Assembly: GCF_030345715.1 (NCBI RefSeq)
Contig: NZ_JAUASX010000027.1
Span: forward strand, 1-60,374
DNA length: 60,374 nucleotides
Direction: 5' to 3'
DNA from: Solimonas sp. SE-A11
Lineage (GTDB): Bacteria; Pseudomonadota; Gammaproteobacteria; Nevskiales; Nevskiaceae
Positions 1-60,374 of this stretch are shown here, one piece after another. The position numbers and the translations under genes were made by a program. Below the pieces are notes generated by a model, which was not told the DNA's origin, made no database searches, and was given only the letters and a program-made list of their open reading frames with translations. Within the stretch, counting starts at the first letter, position 1; each line of letters starts with the position of its first letter.

Positions 1-2
1 GA

Positions 3-89
3 CCCAAGAAAGCACTCGGCGGGCTGGCGCCCGCCGTCTACGCCAAGCAGCTTGCTGCAAAGGCTATTACCATCAACCCAGGGCTCTAA
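3..89 (+). pseudogene. IS3-family transposase (OrfB), C-terminal end only
   Basis: The only frame that is open from the window edge ends with GGLAPAVYAKQLAA followed by AITINPGL and a stop at 87-89. This is the usual tail of IS3-family OrfB integrase-type transposases, with the segment GL-P-YAKQL before the stop. The catalytic DDE core lies outside the window. The sequence just after the stop, up to about position 115, should contain the terminal inverted repeat. The element abuts the truncated IS1182-type transposase, which suggests it inserted into that gene. Recognition rests on a short stretch, so the exact IS group is uncertain. Confidence 0.6.
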
Positions 90-1246
90 ACCAAACCGCT
101 ACTCAAGGCGGGGTAACGTCGGCTGCGTGCGATCTTTCGTGCTGCGGTGTTCGGACAGCAGCGCTGCTTCATCGGACAATCCGCGCAGTGCTTCTGGCTC
201 GCGCGATAGATGACGGTATCTTCCTTGGTGACGTGCGTTCGGGCCTTGGTAAAAGACCGACGCTCGCTGAGAAGAGGGTGGCCTTCAGGGCAGCTGTATT
301 CGTTGGCCTCTTCGTTCCAGACAAAGTCGCTGCGCGAGAAGCTGTCGTCCTTGCGTTCTGACTTGTCCCACACCGGAATGTGCGGCTCGATGCCCTTGTC
401 TTCCACCATCCAGGCAAGCATCGGTGCGGTGCCGTAGGCCGTATCTCCGATGAGGCGCTCGGGTGTGATTTTGAAGCGCTCCTCGACACGATCGACCATC
501 GTCCTGGTCGAGTCGACTTCCGCAGTGCGATGCGCGGGTGTCGCCTCGACGTCCATGATCACGCCGTTCTCGACGTCGATCAGGTAGTTGGTCGAATAGG
601 CGAAGAAAGCCGGGCCGCCGAGCGCTCCGGTCCAGCGAGACTGCGGATCGCTCAGCGAGATGCGCTTCGGCATTGTCTCTGCGAGGGCCTCGTCGTCGAG
701 CGCTTCGAGGTATTCGCGCACGGCACGTGTGCTGACACCCGCCCAATCAACAGCTTCGCCTGCGGCGATACTGTTCTGCTTGTTGGCATCGGCCGCGATG
801 ATGCTGGCGTCGACGGCGAATCCAGAGCCTTTGACCAAGCCTGCCGACATGCACTGGCGGACGATGTCGTCGAAGAGCAATCGGAACGCGCCGCTGGCTC
901 GGAATCGGCCATGCCGGTTCTTCGAGAAGGTCGAATGATTCGGCACCGCGTCTTCGAGGCCCAGCCGGCAGAACCACCGGTACGCGAGGTTTAGGTGGAC
1001 CTCGTCGCAGAGCCGGCGCTCGGAGCGGATGCCGTAGCTGTATCCAATGATCAGCATGCGGATCATCAGCTCAGGATCGACCGAAGGCCTGCCGGTCTGG
1101 CTGTAGTGGCTTTCCAGAGAACGACGCAGTGAACTCAGGTCGAGGTGGCGCTCGATGCTGCGAAGCAGATGATCCTGCGGGACGTGGGCTTCAAGATTGA
1201 AGGAGTAGAACAACCGGTCCTGACCACTATTCTGCCGCCCCATCAT
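86..1246 (-). pseudogene. IS1182/IS5-type transposase, C-terminally truncated
   Basis: The 386-residue product begins MMGRQNSGQDRLFYSF and contains the DUF772-type N-terminal domain (about residues 20-110, with GRPSVDPELMIRMLIIGYSYG) and the DDE transposase core (FAVDASIIAADAN, then LIGDTAYGT). Intact members are about 450-480 residues and continue after KIARS into a segment holding the catalytic glutamate (E-KKVE-LFAHLK). Here the reading frame leaves the family sequence after KIARS, at about position 121, and ends in RRYPALSSGLV, which is encoded by the end of the neighbouring IS3 element. The gene is therefore disrupted and should be inactive. The GC-rich codon use is unremarkable. Confidence 0.85.
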
Positions 1247-1309
1247 CTCGCGTCCCCCAAAGCCGCCGACGCAGTTAAGACATCAGCACCGCTACGGCGT
1301 TCGAGAGAT

Positions 1310-1338
1310 GGAGGGGTTTTTCAACAGAATTGGCACAT
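1310..1338. repeat. probable terminal inverted repeat of the IS1182-type element
   Basis: The stretch GGGGTTTTTCAACAGAATTG lies about 65 bases upstream of the transposase start. T-rich CAACAGA ends of this kind are typical of IS1182/IS5-type elements. The partner repeat would lie left of the window, beyond the IS3 insertion, so the pair cannot be compared here. Confidence 0.5.
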
Positions 1339-1522
1339 AGCAGACATGCGGGGAAATTCGTGTACTCGCAGCTAGCCGTAGATTGGCTCGGTGCGCTTAG
1401 GCCAGCCCCATCTTGGCAGGGGCGCTCGGATCTGAAGGCGTTTCCTGTAATTCGCTCCTAGGCGAAACAAGCTCTCAGGAACCCACAGCACCTGATTGGC
1501 GTAGCCACCGGCATCCTCGCTG

Positions 1523-2308
1523 CTAGCTAGACGCCACTAGCAAGTTCGCCAGGTTCGCAAACTGCTCCGCACCCAAACGCTCGGCACGAATGCCCGGATC
1601 GACCCCTATCTCCGCGATCTGCGCGGCCGTGAGGATGCCCTTGAGGCCATTGGACAGCGTCTTGCGACGCTGCGAGAAGGCGGAGGTGACGACGCGGTCG
1701 AAGGCGGCCCAGTCGCGGATTTCGAACGCCGGTGGGCGCGGCACTAGGCGCACGATGGCGGAGTCCACCTTCGGGGCGGGGCGGAAGGCGCCGGGGCCCA
1801 CGTTGAACAGGTGGGACACCTCGGCGCGCGCGGCCAGCGAGACACTGAGACGGCCGTAGGCGTCTTCGCCGGGCAGGGCAGCCATGCGGTCCACCACTTC
1901 CTTCTGCAGCATGAAGTGCATGTCGGCGATGGCGCCGGCGAACTTCAGCAGATGGAACAGGATCGGGGTGGAGATGTTGTAGGGCAGGTTGCCGACCAGG
2001 CGCAGGCGGCGGCCGTCGGCGAAGCGGGCGTAGTCCACCTTCAGCGCGTCGGCCTGCAGGATGTGCAGGTTCGGCGAGTTCCCGCAGGCCTCGACCAGGT
2101 GCGGGATCACGTCGCGGTCGATCTCCACCACCTGCAGCTCCCCGGCCAGGCGCAGCAGCGGGGCGGTCAGCGCGCCCAGGCCCGGCCCGATCTCCACCAG
2201 GCGGTCGCCGGGCTGCGGGTTGATCGAGCGCAGGATGCGCTCGATCACGTAGGGATCGTGCAGGAAGTTCTGCCCGAAACGCTTCTTGGCGGCGTGATCG
2301 AGGCTCAT
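1523..2308 (-). CDS. rsmA: 16S rRNA (adenine1518-N6/adenine1519-N6)-dimethyltransferase RsmA
   Basis: RsmA (KsgA) dimethylates two adjacent adenosines in the 3' terminal hairpin of 16S rRNA, using SAM, as a late quality step of 30S assembly. The 261-residue product has RFGQNFL at residues 10-16, the SAM motif [10 protein letters not shown] at 39-47 and the catalytic NLPYNIS at 107-113, followed by the C-terminal [11 protein letters not shown] helix region. The start [16 protein letters not shown] fits the family. The frame stays open further upstream inside pdxA, but that extension has no family match. The ATG overlaps the pdxA stop by four bases, so the two are translationally coupled at the end of the lptD-surA-pdxA-rsmA operon. 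Confidence 0.97.
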
Positions 2309-3294
2309 GGTGCGTGGCTCCGCTCCACCAGCTGCAGGGCGGCGTGGATCGCCGACACCAGGCTGCCGTGGTCGGCGCGGCCGCTGCCGGCCAGCTCCAG
2401 GGCGGTGCCATGGTCCACCGAGGTGCGGATGATCGGCAGGCCCAGCGTGATGTTCACGGCCTCGCCGAAGCCGGCGAACTTGAGCACCGGCAGGCCCTGG
2501 TCGTGGTACATCGCCAGCACGGCGTCGGCGCCGTCGAGGTGGCGCGGAGTGAACAGGGTGTCGGCCGGCAGTGGTCCTTCCACGCGCCAGTTCTGCGCGC
2601 GCAGCTCGTCCAGCACCGGGCGGATCACATCGATTTCCTCGCGACCCAGGTGACCGCTTTCGCCGGCATGCGGATTGAGGCCGCAAACCAGGATGCGCGG
2701 GCGGCGCAGGCCGAAGCGGCTTTCCAGGTCATCGTGCAGTACCTGCAGGACGGCGCGCAGGCGCTCGGGCGTGATGGCGTCGGGCACCTCGCGCAGCGGC
2801 AGGTGGGTGGTGGCCAGAGCCACGCGCAGCTTGTCGGCTGCCAGCATCATCACCGGCAGCGCCGTGCCGGTCATGTCCGCCAGGAACTCGGTGTGGCCGG
2901 TGAAGGGGATACCCGCCGCGTTGATGATGCTCTTCTGCACCGGCCCCGTGACCAGGGCGTCGGCATGGCGCTGCTGGCAGGCGCGGGTGGCCTGGCGCAA
3001 GGTCTCGAGCACGTACTCGGCGTTGCGCTCGTCGAGCTGGCCGGGTAGGGCCGGCGCGGCCAGGGACACCGGCAGCACGCGCAGGCGGCCGGTCTCGTGC
3101 TCGCGCGGATCCTCGCCGAAGTCGACCTCGCGCACTTCCAGGGGCAGGCCCAGGCGTTCGGCGCGTTCGCGCAGCAGCTCCGGGTCGGCCACCGCCACCA
3201 ATTCCGCCGGCCAGGCCCGCTGGGCGGCGGCCACGACCAGGTCAGGGCCGATGCCGGCGGGCTCTCCCGGCGTCAGCAGCAGGCGCGGCAGCAT
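2305..3294 (-). CDS. pdxA: 4-hydroxythreonine-4-phosphate dehydrogenase PdxA
   Basis: PdxA oxidises 4-phosphohydroxy-L-threonine with NAD in the DXP-dependent route to pyridoxal phosphate; the product is condensed by PdxJ. The protein is 329 residues, as expected. It shows [13 protein letters not shown] at the N-terminus, TGHTEFL at 132-138, and the three metal-binding histidines of the family at H164 (ATTHLP), H209 (LNPHAGE) and H264 (YHDQGL). It lies 20 bases after surA and overlaps rsmA by four bases, the conserved gammaproteobacterial order. Confidence 0.97.
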
Positions 3295-3314
3295 CGGGGG
3301 GATGCCGTTCGCTA

Positions 3315-4622
3315 TCAGGACTTCTGCGCCGCGGCGGCGGCATCGTCCGGCAAGCGGTACTCGATGTAGGCCTCTTCACGCAGGCGGCGCAGCCACAGCT
3401 CGTATTCCTCGGCCGCCTTGCGGTTGCCGATGGCCTGGCGGGCGCGGGCACGCTTGGATTCCTCGGTGGTGTCGCGCGTGCGGCGCTCGGTCACGCTGGC
3501 CACGTGCCAGCCGAACTGGGTGCGGAACGGCGAGCTGACCTCGCCCGGCTTGAGCTGGTCCAGGCGCATCTGGAATTCCGGCACGAACACGCCGGGCGGC
3601 TGGAAGCCGAGATCGCCGCCGCTGTTCTTGGAGCCCGGATCGTCGGAGAACTCCTTGGCTAGCTTTTCGAAGTCTTCCCCGGCCTGGATACGGTCGTAGA
3701 GGTCGCGCGCCAGCTGGCGGGCCTGGTCGTCGGTGCGCAGCGTGTTCTGCTGGATCAGGATGTGGCGGGCGCGGGTCTCGCTGACGCTCTTGCGCTCTTC
3801 ACCGCCGCGCACGCTGACCAGCTTGATGATGTGGAAGCCGCCGGTGGTCTCGAGCAGGTCGCTGACCTCGCCCGGCTTGAGTTTGGCGGCGGTGGTGGCG
3901 AACAGGGTCGGCAGGTCGCTGCCCTTGCGCCAGTCCAGGTCGCCGCCCTGCAGGGCCTGCTGGCCGTCGGAGGAGCCGATGGCGATCTGGCCGAAGTCGT
4001 CGCCGGCCTTGATGCGCTTGAGCAGGCCTTCGGCCTTGTTGTGGGCGGCGGTACGCACTTCGCTGCTGGCGCCCTCGGGGATCGCCACCAGGATGTGCGA
4101 CAGGCGGTATTCGACGTTCTCGTTGCCGCCGAACTGCTGCAGCAGCAGGTCCACGTCCTGGTCGGTGACGGAGATGCGGCTCTCCACTTCCTTGCTGCGC
4201 AGGCGCTGCACCAGCACCTCGTCGCGGACCTGCTCGCGCACGGCGAGGTAGTCCAGGCCGTCCTTGCGCAGCTCGGTGGCGAACTCGGACAGGCTCAGGC
4301 CGTTCTTCTGGGCGATGCCGGTCAGCACCTCGTTGAGCTCGCGGTCGTCGATGCGGATGCCGGCCTGGGCGGCGCGCTGCGTCTGGATGCGTGTCAGGAT
4401 CAGGCGCTCCATGACCTGGCCGCGCAGGGCCTCGTCGGAGGGCGGCTTGATGTTGCGCTCGCGGATCTGGCGCTGGGCATCCTCGATCGAGCGGTCGATC
4501 TCGGACTGCAGGATCACGCCGTCATTGACGGCGACGACGATCCGGTCCAGCACCTCGGCCGCCTGCGCGGACAGCATCGACAGGGACAGCAGCAGACCGG
4601 CGGACCAGTGACGGATGTTCAT
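3315..4622 (-). CDS. surA: Periplasmic peptidyl-prolyl isomerase and outer-membrane protein chaperone SurA
   Basis: SurA escorts unfolded beta-barrel proteins, LptD among them, across the periplasm to the Bam complex. The 435-residue product has a Sec signal peptide (residues 1-22, [13 protein letters not shown]), a SurA_N chaperone domain with DRIVAVND-like start ([18 protein letters not shown]), and two parvulin PPIC domains at about 172-275 and 283-384, each carrying the S-D-GG-LG/L pattern ([13 protein letters not shown], then [16 protein letters not shown]). Length and domain order match the family. It is followed at 20 bases by pdxA and preceded by lptD across a 148-base gap. Confidence 0.97.
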
Positions 4623-4724
4623 GGGATTCGGTGGGGAGACGTTGGGATGCCGTGAGGGCGGGATTATCGCCGATGCGGAGGGAAATGCTCGCTGCTCGGA
4701 CTGCGACAGGGGCCATCAAGTTTC

Positions 4725-4747
4725 ATGCCGATATAAAATATCGGCAT
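4725..4747. other. AT-rich perfect hairpin between lptD and surA
   Basis: ATGCCGATAT and ATATCGGCAT form a perfect 10-base stem around AAA. It is followed on the plus strand by TTTTTCATATTTTT, so it has the form of an intrinsic terminator on the plus strand, although both flanking genes are on the minus strand. The surrounding 50 bases are strikingly AT-rich for this genome. Confidence 0.5.
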
Positions 4748-4770
4748 TTTTCATATTTTTATATAAATAA

Positions 4771-6966
4771 TCACTCGTAGAAGTCACTGTCCGACTGCAG
4801 CAGCCCGGTGCCGCCGGAGCCGATCTGGCCCAGGCCCTTGAGCGCGAGCTGCACGTAGATGCCGCTGCTGTACTCGCCGGCGGTGGTGGCGACGTAGCGG
4901 CGGTAGGAGGTGCGCAGGGCCCAGCAGCAGGTCTCGTACTGCAGGCCGGCTTGGCTATCCAGGGTTTGTTGATCCTCCAGCGAGTAGCGCCAGCGTCCGG
5001 CGACACTCCAGCGTTGCCACAGCGGCGTGGAGAGGATGACGTCGGTCTGTTCCAGCTGGTTCTCGCGATAGCGGTAGCCCAGGTCCAGGCGGCGGCGGTC
5101 GCTGCGGTAGCTGAAGCCGAAGCTGGTGCGATTGAACTCGTTCTCGCTGGGCGACCACTGGGCCGCCATCACGGTGCGCAGCGTTTCGGTGATGCGATAG
5201 TCCAGGCTGGCGATGAAGTCGGTGGCCCCGCTGTCCGGCGCGGTGCCGCCCGGCAGGGTCACGCGCGGCGCCTCGAAGCGGAACAGCTGGCCGACGCTGG
5301 CGCTGAAGCGCGTGACGCCGCTGTCCGGGTCGAGTTGGCGCAGGGTGGTGGCGATGGCGACGTGATTGGCGTCGGAGAGGCGGTCGCGGCCCAGGAAGCG
5401 GTTGTGCGAGAACAGCTGGGTGAACTCGAAGTCCGGCTCGCCGCCGTCGAACACCGGCTGGTCGTCCTGGTTCTCGTAGGGGGTGTAGAGGTAGAACACC
5501 CGCGGTTCCAGCAACTGCAGCTGGTTGCCCGAGGTGAAGCGCTCGAAGCGCAGACCGTACTCGGCGCTGAAGGTCGGCAGGCTGCGGCTGGGGTCGGTGG
5601 TCTGCCCCGGGACGAAGGCCGTGTCGGTGAGCTTGTAGGTGGTGTAGTCGTACTCCAGCTGCCCCCGGGCGAACCAGGCCGCACCCTCGCGCTCGGTGCG
5701 CAGGTAGGGGTGCAGGGCGACGCGCTGGCCCTGCACGGACTGGTCGCGGGCGAAGTTGACGTACTCGCCGACGAAGCCGGCGCGGGTGTCGAGCAGGCTC
5801 TTGCGCGTCTCGGCGTCCACCAGGATCTGCGGCAGGCGGCGATAGGGGTCGTCCACCGCCACCAGCGACGACGCCAGCGGCTGGAAATCCTGCACCAGGG
5901 CCTGCACGCGGTAGGCGGCGGGGGCCTGGTAGGTCAGGCGCGCGTTGCGCTCCAGGTGGGTGATGGCCGTCAGGTCCAGGCGCCCGCCGAAGTCTTCCAG
6001 GTAATTGCGGTCACTGGTGCCGTCATAGAGCATCGACAGCGCCGTGCGGCTGTTGAGTAGGCTCCGGTGCTCGAAATGCAGGTAGTCGCGCATTTCGTCG
6101 GTCTTCTTGTCGCGGCTGAGGTACTCGTAGCGTGCCTCGCCCTCGCCACTGCCCAGAAGGTAACGGAAGTCGGTGGCAATCTGCGTGCCGCGGTCTGTCA
6201 TCAGTCGCGGGGTCAGCGTGGCGTCGTAGTTGGGCGCCAGGTTCAGGTACAGCGGCACCTGCATGTCGAAGCCGGTGCGGTCGGAGTCGCCGATGGTGGG
6301 GTACAGCAGGCCGGTATGGCGGCGATCGTCGATCGGGAAGCGAAACCAGGGCGCGTACAGCACCGGCACGCCCAGGAAGTCCAGGCGGGCATTGCGGGCG
6401 GTGCCGAAGCCGGTTTCCTTGTCCATGCGGATGTCGCCGGCCTTCAGCTCCCAGCCATTCGAATCGGGGGCACAGGTGGTGAAGCTGACCTTCTCCATCT
6501 CGGCCTGGCCCTCGCGGTTCAGGGCCAGGCGCTCGGCCTTGCCGTGGGCCGAGCTGGCGGGCATGGTGAATTCGCTGCGATGGAATACGCCGGTCTGGGT
6601 GTCCAGGTTGAACTCGGACTCCTGCGAGCGCACGCTCATCTCGCGGTTGCGGAACACCGATTCGGCGTTGACGCGCACGGTGTTCTCGCGGTCGTCGTAG
6701 TCCATCTGCTCGGCGCTGAACAGCTTGTCCCCCTGCCGCAGCCGCACCGAGCCGACCAGCTTCGACAAGCCCTCCTCCTCCAGTGCCGCGTGGTCGGCGT
6801 TGAGTATCACCTGCTCGGGGTCCAGGGTCGGTTCCGGCGCCGCGATGCCGAAGTCCAGCTGCGGGCAGGAGGCATCACCCTCGGCTAGCGCCCAGGCGGG
6901 TGCGGAGAGGCTCAGGCCAGCCGCCAGGGCGAGCCAATGCAGTGGGGGGCGTGTCAGAAGAGGCAA
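4771..6966 (-). CDS. lptD: LPS-assembly outer-membrane protein LptD
   Basis: LptD is the outer-membrane beta-barrel that, with LptE, inserts lipopolysaccharide into the outer leaflet. From the TTG at 6966 the product is 731 residues and starts with a clean signal peptide (MPLLTRPPLHWLALAAGLSL then SAPAWA). It has the periplasmic OstA/LptA-like jellyroll (about 45-150, EQVILNADHA... SAEQMDYDD) and a C-terminal barrel. The cysteines expected for the inter-domain disulfides are visible near the mature N-terminus (CPQLDF) and as the CC pair in YETCCWALRTSYRR near the C-terminus. The frame is open to an ATG at 7068, which would put 34 extra residues before the signal peptide and overlap divergent amgK; I prefer the TTG, with moderate certainty. 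LptE is encoded at 53734. Confidence 0.93.
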   Translation of the reverse strand: MPLLTRPPLHWLALAAGLSLSAPAWALAEGDASCPQLDFGIAAPEPTLDPEQVILNADHAALEEEGLSKLVGSVRLRQGDKLFSAEQMDYDDRENTVRVNAESVFRNREMSVRSQESEFNLDTQTGVFHRSEFTMPASSAHGKAERLALNREGQAEMEKVSFTTCAPDSNGWELKAGDIRMDKETGFGTARNARLDFLGVPVLYAPWFRFPIDDRRHTGLLYPTIGDSDRTGFDMQVPLYLNLAPNYDATLTPRLMTDRGTQIATDFRYLLGSGEGEARYEYLSRDKKTDEMRDYLHFEHRSLLNSRTALSMLYDGTSDRNYLEDFGGRLDLTAITHLERNARLTYQAPAAYRVQALVQDFQPLASSLVAVDDPYRRLPQILVDAETRKSLLDTRAGFVGEYVNFARDQSVQGQRVALHPYLRTEREGAAWFARGQLEYDYTTYKLTDTAFVPGQTTDPSRSLPTFSAEYGLRFERFTSGNQLQLLEPRVFYLYTPYENQDDQPVFDGGEPDFEFTQLFSHNRFLGRDRLSDANHVAIATTLRQLDPDSGVTRFSASVGQLFRFEAPRVTLPGGTAPDSGATDFIASLDYRITETLRTVMAAQWSPSENEFNRTSFGFSYRSDRRRLDLGYRYRENQLEQTDVILSTPLWQRWSVAGRWRYSLEDQQTLDSQAGLQYETCCWALRTSYRRYVATTAGEYSSGIYVQLALKGLGQIGSGGTGLLQSDSDFYE

Positions 6967-7058
6967 GGCGGGTTCTCGTTGGCCCCGAAGTATGGTTTTT
7001 GAGGGCAGGCCCTGTCCATTGCAGACTGCCCCATCGTGTAAGCTGGCGCGATCATCCC

Positions 7059-9126
<2,068 letters not shown>

Positions 9127-9146
9127 AACCCATCAAGACCAAAGCC

Positions 9147-10490
9147 ATGACTGCCCAGCCGCCCGCCACGCTGCCGTCTCCTTCCGAACTCGCCGACCGT
9201 GTGCAGAAGGTGCTGGAGCGCGCCCGCGCCCTGGGTGCCACCTCGGCCGAGGCCAGCCTGTCGGCCAGCCGCGGCTACTCGCTGTCGGTGCGCAAGAGCG
9301 AGGTCGAGAGCCTGGAGTTCCAGCAGGACCGCGATCTCGGCGTGACCGTCTACTTCGGCCAGCGCAAGGGCAACGCCAGCACCGGCGACTTTTCCGACCG
9401 CGGCATCGCCGACGCCGTGCGCGCCGCCTGCGACATCGCCCAGGCCACCGGCGAGGACCCCTGCAACGGCCTGGCGGACCCCGCGCGCATGGCGCGCGAG
9501 TTTCCCGAACTGGACCTGGACCATCCCTGGGACCTGTCGCCGGAACAGGGCATCGAGCTGGCCAAGGCCTGCGAGGCCGCCGCCTTCGCCGCCGACGCCC
9601 GCATCACGCAGAGCGAGGGCGCCAGCGTCTCCAGTCATCGCGGCGTGTCGGTCTACGCCAACAGCCACGGCTTCATCGGCCACCGCCACGGCTCGCAGCA
9701 CAGCATCAGTTGTGCCGTGGTGGCGGGCGAGGACGAGGAGATGCAGCGCGACTACTGGTACTCCGGCGCCCGCAGCCCGGCCGACCTGCTCTCCGCCGAG
9801 GCCATCGGCCGCCGCGCCGGCGAGCGTGCCGCGGCCCGCGTGGGCTCGCGCAAGCTCACCACCCGCCAGGCCCCGGTGCTGTTCCCGCCGGAACTGGCGC
9901 GCGGCCTCTGGGGCCACTTCATTGGTGCCATCTCGGGAGGCTCGCTGTATCGCAAGGCCAGCTTCCTGCTCGACAAGCTCGGCCAGCCGGTGTTCTCGCC
10001 GCTGGTGCGCCTGGAGCAGCAGCCCTTCCTGCCGCGCGGCTCCGCCAGCGCCGCCTGGGACAGCGAGGGCGTGGCCACGCAGGCCCGCGTGCTGGTGGAT
10101 GACGGCGTGCTGCAGGGCTGGCTGCTGGGCAGCTACTCTGCGCGCAAGCTGGGCCTGCAGAGCACCGGCAACGCCGGTGGCGTCTACAACCTGATCGTGC
10201 GTCCCGGAACCCAGGATTTCCAGGCGCTGGTGCGCCAGATGCACGAGGGCCTGATCGTCACAGAACTGCTGGGCCACGGCGTCAACGGCGTGACCGGCGA
10301 CTACTCGCGCGGTGCCGCCGGCTTCTGGGTGGAGAACGGCGAGATCGCGTACCCGGTGCAGGAGCTGACCATCGCCGGCAACCTGCTGGAGATGTACCGC
10401 GACATCGCCGCCCTGGGCAACGACGTGGACCTGCTGGCCGGCACGCGCAGCGGCTCGGTGCTGCTCAGCAAGATGACCATCGCCGCCTGA
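9147..10490 (+). CDS. pmbA: Metalloprotease PmbA/TldE
   Basis: TldE (PmbA) partners TldD in a cytosolic metalloprotease that degrades unfolded peptides and, in enterobacteria, trims microcin B17 and CcdA. The product is 447 residues, the normal length. It shows the N-terminal segment SSA/SAEASLS..., the DLGVTVYFGQRKGNASTGD strand, and the C-terminal STGNAGGVYNL and GHGVNGVTGDYSRGAAGFW blocks typical of TldD/PmbA proteins. PmbA proteins lack the HExxxH zinc motif of TldD and none is seen here; the tldD partner is not in the window. The ATG at 9147 is the first family-consistent start after the OsmC gene. Confidence 0.95.
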   Translation: MTAQPPATLPSPSELADRVQKVLERARALGATSAEASLSASRGYSLSVRKSEVESLEFQQDRDLGVTVYFGQRKGNASTGDFSDRGIADAVRAACDIAQATGEDPCNGLADPARMAREFPELDLDHPWDLSPEQGIELAKACEAAAFAADARITQSEGASVSSHRGVSVYANSHGFIGHRHGSQHSISCAVVAGEDEEMQRDYWYSGARSPADLLSAEAIGRRAGERAAARVGSRKLTTRQAPVLFPPELARGLWGHFIGAISGGSLYRKASFLLDKLGQPVFSPLVRLEQQPFLPRGSASAAWDSEGVATQARVLVDDGVLQGWLLGSYSARKLGLQSTGNAGGVYNLIVRPGTQDFQALVRQMHEGLIVTELLGHGVNGVTGDYSRGAAGFWVENGEIAYPVQELTIAGNLLEMYRDIAALGNDVDLLAGTRSGSVLLSKMTIAA

Positions 10491-10497
10491 TGAGATA

Positions 10498-10528
10498 CAG
10501 CGGCGGCGCTTTTGCGCCGCCGGCTGTA
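10498..10528 (+). terminator. hairpin after pmbA
   Basis: CGGCGGCGC and GCGCCGCCG pair around TTTT just after the pmbA stop. There is no U-run, so termination is plausible but not certain. Confidence 0.45.
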
Positions 10529-10584
10529 GCTGCCGCGGGCACGCATGTGCCCGTATGCTGGGCCTGATCCTCACAGGACCCGCC

Positions 10585-11403
10585 ATGGCCCACACGATCC
10601 CCTTGTACCAACTCGACGTCTTTGCCCCGCGCTTGTTCGCTGGCAACCCGGCGGCCGTGTGCCCGCTGCAGGCCTGGCTGCCGGATGCGCTGATGCAGCG
10701 CATCGCCGCCGAGAACAACCTGGCCGAGACGGCCTTCTTCGCGCCCGACGAGACCGGCGAGGCGGACTTCCTGCTGCGCTGGTTCACGCCCATGGTGGAG
10801 GTGGACCTCTGTGGCCACGCCACGCTGGCCAGCGGCCACGTGCTGCTGGAGCTGCTGGGCTGGCAGGAGCCGCGCGTGCGCTTCCGCACCCTGCACGCCG
10901 GCGTGCTGCAGGTGGAGCAGGGCGAGGGCGGCCTGTGGCTGGACCTGCCGGCGCGGCCCGCCGTAGCCTTGGCGGAAATCCCCGCCGGCCTGCCGCAGGC
11001 GTTGGGTGCGCAGCCGGTGAAGGTCCTGGAGTACGGCGGCATCTGGCTGGTGGTCTACGATTCCGCCCGCACCATCGAGGGCCTGCCCGTGGACTTCGCC
11101 GCACTGCGGCGCCTGCCGGCCCGCGCGGTCTGCGTCACCGCGCCCGGGCGGCGCAACAGCGAGGACTTCGTCTCGCGCTTCTTCGCGCCCAACATGGGCA
11201 TCGACGAGGACCCGGCGACGGGCTCGGCGCATTGCCTGCTGATGCCGTACTGGGTGCAGCGCATCGGCCGGGCTCAACTTGCGGCGGCGCAGTTGTCGAA
11301 GCGTGGGGCGGTGTTGAGTTGCCGGCTGGAAGGCGACCGCGTGTGGATGACGGGGCCGGTGCATCTGTACTTGCGCGGCGAGATTGCGGGCTTGCCCGGC
11401 TAG
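10585..11403 (+). CDS. PhzF family isomerase
   Basis: A 272-residue member of the PhzF/diaminopimelate-epimerase fold. It has LFAGNPAAVCPL near the N-terminus, the conserved catalytic glutamate in ENNLAETAFF, the CGHATLASGHVL loop, and DPATGSAHC near the C-terminus. PhzF itself isomerises a phenazine precursor, but most genomic homologues have no known substrate and no other phenazine genes are present. The ATG at 10585 starts MAHTIPLYQLDVF, the usual family start; an upstream in-frame ATG at 10555 would add ten residues without family support. Confidence 0.9.
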   Translation: MAHTIPLYQLDVFAPRLFAGNPAAVCPLQAWLPDALMQRIAAENNLAETAFFAPDETGEADFLLRWFTPMVEVDLCGHATLASGHVLLELLGWQEPRVRFRTLHAGVLQVEQGEGGLWLDLPARPAVALAEIPAGLPQALGAQPVKVLEYGGIWLVVYDSARTIEGLPVDFAALRRLPARAVCVTAPGRRNSEDFVSRFFAPNMGIDEDPATGSAHCLLMPYWVQRIGRAQLAAAQLSKRGAVLSCRLEGDRVWMTGPVHLYLRGEIAGLPG

Positions 11404-11506
11404 GCGACGGCCTTCGGGTTGTGCGAGACACGCGCGTCCCTCGATACGCCGCTTAGCGGCACTCGGGATGAGCGGGCGGGCGGGGACGCCGCGAAAGCAA
11501 AAGCAC

Positions 11507-11588
11507 TTGTAGCCCGGTTTGGCGCAGGCAAGCCGGGGCAGACCTTGTCCTTAAGTCCCGGCTTTGCTTCGCGAAACCGGGCTACAAC
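11507..11588. repeat. intergenic hairpin repeat (TGTAGCCCGGTTT type)
   Basis: TGTAGCCCGGTTT at the left is the inverse of AAACCGGGCTACA at the right, with a second internal pair (AAGCCGGG / CCCGGCTT). Elements with this sequence are common intergenic repeats in GC-rich gammaproteobacteria. Confidence 0.6.
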
Positions 11589-11691
11589 GGCTTTTTTCGC
11601 CGAAACGCGCGACTCCCTCCGCAGCCGATCGCCCCGATCCTGTCGAAGGGTGAATGGCTACCGCTGACCTGGGCCAGGGTAAAACCACCCG

Positions 11692-11717
11692 CCCTTCGAA
11701 GAGCTCAGTGCGAACGG
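11692..11717. repeat. dispersed repeat, copy 1
   Basis: CCCTTCGAAGAGCTCAGTGC followed by GAACGG is a degenerate copy of a palindrome that recurs at 35324, 35678, 43763 and 57156 in this window. Confidence 0.5.
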
Positions 11718-11745
11718 TTTTCCTTTGGAGGTTGCAGGCCCAGCA

Positions 11746-11788
11746 ACGAGAAAGCCCCGCGTCGCTGGCGATCGCGGGGCTTTCTCGT
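11746..11788 (-). terminator. purH terminator
   Basis: ACGAGAAAGCCCCGC and its inverse GCGGGGCTTTCTCGT form a 15-base stem just after the purH stop. The stem carries AAAG/CTTT arms, giving a partial U-run in either direction, so it may serve both purH and the convergent phzF-like gene. Confidence 0.75.
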
Positions 11789-11801
11789 CGTACTTTGGCT
11801 T

Positions 11802-13364
<1,563 letters not shown>

Positions 13365-13387
13365 ATGGGTTGCCTAGGTTGCTTCAA

Positions 13388-13414
13388 AGAAAAACCGCGC
13401 CTGGGAGCGCGGTC
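13388..13414 (-). terminator. hairpin between fis and purH
   Basis: Read on the minus strand, ACCGCGC and GCGCGGT pair around TCCCAG and are followed by TTTTTCTTTG, an intrinsic-terminator form. It lies between the fis stop and the purH start, so it could partially separate fis from purH transcription. Confidence 0.65.
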
Positions 13415-13431
13415 GGTTCGATTGTCTGTGC

Positions 13432-13695
13432 TTACAGCGCCGTTGGCTTGATCTTGTACTGCTTGAGCTTCTTTCGCAGCGTCGCGCGGTTCAGGCCGAG
13501 CATCTCGGCGGCCTTGGACTGGTTGCCGTCGCAGTACTTCAGCGTGGCGCGCAGCAGCGGCGGCTCCACCTGGTCGAGGATGGTGTCGTACAGGTTCTTG
13601 GGCGCATGTCCGTTGAGCGCACGGAAATAATCATCCAGACACTCGGCGACCGAATGGTTCAGTGGCTTGATGTCTGAAATCTTGTAAGCGGACAT
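13432..13695 (-). CDS. fis: DNA-binding protein Fis
   Basis: Fis is a homodimeric nucleoid protein that bends DNA, activates rRNA promoters and acts in site-specific recombination. The 87-residue product has the conserved C-terminal helix-turn-helix GNQSKAAEMLGLNRATLRKK and the preceding LYDTILDQVEPPLLRATL helix B. In many gammaproteobacteria fis follows dusB; here it follows prmA, and purH comes after it. Confidence 0.96.
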   Translation of the reverse strand: MSAYKISDIKPLNHSVAECLDDYFRALNGHAPKNLYDTILDQVEPPLLRATLKYCDGNQSKAAEMLGLNRATLRKKLKQYKIKPTAL

Positions 13696-13807
13696 GGAGT
13701 CTTCCTTGACGCGCCCTGCGCGTGGCGAGCCAGAAAAAAGCGGGCGGCAATAATACTCCCGCAGCGTTCGGGAAAGAAGCTCGGAATTTGCAGTCGTTTG
13801 TAACGTC

Positions 13808-15133
13808 TCAGCTTGACAAGCGACGCTGCAGCATGTCGTCGATGAACCGTTGCCAGGTTTCGTCCGGTGTCCACACCCTGTGCAGATCCTGCGAAGCCGC
13901 TTCCACAGTCTCGCCCAAGTTCAGGACGCGATGGAGAAACATGAAGGTGGACACGCGCATGTTGAGGGCGCAGTGGACGAACAGCTTCTGGTGTTTGTAC
14001 TGGTCCAGCAGGGCCACGAAGGCGTCGAAGTCTTCCGGGGTGGGACGTGTCCAGGTCACCGGCAGGTGGTGATAGGGCAGGCCCAACTCTGCGCAGATCT
14101 GCGGTTCGTCGCGCAGCCAGTTCGACGAGGCCTCGGTGGCCAGGTTGATGATGGCGGCGTAGCCGGCTCGGGCCAGTACGGGGAAGTGCTGCGGCTGCGG
14201 CTGGCCGGCGGTGGCGATGTACTCGCCGTGGCGGCGGAAGCTGACCAGGGCCGGCATGCGGCACTGGGCGCTGATGCGGGTCCAGCCCTCCTTGCTGACG
14301 TCGTCGTGGAAGTCGAACCAGGCTTCGTAGACGCCGTGGATCTCCTCGGCATGGCGGTCCAGCAGGCCGGCCAGCACCAACTCGCCGCCGGGGCGGATCG
14401 ACGAGGCCAGCAGCGGCGCCAGGTGCATCAGCGGGTTGGCCAGGATGTTGGCCAGCACGATATCGGCGGGGAAGGGCACGAAGGCGTCCGGCAGCATCGT
14501 CTTCACGCGGTCGGCCACGCCGTTCTGCTCGGCGTTGTCGCGCGTGGCCAGCAGGGCCTGCGGGTCGATGTCCACGCAGATCGCCTTCTCGGCGCCGAGC
14601 AGCAGCGCGGCGATGGCCAGGATGCCGGAGCCGCAGCCGAAGTCGAGCACGGTCTTGCCGCGCAGGTCCTGGCCGGACAGCCATTCCAGGCACAGCGCCG
14701 TGGTGGGATGGGTGCCGGTGCCGAAGGCCAGGCCCGGGTCCAGCTTGAGCACCGTGGCCTGCGCGTCCGTGACCTCGCCGAGCTTCTCATGCGGCACCAC
14801 CCAGAAGTGCTCGCCGAAGCGCAGCGGCGGGCAGTCCTTGAGCCACACGCGCACCCAGTCCTGGTCCTCGATCAGCTCGGTCTTGAAGGTTGCCTCGGCG
14901 CCGTCCGGCAGCAGCTCGCGCAGGGCGGCGATCACCGGCTCCAGGTCCGTGTGTTCGGGGAACAGGCCCAGGGTCACGGTGTTGCGCCACAGCGGCGTCT
15001 CGCCCGGTGCCGGCTCCAGCACCGGGTCGTCTTCGGCGTCGACCATGCTCACCGCGCTGGCGCCGTTGGCCAGCAGGATTTCATCGGCAAACTCGGGGTT
15101 TGCGCTGGAAACGCGCAGTTGCAGCCAGGCCAT
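13808..15133 (-). CDS. prmA: Ribosomal protein L11 methyltransferase PrmA fused to a tyrosine-phosphatase-like domain
   Basis: PrmA methylates ribosomal protein L11 with SAM. Residues 1 to about 290 are a full-length PrmA: GTGTHPTT at 138-145, SAM motif DFGCGSG at 164-170, NILANPL at 229-235, and the usual last strand GWTRIS at 283-288. The family normally stops there (about 293 residues), but this 441-residue frame continues without a stop into a second domain. Residues 304-404 (EYIATAGQPQ, AAIINLA, FVHCALNMRVSTFMFLHRV) match the DUF442-type protein tyrosine phosphatase-like family, with C388 and R393 separated by four residues instead of the classical five. No stop in another frame near the join suggests a simple frameshift. 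The start is two bases after the xseA stop. The fusion is seen directly; its function is unknown. Confidence 0.9.
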   Translation of the reverse strand: MAWLQLRVSSANPEFADEILLANGASAVSMVDAEDDPVLEPAPGETPLWRNTVTLGLFPEHTDLEPVIAALRELLPDGAEATFKTELIEDQDWVRVWLKDCPPLRFGEHFWVVPHEKLGEVTDAQATVLKLDPGLAFGTGTHPTTALCLEWLSGQDLRGKTVLDFGCGSGILAIAALLLGAEKAICVDIDPQALLATRDNAEQNGVADRVKTMLPDAFVPFPADIVLANILANPLMHLAPLLASSIRPGGELVLAGLLDRHAEEIHGVYEAWFDFHDDVSKEGWTRISAQCRMPALVSFRRHGEYIATAGQPQPQHFPVLARAGYAAIINLATEASSNWLRDEPQICAELGLPYHHLPVTWTRPTPEDFDAFVALLDQYKHQKLFVHCALNMRVSTFMFLHRVLNLGETVEAASQDLHRVWTPDETWQRFIDDMLQRRLSS

Positions 15134-15135
15134 GG

Positions 15136-16520
15136 TTATTTCTTCTCGGGATGAATCTGGTTGACGGTGGCCTCGACCGCGCCGCGGCCGAGCAGGATCT
15201 GCAGCGCGTCGCCGGGGGTGGCCTGCGCGGCGTGGGTCAGGGCGCGGCCCTGGGCATCGAGTGCAATGGCGTAGCCGCGCTCCAGCACGGCTCGCGGGTT
15301 GAGGCTGGCCAGTAGCGAATCGGTGCGCGCCAGCCGTGCCTGCGCCTGCTGCAGCGACAGGCCCAGGCGTCCGCGCAGCAGGTCCTGCGCATGGTCCAGC
15401 TTGCGCCGCTGCTGCGCGATGGCCAGCAGCGGCGTGGCCGTGCCCAGGCGTGCCTGCAGGTGCTGGCGCCGCTGGCCGCCGCGTTCCAGACGCTGCAGCA
15501 CCGCGCCCTGCAGGCGGGTGGCGAGTTCGTCGAGCCGCTGCGCGGCATCGCGCAGGCGGCGGCCGGGGTGCAGCAATTCCAGGCGGCGGACCTGCCGCTC
15601 CAGGCGCTCGCCGTCCTGGCGCAGGGCGCGTTGCAGGGCTTGCGCCAGGCTGCGCTCTCGCGCCAGCAGGCGTTCCGCCCATTCGCCGATGTCCGGGCTC
15701 ACCGCCTCGGCCGCGCCGGTGGGCGTGGGAGCGCGATGGTCCGCGGCGAAGTCGGCGATGGTGAAGTCGATCTCGTGGCCCACGCCGCTGACCACCGGCA
15801 CCGGGCAGGCGCGGATGGCGTGGGCCAGGCCCTCGTCATTGAAGGCCCAGAGGTCTTCCAGCGAGCCGCCGCCGCGGGCCAGGATGATGACGTCGGGCTG
15901 GGCGCCGGGCAGGTCGCGCAGCGCCCGGATCATGGCCGGCGCCGCCTCGGCGCCCTGCACCGGCACGGCGGCCAGGATCACCTCGGCCAGCGGGAAGCGG
16001 CGCGACAGGGTGCTTAATATGTCCTGCAGGGCGGCGCCGGTGCCGGAGGTGATGACACCGATGCGGCGCGGCACCGCCGGCAGGTCGCGCTTGAGGTGTT
16101 CGTCGAACAGTCCTTCAGAGGCCAGCCGGCGCTTCAGCTCCTCGAAGGCGCGCAGCAGGGCGCCCTGGCCGGCCGGCTCCATGTGTTCCACCACCAGTTG
16201 CAGGTCGCCGCGGGCCGGGTAGACCGTGACCTGGGCACGCAGCAGCACCAGGTCGCCGTCGCGGGGCGGCGGGCGCACATGCAGGTTGGCGTTGCGGAAC
16301 ATGGCGCAGCGCAGCTGGGCGCGGGCGTCCTTGACCGTGAAATACCAGTGGCCCGAGGCCGGGCGGGACAGATTGGAGATTTCCCCCTGGATCCAGACCC
16401 GCGGCAGGCTGTCTTCCAGCAGCCCGCGCAGGGTCTCGGCCAGCTCGGAGACCTGGTAGACGGTACGGCGGGCGGGGTCCTGGGGGCGGTCGGATGGCGG
16501 CATGAATAATGTCCGGGCCA

Positions 16521-16521
<1 letters not shown>
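15136..16521 (-). CDS. xseA: Exodeoxyribonuclease VII large subunit XseA
   Basis: XseA with small subunits XseB degrades single-stranded DNA in both directions to oligonucleotides. The 461-residue product shows the N-terminal OB fold ([22 protein letters not shown], then [20 protein letters not shown]-like segment), the catalytic-core blocks [30 protein letters not shown] and [20 protein letters not shown], and a coiled-coil C-terminal region. Either the ATG at 16521 or that at 16503 could be the start. It is divergent from guaB across 51 bases; xseB is not in the window. Confidence 0.96.
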
Positions 16522-18036
<1,515 letters not shown>

Positions 18037-18045
18037 GAGAACCAC

Positions 18046-18068
18046 GCCCCGGCCTCGCCGGGGCTTTT
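18046..18068 (+). terminator. hairpin in the guaB-guaA gap
   Basis: GCCCCGGC and GCCGGGGC pair around CTC and are followed by TTTTC, directly before the guaA start. It looks like a weak intrinsic terminator or attenuator inside the guaBA operon. Confidence 0.65.
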
Positions 18069-18071
18069 CAC

Positions 18072-19652
<1,581 letters not shown>

Positions 19653-19665
19653 CGGGAACTGCGCA

Positions 19666-19702
19666 GAAAAAAGCCCCACGCATTGCGTGGGGCTTTTTTT
19701 TT
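19666..19702. terminator. bidirectional terminator between guaA and the alpha/beta hydrolase gene
   Basis: AAAAAAGCCCCACGC and GCGTGGGGCTTTTTTTTT form a 15-base stem with A and T tracts on each side, so it can stop transcription from both convergent genes. The last bases overlap the stop codon of the hydrolase gene. Confidence 0.9.
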
Positions 19703-20628
19703 CAGCGCTTCAGGAATTCCAGCAGGTCCTGGTTAAGCCGATCCTTGTGCGTGTCCGGCAGCCCGTGTGGTGCGCCCGGGTAGACGATCAGCTTCGCGTT
19801 GCGGATCAGTTTCACCGCGGCCCGCGCGCTGGCGTCGATCGGAACCACCTGGTCGTCATCGCCGTGGATCAGCAGTGTCGGTACGTCGAACTTCTTCAGG
19901 TCACCGCGCAGGTCGGTGGCGGAGAACGCGGCGATCGAGTCGTAGGTGTTCTTGTGGCCGCCCTGCATGCCCTGCACCCAGAACGACTGGATCAGGCCCT
20001 GCGAGGGCTTGGCGCCCGGCCGGTTGTAGCCGTAGAAGGGGCCGGAGGCGAGGTCCAGGTAGAGTTGCGAGCGGTTGGCCAGCGACGCCTGGCGCAGGCC
20101 GTCGAACACCTCCAGCGGCGTGCCGGATGGATTGTCCGGAGTCTTCAGCATCAGCGGCGTCACCGCGCTGACCAGCACCGCCTTCTTCACGCGGGACGTG
20201 CCATGGCGGCCGATGTAGCGCGCCACCTCGCCGCCACCGGTGGAGAAGCCCACCAGCGTGACATTCTTCAGGTCCAGCGTCTCGATCACGGCGGCGAGGT
20301 CGTCGGCGTAGTGGTCCATGTCATTGCCGTCCCAGGGCTGGCTGGAGCGGCCATGGCCTCGCCGGTCATGCGCGACTACGCGGTAACCCTTGGACGCCAG
20401 GAACATCATCTGCGATTCCCAACTGTCCGAGCTCAGCGGCCAGCCGTGGCTGAAGGTCACGACCTGGCCGTCACGCGGGCCCCAGTCCTTGTAGTAGAGC
20501 TGCACGCCATCGCGGGTGGTGAGGGTGCTGGCGGTCTTTTCGATGGCCGCGGGAGAGGCCGCTTGGGCGTTGAGGCTGGCCGCGAGCGCCAGGGCCGGCA
20601 GCAGCAGGAAGCGATGCAGGTTTTTCAT
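19702..20628 (-). CDS. Exported alpha/beta hydrolase, haloperoxidase/perhydrolase-like
   Basis: The 308-residue product has a Sec signal peptide ([20 protein letters not shown] then AQA, residues 1-23) and an alpha/beta-hydrolase domain close to cofactor-free haloperoxidases. Visible are the oxyanion [10 protein letters not shown], the nucleophile S129 in [12 protein letters not shown], the acid in [12 protein letters not shown] and the histidine in GAPHGLP. Family members act as esterases or perhydrolases; the true substrate is unknown. It lies 26 bases downstream of ohr on the same strand, so a peroxide-linked operon is possible. Most homologues are cytosolic, so the signal peptide is worth noting. 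Confidence 0.88.
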
Positions 20629-20654
20629 GGTCAGGTTCCTGTAAGGGGCGGGGC

Positions 20655-21083
20655 TCAAACGGACAGCACCAGCGACACGTCGATGTTGCCGCGCGTGGCG
20701 TTGGAGTACGGGCAGACGATGTGCGCCTTGTCGACCAGCGCCTGCGCCTGCTGGCGATCCAGGCCTGGCAGGTTGATGCGCAGTTCCACCTCGATGCCGA
20801 AGCCGGTGGGGATCTGGCCGATACCAACGCGGCCGGTGATCTGCGTGCCGGCCGGCAGCGCGACCTTGGCCTGGCCCGCCACGAACTTCAGCGCGCCGAG
20901 GAAGCAGGCCGAGTAGCCGGCCGCGAACAATTGCTCCGGATTGGTGCCGGGACCACCGGCGCCGCCGAGCTCGCGCGGCGTGGACAGCTGCAGGTCCAGG
21001 ACGCCGTCGGAAGAGACGGAGCGGCCTTCGCGGCCCCCGGTGGAGGTGGCTTCGGCGGTGTAGAGGATCTTGGCGATGGACAT
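20655..21083 (-). CDS. ohr: Organic hydroperoxide resistance protein Ohr
   Basis: Ohr is a thiol peroxidase that reduces organic and fatty-acid hydroperoxides, recharged by lipoyl proteins. The 142-residue product begins [18 protein letters not shown], and has the peroxidatic cysteine C60 in [11 protein letters not shown] and the resolving C124 in [15 protein letters not shown], both in the Ohr-type context. The usual regulator OhrR (MarR family) is absent; instead an AraC-type gene is divergent. Confidence 0.94.
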
Positions 21084-21176
21084 GGTGGACTCCTGGTTTC
21101 GTTGGGCGGTGGTGCCAATCGGCAGGAGGAACTTTGCGCTCAGCTAAGATACGATTGGATGCAGAAAGTCCTGCAA

Positions 21177-21197
21177 ATTTGATCGGGAGTATCAAAT
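21177..21197 (+). promoter_or_regulatory. hairpin enclosing the ribosome site of the AraC gene
   Basis: ATTTGAT and ATCAAAT are perfect 7-base inverted arms around CGGGAGT. The GGGAG ribosome site sits in the loop and the first two bases of the ATG lie in the right arm. It could be an operator for a dimeric regulator or an RNA structure that tunes translation. Confidence 0.5.
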
Positions 21198-22023
21198 GGC
21201 CGACCGGCTCGCCGCCCTGCTGGAGCACTTCTCGGTCAGTGCGCGGGTGTTCCACGCCGGAGCCCTGTGTGGCGTCAACGACCTGGACGGCTCCGGCGAT
21301 ACCGGCCAGCTCCACCTGATCCGGCGGGGCAGGGTGGAGGTCCGCCACGGAAGCGGCCCGGCTGTGGAGATCACCCGCCCTAGCCTGCTGCTGTATCCCA
21401 GGCCTCTGGCGCATCGCTTCATCACCGATCCCGAGCAGGGGGCCGAGTTCGCCTGTGCCCAGCTCAGTTTCGGCGGCGAGGCCGCCAATCCCATCGCCGC
21501 GGCGCTGCCGGACTTCAGCTGCATGGCGCTGGACGAACTGCAGGGTGCCGAGGGCGTGCTGAGCCTGCTGTTCGAGGAAGCCTTCCAGCAGAACTGCGGG
21601 CGGCAACCGATGCTCAACCGCCTGTTCGAGGTGGTGCTGATCCAGGTGCTGCGGCAACTGATGGAGCAGGGCAGGGTGCAGGGCGGCATGCTCGCCGGCC
21701 TGTCGCACGCGCGCCTGCGCCATGCGCTGATCGCCATGCATGAGCAGCCCGCGCAGGACTGGTCGCTGGACGCGCTGGCCGAGGCCGCAGGCATGTCGCG
21801 TAGCGTCTTCGCCCGCAGCTTCCGCGAGGTGGTGGGCTGCACGCCGGGCGCCTACCTGCAGGCCTGGCGCATCGGCCTGGCGCAGCAGGCGCTGCGCCGT
21901 GGACGCTCACTGAAGATGATCGTCCACGACGTCGGCTACGGCAGCGAGGCGGCGTTGTCGCGTGTGTTCAAGGCGCAGACCGGGCTGTCGCCGCGGCAGT
22001 GGCGTCTCGAGCAGCGGGGCTGA
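21196..22023 (+). CDS. AraC family transcriptional regulator
   Basis: The 275-residue protein has an N-terminal cupin-type (AraC_binding_6-like) sensor domain (about 1-165) and a C-terminal double helix-turn-helix (about 170-270; [21 protein letters not shown] and [32 protein letters not shown]). It is divergent from ohr and the hydrolase gene across 112 bases, and is therefore the likely local regulator, though the ligand is unknown. A GGGAG ribosome site precedes the ATG and sits inside a palindrome. Confidence 0.92.
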
Positions 22024-22024
22024 A

Positions 22025-22594
22025 CTACTCCGCGCTCTCGGCGGCCAGCATCAGCGCATGCTCCCGCAGGTCCTGCGGCCATGCCTCCATCTGCTTGGCG
22101 AAGCGCGCGCGGTCGCCGGCGAACAGCGCGCGAATCGCTTCCTCGTAGCCCGGCAGGTCACCCGCCATCGCTGACATGAAGTGATACGCCCGCTCCTGGG
22201 CCTGTCGCTCGCGGCCCTTGTCGCCCTGCGCGCGCCGCGCCTCCTCTACCAGCTTGCGTAGCGCCACCGAGGCACCGCCAGGCTGGGCCGACAGCCACTC
22301 CCAGTGTCGTGGCAGCAGCGTCACCTCGCGCGCCACCACGCCCAGCTTCGGGCGCCCGCGTCCCTTGGCCGTCTCCGCCGCAGCTTCCGGCGTGGCGGGT
22401 GCCAGGCGCCCGGCCAGTTCTTCGTCGCTGCCGCGCAGGTCCACGTCAATGGAGCGGCCAGTGTCGTCGTTGAAGATCAGCACCGGCCCCGGAGCGGACT
22501 GGGCCAGCGCGCGGCGCACCACGAGGGCGACCGCGGACAGCGGTCCGGAGGTCAGGCGGCGAGGGCCATCAAAAGCGGTAAAGGAAGGTGTCAT
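22025..22594 (-). CDS. DUF2239 family protein
   Basis: The 189-residue product matches DUF2239: FTAFDGPRRLTSGPL at the N-terminus, VLIFNDDTGRSIDVDLRG, the basic segment KGRGRPKLGVVAREVTLLPRHWEWL, and a helical C-terminus. The GRPKLGVVAREVTLLPRHW block resembles a DNA-binding stretch found in several small regulators, but no function is established. It ends one base from the convergent AraC gene. A strong CCCGGG-centred palindrome lies 23 bases upstream of the start. Confidence 0.85.
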   Translation of the reverse strand: MTPSFTAFDGPRRLTSGPLSAVALVVRRALAQSAPGPVLIFNDDTGRSIDVDLRGSDEELAGRLAPATPEAAAETAKGRGRPKLGVVAREVTLLPRHWEWLSAQPGGASVALRKLVEEARRAQGDKGRERQAQERAYHFMSAMAGDLPGYEEAIRALFAGDRARFAKQMEAWPQDLREHALMLAAESAE

Positions 22595-22616
22595 GGGTAA
22601 GCCTGTATCGGGATTG

Positions 22617-22640
22617 CTATTTATACCCGGGCATAAATAG
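22617..22640. promoter_or_regulatory. 24-base palindrome, probable operator upstream of the DUF2239 gene
   Basis: CTATTTATACCC and GGGCATAAATAG are inverted arms that differ in a single pair. The site covers the lysR-type stop codon and lies 23 bases upstream of the DUF2239 start, in a promoter position. Confidence 0.6.
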
Positions 22641-23616
22641 GTCCGTCAATATTACCCGGGTTAAATTGGCGAGCATTCCTCGACCGAGAGGGGGTGCGAG
22701 GATCGAAACGCGCATCTCGCCCCAGCTCCGCTACCAGGAAATCCAGCACCGCCCGCACCCGCGCCGGCAGGCTGCCAGGTTTGCCCAGGTACACGGCGTG
22801 GATCGGCTCCACCTCCATCGGGTTGTACTTCTCCAGCACCGCCACCAGGCGCCCGGCATCCAGGTCGGCCTGCACGTGGTAGCGCGACAGGCGCGCGAGC
22901 CCCAGGCCGGCGACCGCCATCTGCCGCAGTGCCTCGCCGTCGCTGCTGCGCAGCCGGCCCTGCACCGGCACGTCCACCGGCCTGCCGGCGACACGCAGCG
23001 GCCAGTCCGGCACGCGGCGGCGGTAGCTGAAGTCGAGTTGCCGGTGGGCGCGCAGATCCTCGGGCTTCTTCGGCGTGCCGTGTTGCGCCAGGTAGGCGGG
23101 CGAGGCGACGATGACCTGCGTCGTCCCGCCCAGGCGCCGCGCCACCAGCGCCGACGACGGCAGCGGCCCCCAGCGCACCGCGATGTCGGCGCGCTCGTCG
23201 ATCAGGTCCACCACGCGGTCGGTCAGCGCCACGTCCAGCGCCAGCTGCGGGTACTGCTCCATGAAGCGGGGCAGCAGCGGCACCAGCACATGCGCGCCGA
23301 AGGAGGTGCTGGTGTTGATGCTCACGCGCCCGCGGGGAGTGGCATCGGCCGCCACGCCGCGTTCCGCCTCGTCCATGTCCGCCAGCACGCGTTGGCTGGA
23401 CTCGTAGAACTGCTGGCCCTCGGCGGTGAGCTGCAGCTTGCGAGTGGAGCGGTGCACCAGCTGGGTGCCGAGCCGCGCCTCCAGCCGCCCCACCAGCTTG
23501 CTGATCGCCGAGGGCGTCAGGCCCAGGGCGCGGGCGGCGGCGGAGAAGCCGCCGCGGTCCACCACGCGGACAAAGGCCTCCATCTCGCCGGAGCGGTTGA
23601 TCTCGGTGCGGGCCAT
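22621..23616 (-). CDS. LysR family transcriptional regulator
   Basis: A 331-residue LysR-type regulator: N-terminal winged helix (SGEMEAFVRVVDRGGFSAAA, ALGLTPSAISKLVGRLEARL) and a C-terminal substrate-binding domain (about 95-300). The ATG at 23616 is chosen because GGAAA precedes it; an ATG four codons upstream at 23628 lacks a ribosome site. The C-terminal tail after about residue 300 is rich in R, N and G and runs through the palindromes upstream of DUF2239. It is divergent from the MFS gene and is the likely regulator of that exporter. Confidence 0.93.
   Translation of the reverse strand: MARTEINRSGEMEAFVRVVDRGGFSAAARALGLTPSAISKLVGRLEARLGTQLVHRSTRKLQLTAEGQQFYESSQRVLADMDEAERGVAADATPRGRVSINTSTSFGAHVLVPLLPRFMEQYPQLALDVALTDRVVDLIDERADIAVRWGPLPSSALVARRLGGTTQVIVASPAYLAQHGTPKKPEDLRAHRQLDFSYRRRVPDWPLRVAGRPVDVPVQGRLRSSDGEALRQMAVAGLGLARLSRYHVQADLDAGRLVAVLEKYNPMEVEPIHAVYLGKPGSLPARVRAVLDFLVAELGRDARFDPRTPSRSRNARQFNPGNIDGPIYARV
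22648..22667. promoter_or_regulatory. second CCCGGG-centred palindrome
   Basis: AATATTACCCGGGTTAAATT has arms matching at eight of ten positions. Its centre is about 29 bases from that of the first palindrome, close to three helical turns, and it lies in the last codons of the LysR gene. Confidence 0.45.
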
Positions 23617-23628
23617 GGCAGTTTCCAT

Positions 23629-23647
23629 TTGTGAATTGAAGTCACAA
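23629..23647. promoter_or_regulatory. probable LysR operator in the lysR-MFS gap
   Basis: TTGTGA and TCACAA are perfect 6-base arms separated by seven bases, 13 bases upstream of the chosen lysR start and within the 91-base divergent region. This matches the general T-N11-A form of LysR sites. Confidence 0.5.
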
Positions 23648-23707
23648 GTCTACGTCCAACGATCCGGATATTCATCGGAAGCCGCGAGGCATAGAGTGCC
23701 CGCCACT

Positions 23708-24892
23708 ATGCCAATCGCACTTCTCGCACTCACCGCTGGCGCCTTCGGTATCGGCACCACGGAATTCGTCATCATGGGCCTGCTGCAGCAGGTGTCCGCC
23801 GATCTCGGCGTGTCCGTCGATACCGCCGGCCTGCTGATCTCCGGCTACGCGCTCGGCGTCACCGTTGGCGCGCCGATCCTCACGCTGGCCACGCGCGCGC
23901 TGCCGCAGAAGGCCGTGCTGCTGGGCCTGATGGCCATCTTCACGCTTGGCAACCTGGCCTGCGCGCTGGCGCCGGACTACGGCTGGCTGATGGCCGCGCG
24001 CGTGCTCACCGCGCTGGCCCACGGCACCTTCTTCGGCGTCGGCTCCATCGTGGCGACCTCGCTGGTACCGCCGCAGCGCCGCGCCTCCGCCATCGCCGTC
24101 ATGTTCACCGGCCTCACCGCCGCCACGCTGCTGGGCGTGCCGGCCGGCGCCTGGCTCGGCCTGCACCTGGGCTGGCGCGCCACCTTCCGGGCGGTGGTGA
24201 TCATCGGCCTGCTGGCCTTCGTGGTGATCGCCCTCTGCGTGCCGGCTGCCCAGCGGGCCACCGGCGAGCCCCTGCCGCCGCTGCGCGAGGAACTCGCCGT
24301 GCTGGCGCGCCCGCAGGTGCTGCTGGGCCTGGGCATCACCGTGCTGGGCTTTGCCGGTGTGTTCGCGGTCTTCACCTACGTGCAGCCGCTGCTGACGGAA
24401 GTCTCCGGCATCGCCGTGGGCACGGTCTCCGCCGTGCTGCTGCTGTTCGGCCTGGGCATGGGCGCGGGCAACTTCCTCGGCGGCGCACTGGCCGACCGCG
24501 CGCCGCGCCGCGCCGTGCCCTGGACGCTGGCCGCGCTGGCCCTGGTGCTGGCGGCGATGCCGCTGGCCATCGGCACGCCCTGGACGGCCGTGGTGTTCTT
24601 CGGCGTGCTGGGCGTGGCCTCCTTCGCCACCGTGGCGCCGCTGCAGTTCGCGGTGCTGGAACAGGCCAGCGGCGCCGGCCAGAAGCTGGCCTCCAGCCTC
24701 AACATCGCCGCCTTCAATCTCGGCAACGCGCTGGGTGCCGGTGCCGGCAGCCTGACGCTGGCGCAGGGCTTCGGCCTGCGCGCTCTGGGCACGGCCGCGC
24801 TGCTGTTCACGCTGGCCGGCCTGGCGCTCGCGCTGGCAGGCCATGCGCTGCAACGGCGGCAGACGCCCGCCCACTGCGAGACCGCGGCCTGA
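23708..24892 (+). CDS. MFS transporter, DHA1/AraJ-type exporter
   Basis: The 394-residue protein has 12 predicted membrane helices. It carries the signature GTTEFVIMGLLQQVSADLGVS of the AraJ/YdhP/PbuE-type drug:proton antiporters, motif A-like ADRAPRR between helices 8 and 9, and motif C-like repeats GVPAGAWLG. Such carriers export drugs, arabinose-like sugars or purines; the substrate cannot be assigned. The ATG at 23708 gives a first helix at residues 1-20. The aldo/keto reductase gene follows after 34 bases. Confidence 0.93.
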   Translation: MPIALLALTAGAFGIGTTEFVIMGLLQQVSADLGVSVDTAGLLISGYALGVTVGAPILTLATRALPQKAVLLGLMAIFTLGNLACALAPDYGWLMAARVLTALAHGTFFGVGSIVATSLVPPQRRASAIAVMFTGLTAATLLGVPAGAWLGLHLGWRATFRAVVIIGLLAFVVIALCVPAAQRATGEPLPPLREELAVLARPQVLLGLGITVLGFAGVFAVFTYVQPLLTEVSGIAVGTVSAVLLLFGLGMGAGNFLGGALADRAPRRAVPWTLAALALVLAAMPLAIGTPWTAVVFFGVLGVASFATVAPLQFAVLEQASGAGQKLASSLNIAAFNLGNALGAGAGSLTLAQGFGLRALGTAALLFTLAGLALALAGHALQRRQTPAHCETAA

Positions 24893-24926
24893 GCGTCGCG
24901 CCCCCCGACACTTCCGGAGAAAGACC

Positions 24927-25958
<1,032 letters not shown>

Positions 25959-26037
25959 GAAATCCTCGGGGCCGCTGACGCCGTCGCGATTTGCTGGTAT
26001 TGATACGGCCCGCCGTTCGATACCCGCCGACCCCCTC

Positions 26038-26517
26038 ATGTCCGAGACCTTCACGCCCGAAGACGAGCACTGGATGCGCCACGCCCTGCTGCTGGCGCGC
26101 CGCGCCCAGGAAGCGGGCGAGGTGCCGGTGGGCGCGGTGGTGGTGCAGGACGGGCGCATCGTCGGCGAAGGCTGGAACCGGCCGATCGGCGATCACGACC
26201 CGAGTGCGCATGCCGAGATGCTGGCGATGCGCGCGGCGGCGCAGCGGCTCGGCAACTACCGTGTGCTCGACACCACCCTCTACGTGACGCTGGAGCCCTG
26301 CGTGATGTGCGCGGGCGCGATCATCCATGCACGTATCGGCCGGCTGGTCTACGGCGCACCGGACCCCAAGGCCGGCGGCGTGCACTCGGTGTACGACGTC
26401 ATCGCCAACCCGCGCCTCAACCACCGCCTGCCCTGGCAGGGCGGTGTGCTGGAAACGGAGTGCGGACAGATCCTGCGCGACTTCTTCCGCGCGCGGCGCG
26501 GCAAGGCGCCGGCCTAG
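26038..26517 (+). CDS. tadA: tRNA-specific adenosine deaminase TadA
   Basis: TadA converts the wobble adenosine A34 of tRNA-Arg(ACG) to inosine. The 159-residue product has the zinc-binding and catalytic HAE at residues 58-60 and PCVMC at 87-91. The segment GEVPVGAVVV is diagnostic for TadA, as is GAPDPKAGG. The family is essential in most bacteria. The convergent ankyrin gene ends 13 bases away. Confidence 0.97.
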   Translation: MSETFTPEDEHWMRHALLLARRAQEAGEVPVGAVVVQDGRIVGEGWNRPIGDHDPSAHAEMLAMRAAAQRLGNYRVLDTTLYVTLEPCVMCAGAIIHARIGRLVYGAPDPKAGGVHSVYDVIANPRLNHRLPWQGGVLETECGQILRDFFRARRGKAPA

Positions 26518-26529
26518 GATCAACAGGCC

Positions 26530-27189
26530 CTAGACCGCCAGGTCCAGGATCGCCGCCGTGTTCAGGTGACCGCGCTCGCGGGCGATTTCCGCGGCGGTCT
26601 TGCCGTCCTCGGTGAGGCCGGCGCGATCCGCGCCGCGCGACAGCAGCAGCTTGCACAGCCCGTCGAAGCCGCGTGAGGCCGCCAGGTGCAGTGCGCTCAC
26701 GCCGCTGCCACCCACGTACTTCACGTCCGCGCCGAAGCCGATCAGCAGCGGCGCCAGTGCCTCGCCCGCGGGTCCGGCGATGGCGGCGTGCATCGGCGTG
26801 TTGCTCATCGGGTTCTGCGAGATGGCTTCCATCGGCGCGCCCAGGCCCAGCAGCACGAACAGTGCCTCGCGCGAGCCGAGGAAGGCGGCCAGGTGCATCG
26901 GCGTCCAACCGTCGGGGCTGTACTCGGTCGGCAGCGCCGGCTGCGCCGCCACCAGCTCCGCCACGCGGCGGGCGTCGTTCATGGCCGCCGCCTCGAACAC
27001 GTCCAGCGGGCGGAAGGCCTTCAGCAGTTGGGCGATCTCCAGCGCGCCGTTGTAGAGCGCGAACATCAGCGGCGACAGGCCACCGGGAATGGCGTCGGTG
27101 GCCTGCGAGGCGTCGCGCTCCAGCGCGGCCTTGGCGGCTTCGAGATCGCGTTGCTGGATAGCCAGCATCAGGGGGCGGACAGCGGTCAT
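26530..27189 (-). CDS. Ankyrin-repeat protein
   Basis: The 219-residue product is built almost entirely of ankyrin repeats (GLSPLMFALYNGALEIAQLL, GWTPMHLAAFLGSREALFVL, NTPMHAAIAGPAGEAL, SALHLAASRGFDGLCKLLL, KTAAEIARERGHLNTAAIL), about six units. No signal peptide or membrane segment is seen, so it is likely a cytosolic protein-binding scaffold. There is no catalytic domain and no partner gene is evident next to it. Confidence 0.92.
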   Translation of the reverse strand: MTAVRPLMLAIQQRDLEAAKAALERDASQATDAIPGGLSPLMFALYNGALEIAQLLKAFRPLDVFEAAAMNDARRVAELVAAQPALPTEYSPDGWTPMHLAAFLGSREALFVLLGLGAPMEAISQNPMSNTPMHAAIAGPAGEALAPLLIGFGADVKYVGGSGVSALHLAASRGFDGLCKLLLSRGADRAGLTEDGKTAAEIARERGHLNTAAILDLAV

Positions 27190-27277
27190 GGCGGTCAGGG
27201 GCAGCGGGAAAGGCGCGCAGCCTAGCCCCGAACGGGGCGGGGCTCAACCCTCTGGAGCCGCCGGAACGGGCCGCCAA

Positions 27278-27311
27278 CGAAAAAGGGCCTGCATCGCTGC
27301 AGGCCCTGATT
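27278..27311 (-). terminator. terminator downstream of tRNA-Val
   Basis: On the minus strand AGGGCCTGCA and TGCAGGCCCT pair around GCGA and are followed by TTTTTCG, eight bases after the tRNA-Val 3' end. Confidence 0.85.
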
Positions 27312-27318
27312 TCTCGTT

Positions 27319-27393
27319 TGGTGGACAGTACAGGGCTTGAACCTGTGACCCCCGCCGTGTGAAAGCGATGCTCTACCGCTGAGCTAACTGTCC
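27319..27393 (-). tRNA. tRNA-Val (anticodon CAC)
   Basis: The minus strand folds as a complete cloverleaf: acceptor GGACAGT pairing with ACTGTCC, D-stem GCTC/GAGC, anticodon loop TTCACAC with anticodon CAC, T-arm with GGTTCAAGC, discriminator A and an encoded CCA. It is followed by an intrinsic terminator. Confidence 0.95.
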
Positions 27394-27447
27394 GAGGGGC
27401 GCAAATGATAGTGAGACAGCCGCGCAGCGTCAAACCGGCGTCGCCAC

Positions 27448-28080
27448 TCAGGCGTTCTGCAGGCCGAGCTGGCGGGCCAGGAAGTCGATCATCACGTCGG
27501 CCGCGGCCTGTTCGTAGTCGGGCGTGATGCGGCGGTGCGCGATGTAGGAATGGCGGAAGCAGGTAGTGGCCACGTCCACCGCCAGCGTCGCCACGTCCAC
27601 CGGTTCGGCCGGTACCACCATGCCGCGCATCTGCAGCAGCTGCCGCGCCAGCCCGCCGAGATGGCGCACGGTCAGCTCGTAGCTGCGGTAGCTCTCGTCG
27701 GTCACCGCGCCGCCCAGGGCCAGCATCATCCCGGTGGGGTGCTCGTTGTGGAAGGCCGCGGCGGCATGGACGATCGCGCGCACCACGTCCTGCCACTCGC
27801 GCTTGGCGAGTTGTGCCGCGTCCGCCACCAGTGTCTGCTCCAGGCCCGCAAAATGGCGGCGCACCAGTTCGTTCAGCACCGCGTAGGGCGTGGGGAAGAA
27901 CTTGTAGATGCTGGCGCGGGTATAGCCCAGGCGCGCCGCCACGGCGGGAATCGAGAAGCCCGACAGGCCTTCTTCGGCCAGCAGGGCCTGCGTCTCCTGC
28001 AGTACCAGCTCGAATCGGTCGATGGCTCGCTGCTGCTGGGGCAGGCGGGCGAGGGCGCGCTGGTCTACGGCGATGTTCAT
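27448..28080 (-). CDS. TetR family transcriptional regulator
   Basis: The 210-residue protein has an N-terminal helix-turn-helix (about 25-75; GFSIPAVAARLGYTRASIYK followed by FFPTPYAVLNELVRRHF) and a helical ligand-binding domain. A perfect inverted repeat, AAGTTAC-N4-GTAACTT, lies 25 bases upstream of its ATG, which is the usual place for a TetR auto-operator. The same motif occurs in front of the divergent AraC-type gene and the cytochrome gene, so this repressor probably controls the whole block up to the DUF1329 gene. The ligand is unknown. Confidence 0.93.
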   Translation of the reverse strand: MNIAVDQRALARLPQQQRAIDRFELVLQETQALLAEEGLSGFSIPAVAARLGYTRASIYKFFPTPYAVLNELVRRHFAGLEQTLVADAAQLAKREWQDVVRAIVHAAAAFHNEHPTGMMLALGGAVTDESYRSYELTVRHLGGLARQLLQMRGMVVPAEPVDVATLAVDVATTCFRHSYIAHRRITPDYEQAAADVMIDFLARQLGLQNA

Positions 28081-28104
28081 GCAAAACAGGATACCCGCTC
28101 GGAG

Positions 28105-28122
28105 AAGTTACAGCAGTAACTT
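28105..28122. promoter_or_regulatory. TetR operator, copy 1 (perfect)
   Basis: AAGTTACAGCAGTAACTT has perfect 7-base arms and lies 25 bases upstream of the tetR start. Confidence 0.75.
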
Positions 28123-28210
28123 TCTGATGATGCTGGGAGTTCCGGCGCCTTTCATTGAGTCTGCATTCACCGGCTTGACGGCACTAAGCGACAAGAGTAG
28201 CTTTTTTATA

Positions 28211-28228
28211 AAGTTACATAAGTATCAA
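28211..28228. promoter_or_regulatory. TetR operator, copy 2 (imperfect)
   Basis: AAGTTACATAAGTATCAA keeps the left arm and spacer of the motif; the right arm is degenerate. It lies 23 bases upstream of the AraC-type start, following TTTTTTATA. Confidence 0.6.
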
Positions 28229-28250
28229 AATGCGATCTGGAGAAGGCAGC

Positions 28251-28727
28251 ATGGACACCCGAGTTTCCACCCCGCGGCTTCCCGGCCGGCGCCAAGCCTT
28301 GGCCGGTCTCGTAAGAAGCGAGTTGGAGGCTCGCCCCCACGGCTATCCCACGCTGCGGGAGATGGCGGAGGAGCTTTGCGTGTCCACGCGCACGCTCAAG
28401 CGCTACCTGCGCGACACCGGTGCCAGCTATCGGCAATTGCTGGACGGCGCACGCCAGCTGCATGCCACGGAACTGCTTGCGCGCCCCGGTCTCACCGTCG
28501 AGAAGATCGCCGAGCGGCTGGGTTACAGCAGCGGCGCCAACTTCTCGCGCGCCTTCCAGCGCTGGGTCGGCGTGGCGCCGGGGCAGTATCGCGGCCGCGT
28601 GGAGCTGGATGCCTCCGCGGCAGAAGACATGCCGCGCCCGGCGGCCATCCGGGAGCCTGCGGGATACGGCGCTCGCCTTGACAGTGCGAGGCCGCAAACG
28701 CTACTTTCGTTAAAGTTACATAAGTAA
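28251..28727 (+). CDS. Stand-alone AraC-type DNA-binding protein
   Basis: The 158-residue product is little more than an AraC/XylS double helix-turn-helix (about 22-108; YPTLREMAEELCVSTRTLKR, then LTVEKIAERLGYSSGANFSR with AFQRWVGVAPGQYR). It lacks the N-terminal sensor domain of full-length family members. The ATG at 28251 is preceded by AGAAGG; an ATG at 28230 is less likely. Its stop codon overlaps the third operator copy. It is divergent from tetR and runs into the cytochrome gene, so it may activate the block when TetR is released. Confidence 0.88.
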   Translation: MDTRVSTPRLPGRRQALAGLVRSELEARPHGYPTLREMAEELCVSTRTLKRYLRDTGASYRQLLDGARQLHATELLARPGLTVEKIAERLGYSSGANFSRAFQRWVGVAPGQYRGRVELDASAAEDMPRPAAIREPAGYGARLDSARPQTLLSLKLHK

Positions 28728-28730
28728 CTA
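28713..28730. promoter_or_regulatory. TetR operator, copy 3
   Basis: AAGTTACATAAGTAACTA has perfect 6-base arms (AGTTAC/GTAACT) and the same ATAA spacer as copy 2. It overlaps the AraC-type stop codon and lies 28 bases upstream of the cytochrome GTG. Confidence 0.75.
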
Positions 28731-28758
28731 TTTTGTCGGTGCGCTTCGGGAGAGGCTT

Positions 28759-31107
28759 GTGAAGAGATTCGGGTTTTCGGCGCCGCGCCTGGCGACGCTG
28801 CTGCTGTGTGCGTGGCTGGCGGCCTGTGCTCCCGGCCGCAGCGACGAGGTGTCCGGCGGCAGCGGCACGGCGCGCAGCATGGACGAGCACTTCAGCAATA
28901 ACGTGCAGCCCGCCCTCGGCTTCTGCCGCAGCTGCCACGTTCCCGGCGCACCGGGCGACGTGGAAGACGGCCGCGACTTCATGCTCTCCACCAACGAAGC
29001 GGAAGACCTGAAGAACCTGCGCGACAGCTGGGAGCGCCTGGGCGGCAACAACCCCACCTCGCGCATCCTGCTGATGGCCTCCGGGCAGGAGACGCCGCAT
29101 ACCGGCGGCGCCCAGTGGCCGGTCGGCAGCGTCGCGTACCGGAACATGGAGATCCTGCTCAAGTGCTTCGAGAACCCGGCCACCTGCAGTCTCGCCGGCG
29201 GCGTGGATCCGGGCGAACTGCTGCCGCTGCTGGGCAGCAAGCGCGGCGGCCACTACTGGTTCGACTACTGCGAGGGCAAGCCCGACTCGGAGCCGGTGCC
29301 GCAGGACCCGCGAGAGCTGGTGGTGGAGGGGGTCGACGAGGGCAAGGCGGTGCTGATGAACGCATACTGGAAGACCTGCCAGGAAGACAATCATCCGGGC
29401 ACCTGCGGCGAGCTGCGGGCCCGTTCCGAGCGCGGCTATCGCCTGGTCGCGGCCACCGGTGCAATCGGCGCCGGCACCATGTTCGGCGGCGATTCGCCAG
29501 ACCCGATGTTCGCGTTCCCCGCCCAGGACTACAACACGCTGTGGGATCGCGTCCTGCGCCTGCCCAGCCGCCCCGACAACTTCGACCAGCTGCTGGCCGA
29601 GCGCTGGGGCATGCCGCTGCCGGACAAGCCAAATCCCTATCCGCTGCCGGATGAAGATCCGAATGCCAGCAATGGCGGCAGCGGCCAGTTGCCGCTGGGC
29701 CTGACGCAGCTGCGCAACCCCGACGGCAGCTGGACCGGCAAGGTCGGCGTCACCTGCAACATCTGCCATGGCGGCGCGGTGGGCAAGGCGGTCGACGGCG
29801 AGGGCCTGGGCCCGATGTACGGCACCAACTCGATCTCCGATATCACGGTGATGTTCACCGACCTCGGCCGCATCGCGCCGCAGCAGTCGCTGCTGGCGGT
29901 GATCTCGCAGAACAAGGTGCGCGGCACCGGCAACATCACCAACTTCCAGCTGTTCGGCACGCTGACCTTGTTCGACGCGCTGATCCCCTACCTCACCGTG
30001 CAGACCCAGCCGTCCACCGGCACCGAGGATCCGCCGGTGTGGTGGAACGTCGGCAGCCGCCCGATGAAGTTCTTCGACGCGGGCATGCCCACCGACGCCA
30101 AGCGCATCGAGTTGTCCTTCCACTTCCCCAACGTCGCCTCGCCGAACAATGTCGAAGGCAAGCAGTGGATCAAGGACCATATGCAGGACGGCGACAGCTG
30201 GATGATGTCGATGCGTTCGCCGCGCTGGCCGGAGCCCAAGCTCGGCGAGATCGACACCGCGCTGGCGGAGCAGGGCGCGATCCTGTTCCACAGCAAGGAC
30301 CTGTGGGCCGCCAAGCTCAACAACCCGGTGCGTCGCCCCGAGGGCGGCAACGGCTCCTGCGCCAGCTGCCACGGCGCCTACTCACCGCGCTTCGTCCACG
30401 ATCCCGCGTTCCTGGCCACGCCGCTGCTGGAAGGCATCGCCGCCTACGTGACGCCGATCGACATCATCGGCACCGACACGCGCCGCCTCGACGGCCACAG
30501 CCAGGTGGTATCCAACTACGCGCGCCAGAACTGGTTCGCCTACAACGACGGTCCGAAGAACGATGCCGGCGTGCCCACCTGCGGCTCGCAGAACGACTCT
30601 GCCGTGCGCGGCGACCGCGAGCTCGGCTACCTCGCCCCGCCGCTGCACGGTGTCTGGGCCACGGCACCGTATTTCCACAACGGCGCCGTGCCCAATGTCT
30701 GGGAGGTGCTCAAGCCGGCGGACCGCAAGCCGATCTGGCGCCGCCTGTCGCGCCCGGCCATCGAGAACGGCATCGCCGGCTTCGACTACAGCCTGGAGAC
30801 CGGCTACAACGCCGTGGACATGGGCTGGAACTACGAGGCACTGACCTGCGGCACCGGCTCCATGCCCTTCATCGACTGCAACCCCAGCGGTGGCGCCACG
30901 GTGCAGGACCTGCTGGGCCTGGTTTGGGCCAATGGCGGCCTCGCCTGGAACCTGCTGAACCTGCCGATCTTCACCAACGGCCAGATCGAGGATCGCAAGG
31001 TCTACAACACCAACTACTACAGCCAGGACAACGGTGGCCACGAGTTCACCAGCGTGCTCACCGATCCCGAGCGCAAGGCCATCATCGAGTACCTGAAGAC
31101 GCTGTAG
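28759..31107 (+). CDS. Multiheme c-type cytochrome lipoprotein, MauG/RoxA-like
   Basis: The 782-residue product starts at GTG and has a lipoprotein signal peptide (LLLCAWLAAC, lipidated C23). Three CXXCH heme motifs are present: CRSCH at 56-60, CNICH at 333-337 and CASCH at 534-538. After the last comes GVWATAPYFHNGAVPNVWEV, the conserved block of diheme peroxidase-like enzymes (MauG, CcpA, rubber oxygenase RoxA). The length and the paired central and C-terminal hemes are closest in outline to RoxA-type dioxygenases (about 670-700 residues), with an additional N-terminal mono-heme segment. The protein is expected in the periplasm or on the outer membrane. It leads a row with DUF1302 and DUF1329 genes and has a TetR-type operator in its promoter. 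Substrate is unknown; a peroxidase or an oxygenase are both possible. Confidence 0.85.
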   Translation: MKRFGFSAPRLATLLLCAWLAACAPGRSDEVSGGSGTARSMDEHFSNNVQPALGFCRSCHVPGAPGDVEDGRDFMLSTNEAEDLKNLRDSWERLGGNNPTSRILLMASGQETPHTGGAQWPVGSVAYRNMEILLKCFENPATCSLAGGVDPGELLPLLGSKRGGHYWFDYCEGKPDSEPVPQDPRELVVEGVDEGKAVLMNAYWKTCQEDNHPGTCGELRARSERGYRLVAATGAIGAGTMFGGDSPDPMFAFPAQDYNTLWDRVLRLPSRPDNFDQLLAERWGMPLPDKPNPYPLPDEDPNASNGGSGQLPLGLTQLRNPDGSWTGKVGVTCNICHGGAVGKAVDGEGLGPMYGTNSISDITVMFTDLGRIAPQQSLLAVISQNKVRGTGNITNFQLFGTLTLFDALIPYLTVQTQPSTGTEDPPVWWNVGSRPMKFFDAGMPTDAKRIELSFHFPNVASPNNVEGKQWIKDHMQDGDSWMMSMRSPRWPEPKLGEIDTALAEQGAILFHSKDLWAAKLNNPVRRPEGGNGSCASCHGAYSPRFVHDPAFLATPLLEGIAAYVTPIDIIGTDTRRLDGHSQVVSNYARQNWFAYNDGPKNDAGVPTCGSQNDSAVRGDRELGYLAPPLHGVWATAPYFHNGAVPNVWEVLKPADRKPIWRRLSRPAIENGIAGFDYSLETGYNAVDMGWNYEALTCGTGSMPFIDCNPSGGATVQDLLGLVWANGGLAWNLLNLPIFTNGQIEDRKVYNTNYYSQDNGGHEFTSVLTDPERKAIIEYLKTL

Positions 31108-31123
31108 CGCTTCCGGGAATCTT

Positions 31124-31158
31124 GCCGGCCGCCCTGGGGCCATCGCAGGGCGGCCGGC
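31124..31158. other. long hairpin between the cytochrome and DUF1302 genes
   Basis: GCCGGCCGCCCTG and CAGGGCGGCCGGC are perfect 13-base arms around nine bases, 17 bases after the cytochrome stop. There is no T-run, so it may protect mRNA or terminate weakly. The 266-base gap to the next gene shows no other coding signal. Confidence 0.5.
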
Positions 31159-31373
31159 ACTTCTGACCTATGTCGGGTATGGCCCCGCTTGCATGGGGTG
31201 TCGCCGGCCGGCGGGATCGGCAAGCGCGACGGCGCCCGCCTGTGGTCACCAATCTCAACGCCTTGTCCGCAATTCTCATCCCCCCCGCAAAAGGTCGGGA
31301 GCATGCTCCGGGGAATGCCGGGCGCAGATTCGGCAGGCAACGATTACAACGAGATTCACGAGGGCCCCCTGCG

Positions 31374-33923
31374 ATGATGGAGAAGATCAAGCCCGCGGCT
31401 CGCGCCGCGGCGTTGCTGCTGTCGCTGTTCAGCCTGCCGGCCTGGTCGCTGAGCTTCGACCTGGACGACAACGGCGAGTGGAACGCCGTGCTCAACACCA
31501 CCATCACCGCGGGCGCCGCCTGGCGCATGCAGGATCGCGCCAGCGACCTGGTGGGCAAGTCCAACCTGGACCCGAACGTCTGCGGCCGTGCCGCCAACGG
31601 CAATGCGGCCTACCAGGGCTGCCAGGGCCTGTTCCGTACCCAGACCTATCCCGCCACCAAGCTGGCCAACTCGCCCGGCCAGTTCACGGTGAACGCCGAC
31701 GACGGCAACCTGAACTACGACAAGCACGACATCGTGCAGGCGCCGCTGAAGATCACCCAGGACCTCACGCTGACGCATGGCGACTTCGGCCTGTTCGTGA
31801 AGGGCCTTTACTTCTATGACTTCGTCAACAACGACTTCATGGAGAAGCACCCCAACCGCATCACGCCGGAGAACATGTATGACGTGGGCGTGGTGTCGCT
31901 GCCGGGCCGCGAGGTGATCCCGCTGCCGCTCGGCCTGCCCAACCTGGCGTTGACGCAGCGCAGCGATTCGGTGGCCTGCCCGCCCTCGCGCAACCCCGGC
32001 ATCGGCCCCTGCGGCCTGGTCTACGGCCCGGGCGGCGTGGTGCGCAGCAAGCGCAGCGACAGCGAAACCCTGCGCCAGATCGGCACCGACCTGCAGCTGC
32101 TCGACGCCTATGTCTACGGCAAGCTGCCGCTGTGGGGCGACAAGGACCTCACGGTGAAGCTCGGCCGCCAGACCGTGAACTGGGGCGAGTCCACGCTGCT
32201 GGTGTTCGGCTCCATCAACCAGGTCAACCCGGTCAACGCCAACAACTTCTACCGCACCGGCTTCCTGGTGGAGGAAGTGTTCACCCCGGTGGGCATGCTG
32301 TACGCGTCCATGGAGCCCTTCGACGGCGCCACGCTGGAAGCCTTCTACCAGTACGAGTGGGAGCCGCTGGAAGCCCCGGCGCCGGGCTCCTACTTCGCCT
32401 TCCTCGACGTGGGCAGCAACAACGCCATCGACAACGTCAACCTCAGCTTCGGCGGCGCCGCGGAAGACCCCAAAGGTGTCGGCCGCCTGATCGACAACCC
32501 GCTGTCGGGCATCACCAACACCTCGCTGACCGCGCAGCGCCTCAAGGACAAGGAGCCGGACGGCGGCGGCCAGTACGGCGTGGCGCTGAAGTACTACTCC
32601 GAGGACTTCAACGCTGGTACCGAGTTCGGCTTCTACTTCATGAACTATCACGCGCGTAATCCCTACGTCAGCGTGATCTCGGTGGACCAGGCCTGCTCCA
32701 AGAACGTGACCAGCACCGTTGGCTTCATCCTGGCCTGCCCGGACGTACCGCTGCTGCACTCGGTGCTGAAGCCCAACGACCCGCTCGGCGCCACCAGCAG
32801 CGCGGTGCCCTTCGACAGCCTCAAGATCCAGCTGGAATACCCGGAGGACATCAAGCTGTTCGGCGTGTCCTTCAACACGACGCTGGGAGATTTCTCGCTG
32901 CAGGGCGAGGTGGCCTACCGCCCCGACGAGCCGCTGCAGGTGGACCTGGAAGACCTGGTGTTCGCCGGCTTCGGCCCCACGCTGAGCAACTGCCACCTGG
33001 CGCCCGGCTGCGCCGGCAGCGGCAGCCTCACCGGCGCGGCGCTGGGCGTGCTCGGCCCGCAGCTCTCCGGCCTGGTGGACCAGCTGCTGAACGGCCTGGG
33101 GATCAACTTCCTCGGTGGCATCGGCGCCAATCCGGACGGCTCCGTGAGCCTCTATCCGGGCAGCGACTACGTGGTGGACGCCAACGGCACCCCCGGCTCC
33201 TACAGCGACACCTTCGACCTGATCATCGGCCACGTGCCGGGCTCGGGCCGCGCCTTCCCGTCGTTCGTGATTCCCTACCGCGGCGGCGTGGTCGGCACCA
33301 ATCCGGCCAACAGCTACATCCGCGGCTGGGAGGAGTTCGACACCTTCCAGTTCAACCTCGGCGCCACGCACGTGGCCGGCGCCACCGACAACCCCTTCGG
33401 CGCCGACCAGGTCATCACCCTGTTCGAGCTGGGCGCCACCTGGGTGCCGGGCCTGCCGGACCTGGACGAGCTGCAGCTGGAAGCCCCGGGCACCTACACC
33501 CATGCCAGCGCCGGCGCGGACGGCAGCGGTGCGGACCGCTCGCAGCAGGCCTGCTCCACCAACCCGGCCTGCTCCTACGGCCCGGACGGCCTGCGCTTCA
33601 ACCCGCACCAGCAGGAACTGGGCGGTTTCCCGGACAAGCTGTCCTGGGGCTACGTGATCATCAGCCAGATCAAGTATGAATCCGTGCTGCCGGGTATCTC
33701 GCTGATGCCGCAGCTGACCTGGAAGCACGACGTGCACGGCACCGCTCCGGGCCTGGCGACCAACTTCGTGTCCGGACGCAAGAATGGCGACATCGGCCTG
33801 GAAATCCGCTACAAGTCCAGCCTGGCGTTCAATCTCGGATACACCTGGTTCACGGGGGGCGGCTCCTACAACCTGTATCGCGACCGTGATGCCGCACGCG
33901 CCTTCGTACGACTGCAGTTCTGA
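31374..33923 (+). CDS. DUF1302 family outer-membrane protein
   Basis: The 849-residue product has a Sec signal peptide (about residues 1-24, AAALLLSLFSLPAWS) followed by DUF1302: LSFDLDDNGEWNAVLNTTIT, GRQTVNWGESTLLVFGSINQ, and a beta-rich C-terminus ending in RAFVRLQF with terminal phenylalanine, as in outer-membrane barrels. DUF1302 genes usually sit next to DUF1329 genes, often with RND-type transporters and genes for hydrophobic-compound metabolism; the molecular role is not settled. The member here is longer than the common 550-650 residues, with insertions containing paired cysteines (ACPPSRNPGIGPCG, CHLAPGCAG). Start at 31374 or 31377. Confidence 0.9.
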   Translation: MMEKIKPAARAAALLLSLFSLPAWSLSFDLDDNGEWNAVLNTTITAGAAWRMQDRASDLVGKSNLDPNVCGRAANGNAAYQGCQGLFRTQTYPATKLANSPGQFTVNADDGNLNYDKHDIVQAPLKITQDLTLTHGDFGLFVKGLYFYDFVNNDFMEKHPNRITPENMYDVGVVSLPGREVIPLPLGLPNLALTQRSDSVACPPSRNPGIGPCGLVYGPGGVVRSKRSDSETLRQIGTDLQLLDAYVYGKLPLWGDKDLTVKLGRQTVNWGESTLLVFGSINQVNPVNANNFYRTGFLVEEVFTPVGMLYASMEPFDGATLEAFYQYEWEPLEAPAPGSYFAFLDVGSNNAIDNVNLSFGGAAEDPKGVGRLIDNPLSGITNTSLTAQRLKDKEPDGGGQYGVALKYYSEDFNAGTEFGFYFMNYHARNPYVSVISVDQACSKNVTSTVGFILACPDVPLLHSVLKPNDPLGATSSAVPFDSLKIQLEYPEDIKLFGVSFNTTLGDFSLQGEVAYRPDEPLQVDLEDLVFAGFGPTLSNCHLAPGCAGSGSLTGAALGVLGPQLSGLVDQLLNGLGINFLGGIGANPDGSVSLYPGSDYVVDANGTPGSYSDTFDLIIGHVPGSGRAFPSFVIPYRGGVVGTNPANSYIRGWEEFDTFQFNLGATHVAGATDNPFGADQVITLFELGATWVPGLPDLDELQLEAPGTYTHASAGADGSGADRSQQACSTNPACSYGPDGLRFNPHQQELGGFPDKLSWGYVIISQIKYESVLPGISLMPQLTWKHDVHGTAPGLATNFVSGRKNGDIGLEIRYKSSLAFNLGYTWFTGGGSYNLYRDRDAARAFVRLQF

Positions 33924-33954
33924 CGCACCCATACCTAGAATGAGGAGACGGAAG

Positions 33955-35307
33955 ATGCACAGCAGGATCACGATCACGGCGGCGTTGGCGGCCGCGCTGT
34001 TCGCCGGCGCGGCCGGAGCCAAGGTAAGCCCCGACGAAGCGGCCAAGCTGGGCCAGGAACTGACGCCGGTGGGTGCCGAGAAGGTCGGCAACAAGGAAGG
34101 CACCATTCCCGAGTGGACCCCCGGTAAGCAGCGCGGCGAGCTCAAGGGCGAGTACCCCAACAACCCCGAGACCGACAACGACAAGCCGCTGTACACCATC
34201 ACTAAGGCCAACATCGGCCAGTATGTCGGCAAGCTGAGCGAAGGCCACAAGAAGCTGCTCAACACCTACGACAGCTACAAGATGAACGTCTACTCGAGCA
34301 AGCGCGTCGTCGCCTGGCCGGACGTCATCTACCAGGCCACCGCCGCCAACGCCACCACCTGCGAAATGGTGGGCACCGACACGCCGAACAACTGCAAGCT
34401 GGGCTTCCCCTTCCCGATTCCCAAGAGCGGCGCCGAGCCGATCTGGAACCACAAGCTGAAGTTCCGGGGCGAGGCGGCCACGCGCTACAACAACCAGTTC
34501 ATCGTGCAGCCCAACGGCGCCTACCAGCAGACCAAGATCGTGGAGGACGTGACCTTCGGCTACGGCTCCATCAAGAAGTCGGTGCCGCTGACCACCACCT
34601 CCGGCGAGTTCCTGAAGTATCTGTCCAAGACGGTGGAGCCGCCGCGCATGGCCGGCACCTACATCCTGGTGCACGAGAAGGCCGGCACCGGCGCCGCCGG
34701 CCGCGCCGCCTGGCTCTACTCGCCGGGCCTCAAGCGCATCCGCCGTGCCCCCACGGTCTGCTGCGACAACCCGTACGAAGGCACCGACGGCCACCAGTTC
34801 TACGACCAGGTGGACATGTTCAACGGCGTGCTCGAGCGCTACAACTGGAAGCTGGTGGGCAAGAAGGAGGTGTACATCCCGTACAACTCCAACAAGATCG
34901 CCGGCAACACCATCAAGTACAAGGACCTGATCCGTCCCAAGCACATCAACCCCGAGCTGCCGCGCTACGAGCTGCACCGCGTCTGGGTGGTCGAGGCCAC
35001 GCTGAAGGAAGGCACCAGCCACACCTTCAAGAAGCGCCGCTTCTACATCGACGAGGACAGCTGGAACATCGCGATGGTTGACGACTACGACAACCGCGAC
35101 CAGCTCTACCAGTTCCAGGAAGGCCACGTCGGCTTTGCCGCCAACGTGATGGCCAGCTTCACGATCCCGGAAGTGATCTACCACTTCACCTCCGGCCGCT
35201 ACTTCATCACCGCCGCCTTCAACGAAGACAAGCCCTACGACCTCACCGTGAGCTTCGGCGACGACTACTTCAGTGCCAGCTCGGTACAGAAGATGACGAC
35301 GAAGTAG
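33955..35307 (+). CDS. DUF1329 family periplasmic protein
   Basis: The 450-residue product has a signal peptide (MHSRITITAALAAALFAGAA then GA, cleaved near residue 22) and a DUF1329 domain through its whole length (GKLSEGHKKLLNTYDSYKMN, FPFPIPKSGAEPIWNH, LYSPGLKRIRRAPTVCCDNP, DMFNGVLERYNWKLVGKKE). DUF1329 is related to the LolA/LolB lipoprotein-carrier fold, which fits a role in carrying a lipophilic molecule. A clear AGGAGACGGAAG ribosome site precedes the ATG. It lies 31 bases after the DUF1302 gene and is its standard partner. Confidence 0.93.
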   Translation: MHSRITITAALAAALFAGAAGAKVSPDEAAKLGQELTPVGAEKVGNKEGTIPEWTPGKQRGELKGEYPNNPETDNDKPLYTITKANIGQYVGKLSEGHKKLLNTYDSYKMNVYSSKRVVAWPDVIYQATAANATTCEMVGTDTPNNCKLGFPFPIPKSGAEPIWNHKLKFRGEAATRYNNQFIVQPNGAYQQTKIVEDVTFGYGSIKKSVPLTTTSGEFLKYLSKTVEPPRMAGTYILVHEKAGTGAAGRAAWLYSPGLKRIRRAPTVCCDNPYEGTDGHQFYDQVDMFNGVLERYNWKLVGKKEVYIPYNSNKIAGNTIKYKDLIRPKHINPELPRYELHRVWVVEATLKEGTSHTFKKRRFYIDEDSWNIAMVDDYDNRDQLYQFQEGHVGFAANVMASFTIPEVIYHFTSGRYFITAAFNEDKPYDLTVSFGDDYFSASSVQKMTTK

Positions 35308-35323
35308 GCCGCCCAGATCGGCC

Positions 35324-35356
35324 CCGTTCGCCCTGAAGTCCTGAGCCTGTCGAAAG
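35324..35356. repeat. dispersed repeat, copy 2
   Basis: CCGTTCGCCCTGAAGTCCTG followed by AGCCTGTCGAAAG is a copy of the palindromic repeat also seen at 11692, 35678, 43763 and 57156. Confidence 0.6.
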
Positions 35357-35384
35357 ATCGAAGCGTGAGCGACCAAATCGCACT

Positions 35385-35410
35385 CCCTCTCCCCGCCTGC
35401 GGGGAGAGGG
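35385..35410. repeat. CCCTCTCCCC hairpin repeat
   Basis: CCCTCTCCCC and GGGGAGAGGG are perfect 10-base arms around six bases. This is a common intergenic repeat type in GC-rich proteobacteria and could act as a terminator for the DUF1329 gene. Confidence 0.7.
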
Positions 35411-35514
35411 CAGGGGTGAGGGGCGTCCCAGGTACGTTCCGGGCGTGAAGCCATGAAACCGTGACTTGGCCACACTCAATCCTCGTCTGCACCCAATACC
35501 GGTGCGACGTCTTT

Positions 35515-35549
35515 ACGGAGCATGCCGGGGGGCTTGCTCCGTTTTTTTA
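35515..35549 (+). terminator. intrinsic terminator
   Basis: ACGGAGCA and TGCTCCGT pair around a 12-base G-rich loop and are followed by seven T. It is the clearest terminator after the DUF1329 gene, about 210 bases downstream of its stop. Confidence 0.7.
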
Positions 35550-35677
35550 TTCCCAACGATACGCAGCCGGTGGCGGGACCCTTCTCTCCTTGGCAGGAGA
35601 GAGGTGGCGAGGGAAGGTCTCCGGGGTAAGCAATGCATGGATCAATTGCCCGGGAGCGGCGTGAAGTGATTAGTCAA

Positions 35678-35710
35678 CCCGTTCGCCCTGAGCCTGCCGA
35701 AGGGTGAGCC
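35678..35710. repeat. dispersed repeat, copy 3
   Basis: CCCGTTCGCCCTGAGCCTGC followed by CGAAGGGTGAGCC; same family as copies at 11692, 35324, 43763 and 57156. Confidence 0.65.
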
Positions 35711-36286
35711 GGGGCAGTCGTGGAGTGCCTTGAATGGCACTCCACGCCGGTGAACGCCCGGCCATGGATGGCCGGGCAGGGGCTAAATCCGCAAGTGCAG
35801 TCTCGCCATGGACGGCGGCCCCGCAAAGATACGGAACTCCGTTATGAGTTCCAAGCACAAGCGCGCAAACTATTCCCATCGAGCCAGGCCCCACGTTGGA
35901 ACCCCAACGACCGAGGCCCACCGCATACCGGGAACGATCTCACCCACCCGGCCCATGCCCTCACGGCTCCCAAACTTCCCTGCAGTAGAACGATTGCCGG
36001 GCTAACCCAGTAGGGCTCTGCTAGCGCATCCGCGAACGAGTCCCGGGTCCGCCTGCTGTCGGTGCTCATTAACAACTTGGTATTGCTGCCCGCCGGGCCC
36101 CTCCACCAGGGGAGCCCGCGTAGCACAACGGGCGTGCCTGGACGAGGCGCCCGCGGTGACAACGGCTGGCCGCAAGGCCAGGTCTGGCACGTGGCGCGCG
36201 CCATCTCTCCGGAGGCGGCCCGGCGGAGCAGGTTTTTTGATTGCGAAAGGATTTTGTTGCCAGACCGCATTGCGATTGTTCGCGAC

Positions 36287-36307
36287 AGGCGGGTCTCGAC
36301 CCGCCCT
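36287..36307. repeat. REP-like palindrome GGCGGGTC
   Basis: AGGCGGGTC and GACCCGCC(C)T are inverted around TC. It sits exactly where the RAYT-like reading frame loses family similarity. Confidence 0.6.
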
Positions 36308-36309
36308 AC

Positions 36310-36415
36310 ACGGGCTATCCACGTGACCCACCAGCAGAGAGTTGTCTCGGCGGGCCAGCGTTACGGTGAAGAAGAAAGTGCCGCCTGCGGTTCTGGAGCG
36401 ACGGTATCGTGACAT
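36310..36415 (-). pseudogene. REP-associated tyrosine transposase (RAYT), N-terminal remnant
   Basis: Only about 33 residues are recognisable: MSRYRRSRTAGGTFFFTVTL followed by ARRDNSLLVGHVD, the characteristic first strand of RAYT/TnpA-REP proteins (Y1-type transposases that act on REP palindromes). Beyond this point the frame enters a palindrome (GGCGGGTCTCGACCCGCC) and the HUH histidines and catalytic tyrosine are missing. The gene is a fragment. Confidence 0.75.
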
Positions 36416-36436
36416 GGGTTTACGGTGCGGAGTCCC

Positions 36437-36465
36437 GCGTGGGCACGCTACGCTTTGCCCACCCT
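36437..36465. repeat. intergenic palindrome with TGGGCA arms
   Basis: GTGGGCACGCTACGCTTTGC then CCACCCTAC: GTGGGCA and TGCCCAC arms flank CGCTACGCTT. This is another widespread intergenic repeat type, here between the RAYT remnant and the small gene downstream of rhs. Confidence 0.55.
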
Positions 36466-36472
36466 ACACTTG

Positions 36473-36763
36473 TTAAGCATCAAATTCCGCACATCTTGTC
36501 CTTATCCAAGATGCCGAAGGGCTTTCCCGTTCTGCCTCCCATTCGGGGGGTAAATCTGCCACCTCGTTCAATGTTTCATCGAACGCAACAAGTATTCCTA
36601 CGCTCACGTGGTAGGGTTCATGTGGGTCCACATGATCATCTTTACCACACAGAAACTGCCAATCACCGTCTTCACGTGTGACTAGTAACACTGGTCTTTC
36701 CCGGCGAAATACGTGTCCACAGCAGAAAGCCCCAAGGCGATTGTCAAAAAACCTCTTGATCAT
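36473..36763 (-). CDS. Probable immunity protein for the RHS nuclease toxin
   Basis: A 96-residue acidic cytosolic protein with no signal peptide: GDWQFLCGKDDHVDPHEPYH and ADLPPEWEAERESPSASW are its most distinctive segments and resemble small conserved proteins seen next to polymorphic toxins. I cannot name its family with certainty. The ATG lies only four bases after the rhs stop, on the same strand, so the two are translationally coupled, as toxin-immunity pairs usually are. The function is inferred from position and size. Confidence 0.65.
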   Translation of the reverse strand: MIKRFFDNRLGAFCCGHVFRRERPVLLVTREDGDWQFLCGKDDHVDPHEPYHVSVGILVAFDETLNEVADLPPEWEAERESPSASWIRTRCAEFDA

Positions 36764-36767
36764 CTAG

Positions 36768-39700
36768 CTATCTCAAATTAGGTGGTATCCAGTCTTTTCC
36801 AAGTTCTTTGGCTCCTTTGGACCCATTGCAACCCTGACAGGAATTCGCAGCATTGTCATCCGATGTTGGACCGCCAAGTGACCAGGGAAGTACATGATCC
36901 GTTTGTGAGGAGTTTGGTTTTCCAGGCTCAGTGGTGGTCTTTACGCCACAGTAGACGCAGGTTGGGTCGCCATCAGCATCACGTGAACGGTCTCGGGCGC
37001 GTTCCCGTTGTCCTTTGTCAAACCGACGCTTTTTGTCTTTTTGCACATCTGATGCGGAGGGTTTATCCCCGTCATTGCTCGCCTCATTCATCATCGAGCA
37101 GTTGCCGTAATTCAGCGAGTCCGGCCTTTCACAGGCTGGCGCAGCGATGGGAGTTGGATAAAGTAAACACATCAACCCAATCGTTACCGGGTGCGGAAGA
37201 ATCCATGGCAGACGTGCTATAGCTGGGAATCCGGGCATTGGGAACACGCGAGGCGCTGCGACGGTTTCCAAGCCTAGCGGGTCGATATAGCTCAGCGGAT
37301 TGGCTTCGCCATAGAGATAGGTATTGATCCCCCCCGCCAACCCAATCGGATCACTCTGCACATACCTGCCGAGCGCCGGGTTGTAATCCCGATGCCAATT
37401 CTGGAACAGCCCACTCTCTGCATCAAACACCTGCCCCGGATGCCGCAGGTTGTAGGTGAAGGGCGTACCGGTGGAGAGCGGATCCTCATCCGGACTCGAT
37501 GATCCAAACGTAATCGTGTCCCACACCCACACCGGATCGCCGGCTTGGTTGTTGATCTGCCGGGGCGTATTCAGATGATCCGCATGCACGTAGTAGGTAT
37601 CGGAGCCCTTCACCACCGCGATGGGCGTATCGCCCATCCAGACCGTCTCCTGGATGGCATTGCCCGTGGCCGCGTCGTACTCACCCACCAGGTGCCCCGC
37701 CTCGTCATAGGCGTAGACCGTGCCGGTTCCTGACGCCGTCTTGCTCACCCGCTGTCCCAGGCCGTTGTAGACGTAGGCGGTGGCATCCACGCTGGTCAGC
37801 CGTCCGGTCTTGTCGTAGCCATAGACATGGCTACCGTCGGCGGTGAGGTTGCCATTGGCGTCATAGCTGAAGCTCTGCGTGACCGTGCCATCGGTCAGGC
37901 TGTCCAGCCGGTTGCTGGTCAGGCTGGTCGTGTAATCGGTGGTGCCGGCCGTACCGGACTGCTGGGTCCGGTTGCCGTTGGCGTCATAGCCATAGCCGAT
38001 GCTGAAGCTGGCGCCCAGATAGCTGGTCAGCCGGTCCAGGCTGTCGTAGCCGTAGGTCTTGCTACCGATCAGCTGGGACAGGTTGTCGTGAGAGAGGCCG
38101 GTGATGCGGTCCGCCGTGTCGTAGCCGACGGTCCCCAGGCTGTGCGCCGTCAGGCGCCCGGACAGATCAAAGCTCTTCTGCACTGCCTGGCCGTTGGCGA
38201 AGTCCCACTGGCTCACCCCACCGAAAGGTTCTTCGAGGAAGTTGCTAGCCACGGGGTTGCCGTCCAGCGTCATGCCGGTGAGGCGGTTGAGGTTCCAGGC
38301 ATAGCCAACGACCTTGCCGGAGGGCAGGGTCTGAGTGGCCAGGCGGCCCTGCGCGTCGTAGCTGTAGCTGGTGACCAGCGTACGGCTGCCCACGACCTGC
38401 GTCTGGCTGGTGACGCGGCCAAGCGCGTCATGGACCCAGGCCAAGCTCTGGCCGGTCTGCGAGATGCCGGTGAGCCGCCCTTTGCCATAGGTGCCTGCGT
38501 CGTAACTGTAGTTGATGGTGGGGCCGCCACTGCCGCTGTACACCGACTTCGTGAGGCGGTTCAGGGCATCGTAGGTATAGGTGACGACCTGGCCCTTGGC
38601 ATCGGTGCGGGTCTTGATGTTGCCGGCGCTGTCGTAGGTGGCGTTGCTGGTGCCGGTGTCCGGGCTTTGCAACTGGGTGACATCGCCGAACAGGTTGCGT
38701 GTGTAGCTGGTAACCAGGCTGCGTGGATCGGTGACGCTGGTCAGTTCATCGCGCGGGTTGTAGCCGTATTGCGTGACGCCATAGGCCGGGTCCGTGACGC
38801 TCATAAGGCGGCCGAGGGCGTCATAGTCGCTAGTGGTGGTCCGGCTGCCATCGACGGTGGCGCTGGTGAGGTTGCCCTCGCCGTCATAGCCATAGACCTC
38901 GCTCTGGCCATTGGCGCCCTGGAGTTCCTTCAACCGGCTGAGTCCGTCGTAGACCCGGGCCTGGCTGCGACGCAGGGTGTTGCCGTGGTCGTAGACCTGC
39001 TCGGCGGTGCGGTTGCCAGCCCAGTCCAGCGTGTATTCGATACGGTTGCCGTCCAGGTCGGCGATGCCGGTCAGGCGATGCGCGGCATCGTAGCTGTAGG
39101 CCAGCCAGGCGCCGTCGGGCGTGGTGACCTTCTTGAGTTGGCCCGCCTTGTCGTATTCGAAGCTGGTGGTTTCTCCGGCCGTGCTGCGGCTGGTGAGGCG
39201 CTGGCGAGGGTCGTAGGTCAGCAGGGTTTCTACCCCATTGGGGTCCAGGATGCGCAGCGGATTGCCGTGCGGGTCATGGTGCGTGATCTGGGTGACGTGG
39301 CCCAGGGGATTGGTAACGGTACTGACATTGCCCTGGCTGTCATAGGTGAAGCTGGTGATGTCGGTCGTGTCGGTGCGCGGGCCGTTGATGCTCGCCAGGT
39401 AGTTCTGGGCGTTGTAACTGTGAATCGTGCTGCGCGTGCCCCCACTGACGCTGATGCTATCGACGACCAATTGGCCCTTGCCGTTGTAGCCGAAGGTCTG
39501 CGTACGATCGGAGGCAGTGATGGCTGAGGGCTTGGTCCAGATGGAATTCCAACGTGTAGTGATGGTTCGAGCCAACGCGGTGCCTGCCGCTTCGGTGCGG
39601 CTCAGCTCCTGGCCAGTAATACCGTCATAGATGTATTCAGTTGTGGAGCCACGCTTGTCCACCTTGCTGGCAGGCCAGCCGTTGCTGTCGTAGGTGTAAG

Positions 39701-41225
39701 TTTCAGTGCTGTTCGTCAGATCGCAATTCGGGCAGGCGCTATAAGTCACGGAGGTGATGCGTGTGCCTTTGCTGCTGGCACCGTGGCTGATCAGGCGCTC
39801 GGTGTAGAGGGAGGCATCGTAGTATTGACGGACGCGCGTGGTATTGCCGTCCAGGTATTCGAAGACATGACGTCCCGCGCCCTCGGCGTGTTCGGAGAGG
39901 ATGGCACGGCCCTGAGCGTCATAAGCATAGGTGGCATAGCGGTCGCCGTTCTCGTCGATGATGCCGGTGAGAGCTCCGGGGTAGACCAAATCTTCGTAGA
40001 GATAATGACGGACCGGATTGTCGGCGAGGGTCCAGGGAGTGTCATCCGGATACGTGACCGAAATCAGGCGTCCCAGGCCGTCCCAGTCGTAGGTGAAGGG
40101 CTGGCCGGCTGCATCGATAATCTGACGCACATGACCTGCCGCATCAAGTTCCAGGACATAGCTGCGGCCGACGGCGGAGGTAAGGGTTTCCGTGGCGCCA
40201 CCATAGGCGTTGCCGCTGGCATAGGTGATGATTGCGCGCCGACCATCGGCTTCGACCCGTGCGCTCAGGCGATTCTGGAGGTCGAATTCGTAGCTGCGGC
40301 CAGAGGGCTCCTTGAAGACCGGCAGTCCCCCGGCATCCACTAGACGGCCATCGTTGTAGCGGTTGCTTTCCCAAGCGGTCTCGCCGACGCGACGGAAGAA
40401 AACGCGACGCTGCTTTCCATGCGTGAAGACTGCGATCTGGTAGCTGTGTTCTTGACGGATGCTCAAGCTGGGACGGTTGCTGTGCCACTTCATCTCATTA
40501 GGTGTGGGAGTACTCCACATCCGGCCGATGTAGTTCCGGCCGAACTGGAAGTCGGTGCTGGCATAGTCCTGCTCCTGCTGGGATTTCAAGCCATTGGTGC
40601 AGTCCACCGGGTTGGAGTACTCGCGCTGGGCGCCGGGAACGTTCCCGGAGGCGCAGGAGGATTGAGGCTCGACTATCTCGGGCTCGGATATGGGGCATTC
40701 GGGTGTGGAAGGAATGTCATCCAGGGAGAGGTGAAAATGATCGTTGACCCATGAAGGCGATGGTGCTCCTCCGGCGCCTGGGCAAGGTGGCGGCGGCGTC
40801 GGGCCGCAGACCGGTGTCGCCCGGATGCTTGAGTATCCGAGGGTGGTAACCACCCCGTACTGGAATTGAAATGATGCACTCCAGCGCTCGTAGTCTTGGG
40901 TGAATTCGGTCCGCCCGGTCGTGGCGTTGACGAGGGTTGCCGTGGGTGTCCCCTGTGGGGTCTCGATCGTGAGGTTCCATGGGGTATTCGAGTATGTTTT
41001 GCCTATAAAGCATTCCGTGACGTCATCGACTACCGCGCCGGGTGGCGCGCAATGCGGGGCAGGCTCACCATTGTGGAAGTTCTTTTGCATATTTCCCCAG
41101 CCGCGCATCACCTGACCTGCGGGGCAGGAAAACGCTTGAGCATTCAGCGCTAGGAGGGTCAAAAGAATTCCTATCAGGAACGGGCCCTTGCCTCTTTCTC
41201 CGCTCGCGTCATGGGGATTTGCCAT
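36768..41225 (-). CDS. RHS-repeat polymorphic toxin with C-terminal HNH-type nuclease
   Basis: The product is 1485 residues from the ATG at 41225 (MANPHDASGERGKGPFLIGI), giving a Sec-type signal segment; the frame is open 16 codons further to 41273. The middle is a long series of YD/RHS repeats (many YDxxGRLxxx units such as YDALGRLMSVTD, YDKTGRLTSVDA), closed by GRYVQSDPIGLAGGINTYLY and the DPLGL cleavage-associated motif. The last 166 residues are a variable tip: a hydrophobic stretch (ARLPWILPHPVTIGLMCLLY), a charged linker and a zinc-finger HNH fold with CVYCG, TDHVLPWSLGG, NAANSCQGCNGSKGAKEL. This predicts a DNA-cutting toxin delivered to other cells. No PAAR, VgrG or T6SS gene is near. 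Confidence 0.92.
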   Translation of the reverse strand: MANPHDASGERGKGPFLIGILLTLLALNAQAFSCPAGQVMRGWGNMQKNFHNGEPAPHCAPPGAVVDDVTECFIGKTYSNTPWNLTIETPQGTPTATLVNATTGRTEFTQDYERWSASFQFQYGVVTTLGYSSIRATPVCGPTPPPPCPGAGGAPSPSWVNDHFHLSLDDIPSTPECPISEPEIVEPQSSCASGNVPGAQREYSNPVDCTNGLKSQQEQDYASTDFQFGRNYIGRMWSTPTPNEMKWHSNRPSLSIRQEHSYQIAVFTHGKQRRVFFRRVGETAWESNRYNDGRLVDAGGLPVFKEPSGRSYEFDLQNRLSARVEADGRRAIITYASGNAYGGATETLTSAVGRSYVLELDAAGHVRQIIDAAGQPFTYDWDGLGRLISVTYPDDTPWTLADNPVRHYLYEDLVYPGALTGIIDENGDRYATYAYDAQGRAILSEHAEGAGRHVFEYLDGNTTRVRQYYDASLYTERLISHGASSKGTRITSVTYSACPNCDLTNSTETYTYDSNGWPASKVDKRGSTTEYIYDGITGQELSRTEAAGTALARTITTRWNSIWTKPSAITASDRTQTFGYNGKGQLVVDSISVSGGTRSTIHSYNAQNYLASINGPRTDTTDITSFTYDSQGNVSTVTNPLGHVTQITHHDPHGNPLRILDPNGVETLLTYDPRQRLTSRSTAGETTSFEYDKAGQLKKVTTPDGAWLAYSYDAAHRLTGIADLDGNRIEYTLDWAGNRTAEQVYDHGNTLRRSQARVYDGLSRLKELQGANGQSEVYGYDGEGNLTSATVDGSRTTTSDYDALGRLMSVTDPAYGVTQYGYNPRDELTSVTDPRSLVTSYTRNLFGDVTQLQSPDTGTSNATYDSAGNIKTRTDAKGQVVTYTYDALNRLTKSVYSGSGGPTINYSYDAGTYGKGRLTGISQTGQSLAWVHDALGRVTSQTQVVGSRTLVTSYSYDAQGRLATQTLPSGKVVGYAWNLNRLTGMTLDGNPVASNFLEEPFGGVSQWDFANGQAVQKSFDLSGRLTAHSLGTVGYDTADRITGLSHDNLSQLIGSKTYGYDSLDRLTSYLGASFSIGYGYDANGNRTQQSGTAGTTDYTTSLTSNRLDSLTDGTVTQSFSYDANGNLTADGSHVYGYDKTGRLTSVDATAYVYNGLGQRVSKTASGTGTVYAYDEAGHLVGEYDAATGNAIQETVWMGDTPIAVVKGSDTYYVHADHLNTPRQINNQAGDPVWVWDTITFGSSSPDEDPLSTGTPFTYNLRHPGQVFDAESGLFQNWHRDYNPALGRYVQSDPIGLAGGINTYLYGEANPLSYIDPLGLETVAAPRVFPMPGFPAIARLPWILPHPVTIGLMCLLYPTPIAAPACERPDSLNYGNCSMMNEASNDGDKPSASDVQKDKKRRFDKGQRERARDRSRDADGDPTCVYCGVKTTTEPGKPNSSQTDHVLPWSLGGPTSDDNAANSCQGCNGSKGAKELGKDWIPPNLR

Positions 41226-41478
41226 GAACAGCTTCAGAAAAATGCGGCAGACGGTCTGAGTGCACGTGCTCATGGCGATGTCCAGATTGCAGGAAGCGCC
41301 AAGCTAGAGATTTGCGTCAGCTGGTGCAATCTGACGGCTGAATCAGATGTGGCCTACTGAATCCCTCCCCCTTCGATGCCCGCTGGACCCCGCCGGGCGC
41401 GACAGGCACTGGGCGCACGCCCATCCTGCCAGACAAGCTAAAATCCAACCTCGACCCGTATATCCCGGTACCCCCACC

Positions 41479-42699
41479 ATGGCCGTCAACCTGCATCCTC
41501 CCGCCTCCCTGCTGCCGGTAGCCGGTGCCCGCCTGGGCAGTGCCGAGGCGGCGATCAAGAAGCCGGGGCGCAAGGACCTGCTGCTGATCGAGCTGGTGCC
41601 GGGCTCGCGCGTGGCCGGTGTGTTTACCCGCAATGCCTTCTGCGCGGCGCCGGTTCAGCTTTGCCGCGAGGCCCTGGGCCGGGGCACGGCGATCCGCGGC
41701 TTGCTGATCAACTCGGGCAACGCCAATGCCGGCACCGGCAAGGCGGGCCATGAGGCGGCATGGGAGACCATGGCGGCGGCGGCGGCGCAGTTGGGCTGCG
41801 CGCCGGAGCAGGTGCTGCCGTTCTCTACCGGCGTGATCGGGCAGAAGCTGCCGGCGGACCGGGTGAAGGCGGCGTTGCCGGCGGCCAAGGCGGACCTGGT
41901 CACCGAGGGCTGGATGCAGGCCAGCCGCACGATCATGACCACCGACACGCTGCCCAAGGGCGCGAGCCGCCAGGTGCAGACCTCGCAGGGTTTGGTGACG
42001 GTCACCGGCGTCTCCAAGGGCGCGGGCATGATCTGCCCGGACATGGCGACGCTGCTGGCCTTCGTCGGCACCGATGCGCGCCTGACGCAGGCGGCGACGC
42101 AGGCCTGCCTGAACGCAGCGGTCGGCAAGTCCTTCAACTGCGTGACGGTGGATGGCGATACCTCCACCAACGATTCTTGCGTGTTCTTTGCCACCGCCCA
42201 GGTGGGCACGGCGGAGGTGGATGAGCAGCACCCGGACTACGCGATCATCGCGGCGGCGGTGACGGAGGTCTGCACGGAGCTGGCGCAGGCCATCGTGCGT
42301 GACGGTGAAGGCGCCACGCGTTTCATCACCATCGAGATCGCCCACGCGAAGAGCGAGGGGGAAGCGCGCCTGGCGGCCTACGCGCTGGCGCACTCGCCGC
42401 TGTTCAAGACGGCGGCCTTCGCTGGCGATGCCAACTGGGGCCGCATCCTGGCCGCCGTGGGCCGCAGCGGGATCGAGGGCCTGGACGTGTCGCGCATCAG
42501 CGTGCGCGTCGACGACGTGGAGCTGCTGGTCAACGGCGAGCCTCACCTGGACTACCGCGAGGAGCGCGGCGCGGCGGTGTTCGCCAAGCCCGAGTACCGC
42601 ATCCGTATCGACCTGGGCCGGGGCGATGCCGGCGTGACGGTGTGGACCTGCGACTTCAGCTACGACTACGTGAAGATCAACGCCGAGTACCGCACTTGA
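41479..42699 (+). CDS. argJ: Bifunctional ornithine acetyltransferase/N-acetylglutamate synthase ArgJ
   Basis: ArgJ recycles the acetyl group from N-acetylornithine to glutamate in arginine synthesis. The 406-residue precursor is cleaved autocatalytically before the nucleophile threonine, T191 here (GAGMICPDMATLLAF). Other motifs are GVFTRNAFCAAPV, NSGNANAGTG, TDTLPKGASR, CVTVDGDTSTND and the terminal FSYDYVKINAEYRT. The ATG at 41479 starts MAVNLHPPASLLPVAG. Its stop overlaps the start of the Nudix gene. No other arg genes are in the window. Confidence 0.97.
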   Translation: MAVNLHPPASLLPVAGARLGSAEAAIKKPGRKDLLLIELVPGSRVAGVFTRNAFCAAPVQLCREALGRGTAIRGLLINSGNANAGTGKAGHEAAWETMAAAAAQLGCAPEQVLPFSTGVIGQKLPADRVKAALPAAKADLVTEGWMQASRTIMTTDTLPKGASRQVQTSQGLVTVTGVSKGAGMICPDMATLLAFVGTDARLTQAATQACLNAAVGKSFNCVTVDGDTSTNDSCVFFATAQVGTAEVDEQHPDYAIIAAAVTEVCTELAQAIVRDGEGATRFITIEIAHAKSEGEARLAAYALAHSPLFKTAAFAGDANWGRILAAVGRSGIEGLDVSRISVRVDDVELLVNGEPHLDYREERGAAVFAKPEYRIRIDLGRGDAGVTVWTCDFSYDYVKINAEYRT

Positions 42700-43643
42700 G
42701 CGACGGCGCGCCCACGCCAGCGGCCAAGCCGGTGCTGGCGGTAGCCTGCGGCGTGCTGGTGCGCGGCGGGCGCGTGTTGCTGGCGCAGCGGCCGGTGGGC
42801 AAGGTGGCGGCAGGTTCCTGGGAGTTCCCCGGCGGCAAGATCGAGCCGGGCGAGACTACGCGGCAGGCGCTGGAGCGCGAACTGCACGAGGAACTGGGCG
42901 TGGAAGTGCGCGAGGCGCGCCCGCTGATCCGCTTCCGCCACGAGTACAGCAACCGCACGGTGCTGCTGGATACCTGGCTGATCGACACCTTCGACGGCGA
43001 GCCCCATGGCCGCGAGGAACAGGCGCTGGCCTGGGTGACGCCGGAGGAGCTGGCGGCGCACCCGCAGGTGCTGCCTACGGTGTTGCCCATCGCCGGCGCG
43101 CTGCGCCTGCCGGTGGACTACGTGTTCACGCCGGCCGATGCCAATGAGGCCTTCCTGCTGGAACGCCTGCCGCGCCTGCCGGCGGGCGCGCTGCTGCGCC
43201 TGCGGCGGCCGGGGTTGGACGACGCGGGCTATGCGGTGCTGGCGCGCTCCCTAGCGCCCGTCGTGAGGCGGCAGGGGCTGCGCCTGTTGCTGGACCGGGA
43301 CCCGGCGCTGTCGGCGGAGCTGGGCGCCGGCTGGCATGCCACCTCTGCGAGGCTGGCGGTGCTGGAACGCAAGCCGGAGGGGCTGGAGTGCCATGCGTCC
43401 TGCCATACGCCGGAGGAACTGATGCGCGCGGCACAGCTCGGCTTTGCGTCCGCGGTGCTGGGCCCTGTGCGGACTACGGCCACGCATCCTGGTGTGGCGG
43501 CGCTGGGCTGGGAGCGCTTTGCGGACTGGATCGCGCCGCTGCAACTGCCGGTATATGCGCTGGGTGGGGTGGGGCCGGCGCAGAGGGATGAGGCTTTTGC
43601 CGCCTACGCGCAGGGTGTGGCCGGGATCAGGGCTTACTGGTGA
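42696..43643 (+). CDS. mutT: Nudix (MutT-type) hydrolase fused to a thiamine-phosphate-synthase-like (TenI) domain
   Basis: Residues about 10-140 form a MutT-type 8-oxo-dGTPase: VAACGVLVRGGRVLLAQRP-like strand and a complete Nudix box GGKIEPGETTRQALERELHE followed by ELGVE. Residues about 150-315 are a ThiE/TenI barrel (RLRRPGLDDAGYAVLA, LECHASCHTPEELMRA, AQLGFASAVLGPVRTTATHP, LPVYALGGVGP). The barrel domain has the phosphate-binding ALGG but its activity is not established. The TTG start overlaps the argJ stop (TTGA). This two-domain form is known in gammaproteobacteria, where it usually follows argJ or secA. Confidence 0.92.
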   Translation: MSDGAPTPAAKPVLAVACGVLVRGGRVLLAQRPVGKVAAGSWEFPGGKIEPGETTRQALERELHEELGVEVREARPLIRFRHEYSNRTVLLDTWLIDTFDGEPHGREEQALAWVTPEELAAHPQVLPTVLPIAGALRLPVDYVFTPADANEAFLLERLPRLPAGALLRLRRPGLDDAGYAVLARSLAPVVRRQGLRLLLDRDPALSAELGAGWHATSARLAVLERKPEGLECHASCHTPEELMRAAQLGFASAVLGPVRTTATHPGVAALGWERFADWIAPLQLPVYALGGVGPAQRDEAFAAYAQGVAGIRAYW

Positions 43644-43654
43644 CCCGGGGCTTT

Positions 43655-43717
43655 CTGTAGCAGCCAGCTTGCTGGCAACTGCGAGACGGGTGTCGCCAGC
43701 AAGCTGGCTCCTACAGG
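43655..43717. repeat. REP-type palindrome pair (AGCCAGCTTGCTGGC)
   Basis: CTGTAGCAGCCAGCTTGCTG at the left and GCCAGCAAGCTGGCTCCTAC at the right are inverted copies, each containing an inner AGC-AGCTTGCT palindrome. The sequence type is the same as REP elements of Pseudomonas. Confidence 0.75.
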
Positions 43718-43762
43718 GGGCAGTAGGTCGTTCGGACTTTGGGTGATTTGCCAGGCTGCCGG

Positions 43763-43795
43763 CCGTTCACCCTTCACAGGCTCAGCACAAACGGG
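43763..43795. repeat. dispersed repeat, copy 4
   Basis: CCGTTCACCCTTCACAGGCT followed by CAGCACAAACGGG; same family as copies at 11692, 35324, 35678 and 57156. It lies between the convergent Nudix and yacG genes. Confidence 0.6.
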
Positions 43796-43816
43796 AAGAG
43801 CTTGGTGCGCTCGGAA

Positions 43817-44026
43817 TTACTGCGGCCGCGGCGTATGGGGCGGCGGCAGGTCGGCGGCATCATTGAAGTCGTCCTGTGCTTCGGCCGGGATGCTGTAGCG
43901 CTCGCCGAACCATTCACCCAGGTCCAGCGTCTTGCAGCGCTCGGAGCAGAAGGGACGCCAGGGGTTGGAAGGGTCCAGCTGGGCGGAATTGCCGCACTGC
44001 CTGCAGGCGTACTTGCGCGTGGTCAC
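43817..44026 (-). CDS. yacG: DNA gyrase inhibitor YacG
   Basis: A 69-residue zinc-ribbon protein that binds GyrB and inhibits gyrase in E. coli. The four zinc cysteines are C8, C11, C27 and C31 (CRQCGN and PFCSERCKTLDLGEW). The start is a GTG that overlaps the zapD TGA (GTGA). The gene is too short to be obvious in a longer frame that runs back through zapD. Order coaE-zapD-yacG after pilD is the standard gammaproteobacterial arrangement. Confidence 0.93.
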   Translation of the reverse strand: MTTRKYACRQCGNSAQLDPSNPWRPFCSERCKTLDLGEWFGERYSIPAEAQDDFNDAADLPPPHTPRPQ

Positions 44027-44817
44027 AACGCGCAGCACTGGATCTGGAAGGGGACGTCGACGGCGGCCTGGTGGCTGCGGGCGTTGACGTCGCCAGCCGA
44101 CATGAAGCGCACCGTGAAGCGGTGCTTGCCGGCGCTGATCTCGGGGTACACGCGGGCGTCTACCGGCACGGTGACGCGCAGCAGCACGCAGGGCGCCTGG
44201 GGGGTCTGGATGTAGATGCCGCCGCGGGCAACGGCCTGCTGGGCCGGCACGCTGTTGCGCAGCAGCTTCAGGTACAGGTTGATGGCCTGCTCGAAGGGGC
44301 GCAGGTCGGCGAACCAGGCGTCGAGGTCGCCGCGGTTCTGGGACTCGGGGCGCGCCAGCCAATGATGGTAGATCGGCAGGTCGAAGGCGCAGGTGCCGCC
44401 CGGGATGCTGGCGCGGCTGAGCACCGTGGTGAGGAAGTCGTTGCCGCGCAGCAGGGAATTGGCGAACTGCGTGGCCAGTTGCTGCATGCCCTGGACCGCC
44501 TGCGTGATCTCGGCGAGCACGCCCTTGAGCAGGGCGGGATCGACGCCGGGCTTGCTGGACAGGCGCGTCAGGTGGGCGTGCTGGTCGGTCAGCTCTTTGA
44601 GGATCTCGTTCTTGAGGTCCGAGCGGGAGATGACCACCAGGATGTCGAGCAGCGCGTGCAGTGTGGCGCGGGCGCCGAAGGGGGTGCCGTCTGCGCGGTG
44701 ATGCTGGTGCTGGGCGAACAGGAATTCCAGGCGCAGGAACGTCCGGACCTTTTCGGTCAGCGGTTGTTCGAAGGTGACCAGCTCGGATGCGGGGGTCACG
44801 GGTTCAGGGTTCGCCAA
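44023..44817 (-). CDS. zapD: Cell division protein ZapD
   Basis: ZapD crosslinks FtsZ filaments and stabilises the Z ring. The 264-residue product shows the family segments TFEQPLTEKVRTFLRLEFLF, LLDILVVISRSDLKNEILKE, IPGGTCAFDLPIYHHWL and the C-terminal RFM...DVPFQIQCCAL. Length is as expected (about 250). It sits between coaE and yacG; the yacG start overlaps its stop. Confidence 0.95.
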   Translation of the reverse strand: MANPEPVTPASELVTFEQPLTEKVRTFLRLEFLFAQHQHHRADGTPFGARATLHALLDILVVISRSDLKNEILKELTDQHAHLTRLSSKPGVDPALLKGVLAEITQAVQGMQQLATQFANSLLRGNDFLTTVLSRASIPGGTCAFDLPIYHHWLARPESQNRGDLDAWFADLRPFEQAINLYLKLLRNSVPAQQAVARGGIYIQTPQAPCVLLRVTVPVDARVYPEISAGKHRFTVRFMSAGDVNARSHQAAVDVPFQIQCCAL

Positions 44818-44835
44818 GTAAGGGGGAATTGTGTC

Positions 44836-45483
44836 CTAGATCACACTACGGGGCAAACTCAAGCCACGAGCGTAGATCTCGCCCGTGCGGGCGATCGACA
44901 GGTAGTAGGCATGCAGTTCTTCCACGGCGGCCCTGGCGGCCGCCACGGAGCCGGTGTTGGTGATCACGTCATGGGCCGCGGCCAGGCGCTCGCGGCGCGA
45001 GGCCTGGGCCTGCAGCATGCGCTGGGCCAGGTCCTCGTTGATGCGGTCGCGGTCCTGCAGGCGGGCGAGCTGGGTCTCCGGCTCCACGTCCACCACCAGC
45101 ACGCGATCGACCAGGTCGCGCATGCCGGCTTCCACCAGGATGGCAACGCTGAGGATGCAGTAGGCGGAGCCCTGGGCGTCGCGCCACTGCGTCATGCGCT
45201 TGCGGATGTGGGGGTGGGTGATGCCCTCCAGGGTCTTGCGGGCCTCGGGCTCGGTGAAGACGCGTTCACGCATCTTGCGGCGATCAAGCTGGCCGTCCGC
45301 GGCCAGGTACTGGCGGCCGAAGGTGCGGGCGATCTCCAGCAGCGCGGGGGCACCGGGGGCCACCACCTCGCGCGCTACCAGGTCGGCATCCAGCACGGGG
45401 ACGCCCAGTTCCATGAAGAAATCCGCAACGAGAGACTTGCCGCTGGCAATGCCCCCCGTCAGGCCGACGGTGAGACGAGGCAT
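44836..45483 (-). CDS. coaE: Dephospho-CoA kinase CoaE
   Basis: CoaE phosphorylates dephospho-CoA, the last step of coenzyme A synthesis. The 215-residue product has the P-loop GLTGGIASGKS at residues 7-17, VLDADLVAREVV, and ITHPHIRKRM with the lid region after it. The start shares its first base with the pilD stop region, so it is coupled to the pilus genes. Confidence 0.96.
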   Translation of the reverse strand: MPRLTVGLTGGIASGKSLVADFFMELGVPVLDADLVAREVVAPGAPALLEIARTFGRQYLAADGQLDRRKMRERVFTEPEARKTLEGITHPHIRKRMTQWRDAQGSAYCILSVAILVEAGMRDLVDRVLVVDVEPETQLARLQDRDRINEDLAQRMLQAQASRRERLAAAHDVITNTGSVAAARAAVEELHAYYLSIARTGEIYARGLSLPRSVI

Positions 45484-46343
45484 CAGTAGGTGCTCAGGTA
45501 CGCCGACTTGATGGCCTCACCCCAGATCAACCACAACCAGCCGGCGGCGGCCAGGTAGGGACCAAAAGGGATCGGCAGTTGGCGATCGCGGCCGCGCGCC
45601 ACGATCATGACAATGCCCACGACCGCACCAACCACCGAAGACAGCAGGATGATGCCCGGCAGGGCGGTCCAGCCCATCCAGGCGCCCAGTGCAGCCAGCA
45701 ACTTGAAATCGCCATAGCCCATGCCTTCCTTGCCGGTGAGCAGGCGGAAGAGGTGGTAGACCGACCAGAGGCTGAGGTAGCCCGCCGCGGCGCCGATCAC
45801 GGCGCTCGGCAGATCGATGAAAACCGGCACCAGCGCCAGCAGCAGACCGAGCCACATCAGCGGCAGGGTGATGGTGTCCGGCAGCAGCATGGTGCGCAGG
45901 TCGATCACCGTCAGCGCCACCAGGGCCCAGGTCAGCACCAGGGCGCCTGCCAGCGGGTAGCCCCAGCCGAAGTGCCAGGCGCAGGCCAGCGAGAGCAGGC
46001 CGGTGGCCGCCTCGACCAAGGGGTACTGCACCGAGATGGAGGCCTTGCAGGAGGCGCAGCGACCACGGAGCATCAGCCAGCCCAGCACCGGGATGTTGTG
46101 CCGGGGCTTGATGCCATTGCCGCAGGAGGGGCAGGTGGAGGGCGGGTGAGACAGTGACAGCCGTTCGACTGGCTCCTCAGGTAAATCCAGTATCTGCCGG
46201 GCTTCCTGCTTCCAGCTTATTTCCAGCATGCGCGGCAGACGCAGGATCACCACGTTGAGGAAGCTGCCGACCATCAGGCCAAGCAGGGCGCAGAGCAGCA
46301 TCAAGAGACCTGGGCTGTCTTGCAGCCCCTCAATGAGCGTCAT
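45483..46343 (-). CDS. pilD: Prepilin peptidase/N-methyltransferase PilD
   Basis: PilD cuts the leader of type IV prepilins after glycine and methylates the new N-terminus, and also serves type II secretion pseudopilins. The 286-residue membrane protein has the N-terminal GLMVGSFLNVVILRLP, the two CXXC pairs (CPSCGNGIKP and CASCK), and the catalytic aspartates in IDLRTMLLPD and GYGDFKLLAALGAW. About eight hydrophobic segments are visible. It follows pilC by 21 bases. Confidence 0.96.
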   Translation of the reverse strand: MTLIEGLQDSPGLLMLLCALLGLMVGSFLNVVILRLPRMLEISWKQEARQILDLPEEPVERLSLSHPPSTCPSCGNGIKPRHNIPVLGWLMLRGRCASCKASISVQYPLVEAATGLLSLACAWHFGWGYPLAGALVLTWALVALTVIDLRTMLLPDTITLPLMWLGLLLALVPVFIDLPSAVIGAAAGYLSLWSVYHLFRLLTGKEGMGYGDFKLLAALGAWMGWTALPGIILLSSVVGAVVGIVMIVARGRDRQLPIPFGPYLAAAGWLWLIWGEAIKSAYLSTY

Positions 46344-46364
46344 AAGGGAATCTTGAACGGTTTG

Positions 46365-47624
46365 TCAGATGGCCTGGCCGAGCTTGAATATCGGCAGGTA
46401 CATGGCGGTGACGAGCCCCCCCACCACGATGCCGAGAAAGGCCATGATCATCGGCTCCAGCAGGCTGGAGAGCGAGTCCACCATAGCGTCGACTTCCGCC
46501 TCGTAGAAATCCGCGACCTTGGCGCACATCTCATCCAGGGCGCCCGATTCCTCGCCGATGGCGACCATCTGCACAGCCATGTTGGGGAACAGAGCCGACT
46601 GTTGCATGGTGAGCTGCAGCTGCTGGCCGGTAGAGACGCGATCGCGCATGACCAGGATGGCTTCCTCGAAGACGATATTGCCCGCAGCGCGTGCCACCGA
46701 CTCCATCGCTTCGACCAGCGGCACGCCGGCGGCGAACATGGTTGACAGGGTACGGTTGAAGCGAGCGATGGCGGATTTGTAAAGAATTTCGCCAACGATC
46801 GGCACCTTGAGCATGACCCTGTCGAGGAACCGGCGGAACGCGCGCGAGCGCCTTTTGGCCTCGAACAGCGCATAGCCGCCACCGCCGACGATGCCTAGGA
46901 TGAGCCACCACTTCGCCTGGATGAACTCCGACATGCCGATTACCATCTTGGTGAAAGCCGGCAGGTCGGCGCCGAAGCCTTGGAATAGCTCGGCGAAGGT
47001 TGGTACCACGAAGTAGAGCAGGATGCCGGTAACAATGAAGGCGACTACCATGACTGCAGCCGGGTAAGTCAGCGCTTTCTTGACCTTCTTCTTGATCGCT
47101 TCGGTCTTTTCCTTATAGGTGGCGATCTTGTCCAGCAGAGTTTCCAGGGCGCCGGACTTTTCGCCCGCATCTACGAGGTTGACGAAGAGATCGTCGAAAT
47201 ACAGTGGATACCTAGCCAAACTGGCCGCGAAAGAGTTTCCTCCCTCGATGTTAGCCTTTATGCCTAGGATCATCTCCTGCATCGAGGCATTTTCATGGCC
47301 GCGGCCGACGATCTCCAGAGCCTGTACCAGTGGCACGCCGGCGGCCATCATCGTCGCCATTTGGCGGCTGAAGATGGAGATATCGACTGAGGTGATGGCC
47401 TTCTTCTTGGCGGCAGAGAAGATCGCGGCTTGCTTGCGCACCGAGAGCGGGTTGATGCCCTGCTTCCGCAGCTGGGTCTTGATCATGCTCTCGCTGGGGC
47501 CGACACTCGACCCCCTGACGCGCTGGCCCTTGCGGTCCAGGCCCTCCCACTTGAAGGTGTATTCCTTGATCGCCTCGATCTTTGGAGCCTTCTTCTGCCT
47601 CGCGGCCTGTGCTGCCTGCGCCAT
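46365..47624 (-). CDS. pilC: Type IV pilus inner-membrane platform protein PilC
   Basis: PilC is the polytopic inner-membrane platform on which PilB and PilT act. The 419-residue product has two T2SSF (GspF) domains (about 85-210 and 285-410), each with the characteristic FSRQMATMMAAGVPLVQALE / FNRTLSTMFAAGVPLVEAME start, and three to four membrane helices. Residues 14-70 form the N-terminal cytoplasmic part (EYTFKWEGLDRKGQRVRG). It follows pilB by 17 bases. Confidence 0.97.
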   Translation of the reverse strand: MAQAAQAARQKKAPKIEAIKEYTFKWEGLDRKGQRVRGSSVGPSESMIKTQLRKQGINPLSVRKQAAIFSAAKKKAITSVDISIFSRQMATMMAAGVPLVQALEIVGRGHENASMQEMILGIKANIEGGNSFAASLARYPLYFDDLFVNLVDAGEKSGALETLLDKIATYKEKTEAIKKKVKKALTYPAAVMVVAFIVTGILLYFVVPTFAELFQGFGADLPAFTKMVIGMSEFIQAKWWLILGIVGGGGYALFEAKRRSRAFRRFLDRVMLKVPIVGEILYKSAIARFNRTLSTMFAAGVPLVEAMESVARAAGNIVFEEAILVMRDRVSTGQQLQLTMQQSALFPNMAVQMVAIGEESGALDEMCAKVADFYEAEVDAMVDSLSSLLEPMIMAFLGIVVGGLVTAMYLPIFKLGQAI

Positions 47625-47641
47625 GAATCCCCCGTGCCCTA

Positions 47642-49375
47642 TTAGTCGCCCGCCGTGCAGGCATTGGCCTGAGCGAGATCGATGTGTCCGTCCCTGACTT
47701 TTTTCAGTGCCGACTGGCGAAGGTCGAGTATACCTTCCTTGGCGGCCTGGTCTGCGACGTCGATGGCATTGCCGCCTTCCATGATGATGCGGCCCATGGC
47801 GTCGCTGAAGGGCATGACCTGATAGATGCCGGTACGGCCCTTATAACCGTTGTCACACTGATCGCAGCCTACGGCCTCATATACGGTGAAGGCGGGGGCA
47901 TCGATCTCGGCTTCCGTAAAACCTTGCTTGAGTAATTCCCCTCGCGGGATGTTCGCAGGCCGTTTGCAGACCTTGCAGAGCCGGCGTGCCAGACGCTGGG
48001 CGATGATCAGTGTCAGGGTGGAGGCCAGGTTATAGGCCGGAACGCCCATGTTCATCAGGCGCACGATGGTCTGCGGCGCGTCGTTGGTATGCAGGGTGGA
48101 GAGCACCAAGTGGCCGGTCTGCGCGGCTTTGATCGCTATCTCGGCCGTTTCCAGGTCACGGATTTCGCCGACCATGATGACGTCCGGATCCTGGCGCAGG
48201 AAGGCTTTCAGGGCGGCCGCAAAGGTAAGGCCTACCTTGGGTTGCACGTTGACCTGGTTGATGCCCGGCAGGTTGATTTCCGCCGGGTCCTCGGCCGTGG
48301 AGATGTTGATGTCGTCGGTATTGAGGATATTGAGGCCAGTATACAGCGACACGGTCTTGCCGGAGCCGGTGGGGCCGGTCACCAGGATCATGCCCTGCGG
48401 CTCGGCCAGGGCCTTCATGTAGGCGTCCTTCTGCTCCGGCTCATAGCCCAGGGCGTCAATGCCTAGCTGCGCACTACTGGGATCGAGAATACGGCAGCAG
48501 ATTTTCTCGCCGAACAGCGTCGGGCAAGTGCTGACTCGGAAGTCGATGGCCTTGGTCTTGGACAGATGCAGCTTGATGCGGCCGTCCTGCGGCACGCGGC
48601 GCTCGGCCAGGTCCAGACGTGACATGACCTTGACGCGGGCAGCGATGCGCACGGCCTGACTGATCGGCGGCTGCGAGATGGTCTTTAGCTCGCCATCCTT
48701 GCGGTAGCGGATGCGGAAGCTTTTTTCGTAAGGCTCGAAATGGATGTCCGAAGCGCCCTGATTGATGGCATCAATCATGATTTTGTTTACGAACTTGACT
48801 ATCGGCGCATCCTCGGCATCGGAGCGGGTGACCTCCGGGCCTTTGTCTTCCTCGCCGTCCGAGATGTCGATGTCGGCGAGATCCTCGTCGTCCACCTTCA
48901 TGTCGGAGGCGCTGAGGGCGTTGATCGCCTGCTCCAGCGCTTTGGCCAGCTTGTCTTCCTCGACCAAGATGGCTTCGGTCTGGTTGCCGGTGGCGAACTT
49001 GATCTCGTCCAAGGCGGCGAGATTGGTGGGGTCTGACACACAGACGTACATCTTTTTGCCGCGCTTGAAGATCGGCAGGGCGTTGGTTTTGCGCAGGACC
49101 TTCTCGCTGACCTCGCGATAAGCCGCAGAGTCGATATCGAGGGTAGCCAAATCAGCCAATGGGACACCGAACTCTGTGCTGGCGGCTTCCGCAACCCGTG
49201 CAGGGGAGGTGAGCTTGGATTCCACTATCAGCTTCACAAAAGGAGTGCCGGACTTAATCGACTGCTGCTGCAGTTCCCGTCCCTTATCCTCGGTCAGAAG
49301 GCCGTCCGCGACCAAACGACGCGCCAAGCCCCCTAGGAATGTGACGGGCGCTGGGGTTTGTGGGCTGATAGCCAT
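47642..49375 (-). CDS. pilB: Type IV pilus assembly ATPase PilB
   Basis: PilB is the cytoplasmic hexameric ATPase that drives pilus extension. The 577-residue product has the N-terminal MshEN domain (about 10-150), Walker A GPTGSGKTVSLY, Asp box DPAEINLPGINQVNV, Walker B VGEIRDLETAEIA, the His box STLHTNDAPQTIVRL, and the zinc-binding CKVCKR...CDQCDNGYKG near the C-terminus. No pilT or pilM-Q genes are in the window. Confidence 0.97.
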   Translation of the reverse strand: MAISPQTPAPVTFLGGLARRLVADGLLTEDKGRELQQQSIKSGTPFVKLIVESKLTSPARVAEAASTEFGVPLADLATLDIDSAAYREVSEKVLRKTNALPIFKRGKKMYVCVSDPTNLAALDEIKFATGNQTEAILVEEDKLAKALEQAINALSASDMKVDDEDLADIDISDGEEDKGPEVTRSDAEDAPIVKFVNKIMIDAINQGASDIHFEPYEKSFRIRYRKDGELKTISQPPISQAVRIAARVKVMSRLDLAERRVPQDGRIKLHLSKTKAIDFRVSTCPTLFGEKICCRILDPSSAQLGIDALGYEPEQKDAYMKALAEPQGMILVTGPTGSGKTVSLYTGLNILNTDDINISTAEDPAEINLPGINQVNVQPKVGLTFAAALKAFLRQDPDVIMVGEIRDLETAEIAIKAAQTGHLVLSTLHTNDAPQTIVRLMNMGVPAYNLASTLTLIIAQRLARRLCKVCKRPANIPRGELLKQGFTEAEIDAPAFTVYEAVGCDQCDNGYKGRTGIYQVMPFSDAMGRIIMEGGNAIDVADQAAKEGILDLRQSALKKVRDGHIDLAQANACTAGD

Positions 49376-49480
49376 TAATCAATCTCCGATTGCCGTTGGA
49401 GATTATCCGATAGCCTCTGGTTAAACAAAGATGTGCTTGCTGCGCAATAACGAAATATTCTTAGGTCTCGCGAAACCTTG

Positions 49481-49512
49481 CAAAAAAAACGCCGCCCCAA
49501 AGGGCGGCGTTC
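49481..49512 (-). terminator. pilA terminator
   Basis: On the minus strand AACGCCGCCC and GGGCGGCGTT pair around TTTG and are followed by TTTTTTTGC, 25 bases after the pilA stop. It should give a discrete, abundant pilA transcript separate from pilB. Confidence 0.92.
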
Positions 49513-49536
49513 TCAAACGTCAGCTTAATACCGCTA

Positions 49537-49944
49537 TTAGGTGCGGCACTGAGCCGGCACGTACTTGGCGATGTTGCCCGCGCACGTCCAGACCACCGGG
49601 TCACCGGCGGCCGGGGTCAACGTAATCGTGACGGCGCCGGCCTTGGCGGTCGTGATCAGTTCCAACTCGCCGGTAGGCCCGTCGCAGGTCATGCTCGCCA
49701 GGTTCTCAGTGGCAGCCGGCGTGTTAACCCCAACGCAGTTATCGGCGGCCAGCGTGCCGCCGTTGTTGGCGATGTTCTCACCCACAGTGGCCTTGGCGGC
49801 GGAGCCAACCACCATCGCTTCGGAGACGCGAGCGCGGATGGTGTAGTCCTGGTAAGCCGGCAGTGCGATGGCGGCCAGGATGCCGATGATCGCAACGACG
49901 ATCATCAGTTCGATCAGCGTGAAACCCTTCTGGATCTGCTTCAT
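49537..49944 (-). CDS. pilA: Type IV major pilin PilA
   Basis: A 135-residue type IVa pilin. The leader MKQIQKG is cut by PilD before F8, leaving the N-terminal helix [20 protein letters not shown] with the conserved E5 of the mature protein. The globular domain has cysteine pairs ([25 protein letters not shown]), the last two forming the usual C-terminal disulfide loop. AAGGAGTCGTTA precedes the ATG at 49944. A longer frame starting at 50016 has no ribosome site and overlaps the promoter. It is divergent from the TfpX/TfpZ-like gene. Confidence 0.97.
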
Positions 49945-49997
49945 TAACGACTCCTTAGATTCGTATGTAATTTGGTGAGCTTGGGCTCGAAAGCAGA

Positions 49998-50015
49998 CCA
50001 GCAGGGTCCATGCCA
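49998..50015 (-). promoter_or_regulatory. sigma-54 promoter of pilA
   Basis: On the minus strand TGGCATGGACCCTGCTGG has the invariant GG and GC ten bases apart (consensus TGGCAC-N5-TTGC). The predicted start site is about 45 bases upstream of the pilA ATG. In Pseudomonas and relatives pilA is controlled by sigma-54 with PilS-PilR; those genes are not in the window. Confidence 0.75.
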
Positions 50016-50233
50016 TGCTCTGCCTCAGCGCAAGGGCAATGAATTCATATGCTTATTCACTATGCTCATTGCGCGCAATCCGGATGAACCGACAAAATTG
50101 TCAGCTCCTGACGTAAAATGTCGGTGAATGGCCATTCTGAACAATCACGATGGCCAGGGATTGCACGGCTTGCCCAGGCAATGGCAAGGTCCGCGGGGCG
50201 CTAGTGTCCGGCCTCTCTTTACTCTTGGCATCG

Positions 50234-51010
50234 ATGAATACAAATTTCAAGAAGCGGATGCGCGCGGGCCTGGTCCACCTGGCTTTGAGCCTGCTAGTCG
50301 CCGTGTTGGTGATCCTCATCATCTTCCGCGTCTGGTATCCGGGAGCCCTGGCCGAGTTGCAGGGCGTCAGCCACATCCTGCTGATCATGCTCGCGGTGGA
50401 CGTCTGCCTGGGGCCCCTGCTGACTGTGATCGCTTTCAATCCTCGGAAGAGCTTGCGCGAGTTGCGCGTTGATCTCGGCTTGATCGGTGCGGTGCAGATC
50501 GCGGCGCTGGTGTTTGGTGTGAGCACGATCGCGCAGGGACGCCCTACATACCTGGTCTTCAACATCGACCGTTTCAGCTTGGTATCGCCGGTGGATTTGG
50601 ATTCGCGCGGGCTGGAGATCGCGACGCATCGCGCGGGGGTGGGAGGTTTGTCGTGGCTCGGGCCGCGCACGGTGTCGGCGCGGCTGCCCGCGGATCCCAA
50701 GGCCAGGGAAGAAATCCTGTTCTCGGCGCTGAACGGCGGCGGGGACCTCGCACAGCGCCCGGAATGGTACCTGCCCTACGAAGATGAACGCGAAACGGCG
50801 TTGAAGAAGCTGCGCCCGATTGCGGAACTTAAGAAGGCCAACGGGCTGACGGAGCCACAGTGGCGGGCACTGCTCGATGGACTGGGGGAGGACCCGGCGC
50901 GTATCGGGTATCTGCCATTGATGGCGTACAACAAGCGCGAGGGTGTGGTCTTCATCGACCGGCGGACGGCGGAGATCGTGTCCACCGCTGCGCTGCTGCC
51001 AGTCTGGTAG
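50234..51010 (+). CDS. TfpX/TfpZ-like type IV pilin accessory protein
   Basis: The 258-residue product begins MNTNFKKRMRAGLVHLALSL and has three to four hydrophobic helices in its first 110 residues (LVAVLVILIIFRVWYPG, LLIMLAVDVCLGPLLTVIAF, LIGAVQIAALVFGV), then a soluble C-terminal part. This matches the TfpX/TfpZ pilin-accessory family, whose members are encoded beside group-specific pilins and support their assembly. GATGAATAC start chosen; an upstream ATG at 50150 would add 28 residues without a membrane segment. Divergent position next to pilA supports the call. Confidence 0.85.
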   Translation: MNTNFKKRMRAGLVHLALSLLVAVLVILIIFRVWYPGALAELQGVSHILLIMLAVDVCLGPLLTVIAFNPRKSLRELRVDLGLIGAVQIAALVFGVSTIAQGRPTYLVFNIDRFSLVSPVDLDSRGLEIATHRAGVGGLSWLGPRTVSARLPADPKAREEILFSALNGGGDLAQRPEWYLPYEDERETALKKLRPIAELKKANGLTEPQWRALLDGLGEDPARIGYLPLMAYNKREGVVFIDRRTAEIVSTAALLPVW

Positions 51011-51044
51011 TGCGGCACAGGCGGCTTGGCCGGCATAAGGAAGC

Positions 51045-51067
51045 CTGCCAGCCTGGGGGGGCTGGCA
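51045..51067 (+). terminator. hairpin after the TfpX/TfpZ-like gene
   Basis: CTGCCAGCC and GGCTGGCAG are perfect 9-base arms around five bases, 35 bases after the stop. There is no U-run, so it may be a weak terminator. Confidence 0.45.
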
Positions 51068-51109
51068 GTTAGCTTCGCCGGCCGGCTGCTAAACTAACCT
51101 CCCTCCTAA

Positions 51110-53725
<2,616 letters not shown>

Positions 53726-53733
53726 GGACTCGC

Positions 53734-54285
53734 ATGCTTCGAAACGGCCGCTGGATCGCCCTGGCTGCAGCCCTGCTGCTGACAGGCTGTGGCTTCCACC
53801 TGGCCGGCAAGCGGCCGCTGCCGCCGGCGCTGTCGTCGGTCTATATCGACAGCGTGACGCCCTATCAGGTGTCGGAGCCGCCGTTGGAGACGGCCCTGCG
53901 TGCCGGCTTGCGCCGGCGCGGTGCCGAGGTGGCGGGAGAGATCGAGAAGGCCAAGACCATCGTCCGCCTGAGCGAGCTGAAGGATCGCCGCGAGGTGCTG
54001 TCGGTGGGGCCGGACGGCAAGGCCAGCGAATACCTGCTGGTGAGCTCGGTGCGCTATGAGGTGATCAGCGGCGGCCGTGCGCTGCTGCCGCCCGACACGC
54101 TCAGCGCTTCGCGCGACTACAGCTTCCAGCCGGCCCAGGTGCTGGCCAAGGAAGCCGAGGAACAGCGCCTGCGCGAATTCATTCAGGGTGAGCTGGCGGA
54201 GCTGATCATGCTGCGCCTGGAGGCGAAGCTGGCCCGAGCTGGCGATCCAGCAGCGCCAGCGGATGTAGTACCTCCGGCGCCCTGA
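53734..54285 (+). CDS. lptE: LPS-assembly lipoprotein LptE
   Basis: LptE plugs the LptD barrel and completes the outer-membrane LPS translocon. The 183-residue product has a lipoprotein signal peptide with lipobox LLTGC and lipidated C19, then CGFHLAGKRPLPPALSSVYI, the family start. The usual downstream gene holA is absent; instead the convergent glcF-like gene begins, and the two reading frames overlap by 80 bases at their 3' ends. Confidence 0.95.
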   Translation: MLRNGRWIALAAALLLTGCGFHLAGKRPLPPALSSVYIDSVTPYQVSEPPLETALRAGLRRRGAEVAGEIEKAKTIVRLSELKDRREVLSVGPDGKASEYLLVSSVRYEVISGGRALLPPDTLSASRDYSFQPAQVLAKEAEEQRLREFIQGELAELIMLRLEAKLARAGDPAAPADVVPPAP

Positions 54286-55450
54286 GGCCGGCGCGGCGCA
54301 AGCCCGCCGCCAGATGCAGCGAGCAGCCGACGTTGCTGCTGACGATGTAGTCTGGCTGCAGTTTCCGCGACGCCTCCAGCTTGGGCTGCAGCAGGCGGTC
54401 CGCGTCTTCCGGGTGAGTGATGAAATGACTGCCGGCTGCGCCGCAGCAGGCCTGCTTGAGATCCAGTTCCAGCAGTTCGATCCCCGGGATTTTCTTCAGC
54501 AGTGCGCGTAGCGCATCGCCACCGCCGGTGACGTTGCGCTGCGTGCAGGGCTCGTGCACCGCAACGCGGGCCCGCAGCGGGCGCGGCTGCAGTGCCGCCG
54601 GCCAGCGCTGCAGCAGGAAGCGGTGGATGTCCTGAACCTGGCTGCGCAGGGTGTCACCTTCAGCCTTGCCCAGCAGATCCGGCGCGTCGAGCAGCGCGGC
54701 GCTGCAGCCGCTGGCGGTACCGAGCACGGCCGCGTAGCCGGCAAAGGCCCCGGCGTTGCGCCGCATGCAGGCGCGGGCCTCGTCCATCAGGCCGGCATGC
54801 TGGTAGAGCGCGCCGCAGCAGCCCTGGCCGGGGGGCAGCGCCACGCGCAGGCCCAGGCGCTGCAGCAGGCGTTGCGCGGCGGCCAGGGCTTCCGGGTCTG
54901 CCAGGTCGCTGGCGCAGCCGATGAACAGCGCGACATCGGCGGGACCATCCACGCCCGCGGCGCGGGCGCTGAAGGGCAGGGCGGGCAGCGGTGGCAGCAG
55001 GGAATCCAGCCGTGCCAGGCGGCCATGGCCGAGCAGGCCCAAGCGCCTGGCCAGGGCCTGCAGGCCGCTGGCCTGGTAGAGCCACAGCAGCAGGCCGGCG
55101 GCGCGCCGCGGCTCGCGCCGGGCCAGCACCGCGCCGATCAGGCGCGGCAGTTGCCGGCGTTGCGGAAGCTGCTGGTTGAGCGCGGCGCGGCCGGCGTCGA
55201 TCAGGCGGCCGTAGGGAACTTTTGCCGGGCAGACGGACTCGCAGGAACGGCAGCCGAGGCAGCCGTCGAGGTGGGCCTCCAACTTCGGCGTCGGCGCGAG
55301 GCTGCCGAGTGCCAGCCCCTGCATCAGCGCGATGCGCCCGCGCGGCGAGTCGCCCTCGTGCTGGGTGAGCCCGTAGGTCGGGCAATGGGGCAGGCACAGC
55401 CCGCACTTCACGCACAGGTCGGCATCGGCGATGGGGAAGGAAGCGGCCAT
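54206..55450 (-). CDS. glcF: Glycolate oxidase iron-sulfur subunit GlcF-like protein
   Basis: The 414-residue product has two 4Fe-4S clusters (CVKCGLCLPHCPTYG at about 14-28 and CLGCRSCESVCPAKVPYG at about 65-82) and two CCG domains (GQGCCGALYQHAGL and LKQACCGAAGSHFITHPE), the layout of GlcF and related lactate/glycolate dehydrogenase Fe-S subunits. glcD and glcE are not adjacent, so the partner flavoprotein is elsewhere or this is a related (Fe-S)-binding oxidoreductase subunit. The ATG at 55450 (MAASFPIADADLC) is preferred over the longer frame to 55507. Confidence 0.88.
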   Translation of the reverse strand: MAASFPIADADLCVKCGLCLPHCPTYGLTQHEGDSPRGRIALMQGLALGSLAPTPKLEAHLDGCLGCRSCESVCPAKVPYGRLIDAGRAALNQQLPQRRQLPRLIGAVLARREPRRAAGLLLWLYQASGLQALARRLGLLGHGRLARLDSLLPPLPALPFSARAAGVDGPADVALFIGCASDLADPEALAAAQRLLQRLGLRVALPPGQGCCGALYQHAGLMDEARACMRRNAGAFAGYAAVLGTASGCSAALLDAPDLLGKAEGDTLRSQVQDIHRFLLQRWPAALQPRPLRARVAVHEPCTQRNVTGGGDALRALLKKIPGIELLELDLKQACCGAAGSHFITHPEDADRLLQPKLEASRKLQPDYIVSSNVGCSLHLAAGLRRAGLRAPEVLHPLALLDRQLGPASPPGAA

Positions 55451-55505
55451 GTCACATAATAGGCGTTTGCCCGCCCTGAAAAATCCTGAAAAATAAGGAA
55501 ACCCC

Positions 55506-56222
55506 ATGAACCGCGCCCTTCTCGTCCTTGCGCTGTCGTCCTGTTCCCTGGCTGCCCAGGCCGCTCCCTGGTCCGGCGAGGTGGGGCTGGGCTATCTCGG
55601 CACCAGCGGCAACAGCGAGACCACCTCGTTCAACGGCAAGCTGGGCCTGAACTACGTCAACGGCCCCTGGAAGAATGCCTTCACCGCGTCGGCCATCAGT
55701 TCCTCCTCGGACGACGATGGCAGCACCGCCGAGCGCTACACGCTGGGCAACAAGCTGGACTGGGGTTTCTCGGACCGCGACTACATCTTCGGCGTGGTGG
55801 AGTGGGAAAAGGACCTGTTCGGCGGCGTGCGCGAGCGCACCTCCGAGGCGGTGGGTTATGGCCGCCATATCCTGACCGGGCCGGTGCACCTGCTGGACGC
55901 CGAGATCGGCGCCGGTGCGCGGCAGTTGCAGAACAACGACCCGGGCCGCACGCGCGAGGAAGACATGATCGGCCGCGCCTTCGGCAAATACCAGTGGAAG
56001 CTGTCGGAGACCGGCACCTTCATCCAGAGCCTCAAGCTGGAGTCGGGCGACGACAACACCTTCACCGAGTCGGTCACCGAGCTCAAGCTGTCGGTGGTGG
56101 GCAACCTGTTCGCGTCGCTGAGCTATACGATCAAGAACAACAGCGAGGTGCCGGCCGGCACCGAGCGCACCGATACCTTCGCGGCGGTGAACCTGTCATA
56201 CGCGTTCGGCAAGGGCGAGTAA
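55506..56222 (+). CDS. DUF481 family outer-membrane protein
   Basis: The 238-residue product has a signal peptide ([20 protein letters not shown], residues 1-20) and a DUF481 (YdiY-like) beta-barrel: [20 protein letters not shown], alternating hydrophobic strands and [10 protein letters not shown] at the end. These proteins are small outer-membrane barrels of unknown function, often acid-induced in enterobacteria. An AAGGAA ribosome site precedes the ATG. Confidence 0.92.
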
Positions 56223-56266
56223 GCGCGTAGAATCGCCCCGTGCCGCGAGCCGGAGCCAGCGAAACC

Positions 56267-56602
56267 ATGACCAGCTATTACCAGCACCACGTCTTCTTCT
56301 GCTGCAACCAGCGCAAGCCGGGCGAGCGCACCTGCTGCAACGACAAGGGTGCGACGCGCGTACGCGACTACGCCAAGAAGCAGATCAAGAACCTGAGGCT
56401 GGCGGCGCCGGGCAAGGTGCGTATCAACATGGCCGGCTGCCTGGAGCGTTGCGAGGAAGGCCCCTGCATCGTGGTCTATCCGGAGGGTGTCTGGTACACC
56501 TACGTCGACGAGGACGATGTCGACGAGATCATCGAGCGCCACATCGGCAAGGGCGAGATCGTGGAGCGGCTGCGCCTGCCGGACACGGCGCCGGGCGCAT
56601 GA
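56267..56602 (+). CDS. (2Fe-2S) ferredoxin domain-containing protein
   Basis: A 111-residue thioredoxin-fold 2Fe-2S protein: [20 protein letters not shown] carries the first cysteines and [20 protein letters not shown] the others, the pattern of small ferredoxins related to the NuoE subunit. The partner enzyme is unknown. Start ATG at 56267 gives [11 protein letters not shown]; an in-frame GTG at 56240 is less likely. The def ATG overlaps its TGA. Confidence 0.9.
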
Positions 56603-57129
56603 TCCGCCAGGTGCTGCGCATGGGCGACCCGCGCCTGATGCGGGTGGCCCAGCCGGTGGCGGAATTCGGCACGCCGGCCTTGCGCGCGCTGGTGGAGGAC
56701 ATGTTCGACGCCATGCGCGATCTCAAGGGCGCGGGCCTGGCGGCGCCGCAGATCGGCGTGGACCTGCGCGTGGTGATCTTCGGCTTCCAGTCCAGCCCGC
56801 GCTACCCGCAGGCCGAGCCGGTGCCAGAGACGATCCTGATCAACCCGGCGCTGACGCCGCTGTCCGACGAGATGGAGGATGGCTGGGAAGGCTGCCTGTC
56901 GGTGCCCGGACTGCGCGGCGTGGTGCCGCGCCATGCGCGCCTGCGCTACCAGGGCTTTGACCTGGAGGGGCGGCCGATCGACCGCAGCGTGAGCGGCTTC
57001 CATGCGCGGGTGGTGCAGCACGAGTGCGACCACCTGGACGGCATCCTCTACCCGATGCGGATACGGGATTTCTCGAAGTTCGGGTTCAACGAGGTTTTAT
57101 TTCCCGGGCAGAACATCGCGGACGACTGA
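56599..57129 (+). CDS. def: Peptide deformylase Def
   Basis: Def removes the formyl group from nascent proteins. The 176-residue product has the three family motifs: GLAAPQIGV (about 45-53), [11 protein letters not shown] with the metal-binding cysteine, and [11 protein letters not shown] with the HExxH metal and catalytic residues. The ATG overlaps the preceding stop (ATGA). It is not next to fmt here, so it may be a second deformylase in the genome. Confidence 0.96.
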
Positions 57130-57155
57130 TTACAGCCCGGGGAGACGGTTGAAAT

Positions 57156-57188
57156 CCGTTCCTGCTTCGACAGGCTCAGCACGAACGG
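57156..57188. repeat. dispersed repeat, copy 5
   Basis: CCGTTCCTGCTTCGACAGGC followed by TCAGCACGAACGG; arms CCGTTC and GAACGG flank the TTCGACAGGCTCAGC core shared with copies at 11692, 35324, 35678 and 43763. It lies between convergent def and mltF and may act as terminator. Confidence 0.7.
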
Positions 57189-57210
57189 ATTGGCAATGGC
57201 CGCTCGCTTC

Positions 57211-58683
57211 TCAAAGCAGCGGCGAATTGATGTTGAGCGGATCTTTCTGCGGCGGCGGGGCTGAGGGCTCCGGCGCGGTGTCGTCGATGGTCGGCTCGCC
57301 GGTGAGGAAGCCGAGCATGTCGTAGTAGGTGCGGATGTTGCCGACGTAGGTCATGGCCTCGTAGCCGCGGGCGTAGCCGTAGCGGGTCTGGCTGAACCAG
57401 CGGGGCTTGGTCAGCAGCGGCAACGAGGCGCGCACGTCGATCCAGTGGTTGGGGTTGCCGCCGCGCTTCTGCGTCAGCACGCGGGCGTCCAGCAGGTGGC
57501 CGATGCCGAGGTTGTAGGCGGCCAGCGCCATCCAGGTGCGGTCGGGCTGCTTGATCTCCGGCGGCATCTGGTCGATCAGCATGCGGATGTAGGCGGCGCC
57601 GCCGCGGATGCTCTGCACCGGGTCCTCGCGGTTGGCGATCTTCATCCGTTGAGCGGTGCTGGTGGTGAGCTGCATCAGGCCGCGCACGCCCGTAGGGCTG
57701 ACGGCGTGGGGGTTCCACTGTGATTCCTGGTAGCCCATGGCCGCCAGCAGGCGCCAGTCCAGGTTGTTCTTGGCGGACCATTCCTCGAAGTGCTTGCGGT
57801 AAGCCGGCAGGCGAGTCTCGGTGTGCATGGCCAGCGTCAGCGCGCCGAAGGCGTTGACCTGCTCGATGTGGCCGAAGTGCCGCTCGCGGATGCGCGCCAG
57901 TTCGTCGCGGTCCAGGGTGCGCAGGTAGTCGGTGACCGGTGCGAACAGGCTGTCGTCGTCGCCCAGGGGGAAGGCCCAGGCGATGTCTTCCGACACGGCG
58001 ATGGGGAAGGCGACGCGCAGGTTGGGGTAGTAGCGCTGGTTGATGGCCAGCAGGTCGGAATTGGCCACGGTGTAGGCCAACTGGTCGTTGGCCACGGCGT
58101 AGAGCAGGTCTTCGGTCGACTGGTCGGCCGCCTCGTCGAACACCAGGCCGGGGAAGACGGTTTTCTGCAGTTGGCGCAGGCGCTCGGCGTGAACGCTGCC
58201 CTTGGCCACGCTGAAGTGGCCGCGCAGCGCGCCCAGGTCCTTGGGCTTGGGCTCGCCCATGCGATAGACCAGCTGGGGCACCACCTTCTGCACCGGCGGG
58301 GTGAAGCGCACCAGGCGCTCACGGCCCTCGCTGACGGTCACCGCGGCGGCGGCGAAGTGCGCCCGCCCGCTGCGGACCATCTCGATGGCCTGGGGGGCGG
58401 ACTCCGCCAGGACCACCTCCAGCTTCAGCTCCAGTCGCTGCGCCAGGGTGTTGGCCAGGTCGTATTCGTAGCCGGTGGCGCCGTCGCCGCTGACGTAGTA
58501 GGTGGTGGGGCTGTTGGTCATGGCCACCCGCAGCACCCCCAGCCGCCGGGCCTGGTCCAGGGCGCTCATCCGGGGCGAGCAGGTGGACAGCGCCAGGGTT
58601 CCCCCGACGACCAGCCCCAGGCCGATCCAGGTCAGGATCCGGCGAAAGGTGGAGGAAGGAGTAGGCGTTTCGGCTGGGTTCAT
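57211..58683 (-). CDS. mltF: Membrane-bound lytic murein transglycosylase MltF
   Basis: MltF cleaves peptidoglycan glycan strands to 1,6-anhydroMurNAc products. The 490-residue protein has an N-terminal anchor (GLGLVVGGTLALSTC, a possible lipobox), a solute-binding-protein type 3 domain (about 45-270, LGVLRVAMTNSPTTYYVSGD) and an SLT catalytic domain (about 300-440) with the catalytic glutamate in MGYQESQWNP, SPTGVRGLMQLT and AAYNLGIGHLLDAR. Length is normal. The anhydro-muropeptides it makes feed the AmgK-MurU recycling route encoded at 7059-8743. Confidence 0.95.
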   Translation of the reverse strand: MNPAETPTPSSTFRRILTWIGLGLVVGGTLALSTCSPRMSALDQARRLGVLRVAMTNSPTTYYVSGDGATGYEYDLANTLAQRLELKLEVVLAESAPQAIEMVRSGRAHFAAAAVTVSEGRERLVRFTPPVQKVVPQLVYRMGEPKPKDLGALRGHFSVAKGSVHAERLRQLQKTVFPGLVFDEAADQSTEDLLYAVANDQLAYTVANSDLLAINQRYYPNLRVAFPIAVSEDIAWAFPLGDDDSLFAPVTDYLRTLDRDELARIRERHFGHIEQVNAFGALTLAMHTETRLPAYRKHFEEWSAKNNLDWRLLAAMGYQESQWNPHAVSPTGVRGLMQLTTSTAQRMKIANREDPVQSIRGGAAYIRMLIDQMPPEIKQPDRTWMALAAYNLGIGHLLDARVLTQKRGGNPNHWIDVRASLPLLTKPRWFSQTRYGYARGYEAMTYVGNIRTYYDMLGFLTGEPTIDDTAPEPSAPPPQKDPLNINSPLL

Positions 58684-58775
58684 TTAGAATTCGCGCCTTC
58701 GCGGCGTCTGGCCTTGGTCCGAACGCTAGCACGGGGCCCTGGATTCTCGCAGAAACCAGCCCCGGAAGCCCCTCC

Positions 58776-58866
58776 GGAGAGGTGGCAGAGTGGTTTAATG
58801 TACCTGACTCGAAATCAGGCGTACGTTCATAGCGTACCGGGGGTTCGAATCCCTCCCTCTCCGCCA
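58776..58866 (+). tRNA. tRNA-Ser (anticodon CGA)
   Basis: A 91-base class II tRNA: acceptor GGAGAGG pairs with CCTCTCC, anticodon loop CTCGAAA gives anticodon CGA (58810-58812), a long variable arm follows (GTACGTTCATAGCGTAC), T-arm GGTTCGAATCC, and an encoded CCA. An integrase gene starts 98 bases downstream, which marks the tRNA 3' end as an island attachment site. Confidence 0.97.
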
Positions 58867-58920
58867 TCTTCTTTACGTAGCTGATAGCAAAGGTAAACCG
58901 CTGATCTTCCGCAGGCTTCA

Positions 58921-58940
58921 GCCTCTCGATACAGAGAGGC
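58921..58940. repeat. inverted repeat between tRNA-Ser and the integrase
   Basis: GCCTCTC and GAGAGGC are perfect 7-base arms around six bases, 55 bases after the tRNA end and 25 bases before the integrase start. It could be an integrase arm site or a tRNA terminator without a U-run. Confidence 0.45.
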
Positions 58941-58964
58941 GCTACAGAGCGCGGAGTTTGCGGA

Positions 58965-60311
58965 GTGGCACGACAGACGCCATACCTTCATCGCCGTCAG
59001 AACATTCTGCATTTCCGAATCGCGGTTCCCCTGCCACTGCGCCACGCAATCGGTCAGCGCGAACTGACGCGGTCGCTCCATGTGCAAAGCTCCCAAGAGG
59101 CCGTGCCGCTGGCACTGGAACTGGCTGCGGCAGCAAAGCGGTTGTTCCGCGACCTGAGGGATTCCATGCCGATTGACCCCGAAAAGCTGGCGGCTCTGAG
59201 CCGGGAGGCGAAGCTCAAGCTTGAGCTATCTGCCAGAGATGAGGAGATCGCTGCACTAAAGGAGCGGCACGACTCAGAACTCCAAGCGATCAAGGGCAAG
59301 TTCCGAAGCGGCATTGAGGCACTACGGCCCAAGCTTCATGGGTATCTTGATAGCGCCAGGACCGAGGACAGGGCGGACGGGCTGCTGGAGGCGATCAAGA
59401 CTTTGCCGGCGCATGTGGCACCACTGACGGCGAGTTCGCCCCTTCCCGAAGCGAGTCACACGCCGGAGCGCAAGCTGGCGGCTCGTGGCGGGCGTCGGGT
59501 GCCTCTCATGGACTTATTCGATGGATGGGCGTTGGAGAAGAAACCGCGAGCCAAAACCATCGACGACTGGAGGCGCTGTGTCGAAAAGTTCATCGCGTTC
59601 CTTGGGCATGATGATGCTGCCCGGGTCAGCCGTGGGGATGCCGTGCGCTGGAAGGACGAACTTGTCCGGAAGGAACAGCCTTCCGGCAAGAGGTTGTCCC
59701 CCGGAACGATAAATGAAAAATACCTCGCGTCGCTGCGAACCATTTCGGCCTATGGGCTCCTCAACGAGAAGCTGACAGAGAATCCGTTTCTGGGAGTTAA
59801 GGTCCTGACGCCTCGGGGTATGAAGGACAGGAATAAATGGAAGCCATTCGATGACGCCGAAGCAAGCTTGCTGCTTAGGGAAGCTCGCGCGCAGTCTGGA
59901 TGGCGGAAGTGGATTCCGTTCGTATGCGCTTACACGGGGGCTCGCGTCGAAGAGGTAGCTGGTGCGATGGTGGCTGACGTCCAATGCGAGGACGGCGTTC
60001 ACTTCATTGACCTCCGCGAGAGTGAGGAGAGCGACGAGGTCGGGGGTAAAAGGGCCATCGTTCGAGAGTTGAAGAATACTGCCTCCATTCGTCGGGTTCC
60101 CCTGCACCCCGCGCTGGTTGATGAGGGCTTTCTGGCCTATGTCGGGAATCTTGCCCCCAAGGGGGCACTTTTCCCCGATGCCAAGCCCGACAAGTATGGC
60201 AAGCGGGGTGCAGGCCCTTCCAAGGTTCTTGGCAGGCGCATTCGCCAGTTGGGGTGTTGGCGCGCAGTAAGAATTGACCCACCCAAGAGGCAAGTGCGCA
60301 CTGAAATTTGA
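58965..60311 (+). pseudogene. Tyrosine recombinase (phage/island integrase), C-terminus lost to IS21-type insertion
   Basis: The 448-residue frame begins with the DUF6538 N-terminal domain (ARQTPYLHRRQNILHFRIAV), then a coiled-coil (about 80-125, REAKLKLELSARDEEIAALK), a core-binding SAM-like domain (VPLMDLFDGWALEKKPRAKT...) and the start of the catalytic domain with Arg I (AYTGARVEEVAGA) and the beta-strand lysine region (RELKNTASIRRVPLHP). After KVLGRRIRQLG the frame leaves the family and ends in CWRAVRIDPPKRQVRTEI, encoded by IS21-type DNA. The HxxR and catalytic tyrosine are therefore missing and the product should be inactive. Codon use is less GC-biased than in the flanking core genes. 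Confidence 0.88.
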
Positions 60312-60374
60312 CCCACGTTAATCGGTACTCTGGCGATTTTCTCGCCAGGGATGACCAGGAGTGATTAGCGTGGA
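60256..60374 (+). mobile_element. left end of an IS21-family element
   Basis: The junction with the integrase is at TGTTGGCGCGCAG. Directly after come two near-copies of TTGACCCAC (AGAATTGACCCACCC at about 60269 and AAATTTGACCCACG at about 60304), the multiple terminal repeats expected for IS21 elements. The last bases, with AGGAG at 60357-60361 and an in-frame GTG at 60361 or 60370 (reading VISV), fit the start of istA, but too little is present to identify the protein. Confidence 0.65.

Follow-up and report, generated by a model that had tools for sequence, protein, structure and literature searches.

The window analyzed here (a stretch of 60,374 nt from Solimonas sp. SE-A11; GCF_030345715.1, contig NZ_JAUASX010000027.1) contains, at positions 27448 to 35307, a locus built around a cytochrome that, judged by its sequence, is a homolog of the rubber oxygenase (Rox) family with a RoxC-like build. 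We give about an even chance to the reading that this locus is a TetR-controlled catabolic unit, in which a C=C-cleaving Rox oxygenase at the outer membrane receives electrons through an extra heme and DUF1302 and DUF1329 proteins import the products. Across the order, the genes whose presence follows that of Rox are those of a DUF3570/ApbE relay, and the adjacency of DUF1302/DUF1329 to Rox in the order found in the window is a habit of the genus Solimonas.

All five genes named in the initial annotation were present and supported by Pfam. A TetR-family repressor gene (27448..28080, minus strand; PF00440/TetR_N, 32.2 bits) is divergent from the others, which lie on the plus strand: a minimal AraC-type regulator gene encoding the HTH domain only (28230..28727; HTH_18, 78.9 bits), the gene for the three-heme Rox-type lipoprotein (28759..31107; GTG start; RoxB-like core, RoxC build), a DUF1302 gene (31374..33923; PF06980, 582.6 bits, residues 7 to 849), and a DUF1329 gene (33955..35307; PF07044, 409.7 bits). 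The DUF1302 product is probably an outer-membrane barrel, an assignment taken from the part of PMC10866462 cited here. It had been described as enlarged and is ordinary for this genome, where 7 of the 20 open frames with DUF1302 are longer than 850 aa. The suggested relationship of the DUF1329 protein to lipoprotein carriers was borne out by a LolA_like match (38.2 bits; cut-off, 30).

The cytochrome (782 aa; pI 5.0) carries CXXCH motifs at residues 56 to 60 (CRSCH), 333 to 337 (CNICH), and 534 to 538 (CASCH), a lipobox (LAAC, 20 to 23) with Cys 23 as the lipidation cysteine, and PYFHNG at 637. It matched the Pfam RoxA-like_Cyt-c model with 73 bits and aligned to RoxA (PDB 4b2n) with 372 bits over residues 151 to 782; the MauG/RoxA-like block placed at the C terminus was correct as to likeness and too narrow as to extent. 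The NCBIfam RoxB model (NF050034; cut-off, 900) was passed with a margin of 4 bits (903.8 bits; second run, 904.4), and the RoxC model (NF051462) gave 832.5 bits over the full length (10 to 782 on 7 to 812), below its cut-off of 900. The cytochrome belongs to a known group, the Rox proteins, and is not of a new kind (PMC10837239, in the part cited here). RoxC is the third published Rox group and the largest (243 of 458 sequences), its function is unassigned, and two expressed RoxCs cleaved no rubber, which is given as unpublished (same part of PMC10837239).

The window Rox has the core of dihaem peroxidases and Rox proteins, i.e., two CXXCH motifs, the MauG-type His, and axial His 641. Of 94 aligned Rox sequences, 93 contain the two core motifs and both histidines, the remaining one being truncated and without the last His, and H60 and H114 were conserved in 69 of 69 three-heme Rox proteins. 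The distal pocket reads ITNFFFSF, with Phe at the RoxA F301 and F317 positions; all 10 examined members of its clade retain the latter. W302 of RoxA, the inter-heme bridge, is replaced by Phe, which counts against our preferred reading. Overall, RoxA shares the two core hemes with their axial and MauG His, and it lacks the anchor and the third heme and differs at 6 of 8 compared pocket positions, including W302. The window Rox has the lipid anchor, acidic pI, and W302-to-Phe replacement of the RoxCs of Fontimonas thermophila and Oceanococcus atlanticus and, as in many RoxCs, a third CXXCH in the N-terminal part together with its second His ligand; however, where the window Rox has CNICH and, at F317, Phe, the two RoxCs that were assayed carry CFQCH and Ala (PMC10837239, part cited). 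It also differs from RoxC in scoring below the RoxC cut-off and branching with RoxB-like clades in the tree. With RoxB/LatA (Steroidobacter cummioxidans 35Y and Rhizobacter gummiphilus NS21), it shares the RoxB-level score of its core and Phe at F317, whereas RoxB35Y is secreted, has two hemes and no lipid anchor, and combines that Phe with Val at W302 (same part of PMC10837239). Structure prediction of Rox from 10 sequences gave a mean pLDDT of 39 and was set aside. A MauG-like role in protein modification was considered and dropped, as the pocket and the neighbors appear to disagree with it.

The proposed TetR operator was supported by a palindrome, GTTAC-N4-GTAAC, that precedes tetR, the mini-AraC gene, and the oxygenase gene. 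With at most one mismatch, the window contains three matches, all at the Rox locus, against 0.26 expected by chance; 0 of 100 shuffles reached three. These are O1 (GTTACAGCAGTAAC, 28107..28120, before tetR) and O4 (GTTACATAAGTAAC, 28715..28728, before the oxygenase gene), both exact palindromes, and O3 (GTTACATAAGTATC, 28213..28226, one mismatch, before the mini-AraC gene). A decayed site, O2 (GCGACAAGAGTAGC, 28188..28201), was read from the sequence; all four sites are given without strand. Three other Solimonas genomes have the palindrome at this cluster as well. The positions of O1 and O4 are conserved in L037/L071 and L038/L083, the O2 counterpart in S. fluminis (L037:9438) is an exact palindrome with identical spacing to O3, the O3-matching site in L038 stands before a further rox gene, and in L076 a single exact site, carrying the O2 spacer, sits between rox and tetR. 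At 31 of the 61 loci, Rox has a TetR gene no more than 1.2 kb away, and the mini-AraC family is common to the seven tight Solimonas Rox clusters and L081. TetR control of the locus is consistent with this conserved predicted operator.

The 61 Rox loci comprised the window and L068 to L127 (L070 is a 104-aa remnant); L036 to L038 were excluded as duplicates of L072, L071, and L083, respectively. Rox matches on short contigs or found by an additional search alone were left out (G024:C255 and C178; G026:C207, C147, C274, C1, and C48; G062:C216, C158, and C256; G014:C200; G067:C83; G002:C154; G003:C1:711618; G051:C1:1604617 and C1:5326672). With the RoxB model, Rox was detected in 3 of 369 genomes at the class level, including the window genome, and in 1 of 398 at the phylum level, the window genome itself; both were too sparse for context work, and a search within the family of G121 covered one genome. 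As controls, 40 random regions were drawn; 5 overlapping with Rox loci and 2 repeating or overlapping another draw were discarded, which left 33. Given that the loci are related, Fisher p values serve only as a guide, and the models of the families derive from genes on the Rox side, so that the counts favor that side; read in this way, any of six catabolic families occurred within 5 kb at 27 of 61 Rox loci and 3 of 33 random regions. Taken singly, the families stood as follows: FMO at 14/61 versus 1/33 (p 0.009), AMP ligase at 11/61 versus 1/33 (p 0.03), acyl-CoA dehydrogenase at 9/61 versus 1/33 (p 0.07; no enrichment at 0.05), GMC at 3/61 versus 0/33, thiolase at 2/61 versus 0/33, ECH at 4/61 versus 0/33, and SDR at 9/61 versus 4/33 (p 0.49).

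Elsewhere in the order, Rox adjoins a relay of redoxin, DUF4266, DUF3570, and ApbE, whole or in part; at L116, TetR, redoxin, DUF4266, DUF3570, ApbE, and RoxC follow one another on one strand. Of 30 Rox genomes, 26 contain Rox-kind DUF3570 as classified here, against 0 of 55 genomes without Rox (the within-genus figure, 4.4e-8, assumes independence); the four Rox genomes without it count against the preferred reading. Approximately 34 short-kind DUF3570 matches were all retrieved, long-kind members were separated by score and profile range, and the DUF3570 tree held only three of the latter (L199, L201, and L202). Partial matches were left aside (G004, G015, G016, G021, G028, G031, G053, G054, and G057). 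The relay is not visible in the window because, in this genome (G000), the module lies on another contig, C14 (L191), unlinked to the window Rox; it consists of redoxin, DUF4266 with a CXC end, DUF3570 with a [ST]GA[ST] motif, and ApbE. The module is also not adjacent in Solimonas Rox clusters A and B, again counting against the preferred reading. In two genomes (G064 and G065), the third-heme domain is encoded on its own as a lipoprotein next to DUF3570 and a two-heme Rox, and a third genome encodes a free protein with three third-heme-type domains. On the other side stands G067, with a two-heme Rox and no third-heme domain found. The module on C14 and those beside the Rox genes of relatives match described clusters of DUF3570, ApbE, thioredoxin-like, and DUF4266 proteins with SGAS motifs, whose flavinylation relay function is called uncertain (PMC8238504). 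"Rubber" and "peroxidase" do not occur in the main text of that paper; the link of Rox to DUF3570 comes from the present co-occurrence, operon structure, and split third-heme domain. These sequence patterns suggest that a separate flavin-based relay feeds electrons to Rox-type enzymes.

Under the preferred reading, the 782-aa dioxygenase would be held at the outer membrane by its lipid anchor and attack an unsaturated hydrophobic compound, probably an isoprenoid or a long-chain olefin or lipid, in keeping with the redox attack initially envisaged. A dioxygenase is favored because the core hemes and MauG-type His are conserved and the catalytic-heme pocket retains the Phe needed by RoxA. The N-terminal heme, with its two conserved His, would most likely serve as the entry point for electrons, holding the catalytic heme in the Fe(II) state needed for O2 binding or restoring it to that state. 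In this genome, these electrons probably come from the redoxin-DUF4266-DUF3570-ApbE module on C14, which is unlinked. Cleavage products would pass through the DUF1302 barrel to DUF1329 and on to beta-oxidation, and substrate or product would free TetR from the operators before tetR, the mini-AraC gene, and the oxygenase gene. More broadly, and with somewhat less than an even chance of being right, three-heme Rox proteins may be reductant-dependent outer-membrane oxygenases fed by flavinylated DUF3570/DUF4266/redoxin through the N-terminal heme to the catalytic heme; purified RoxCs would then have looked inactive for want of electrons, and tandem duplication with changing pockets would have let the enzyme diversify onto many C=C substrates within the order. 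Weighing against the preferred reading, the two expressed RoxCs cleaved no rubber, and RoxB35Y, likewise Fe(III)/Fe(III) as isolated, is active (PMC10837239, part cited), so that inactivity is not accounted for by oxidation state alone. The present data join two open questions, the function of RoxC and the task of the DUF3570 relay, and, if the relay reading is true, a missing electron supply may explain the inactive purified RoxCs. The window Rox is a better enzyme candidate, with the Phe essential in RoxA, its own operator and regulator, and a probable importer.

Three other views of the enzyme were weighed. It is rather unlikely to be a plain RoxB-type oxygenase of natural rubber or its oligomers that needs no outside electrons and has the third heme as a spare or stabilizer: the RoxB score and the retained F317 equivalent point that way, as does cluster B of G052 (L084), where a clear RoxB (1123.8 bits; pocket, ASDIFVVF), mini-AraC, and DUF1302 stand in one array, whereas the window pocket is unlike those of two clear RoxBs at 6 of 8 positions, the anchor, third heme, and pI are as in RoxC, the RoxB margin is narrow, and rubber degradation by S. 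fluminis is described as not demonstrated in the part of PMC10837239 cited here. Equally hard to favor is oxidation of unsaturated lipids, from the cell itself or its surroundings, to oxylipins in the manner of the Pseudomonas aeruginosa oleate 10S-dioxygenase PA2077. PA2077 and PA2078, both related to RoxA, oxygenate oleate within the periplasm (PMC4496055, part cited), and in the RoxC review its authors put forward unsaturated cell-wall fatty acids (PMC10837239, part cited); however, the acyl-CoA ligases and dehydrogenases, flavin monooxygenases, and GMC oxidoreductases near Rox in several relatives speak for breakdown, and the dozen or more Rox genes of G051, with different pockets, suit diverse substrates. 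The least probable is a peroxidase-type electron sink, in which electrons from the DUF3570 relay would let Rox reduce peroxides (H2O2 or organic ones) at the outer membrane, with DUF1302/DUF1329 incidental. The RoxA core is a dihaem-peroxidase core (PMC10837239, part cited) and the relay includes a redoxin, but Phe occupies the F301 and F317 positions on the distal side, TetR and catabolic genes are neighbors, and DUF1302 follows Rox in like order in two separate Solimonas clusters, A and B.

We also judge it unlikely that DUF1302/DUF1329 form a separate transcription unit with another substrate, adjacent by chance or convenience. The locus had been taken as one unit; a shared cytochrome-DUF1302 message would have to run through the 266-bp gap between these two genes, which, in favor of a separate pair, has no TetR operator (palindrome scan of the whole window) and contains a strong RNA hairpin (31123..31159, plus strand; 15 nt past the oxygenase stop; 14-bp stem without a T tract), with folding of 31100-31180 at -42.8 kcal/mol (z, -2.75). 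The pair itself, with 31 bp between its genes, may be cotranscribed with the oxygenase gene; a terminator-like hairpin with a T run after it (35526..35541, plus strand) is the likely end of the unit, a weak signal because the stretch holds 10 such sites against 4.8 expected. The proposed tie of the cytochrome to DUF1302/DUF1329, to be abandoned if most relatives had the cytochrome without them, did not hold: DUF1302 was seen within 5 kb at 14 of 61 Rox loci by script and at 15 with L098 (where 2.9 kb separate the end of Rox from a DUF1302 assigned to L099), leaving 47 and 46 loci, respectively, where none was seen, of which 14 of 47 (13 of 46 without L098) have less than 5 kb of sequence on one side. 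An obligate five-gene system was accordingly rejected, as was a Rox-specific DUF1302, since copies 68 to 69% identical to that of the window are present in genomes that gave no Rox match (G040, G047, and G049). DUF1302 was enriched near Rox (14/61 versus 1/33; p 0.009), single-Rox loci by themselves gave no firm enrichment (6/39 versus 1/33; p 0.08), and DUF1329 alone was not enriched (7/61 versus 1/33; p 0.16). At L125 (G026), Rox also has a DUF1302 no more than 1 kb away, but this copy sits upstream of a TetR gene that is divergent. Against a separate pair, the order is constant in seven tight Solimonas clusters, both A and B. Adjacency in the window order was found at 7 of 61 Rox loci, all Solimonas, with DUF1329 in 6; the five-gene order occurred in 4 of 4 Solimonas genomes, including that of the window, and in no other genus among the genomes examined. 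In a tree of 20 chosen DUF1302s, which left out the close Rox-less copies and was read without support values, Rox-linked copies (clusters A and B, G001, and G002) grouped together, but one copy without a Rox link joined them. Structure prediction of DUF1302 from three sequences gave a mean pLDDT of 25 and was likewise set aside. In Pseudomonas putida, DUF1302 and DUF1329 proteins of the same families (PP_0765 and PP_0766, with consecutive locus numbers) are required for Tween 20 use and are proposed as a transport pair, and, unlike at the window locus, no Rox protein is mentioned in the part of PMC10866462 cited here; by analogy, the suggested role of the pair as movers of substrate or product is consistent with these data. 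At L099 (G001), DUF1302, DUF1329, acyl-CoA dehydrogenase, and AMP ligase genes adjoin Rox-Rox-TetR, and L108 (G002) has the same gene classes.

The five genes that the initial annotation had proposed as one unit (27448 to 35307) were all present, and their products were assigned to the Pfam families TetR_N, HTH_18 (AraC type, HTH only), RoxA-like_Cyt-c, DUF1302, and DUF1329/LolA_like. Judged by its sequence, the cytochrome is a member of the rubber-oxygenase family (RoxA, RoxB, and RoxC; here Rox). Residues 151 to 782 aligned with RoxA (PDB 4b2n), and the NCBIfam scores were 903.8 bits for RoxB (cutoff, 900), 832.5 bits over the full length for RoxC (cutoff, 900), and 429 bits for RoxA. Its build (i.e., lipobox, third N-terminal haem, and mature pI of 5.0) is like that of RoxC as described in passages of a review (PMC10837239), which call the function of the RoxC group unknown and mention, as unpublished, two RoxCs (Fontimonas thermophila and Oceanococcus atlanticus) without rubber-cleaving activity.

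RoxA was aligned together with 94 Rox sequences: 90 ORFs from 61 Rox loci, each 600 aa or longer, plus four taken from short loci. The pocket comparison covered eight positions surrounding the catalytic haem (251, 252, 254, 255, 301, 302, 316, and 317). The pocket was AILIFWAF in RoxA, ASDIFVVF and ASAVFVVF in two clear RoxBs (L084, 1123.8 bits; L124, 1089.8 bits), and AVAFFFAA or close to it in the CFQCH proteins, the kind tested earlier. All 10 members of the window clade (support, 1.00) had ITNFFFSF or ITNFFYSF, and the window pocket differed at six of the eight positions from RoxA and likewise from each of the two RoxBs. The window cytochrome retained Phe at the position of F317, a residue that RoxA cannot do without according to a passage of PMC4496055; thus, the negative results on the two RoxCs do not extend to the window clade. 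In the tree, the deep branching order of which was weakly supported in places, RoxB-like proteins were placed among several three-haem clades. A divergent Rox clade (L089, L096, L126, and L127; five aligned sequences) had the pockets ADEILWYF, ADEILWFP, and ADDILWYF; its L127 member adjoins full-length AraC-type genes, and the long Rox ORFs of loci L230 and L231 may join it.

The contig (C20) belongs to a 4.94-Mb genome (G000) congeneric with G050 and G052 (taken to be Solimonas fluminis and Solimonas sp. BWSM_106, respectively), whose cytochromes were 91% and 96% identical, respectively, to that of the window. Rox was detected in 30 of 85 genomes of the order (E ≤ 1e-40), in some of them as multiple copies (14 matches in G051, with two genes counted twice). 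Conservation of the five-gene arrangement held within the genus, since a cluster of TetR, one to three rox genes, mini-AraC, DUF1302, and DUF1329 was present in all four Solimonas genomes; the tight order was not seen outside the genus. A second cluster with the same gene kinds (L073, L078, and L084) was present in three of the four and was not found in the window's genome; no DUF1329 was seen in L084. BWSM_106 (L038/L083) carries three rox and two tetR genes, compared with one of each at 28230 to 31374 in the window; between these close species, Rox arrays expand and contract. In L084, a GXWXG/DUF4334 protein (2021 to 2461, minus strand) and an alpha/beta hydrolase also adjoin Rox, and members of the DUF4334 group lay within 5 kb of Rox in 3 of 61 loci.

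Across the order, a script placed DUF1302 within 5 kb of Rox in 14 of the 61 loci, and L098 brings the number to 15. In G001 and G002 (L099 and L108), the spacing was 3 to 4.4 kb, and genes for DUF1329, acyl-CoA dehydrogenases, and AMP ligases were nearby. DUF1302s 68 to 69% identical to the window's were carried by three genomes with no Rox match (G040, G047, and G049). At 27 of the 61 Rox loci, at least one catabolic family had a member less than 5 kb away, versus 3 of 33 random regions; taken singly, FMO and AMP ligase alone passed 0.05.

The motif GTTAC-N4-GTAAC had three sites in the 60-kb window, every one at the five-gene locus, and a decayed fourth copy at 28188 to 28201. Among the other scanned Rox loci, it occurred only in the orthologous cluster (four sites in S. 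fluminis, three in BWSM_106, and one in G051); lone one-mismatch matches in L080, L097, and L098 look like chance. Because the 266-bp gap between the oxygenase and DUF1302 genes contains a strong hairpin, a single message spanning both is only possible. A terminator-like site lies at 35526.

The commonest other partner of Rox was DUF3570 (16 of 61 loci versus 0 of 33 random regions), often accompanied by a redoxin, a DUF4266 lipoprotein ending in CGCN, and ApbE (within 5 kb of Rox in 6 of 61 loci). In L116, TetR (4810), redoxin (5448), DUF4266 (5945), DUF3570 (6315), ApbE (7499), and RoxC (8467 to 10926) all lie on one strand. The set is incomplete in some loci; a pattern search revealed no DUF4266-like ORF in L114 or L212. 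According to passages of PMC8238504, a DUF3570 protein was shown to be flavinylated by ApbE at [ST]GA[ST] motifs, and gene sets of this composition are described there, their role being uncertain. Of 39 gathered DUF3570s, 37 had one or more of these motifs, the exceptions being L202 (long kind, Rox-less genome) and L213 (a 133-residue fragment). The window's genome carries this module on contig C14 (L191: ApbE, DUF4266, DUF3570, and redoxin); this contig yielded no Rox gene.

Some DUF3570 was present in 45 of 85 genomes. Eight short-kind sequences, some from Rox genomes and some from Rox-less ones, formed one supported clade (support, 1.00); the other 28, which were not a single clade under every rooting, all came from Rox genomes. 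This remainder kind occurred in 26 of 30 Rox genomes versus 0 of 55 others, a count leaving out partial matches in Rox-less G004, G015, G016, G021, G028, and G031; the Rox genomes without it were G014 (84% complete), G060, G061, and G067. Its presence also tracked Rox within genera: in g10, Rox was in 5 of 11 genomes and the remainder kind in the same 5; g2, g4, g8, and g11 likewise matched; and in g6 it was in three of four Rox genomes and 0 of 14 others.

Of the 85 genomes, 28 carry the third-haem domain, mostly inside Rox itself, and each of these 28 has Rox; the domain's His pair (H60 and H114) was present in 69 of 69 three-haem Rox proteins. In G064 and G065, a Rox close to the module has lost the domain, and a separate lipoprotein with the domain and one extra CXXCH adjoins DUF3570. 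The order in L123 (G065), on one strand, is haem lipoprotein, DUF3570, ApbE, redoxin, and Rox; in L114 (G064), the genes follow one another in the same way, redoxin and Rox lying 1.4 kb apart. Such a distribution, with the domain fused to Rox in certain species but separate and next to the flavin module in other species, would be expected if it carried electrons between the enzyme and that module; against this role, G067 has a two-haem Rox and no third-haem domain. G026 has two-haem Rox (L106, L125, and L053), three-haem Rox (L126), and a free lipoprotein-like protein of 438 aa (L228:8627-9940, plus strand) with three domains of the third-haem type, each with CXXCH; no Rox or DUF3570 was found in the 12.6 kb of sequence surrounding this possible haem wire.

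Our preferred reading of the unit in the window is a Solimonas outfit of the Rox family. An outer-membrane oxygenase would be switched by TetR and mini-AraC, the DUF1302/DUF1329 importer pair would have been recruited beside it, and its electron supply would be encoded elsewhere in the genome; its substrate and electron direction are points that we infer. Among the matches listed in PubMed Central, which leaves subscription papers outside, nothing linked Rox to DUF1302/DUF1329 or to DUF3570/ApbE, and neither partner set is named in the relevant sections of PMC5979037 and PMC6311187.

The window's genome is rich in this transport pair, with 19 DUF1329 and 20 DUF1302 genes, and also carries a Rox remnant of 104 aa (L070; contig C12, 270708 to 270998). 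In the window, an RHS-repeat-like protein of 1501 aa (36768 to 41273, minus strand) has a short terminal region with CXXC and H motifs; by eye, we take this end to resemble an HNH nuclease. A tRNA-Ser(CGA) gene (58776 to 58866, plus strand) is immediately followed by a long ORF (58965 to 60308, plus strand) whose GC at third codon positions is lower (0.66) and which may encode an integrase at an island edge.
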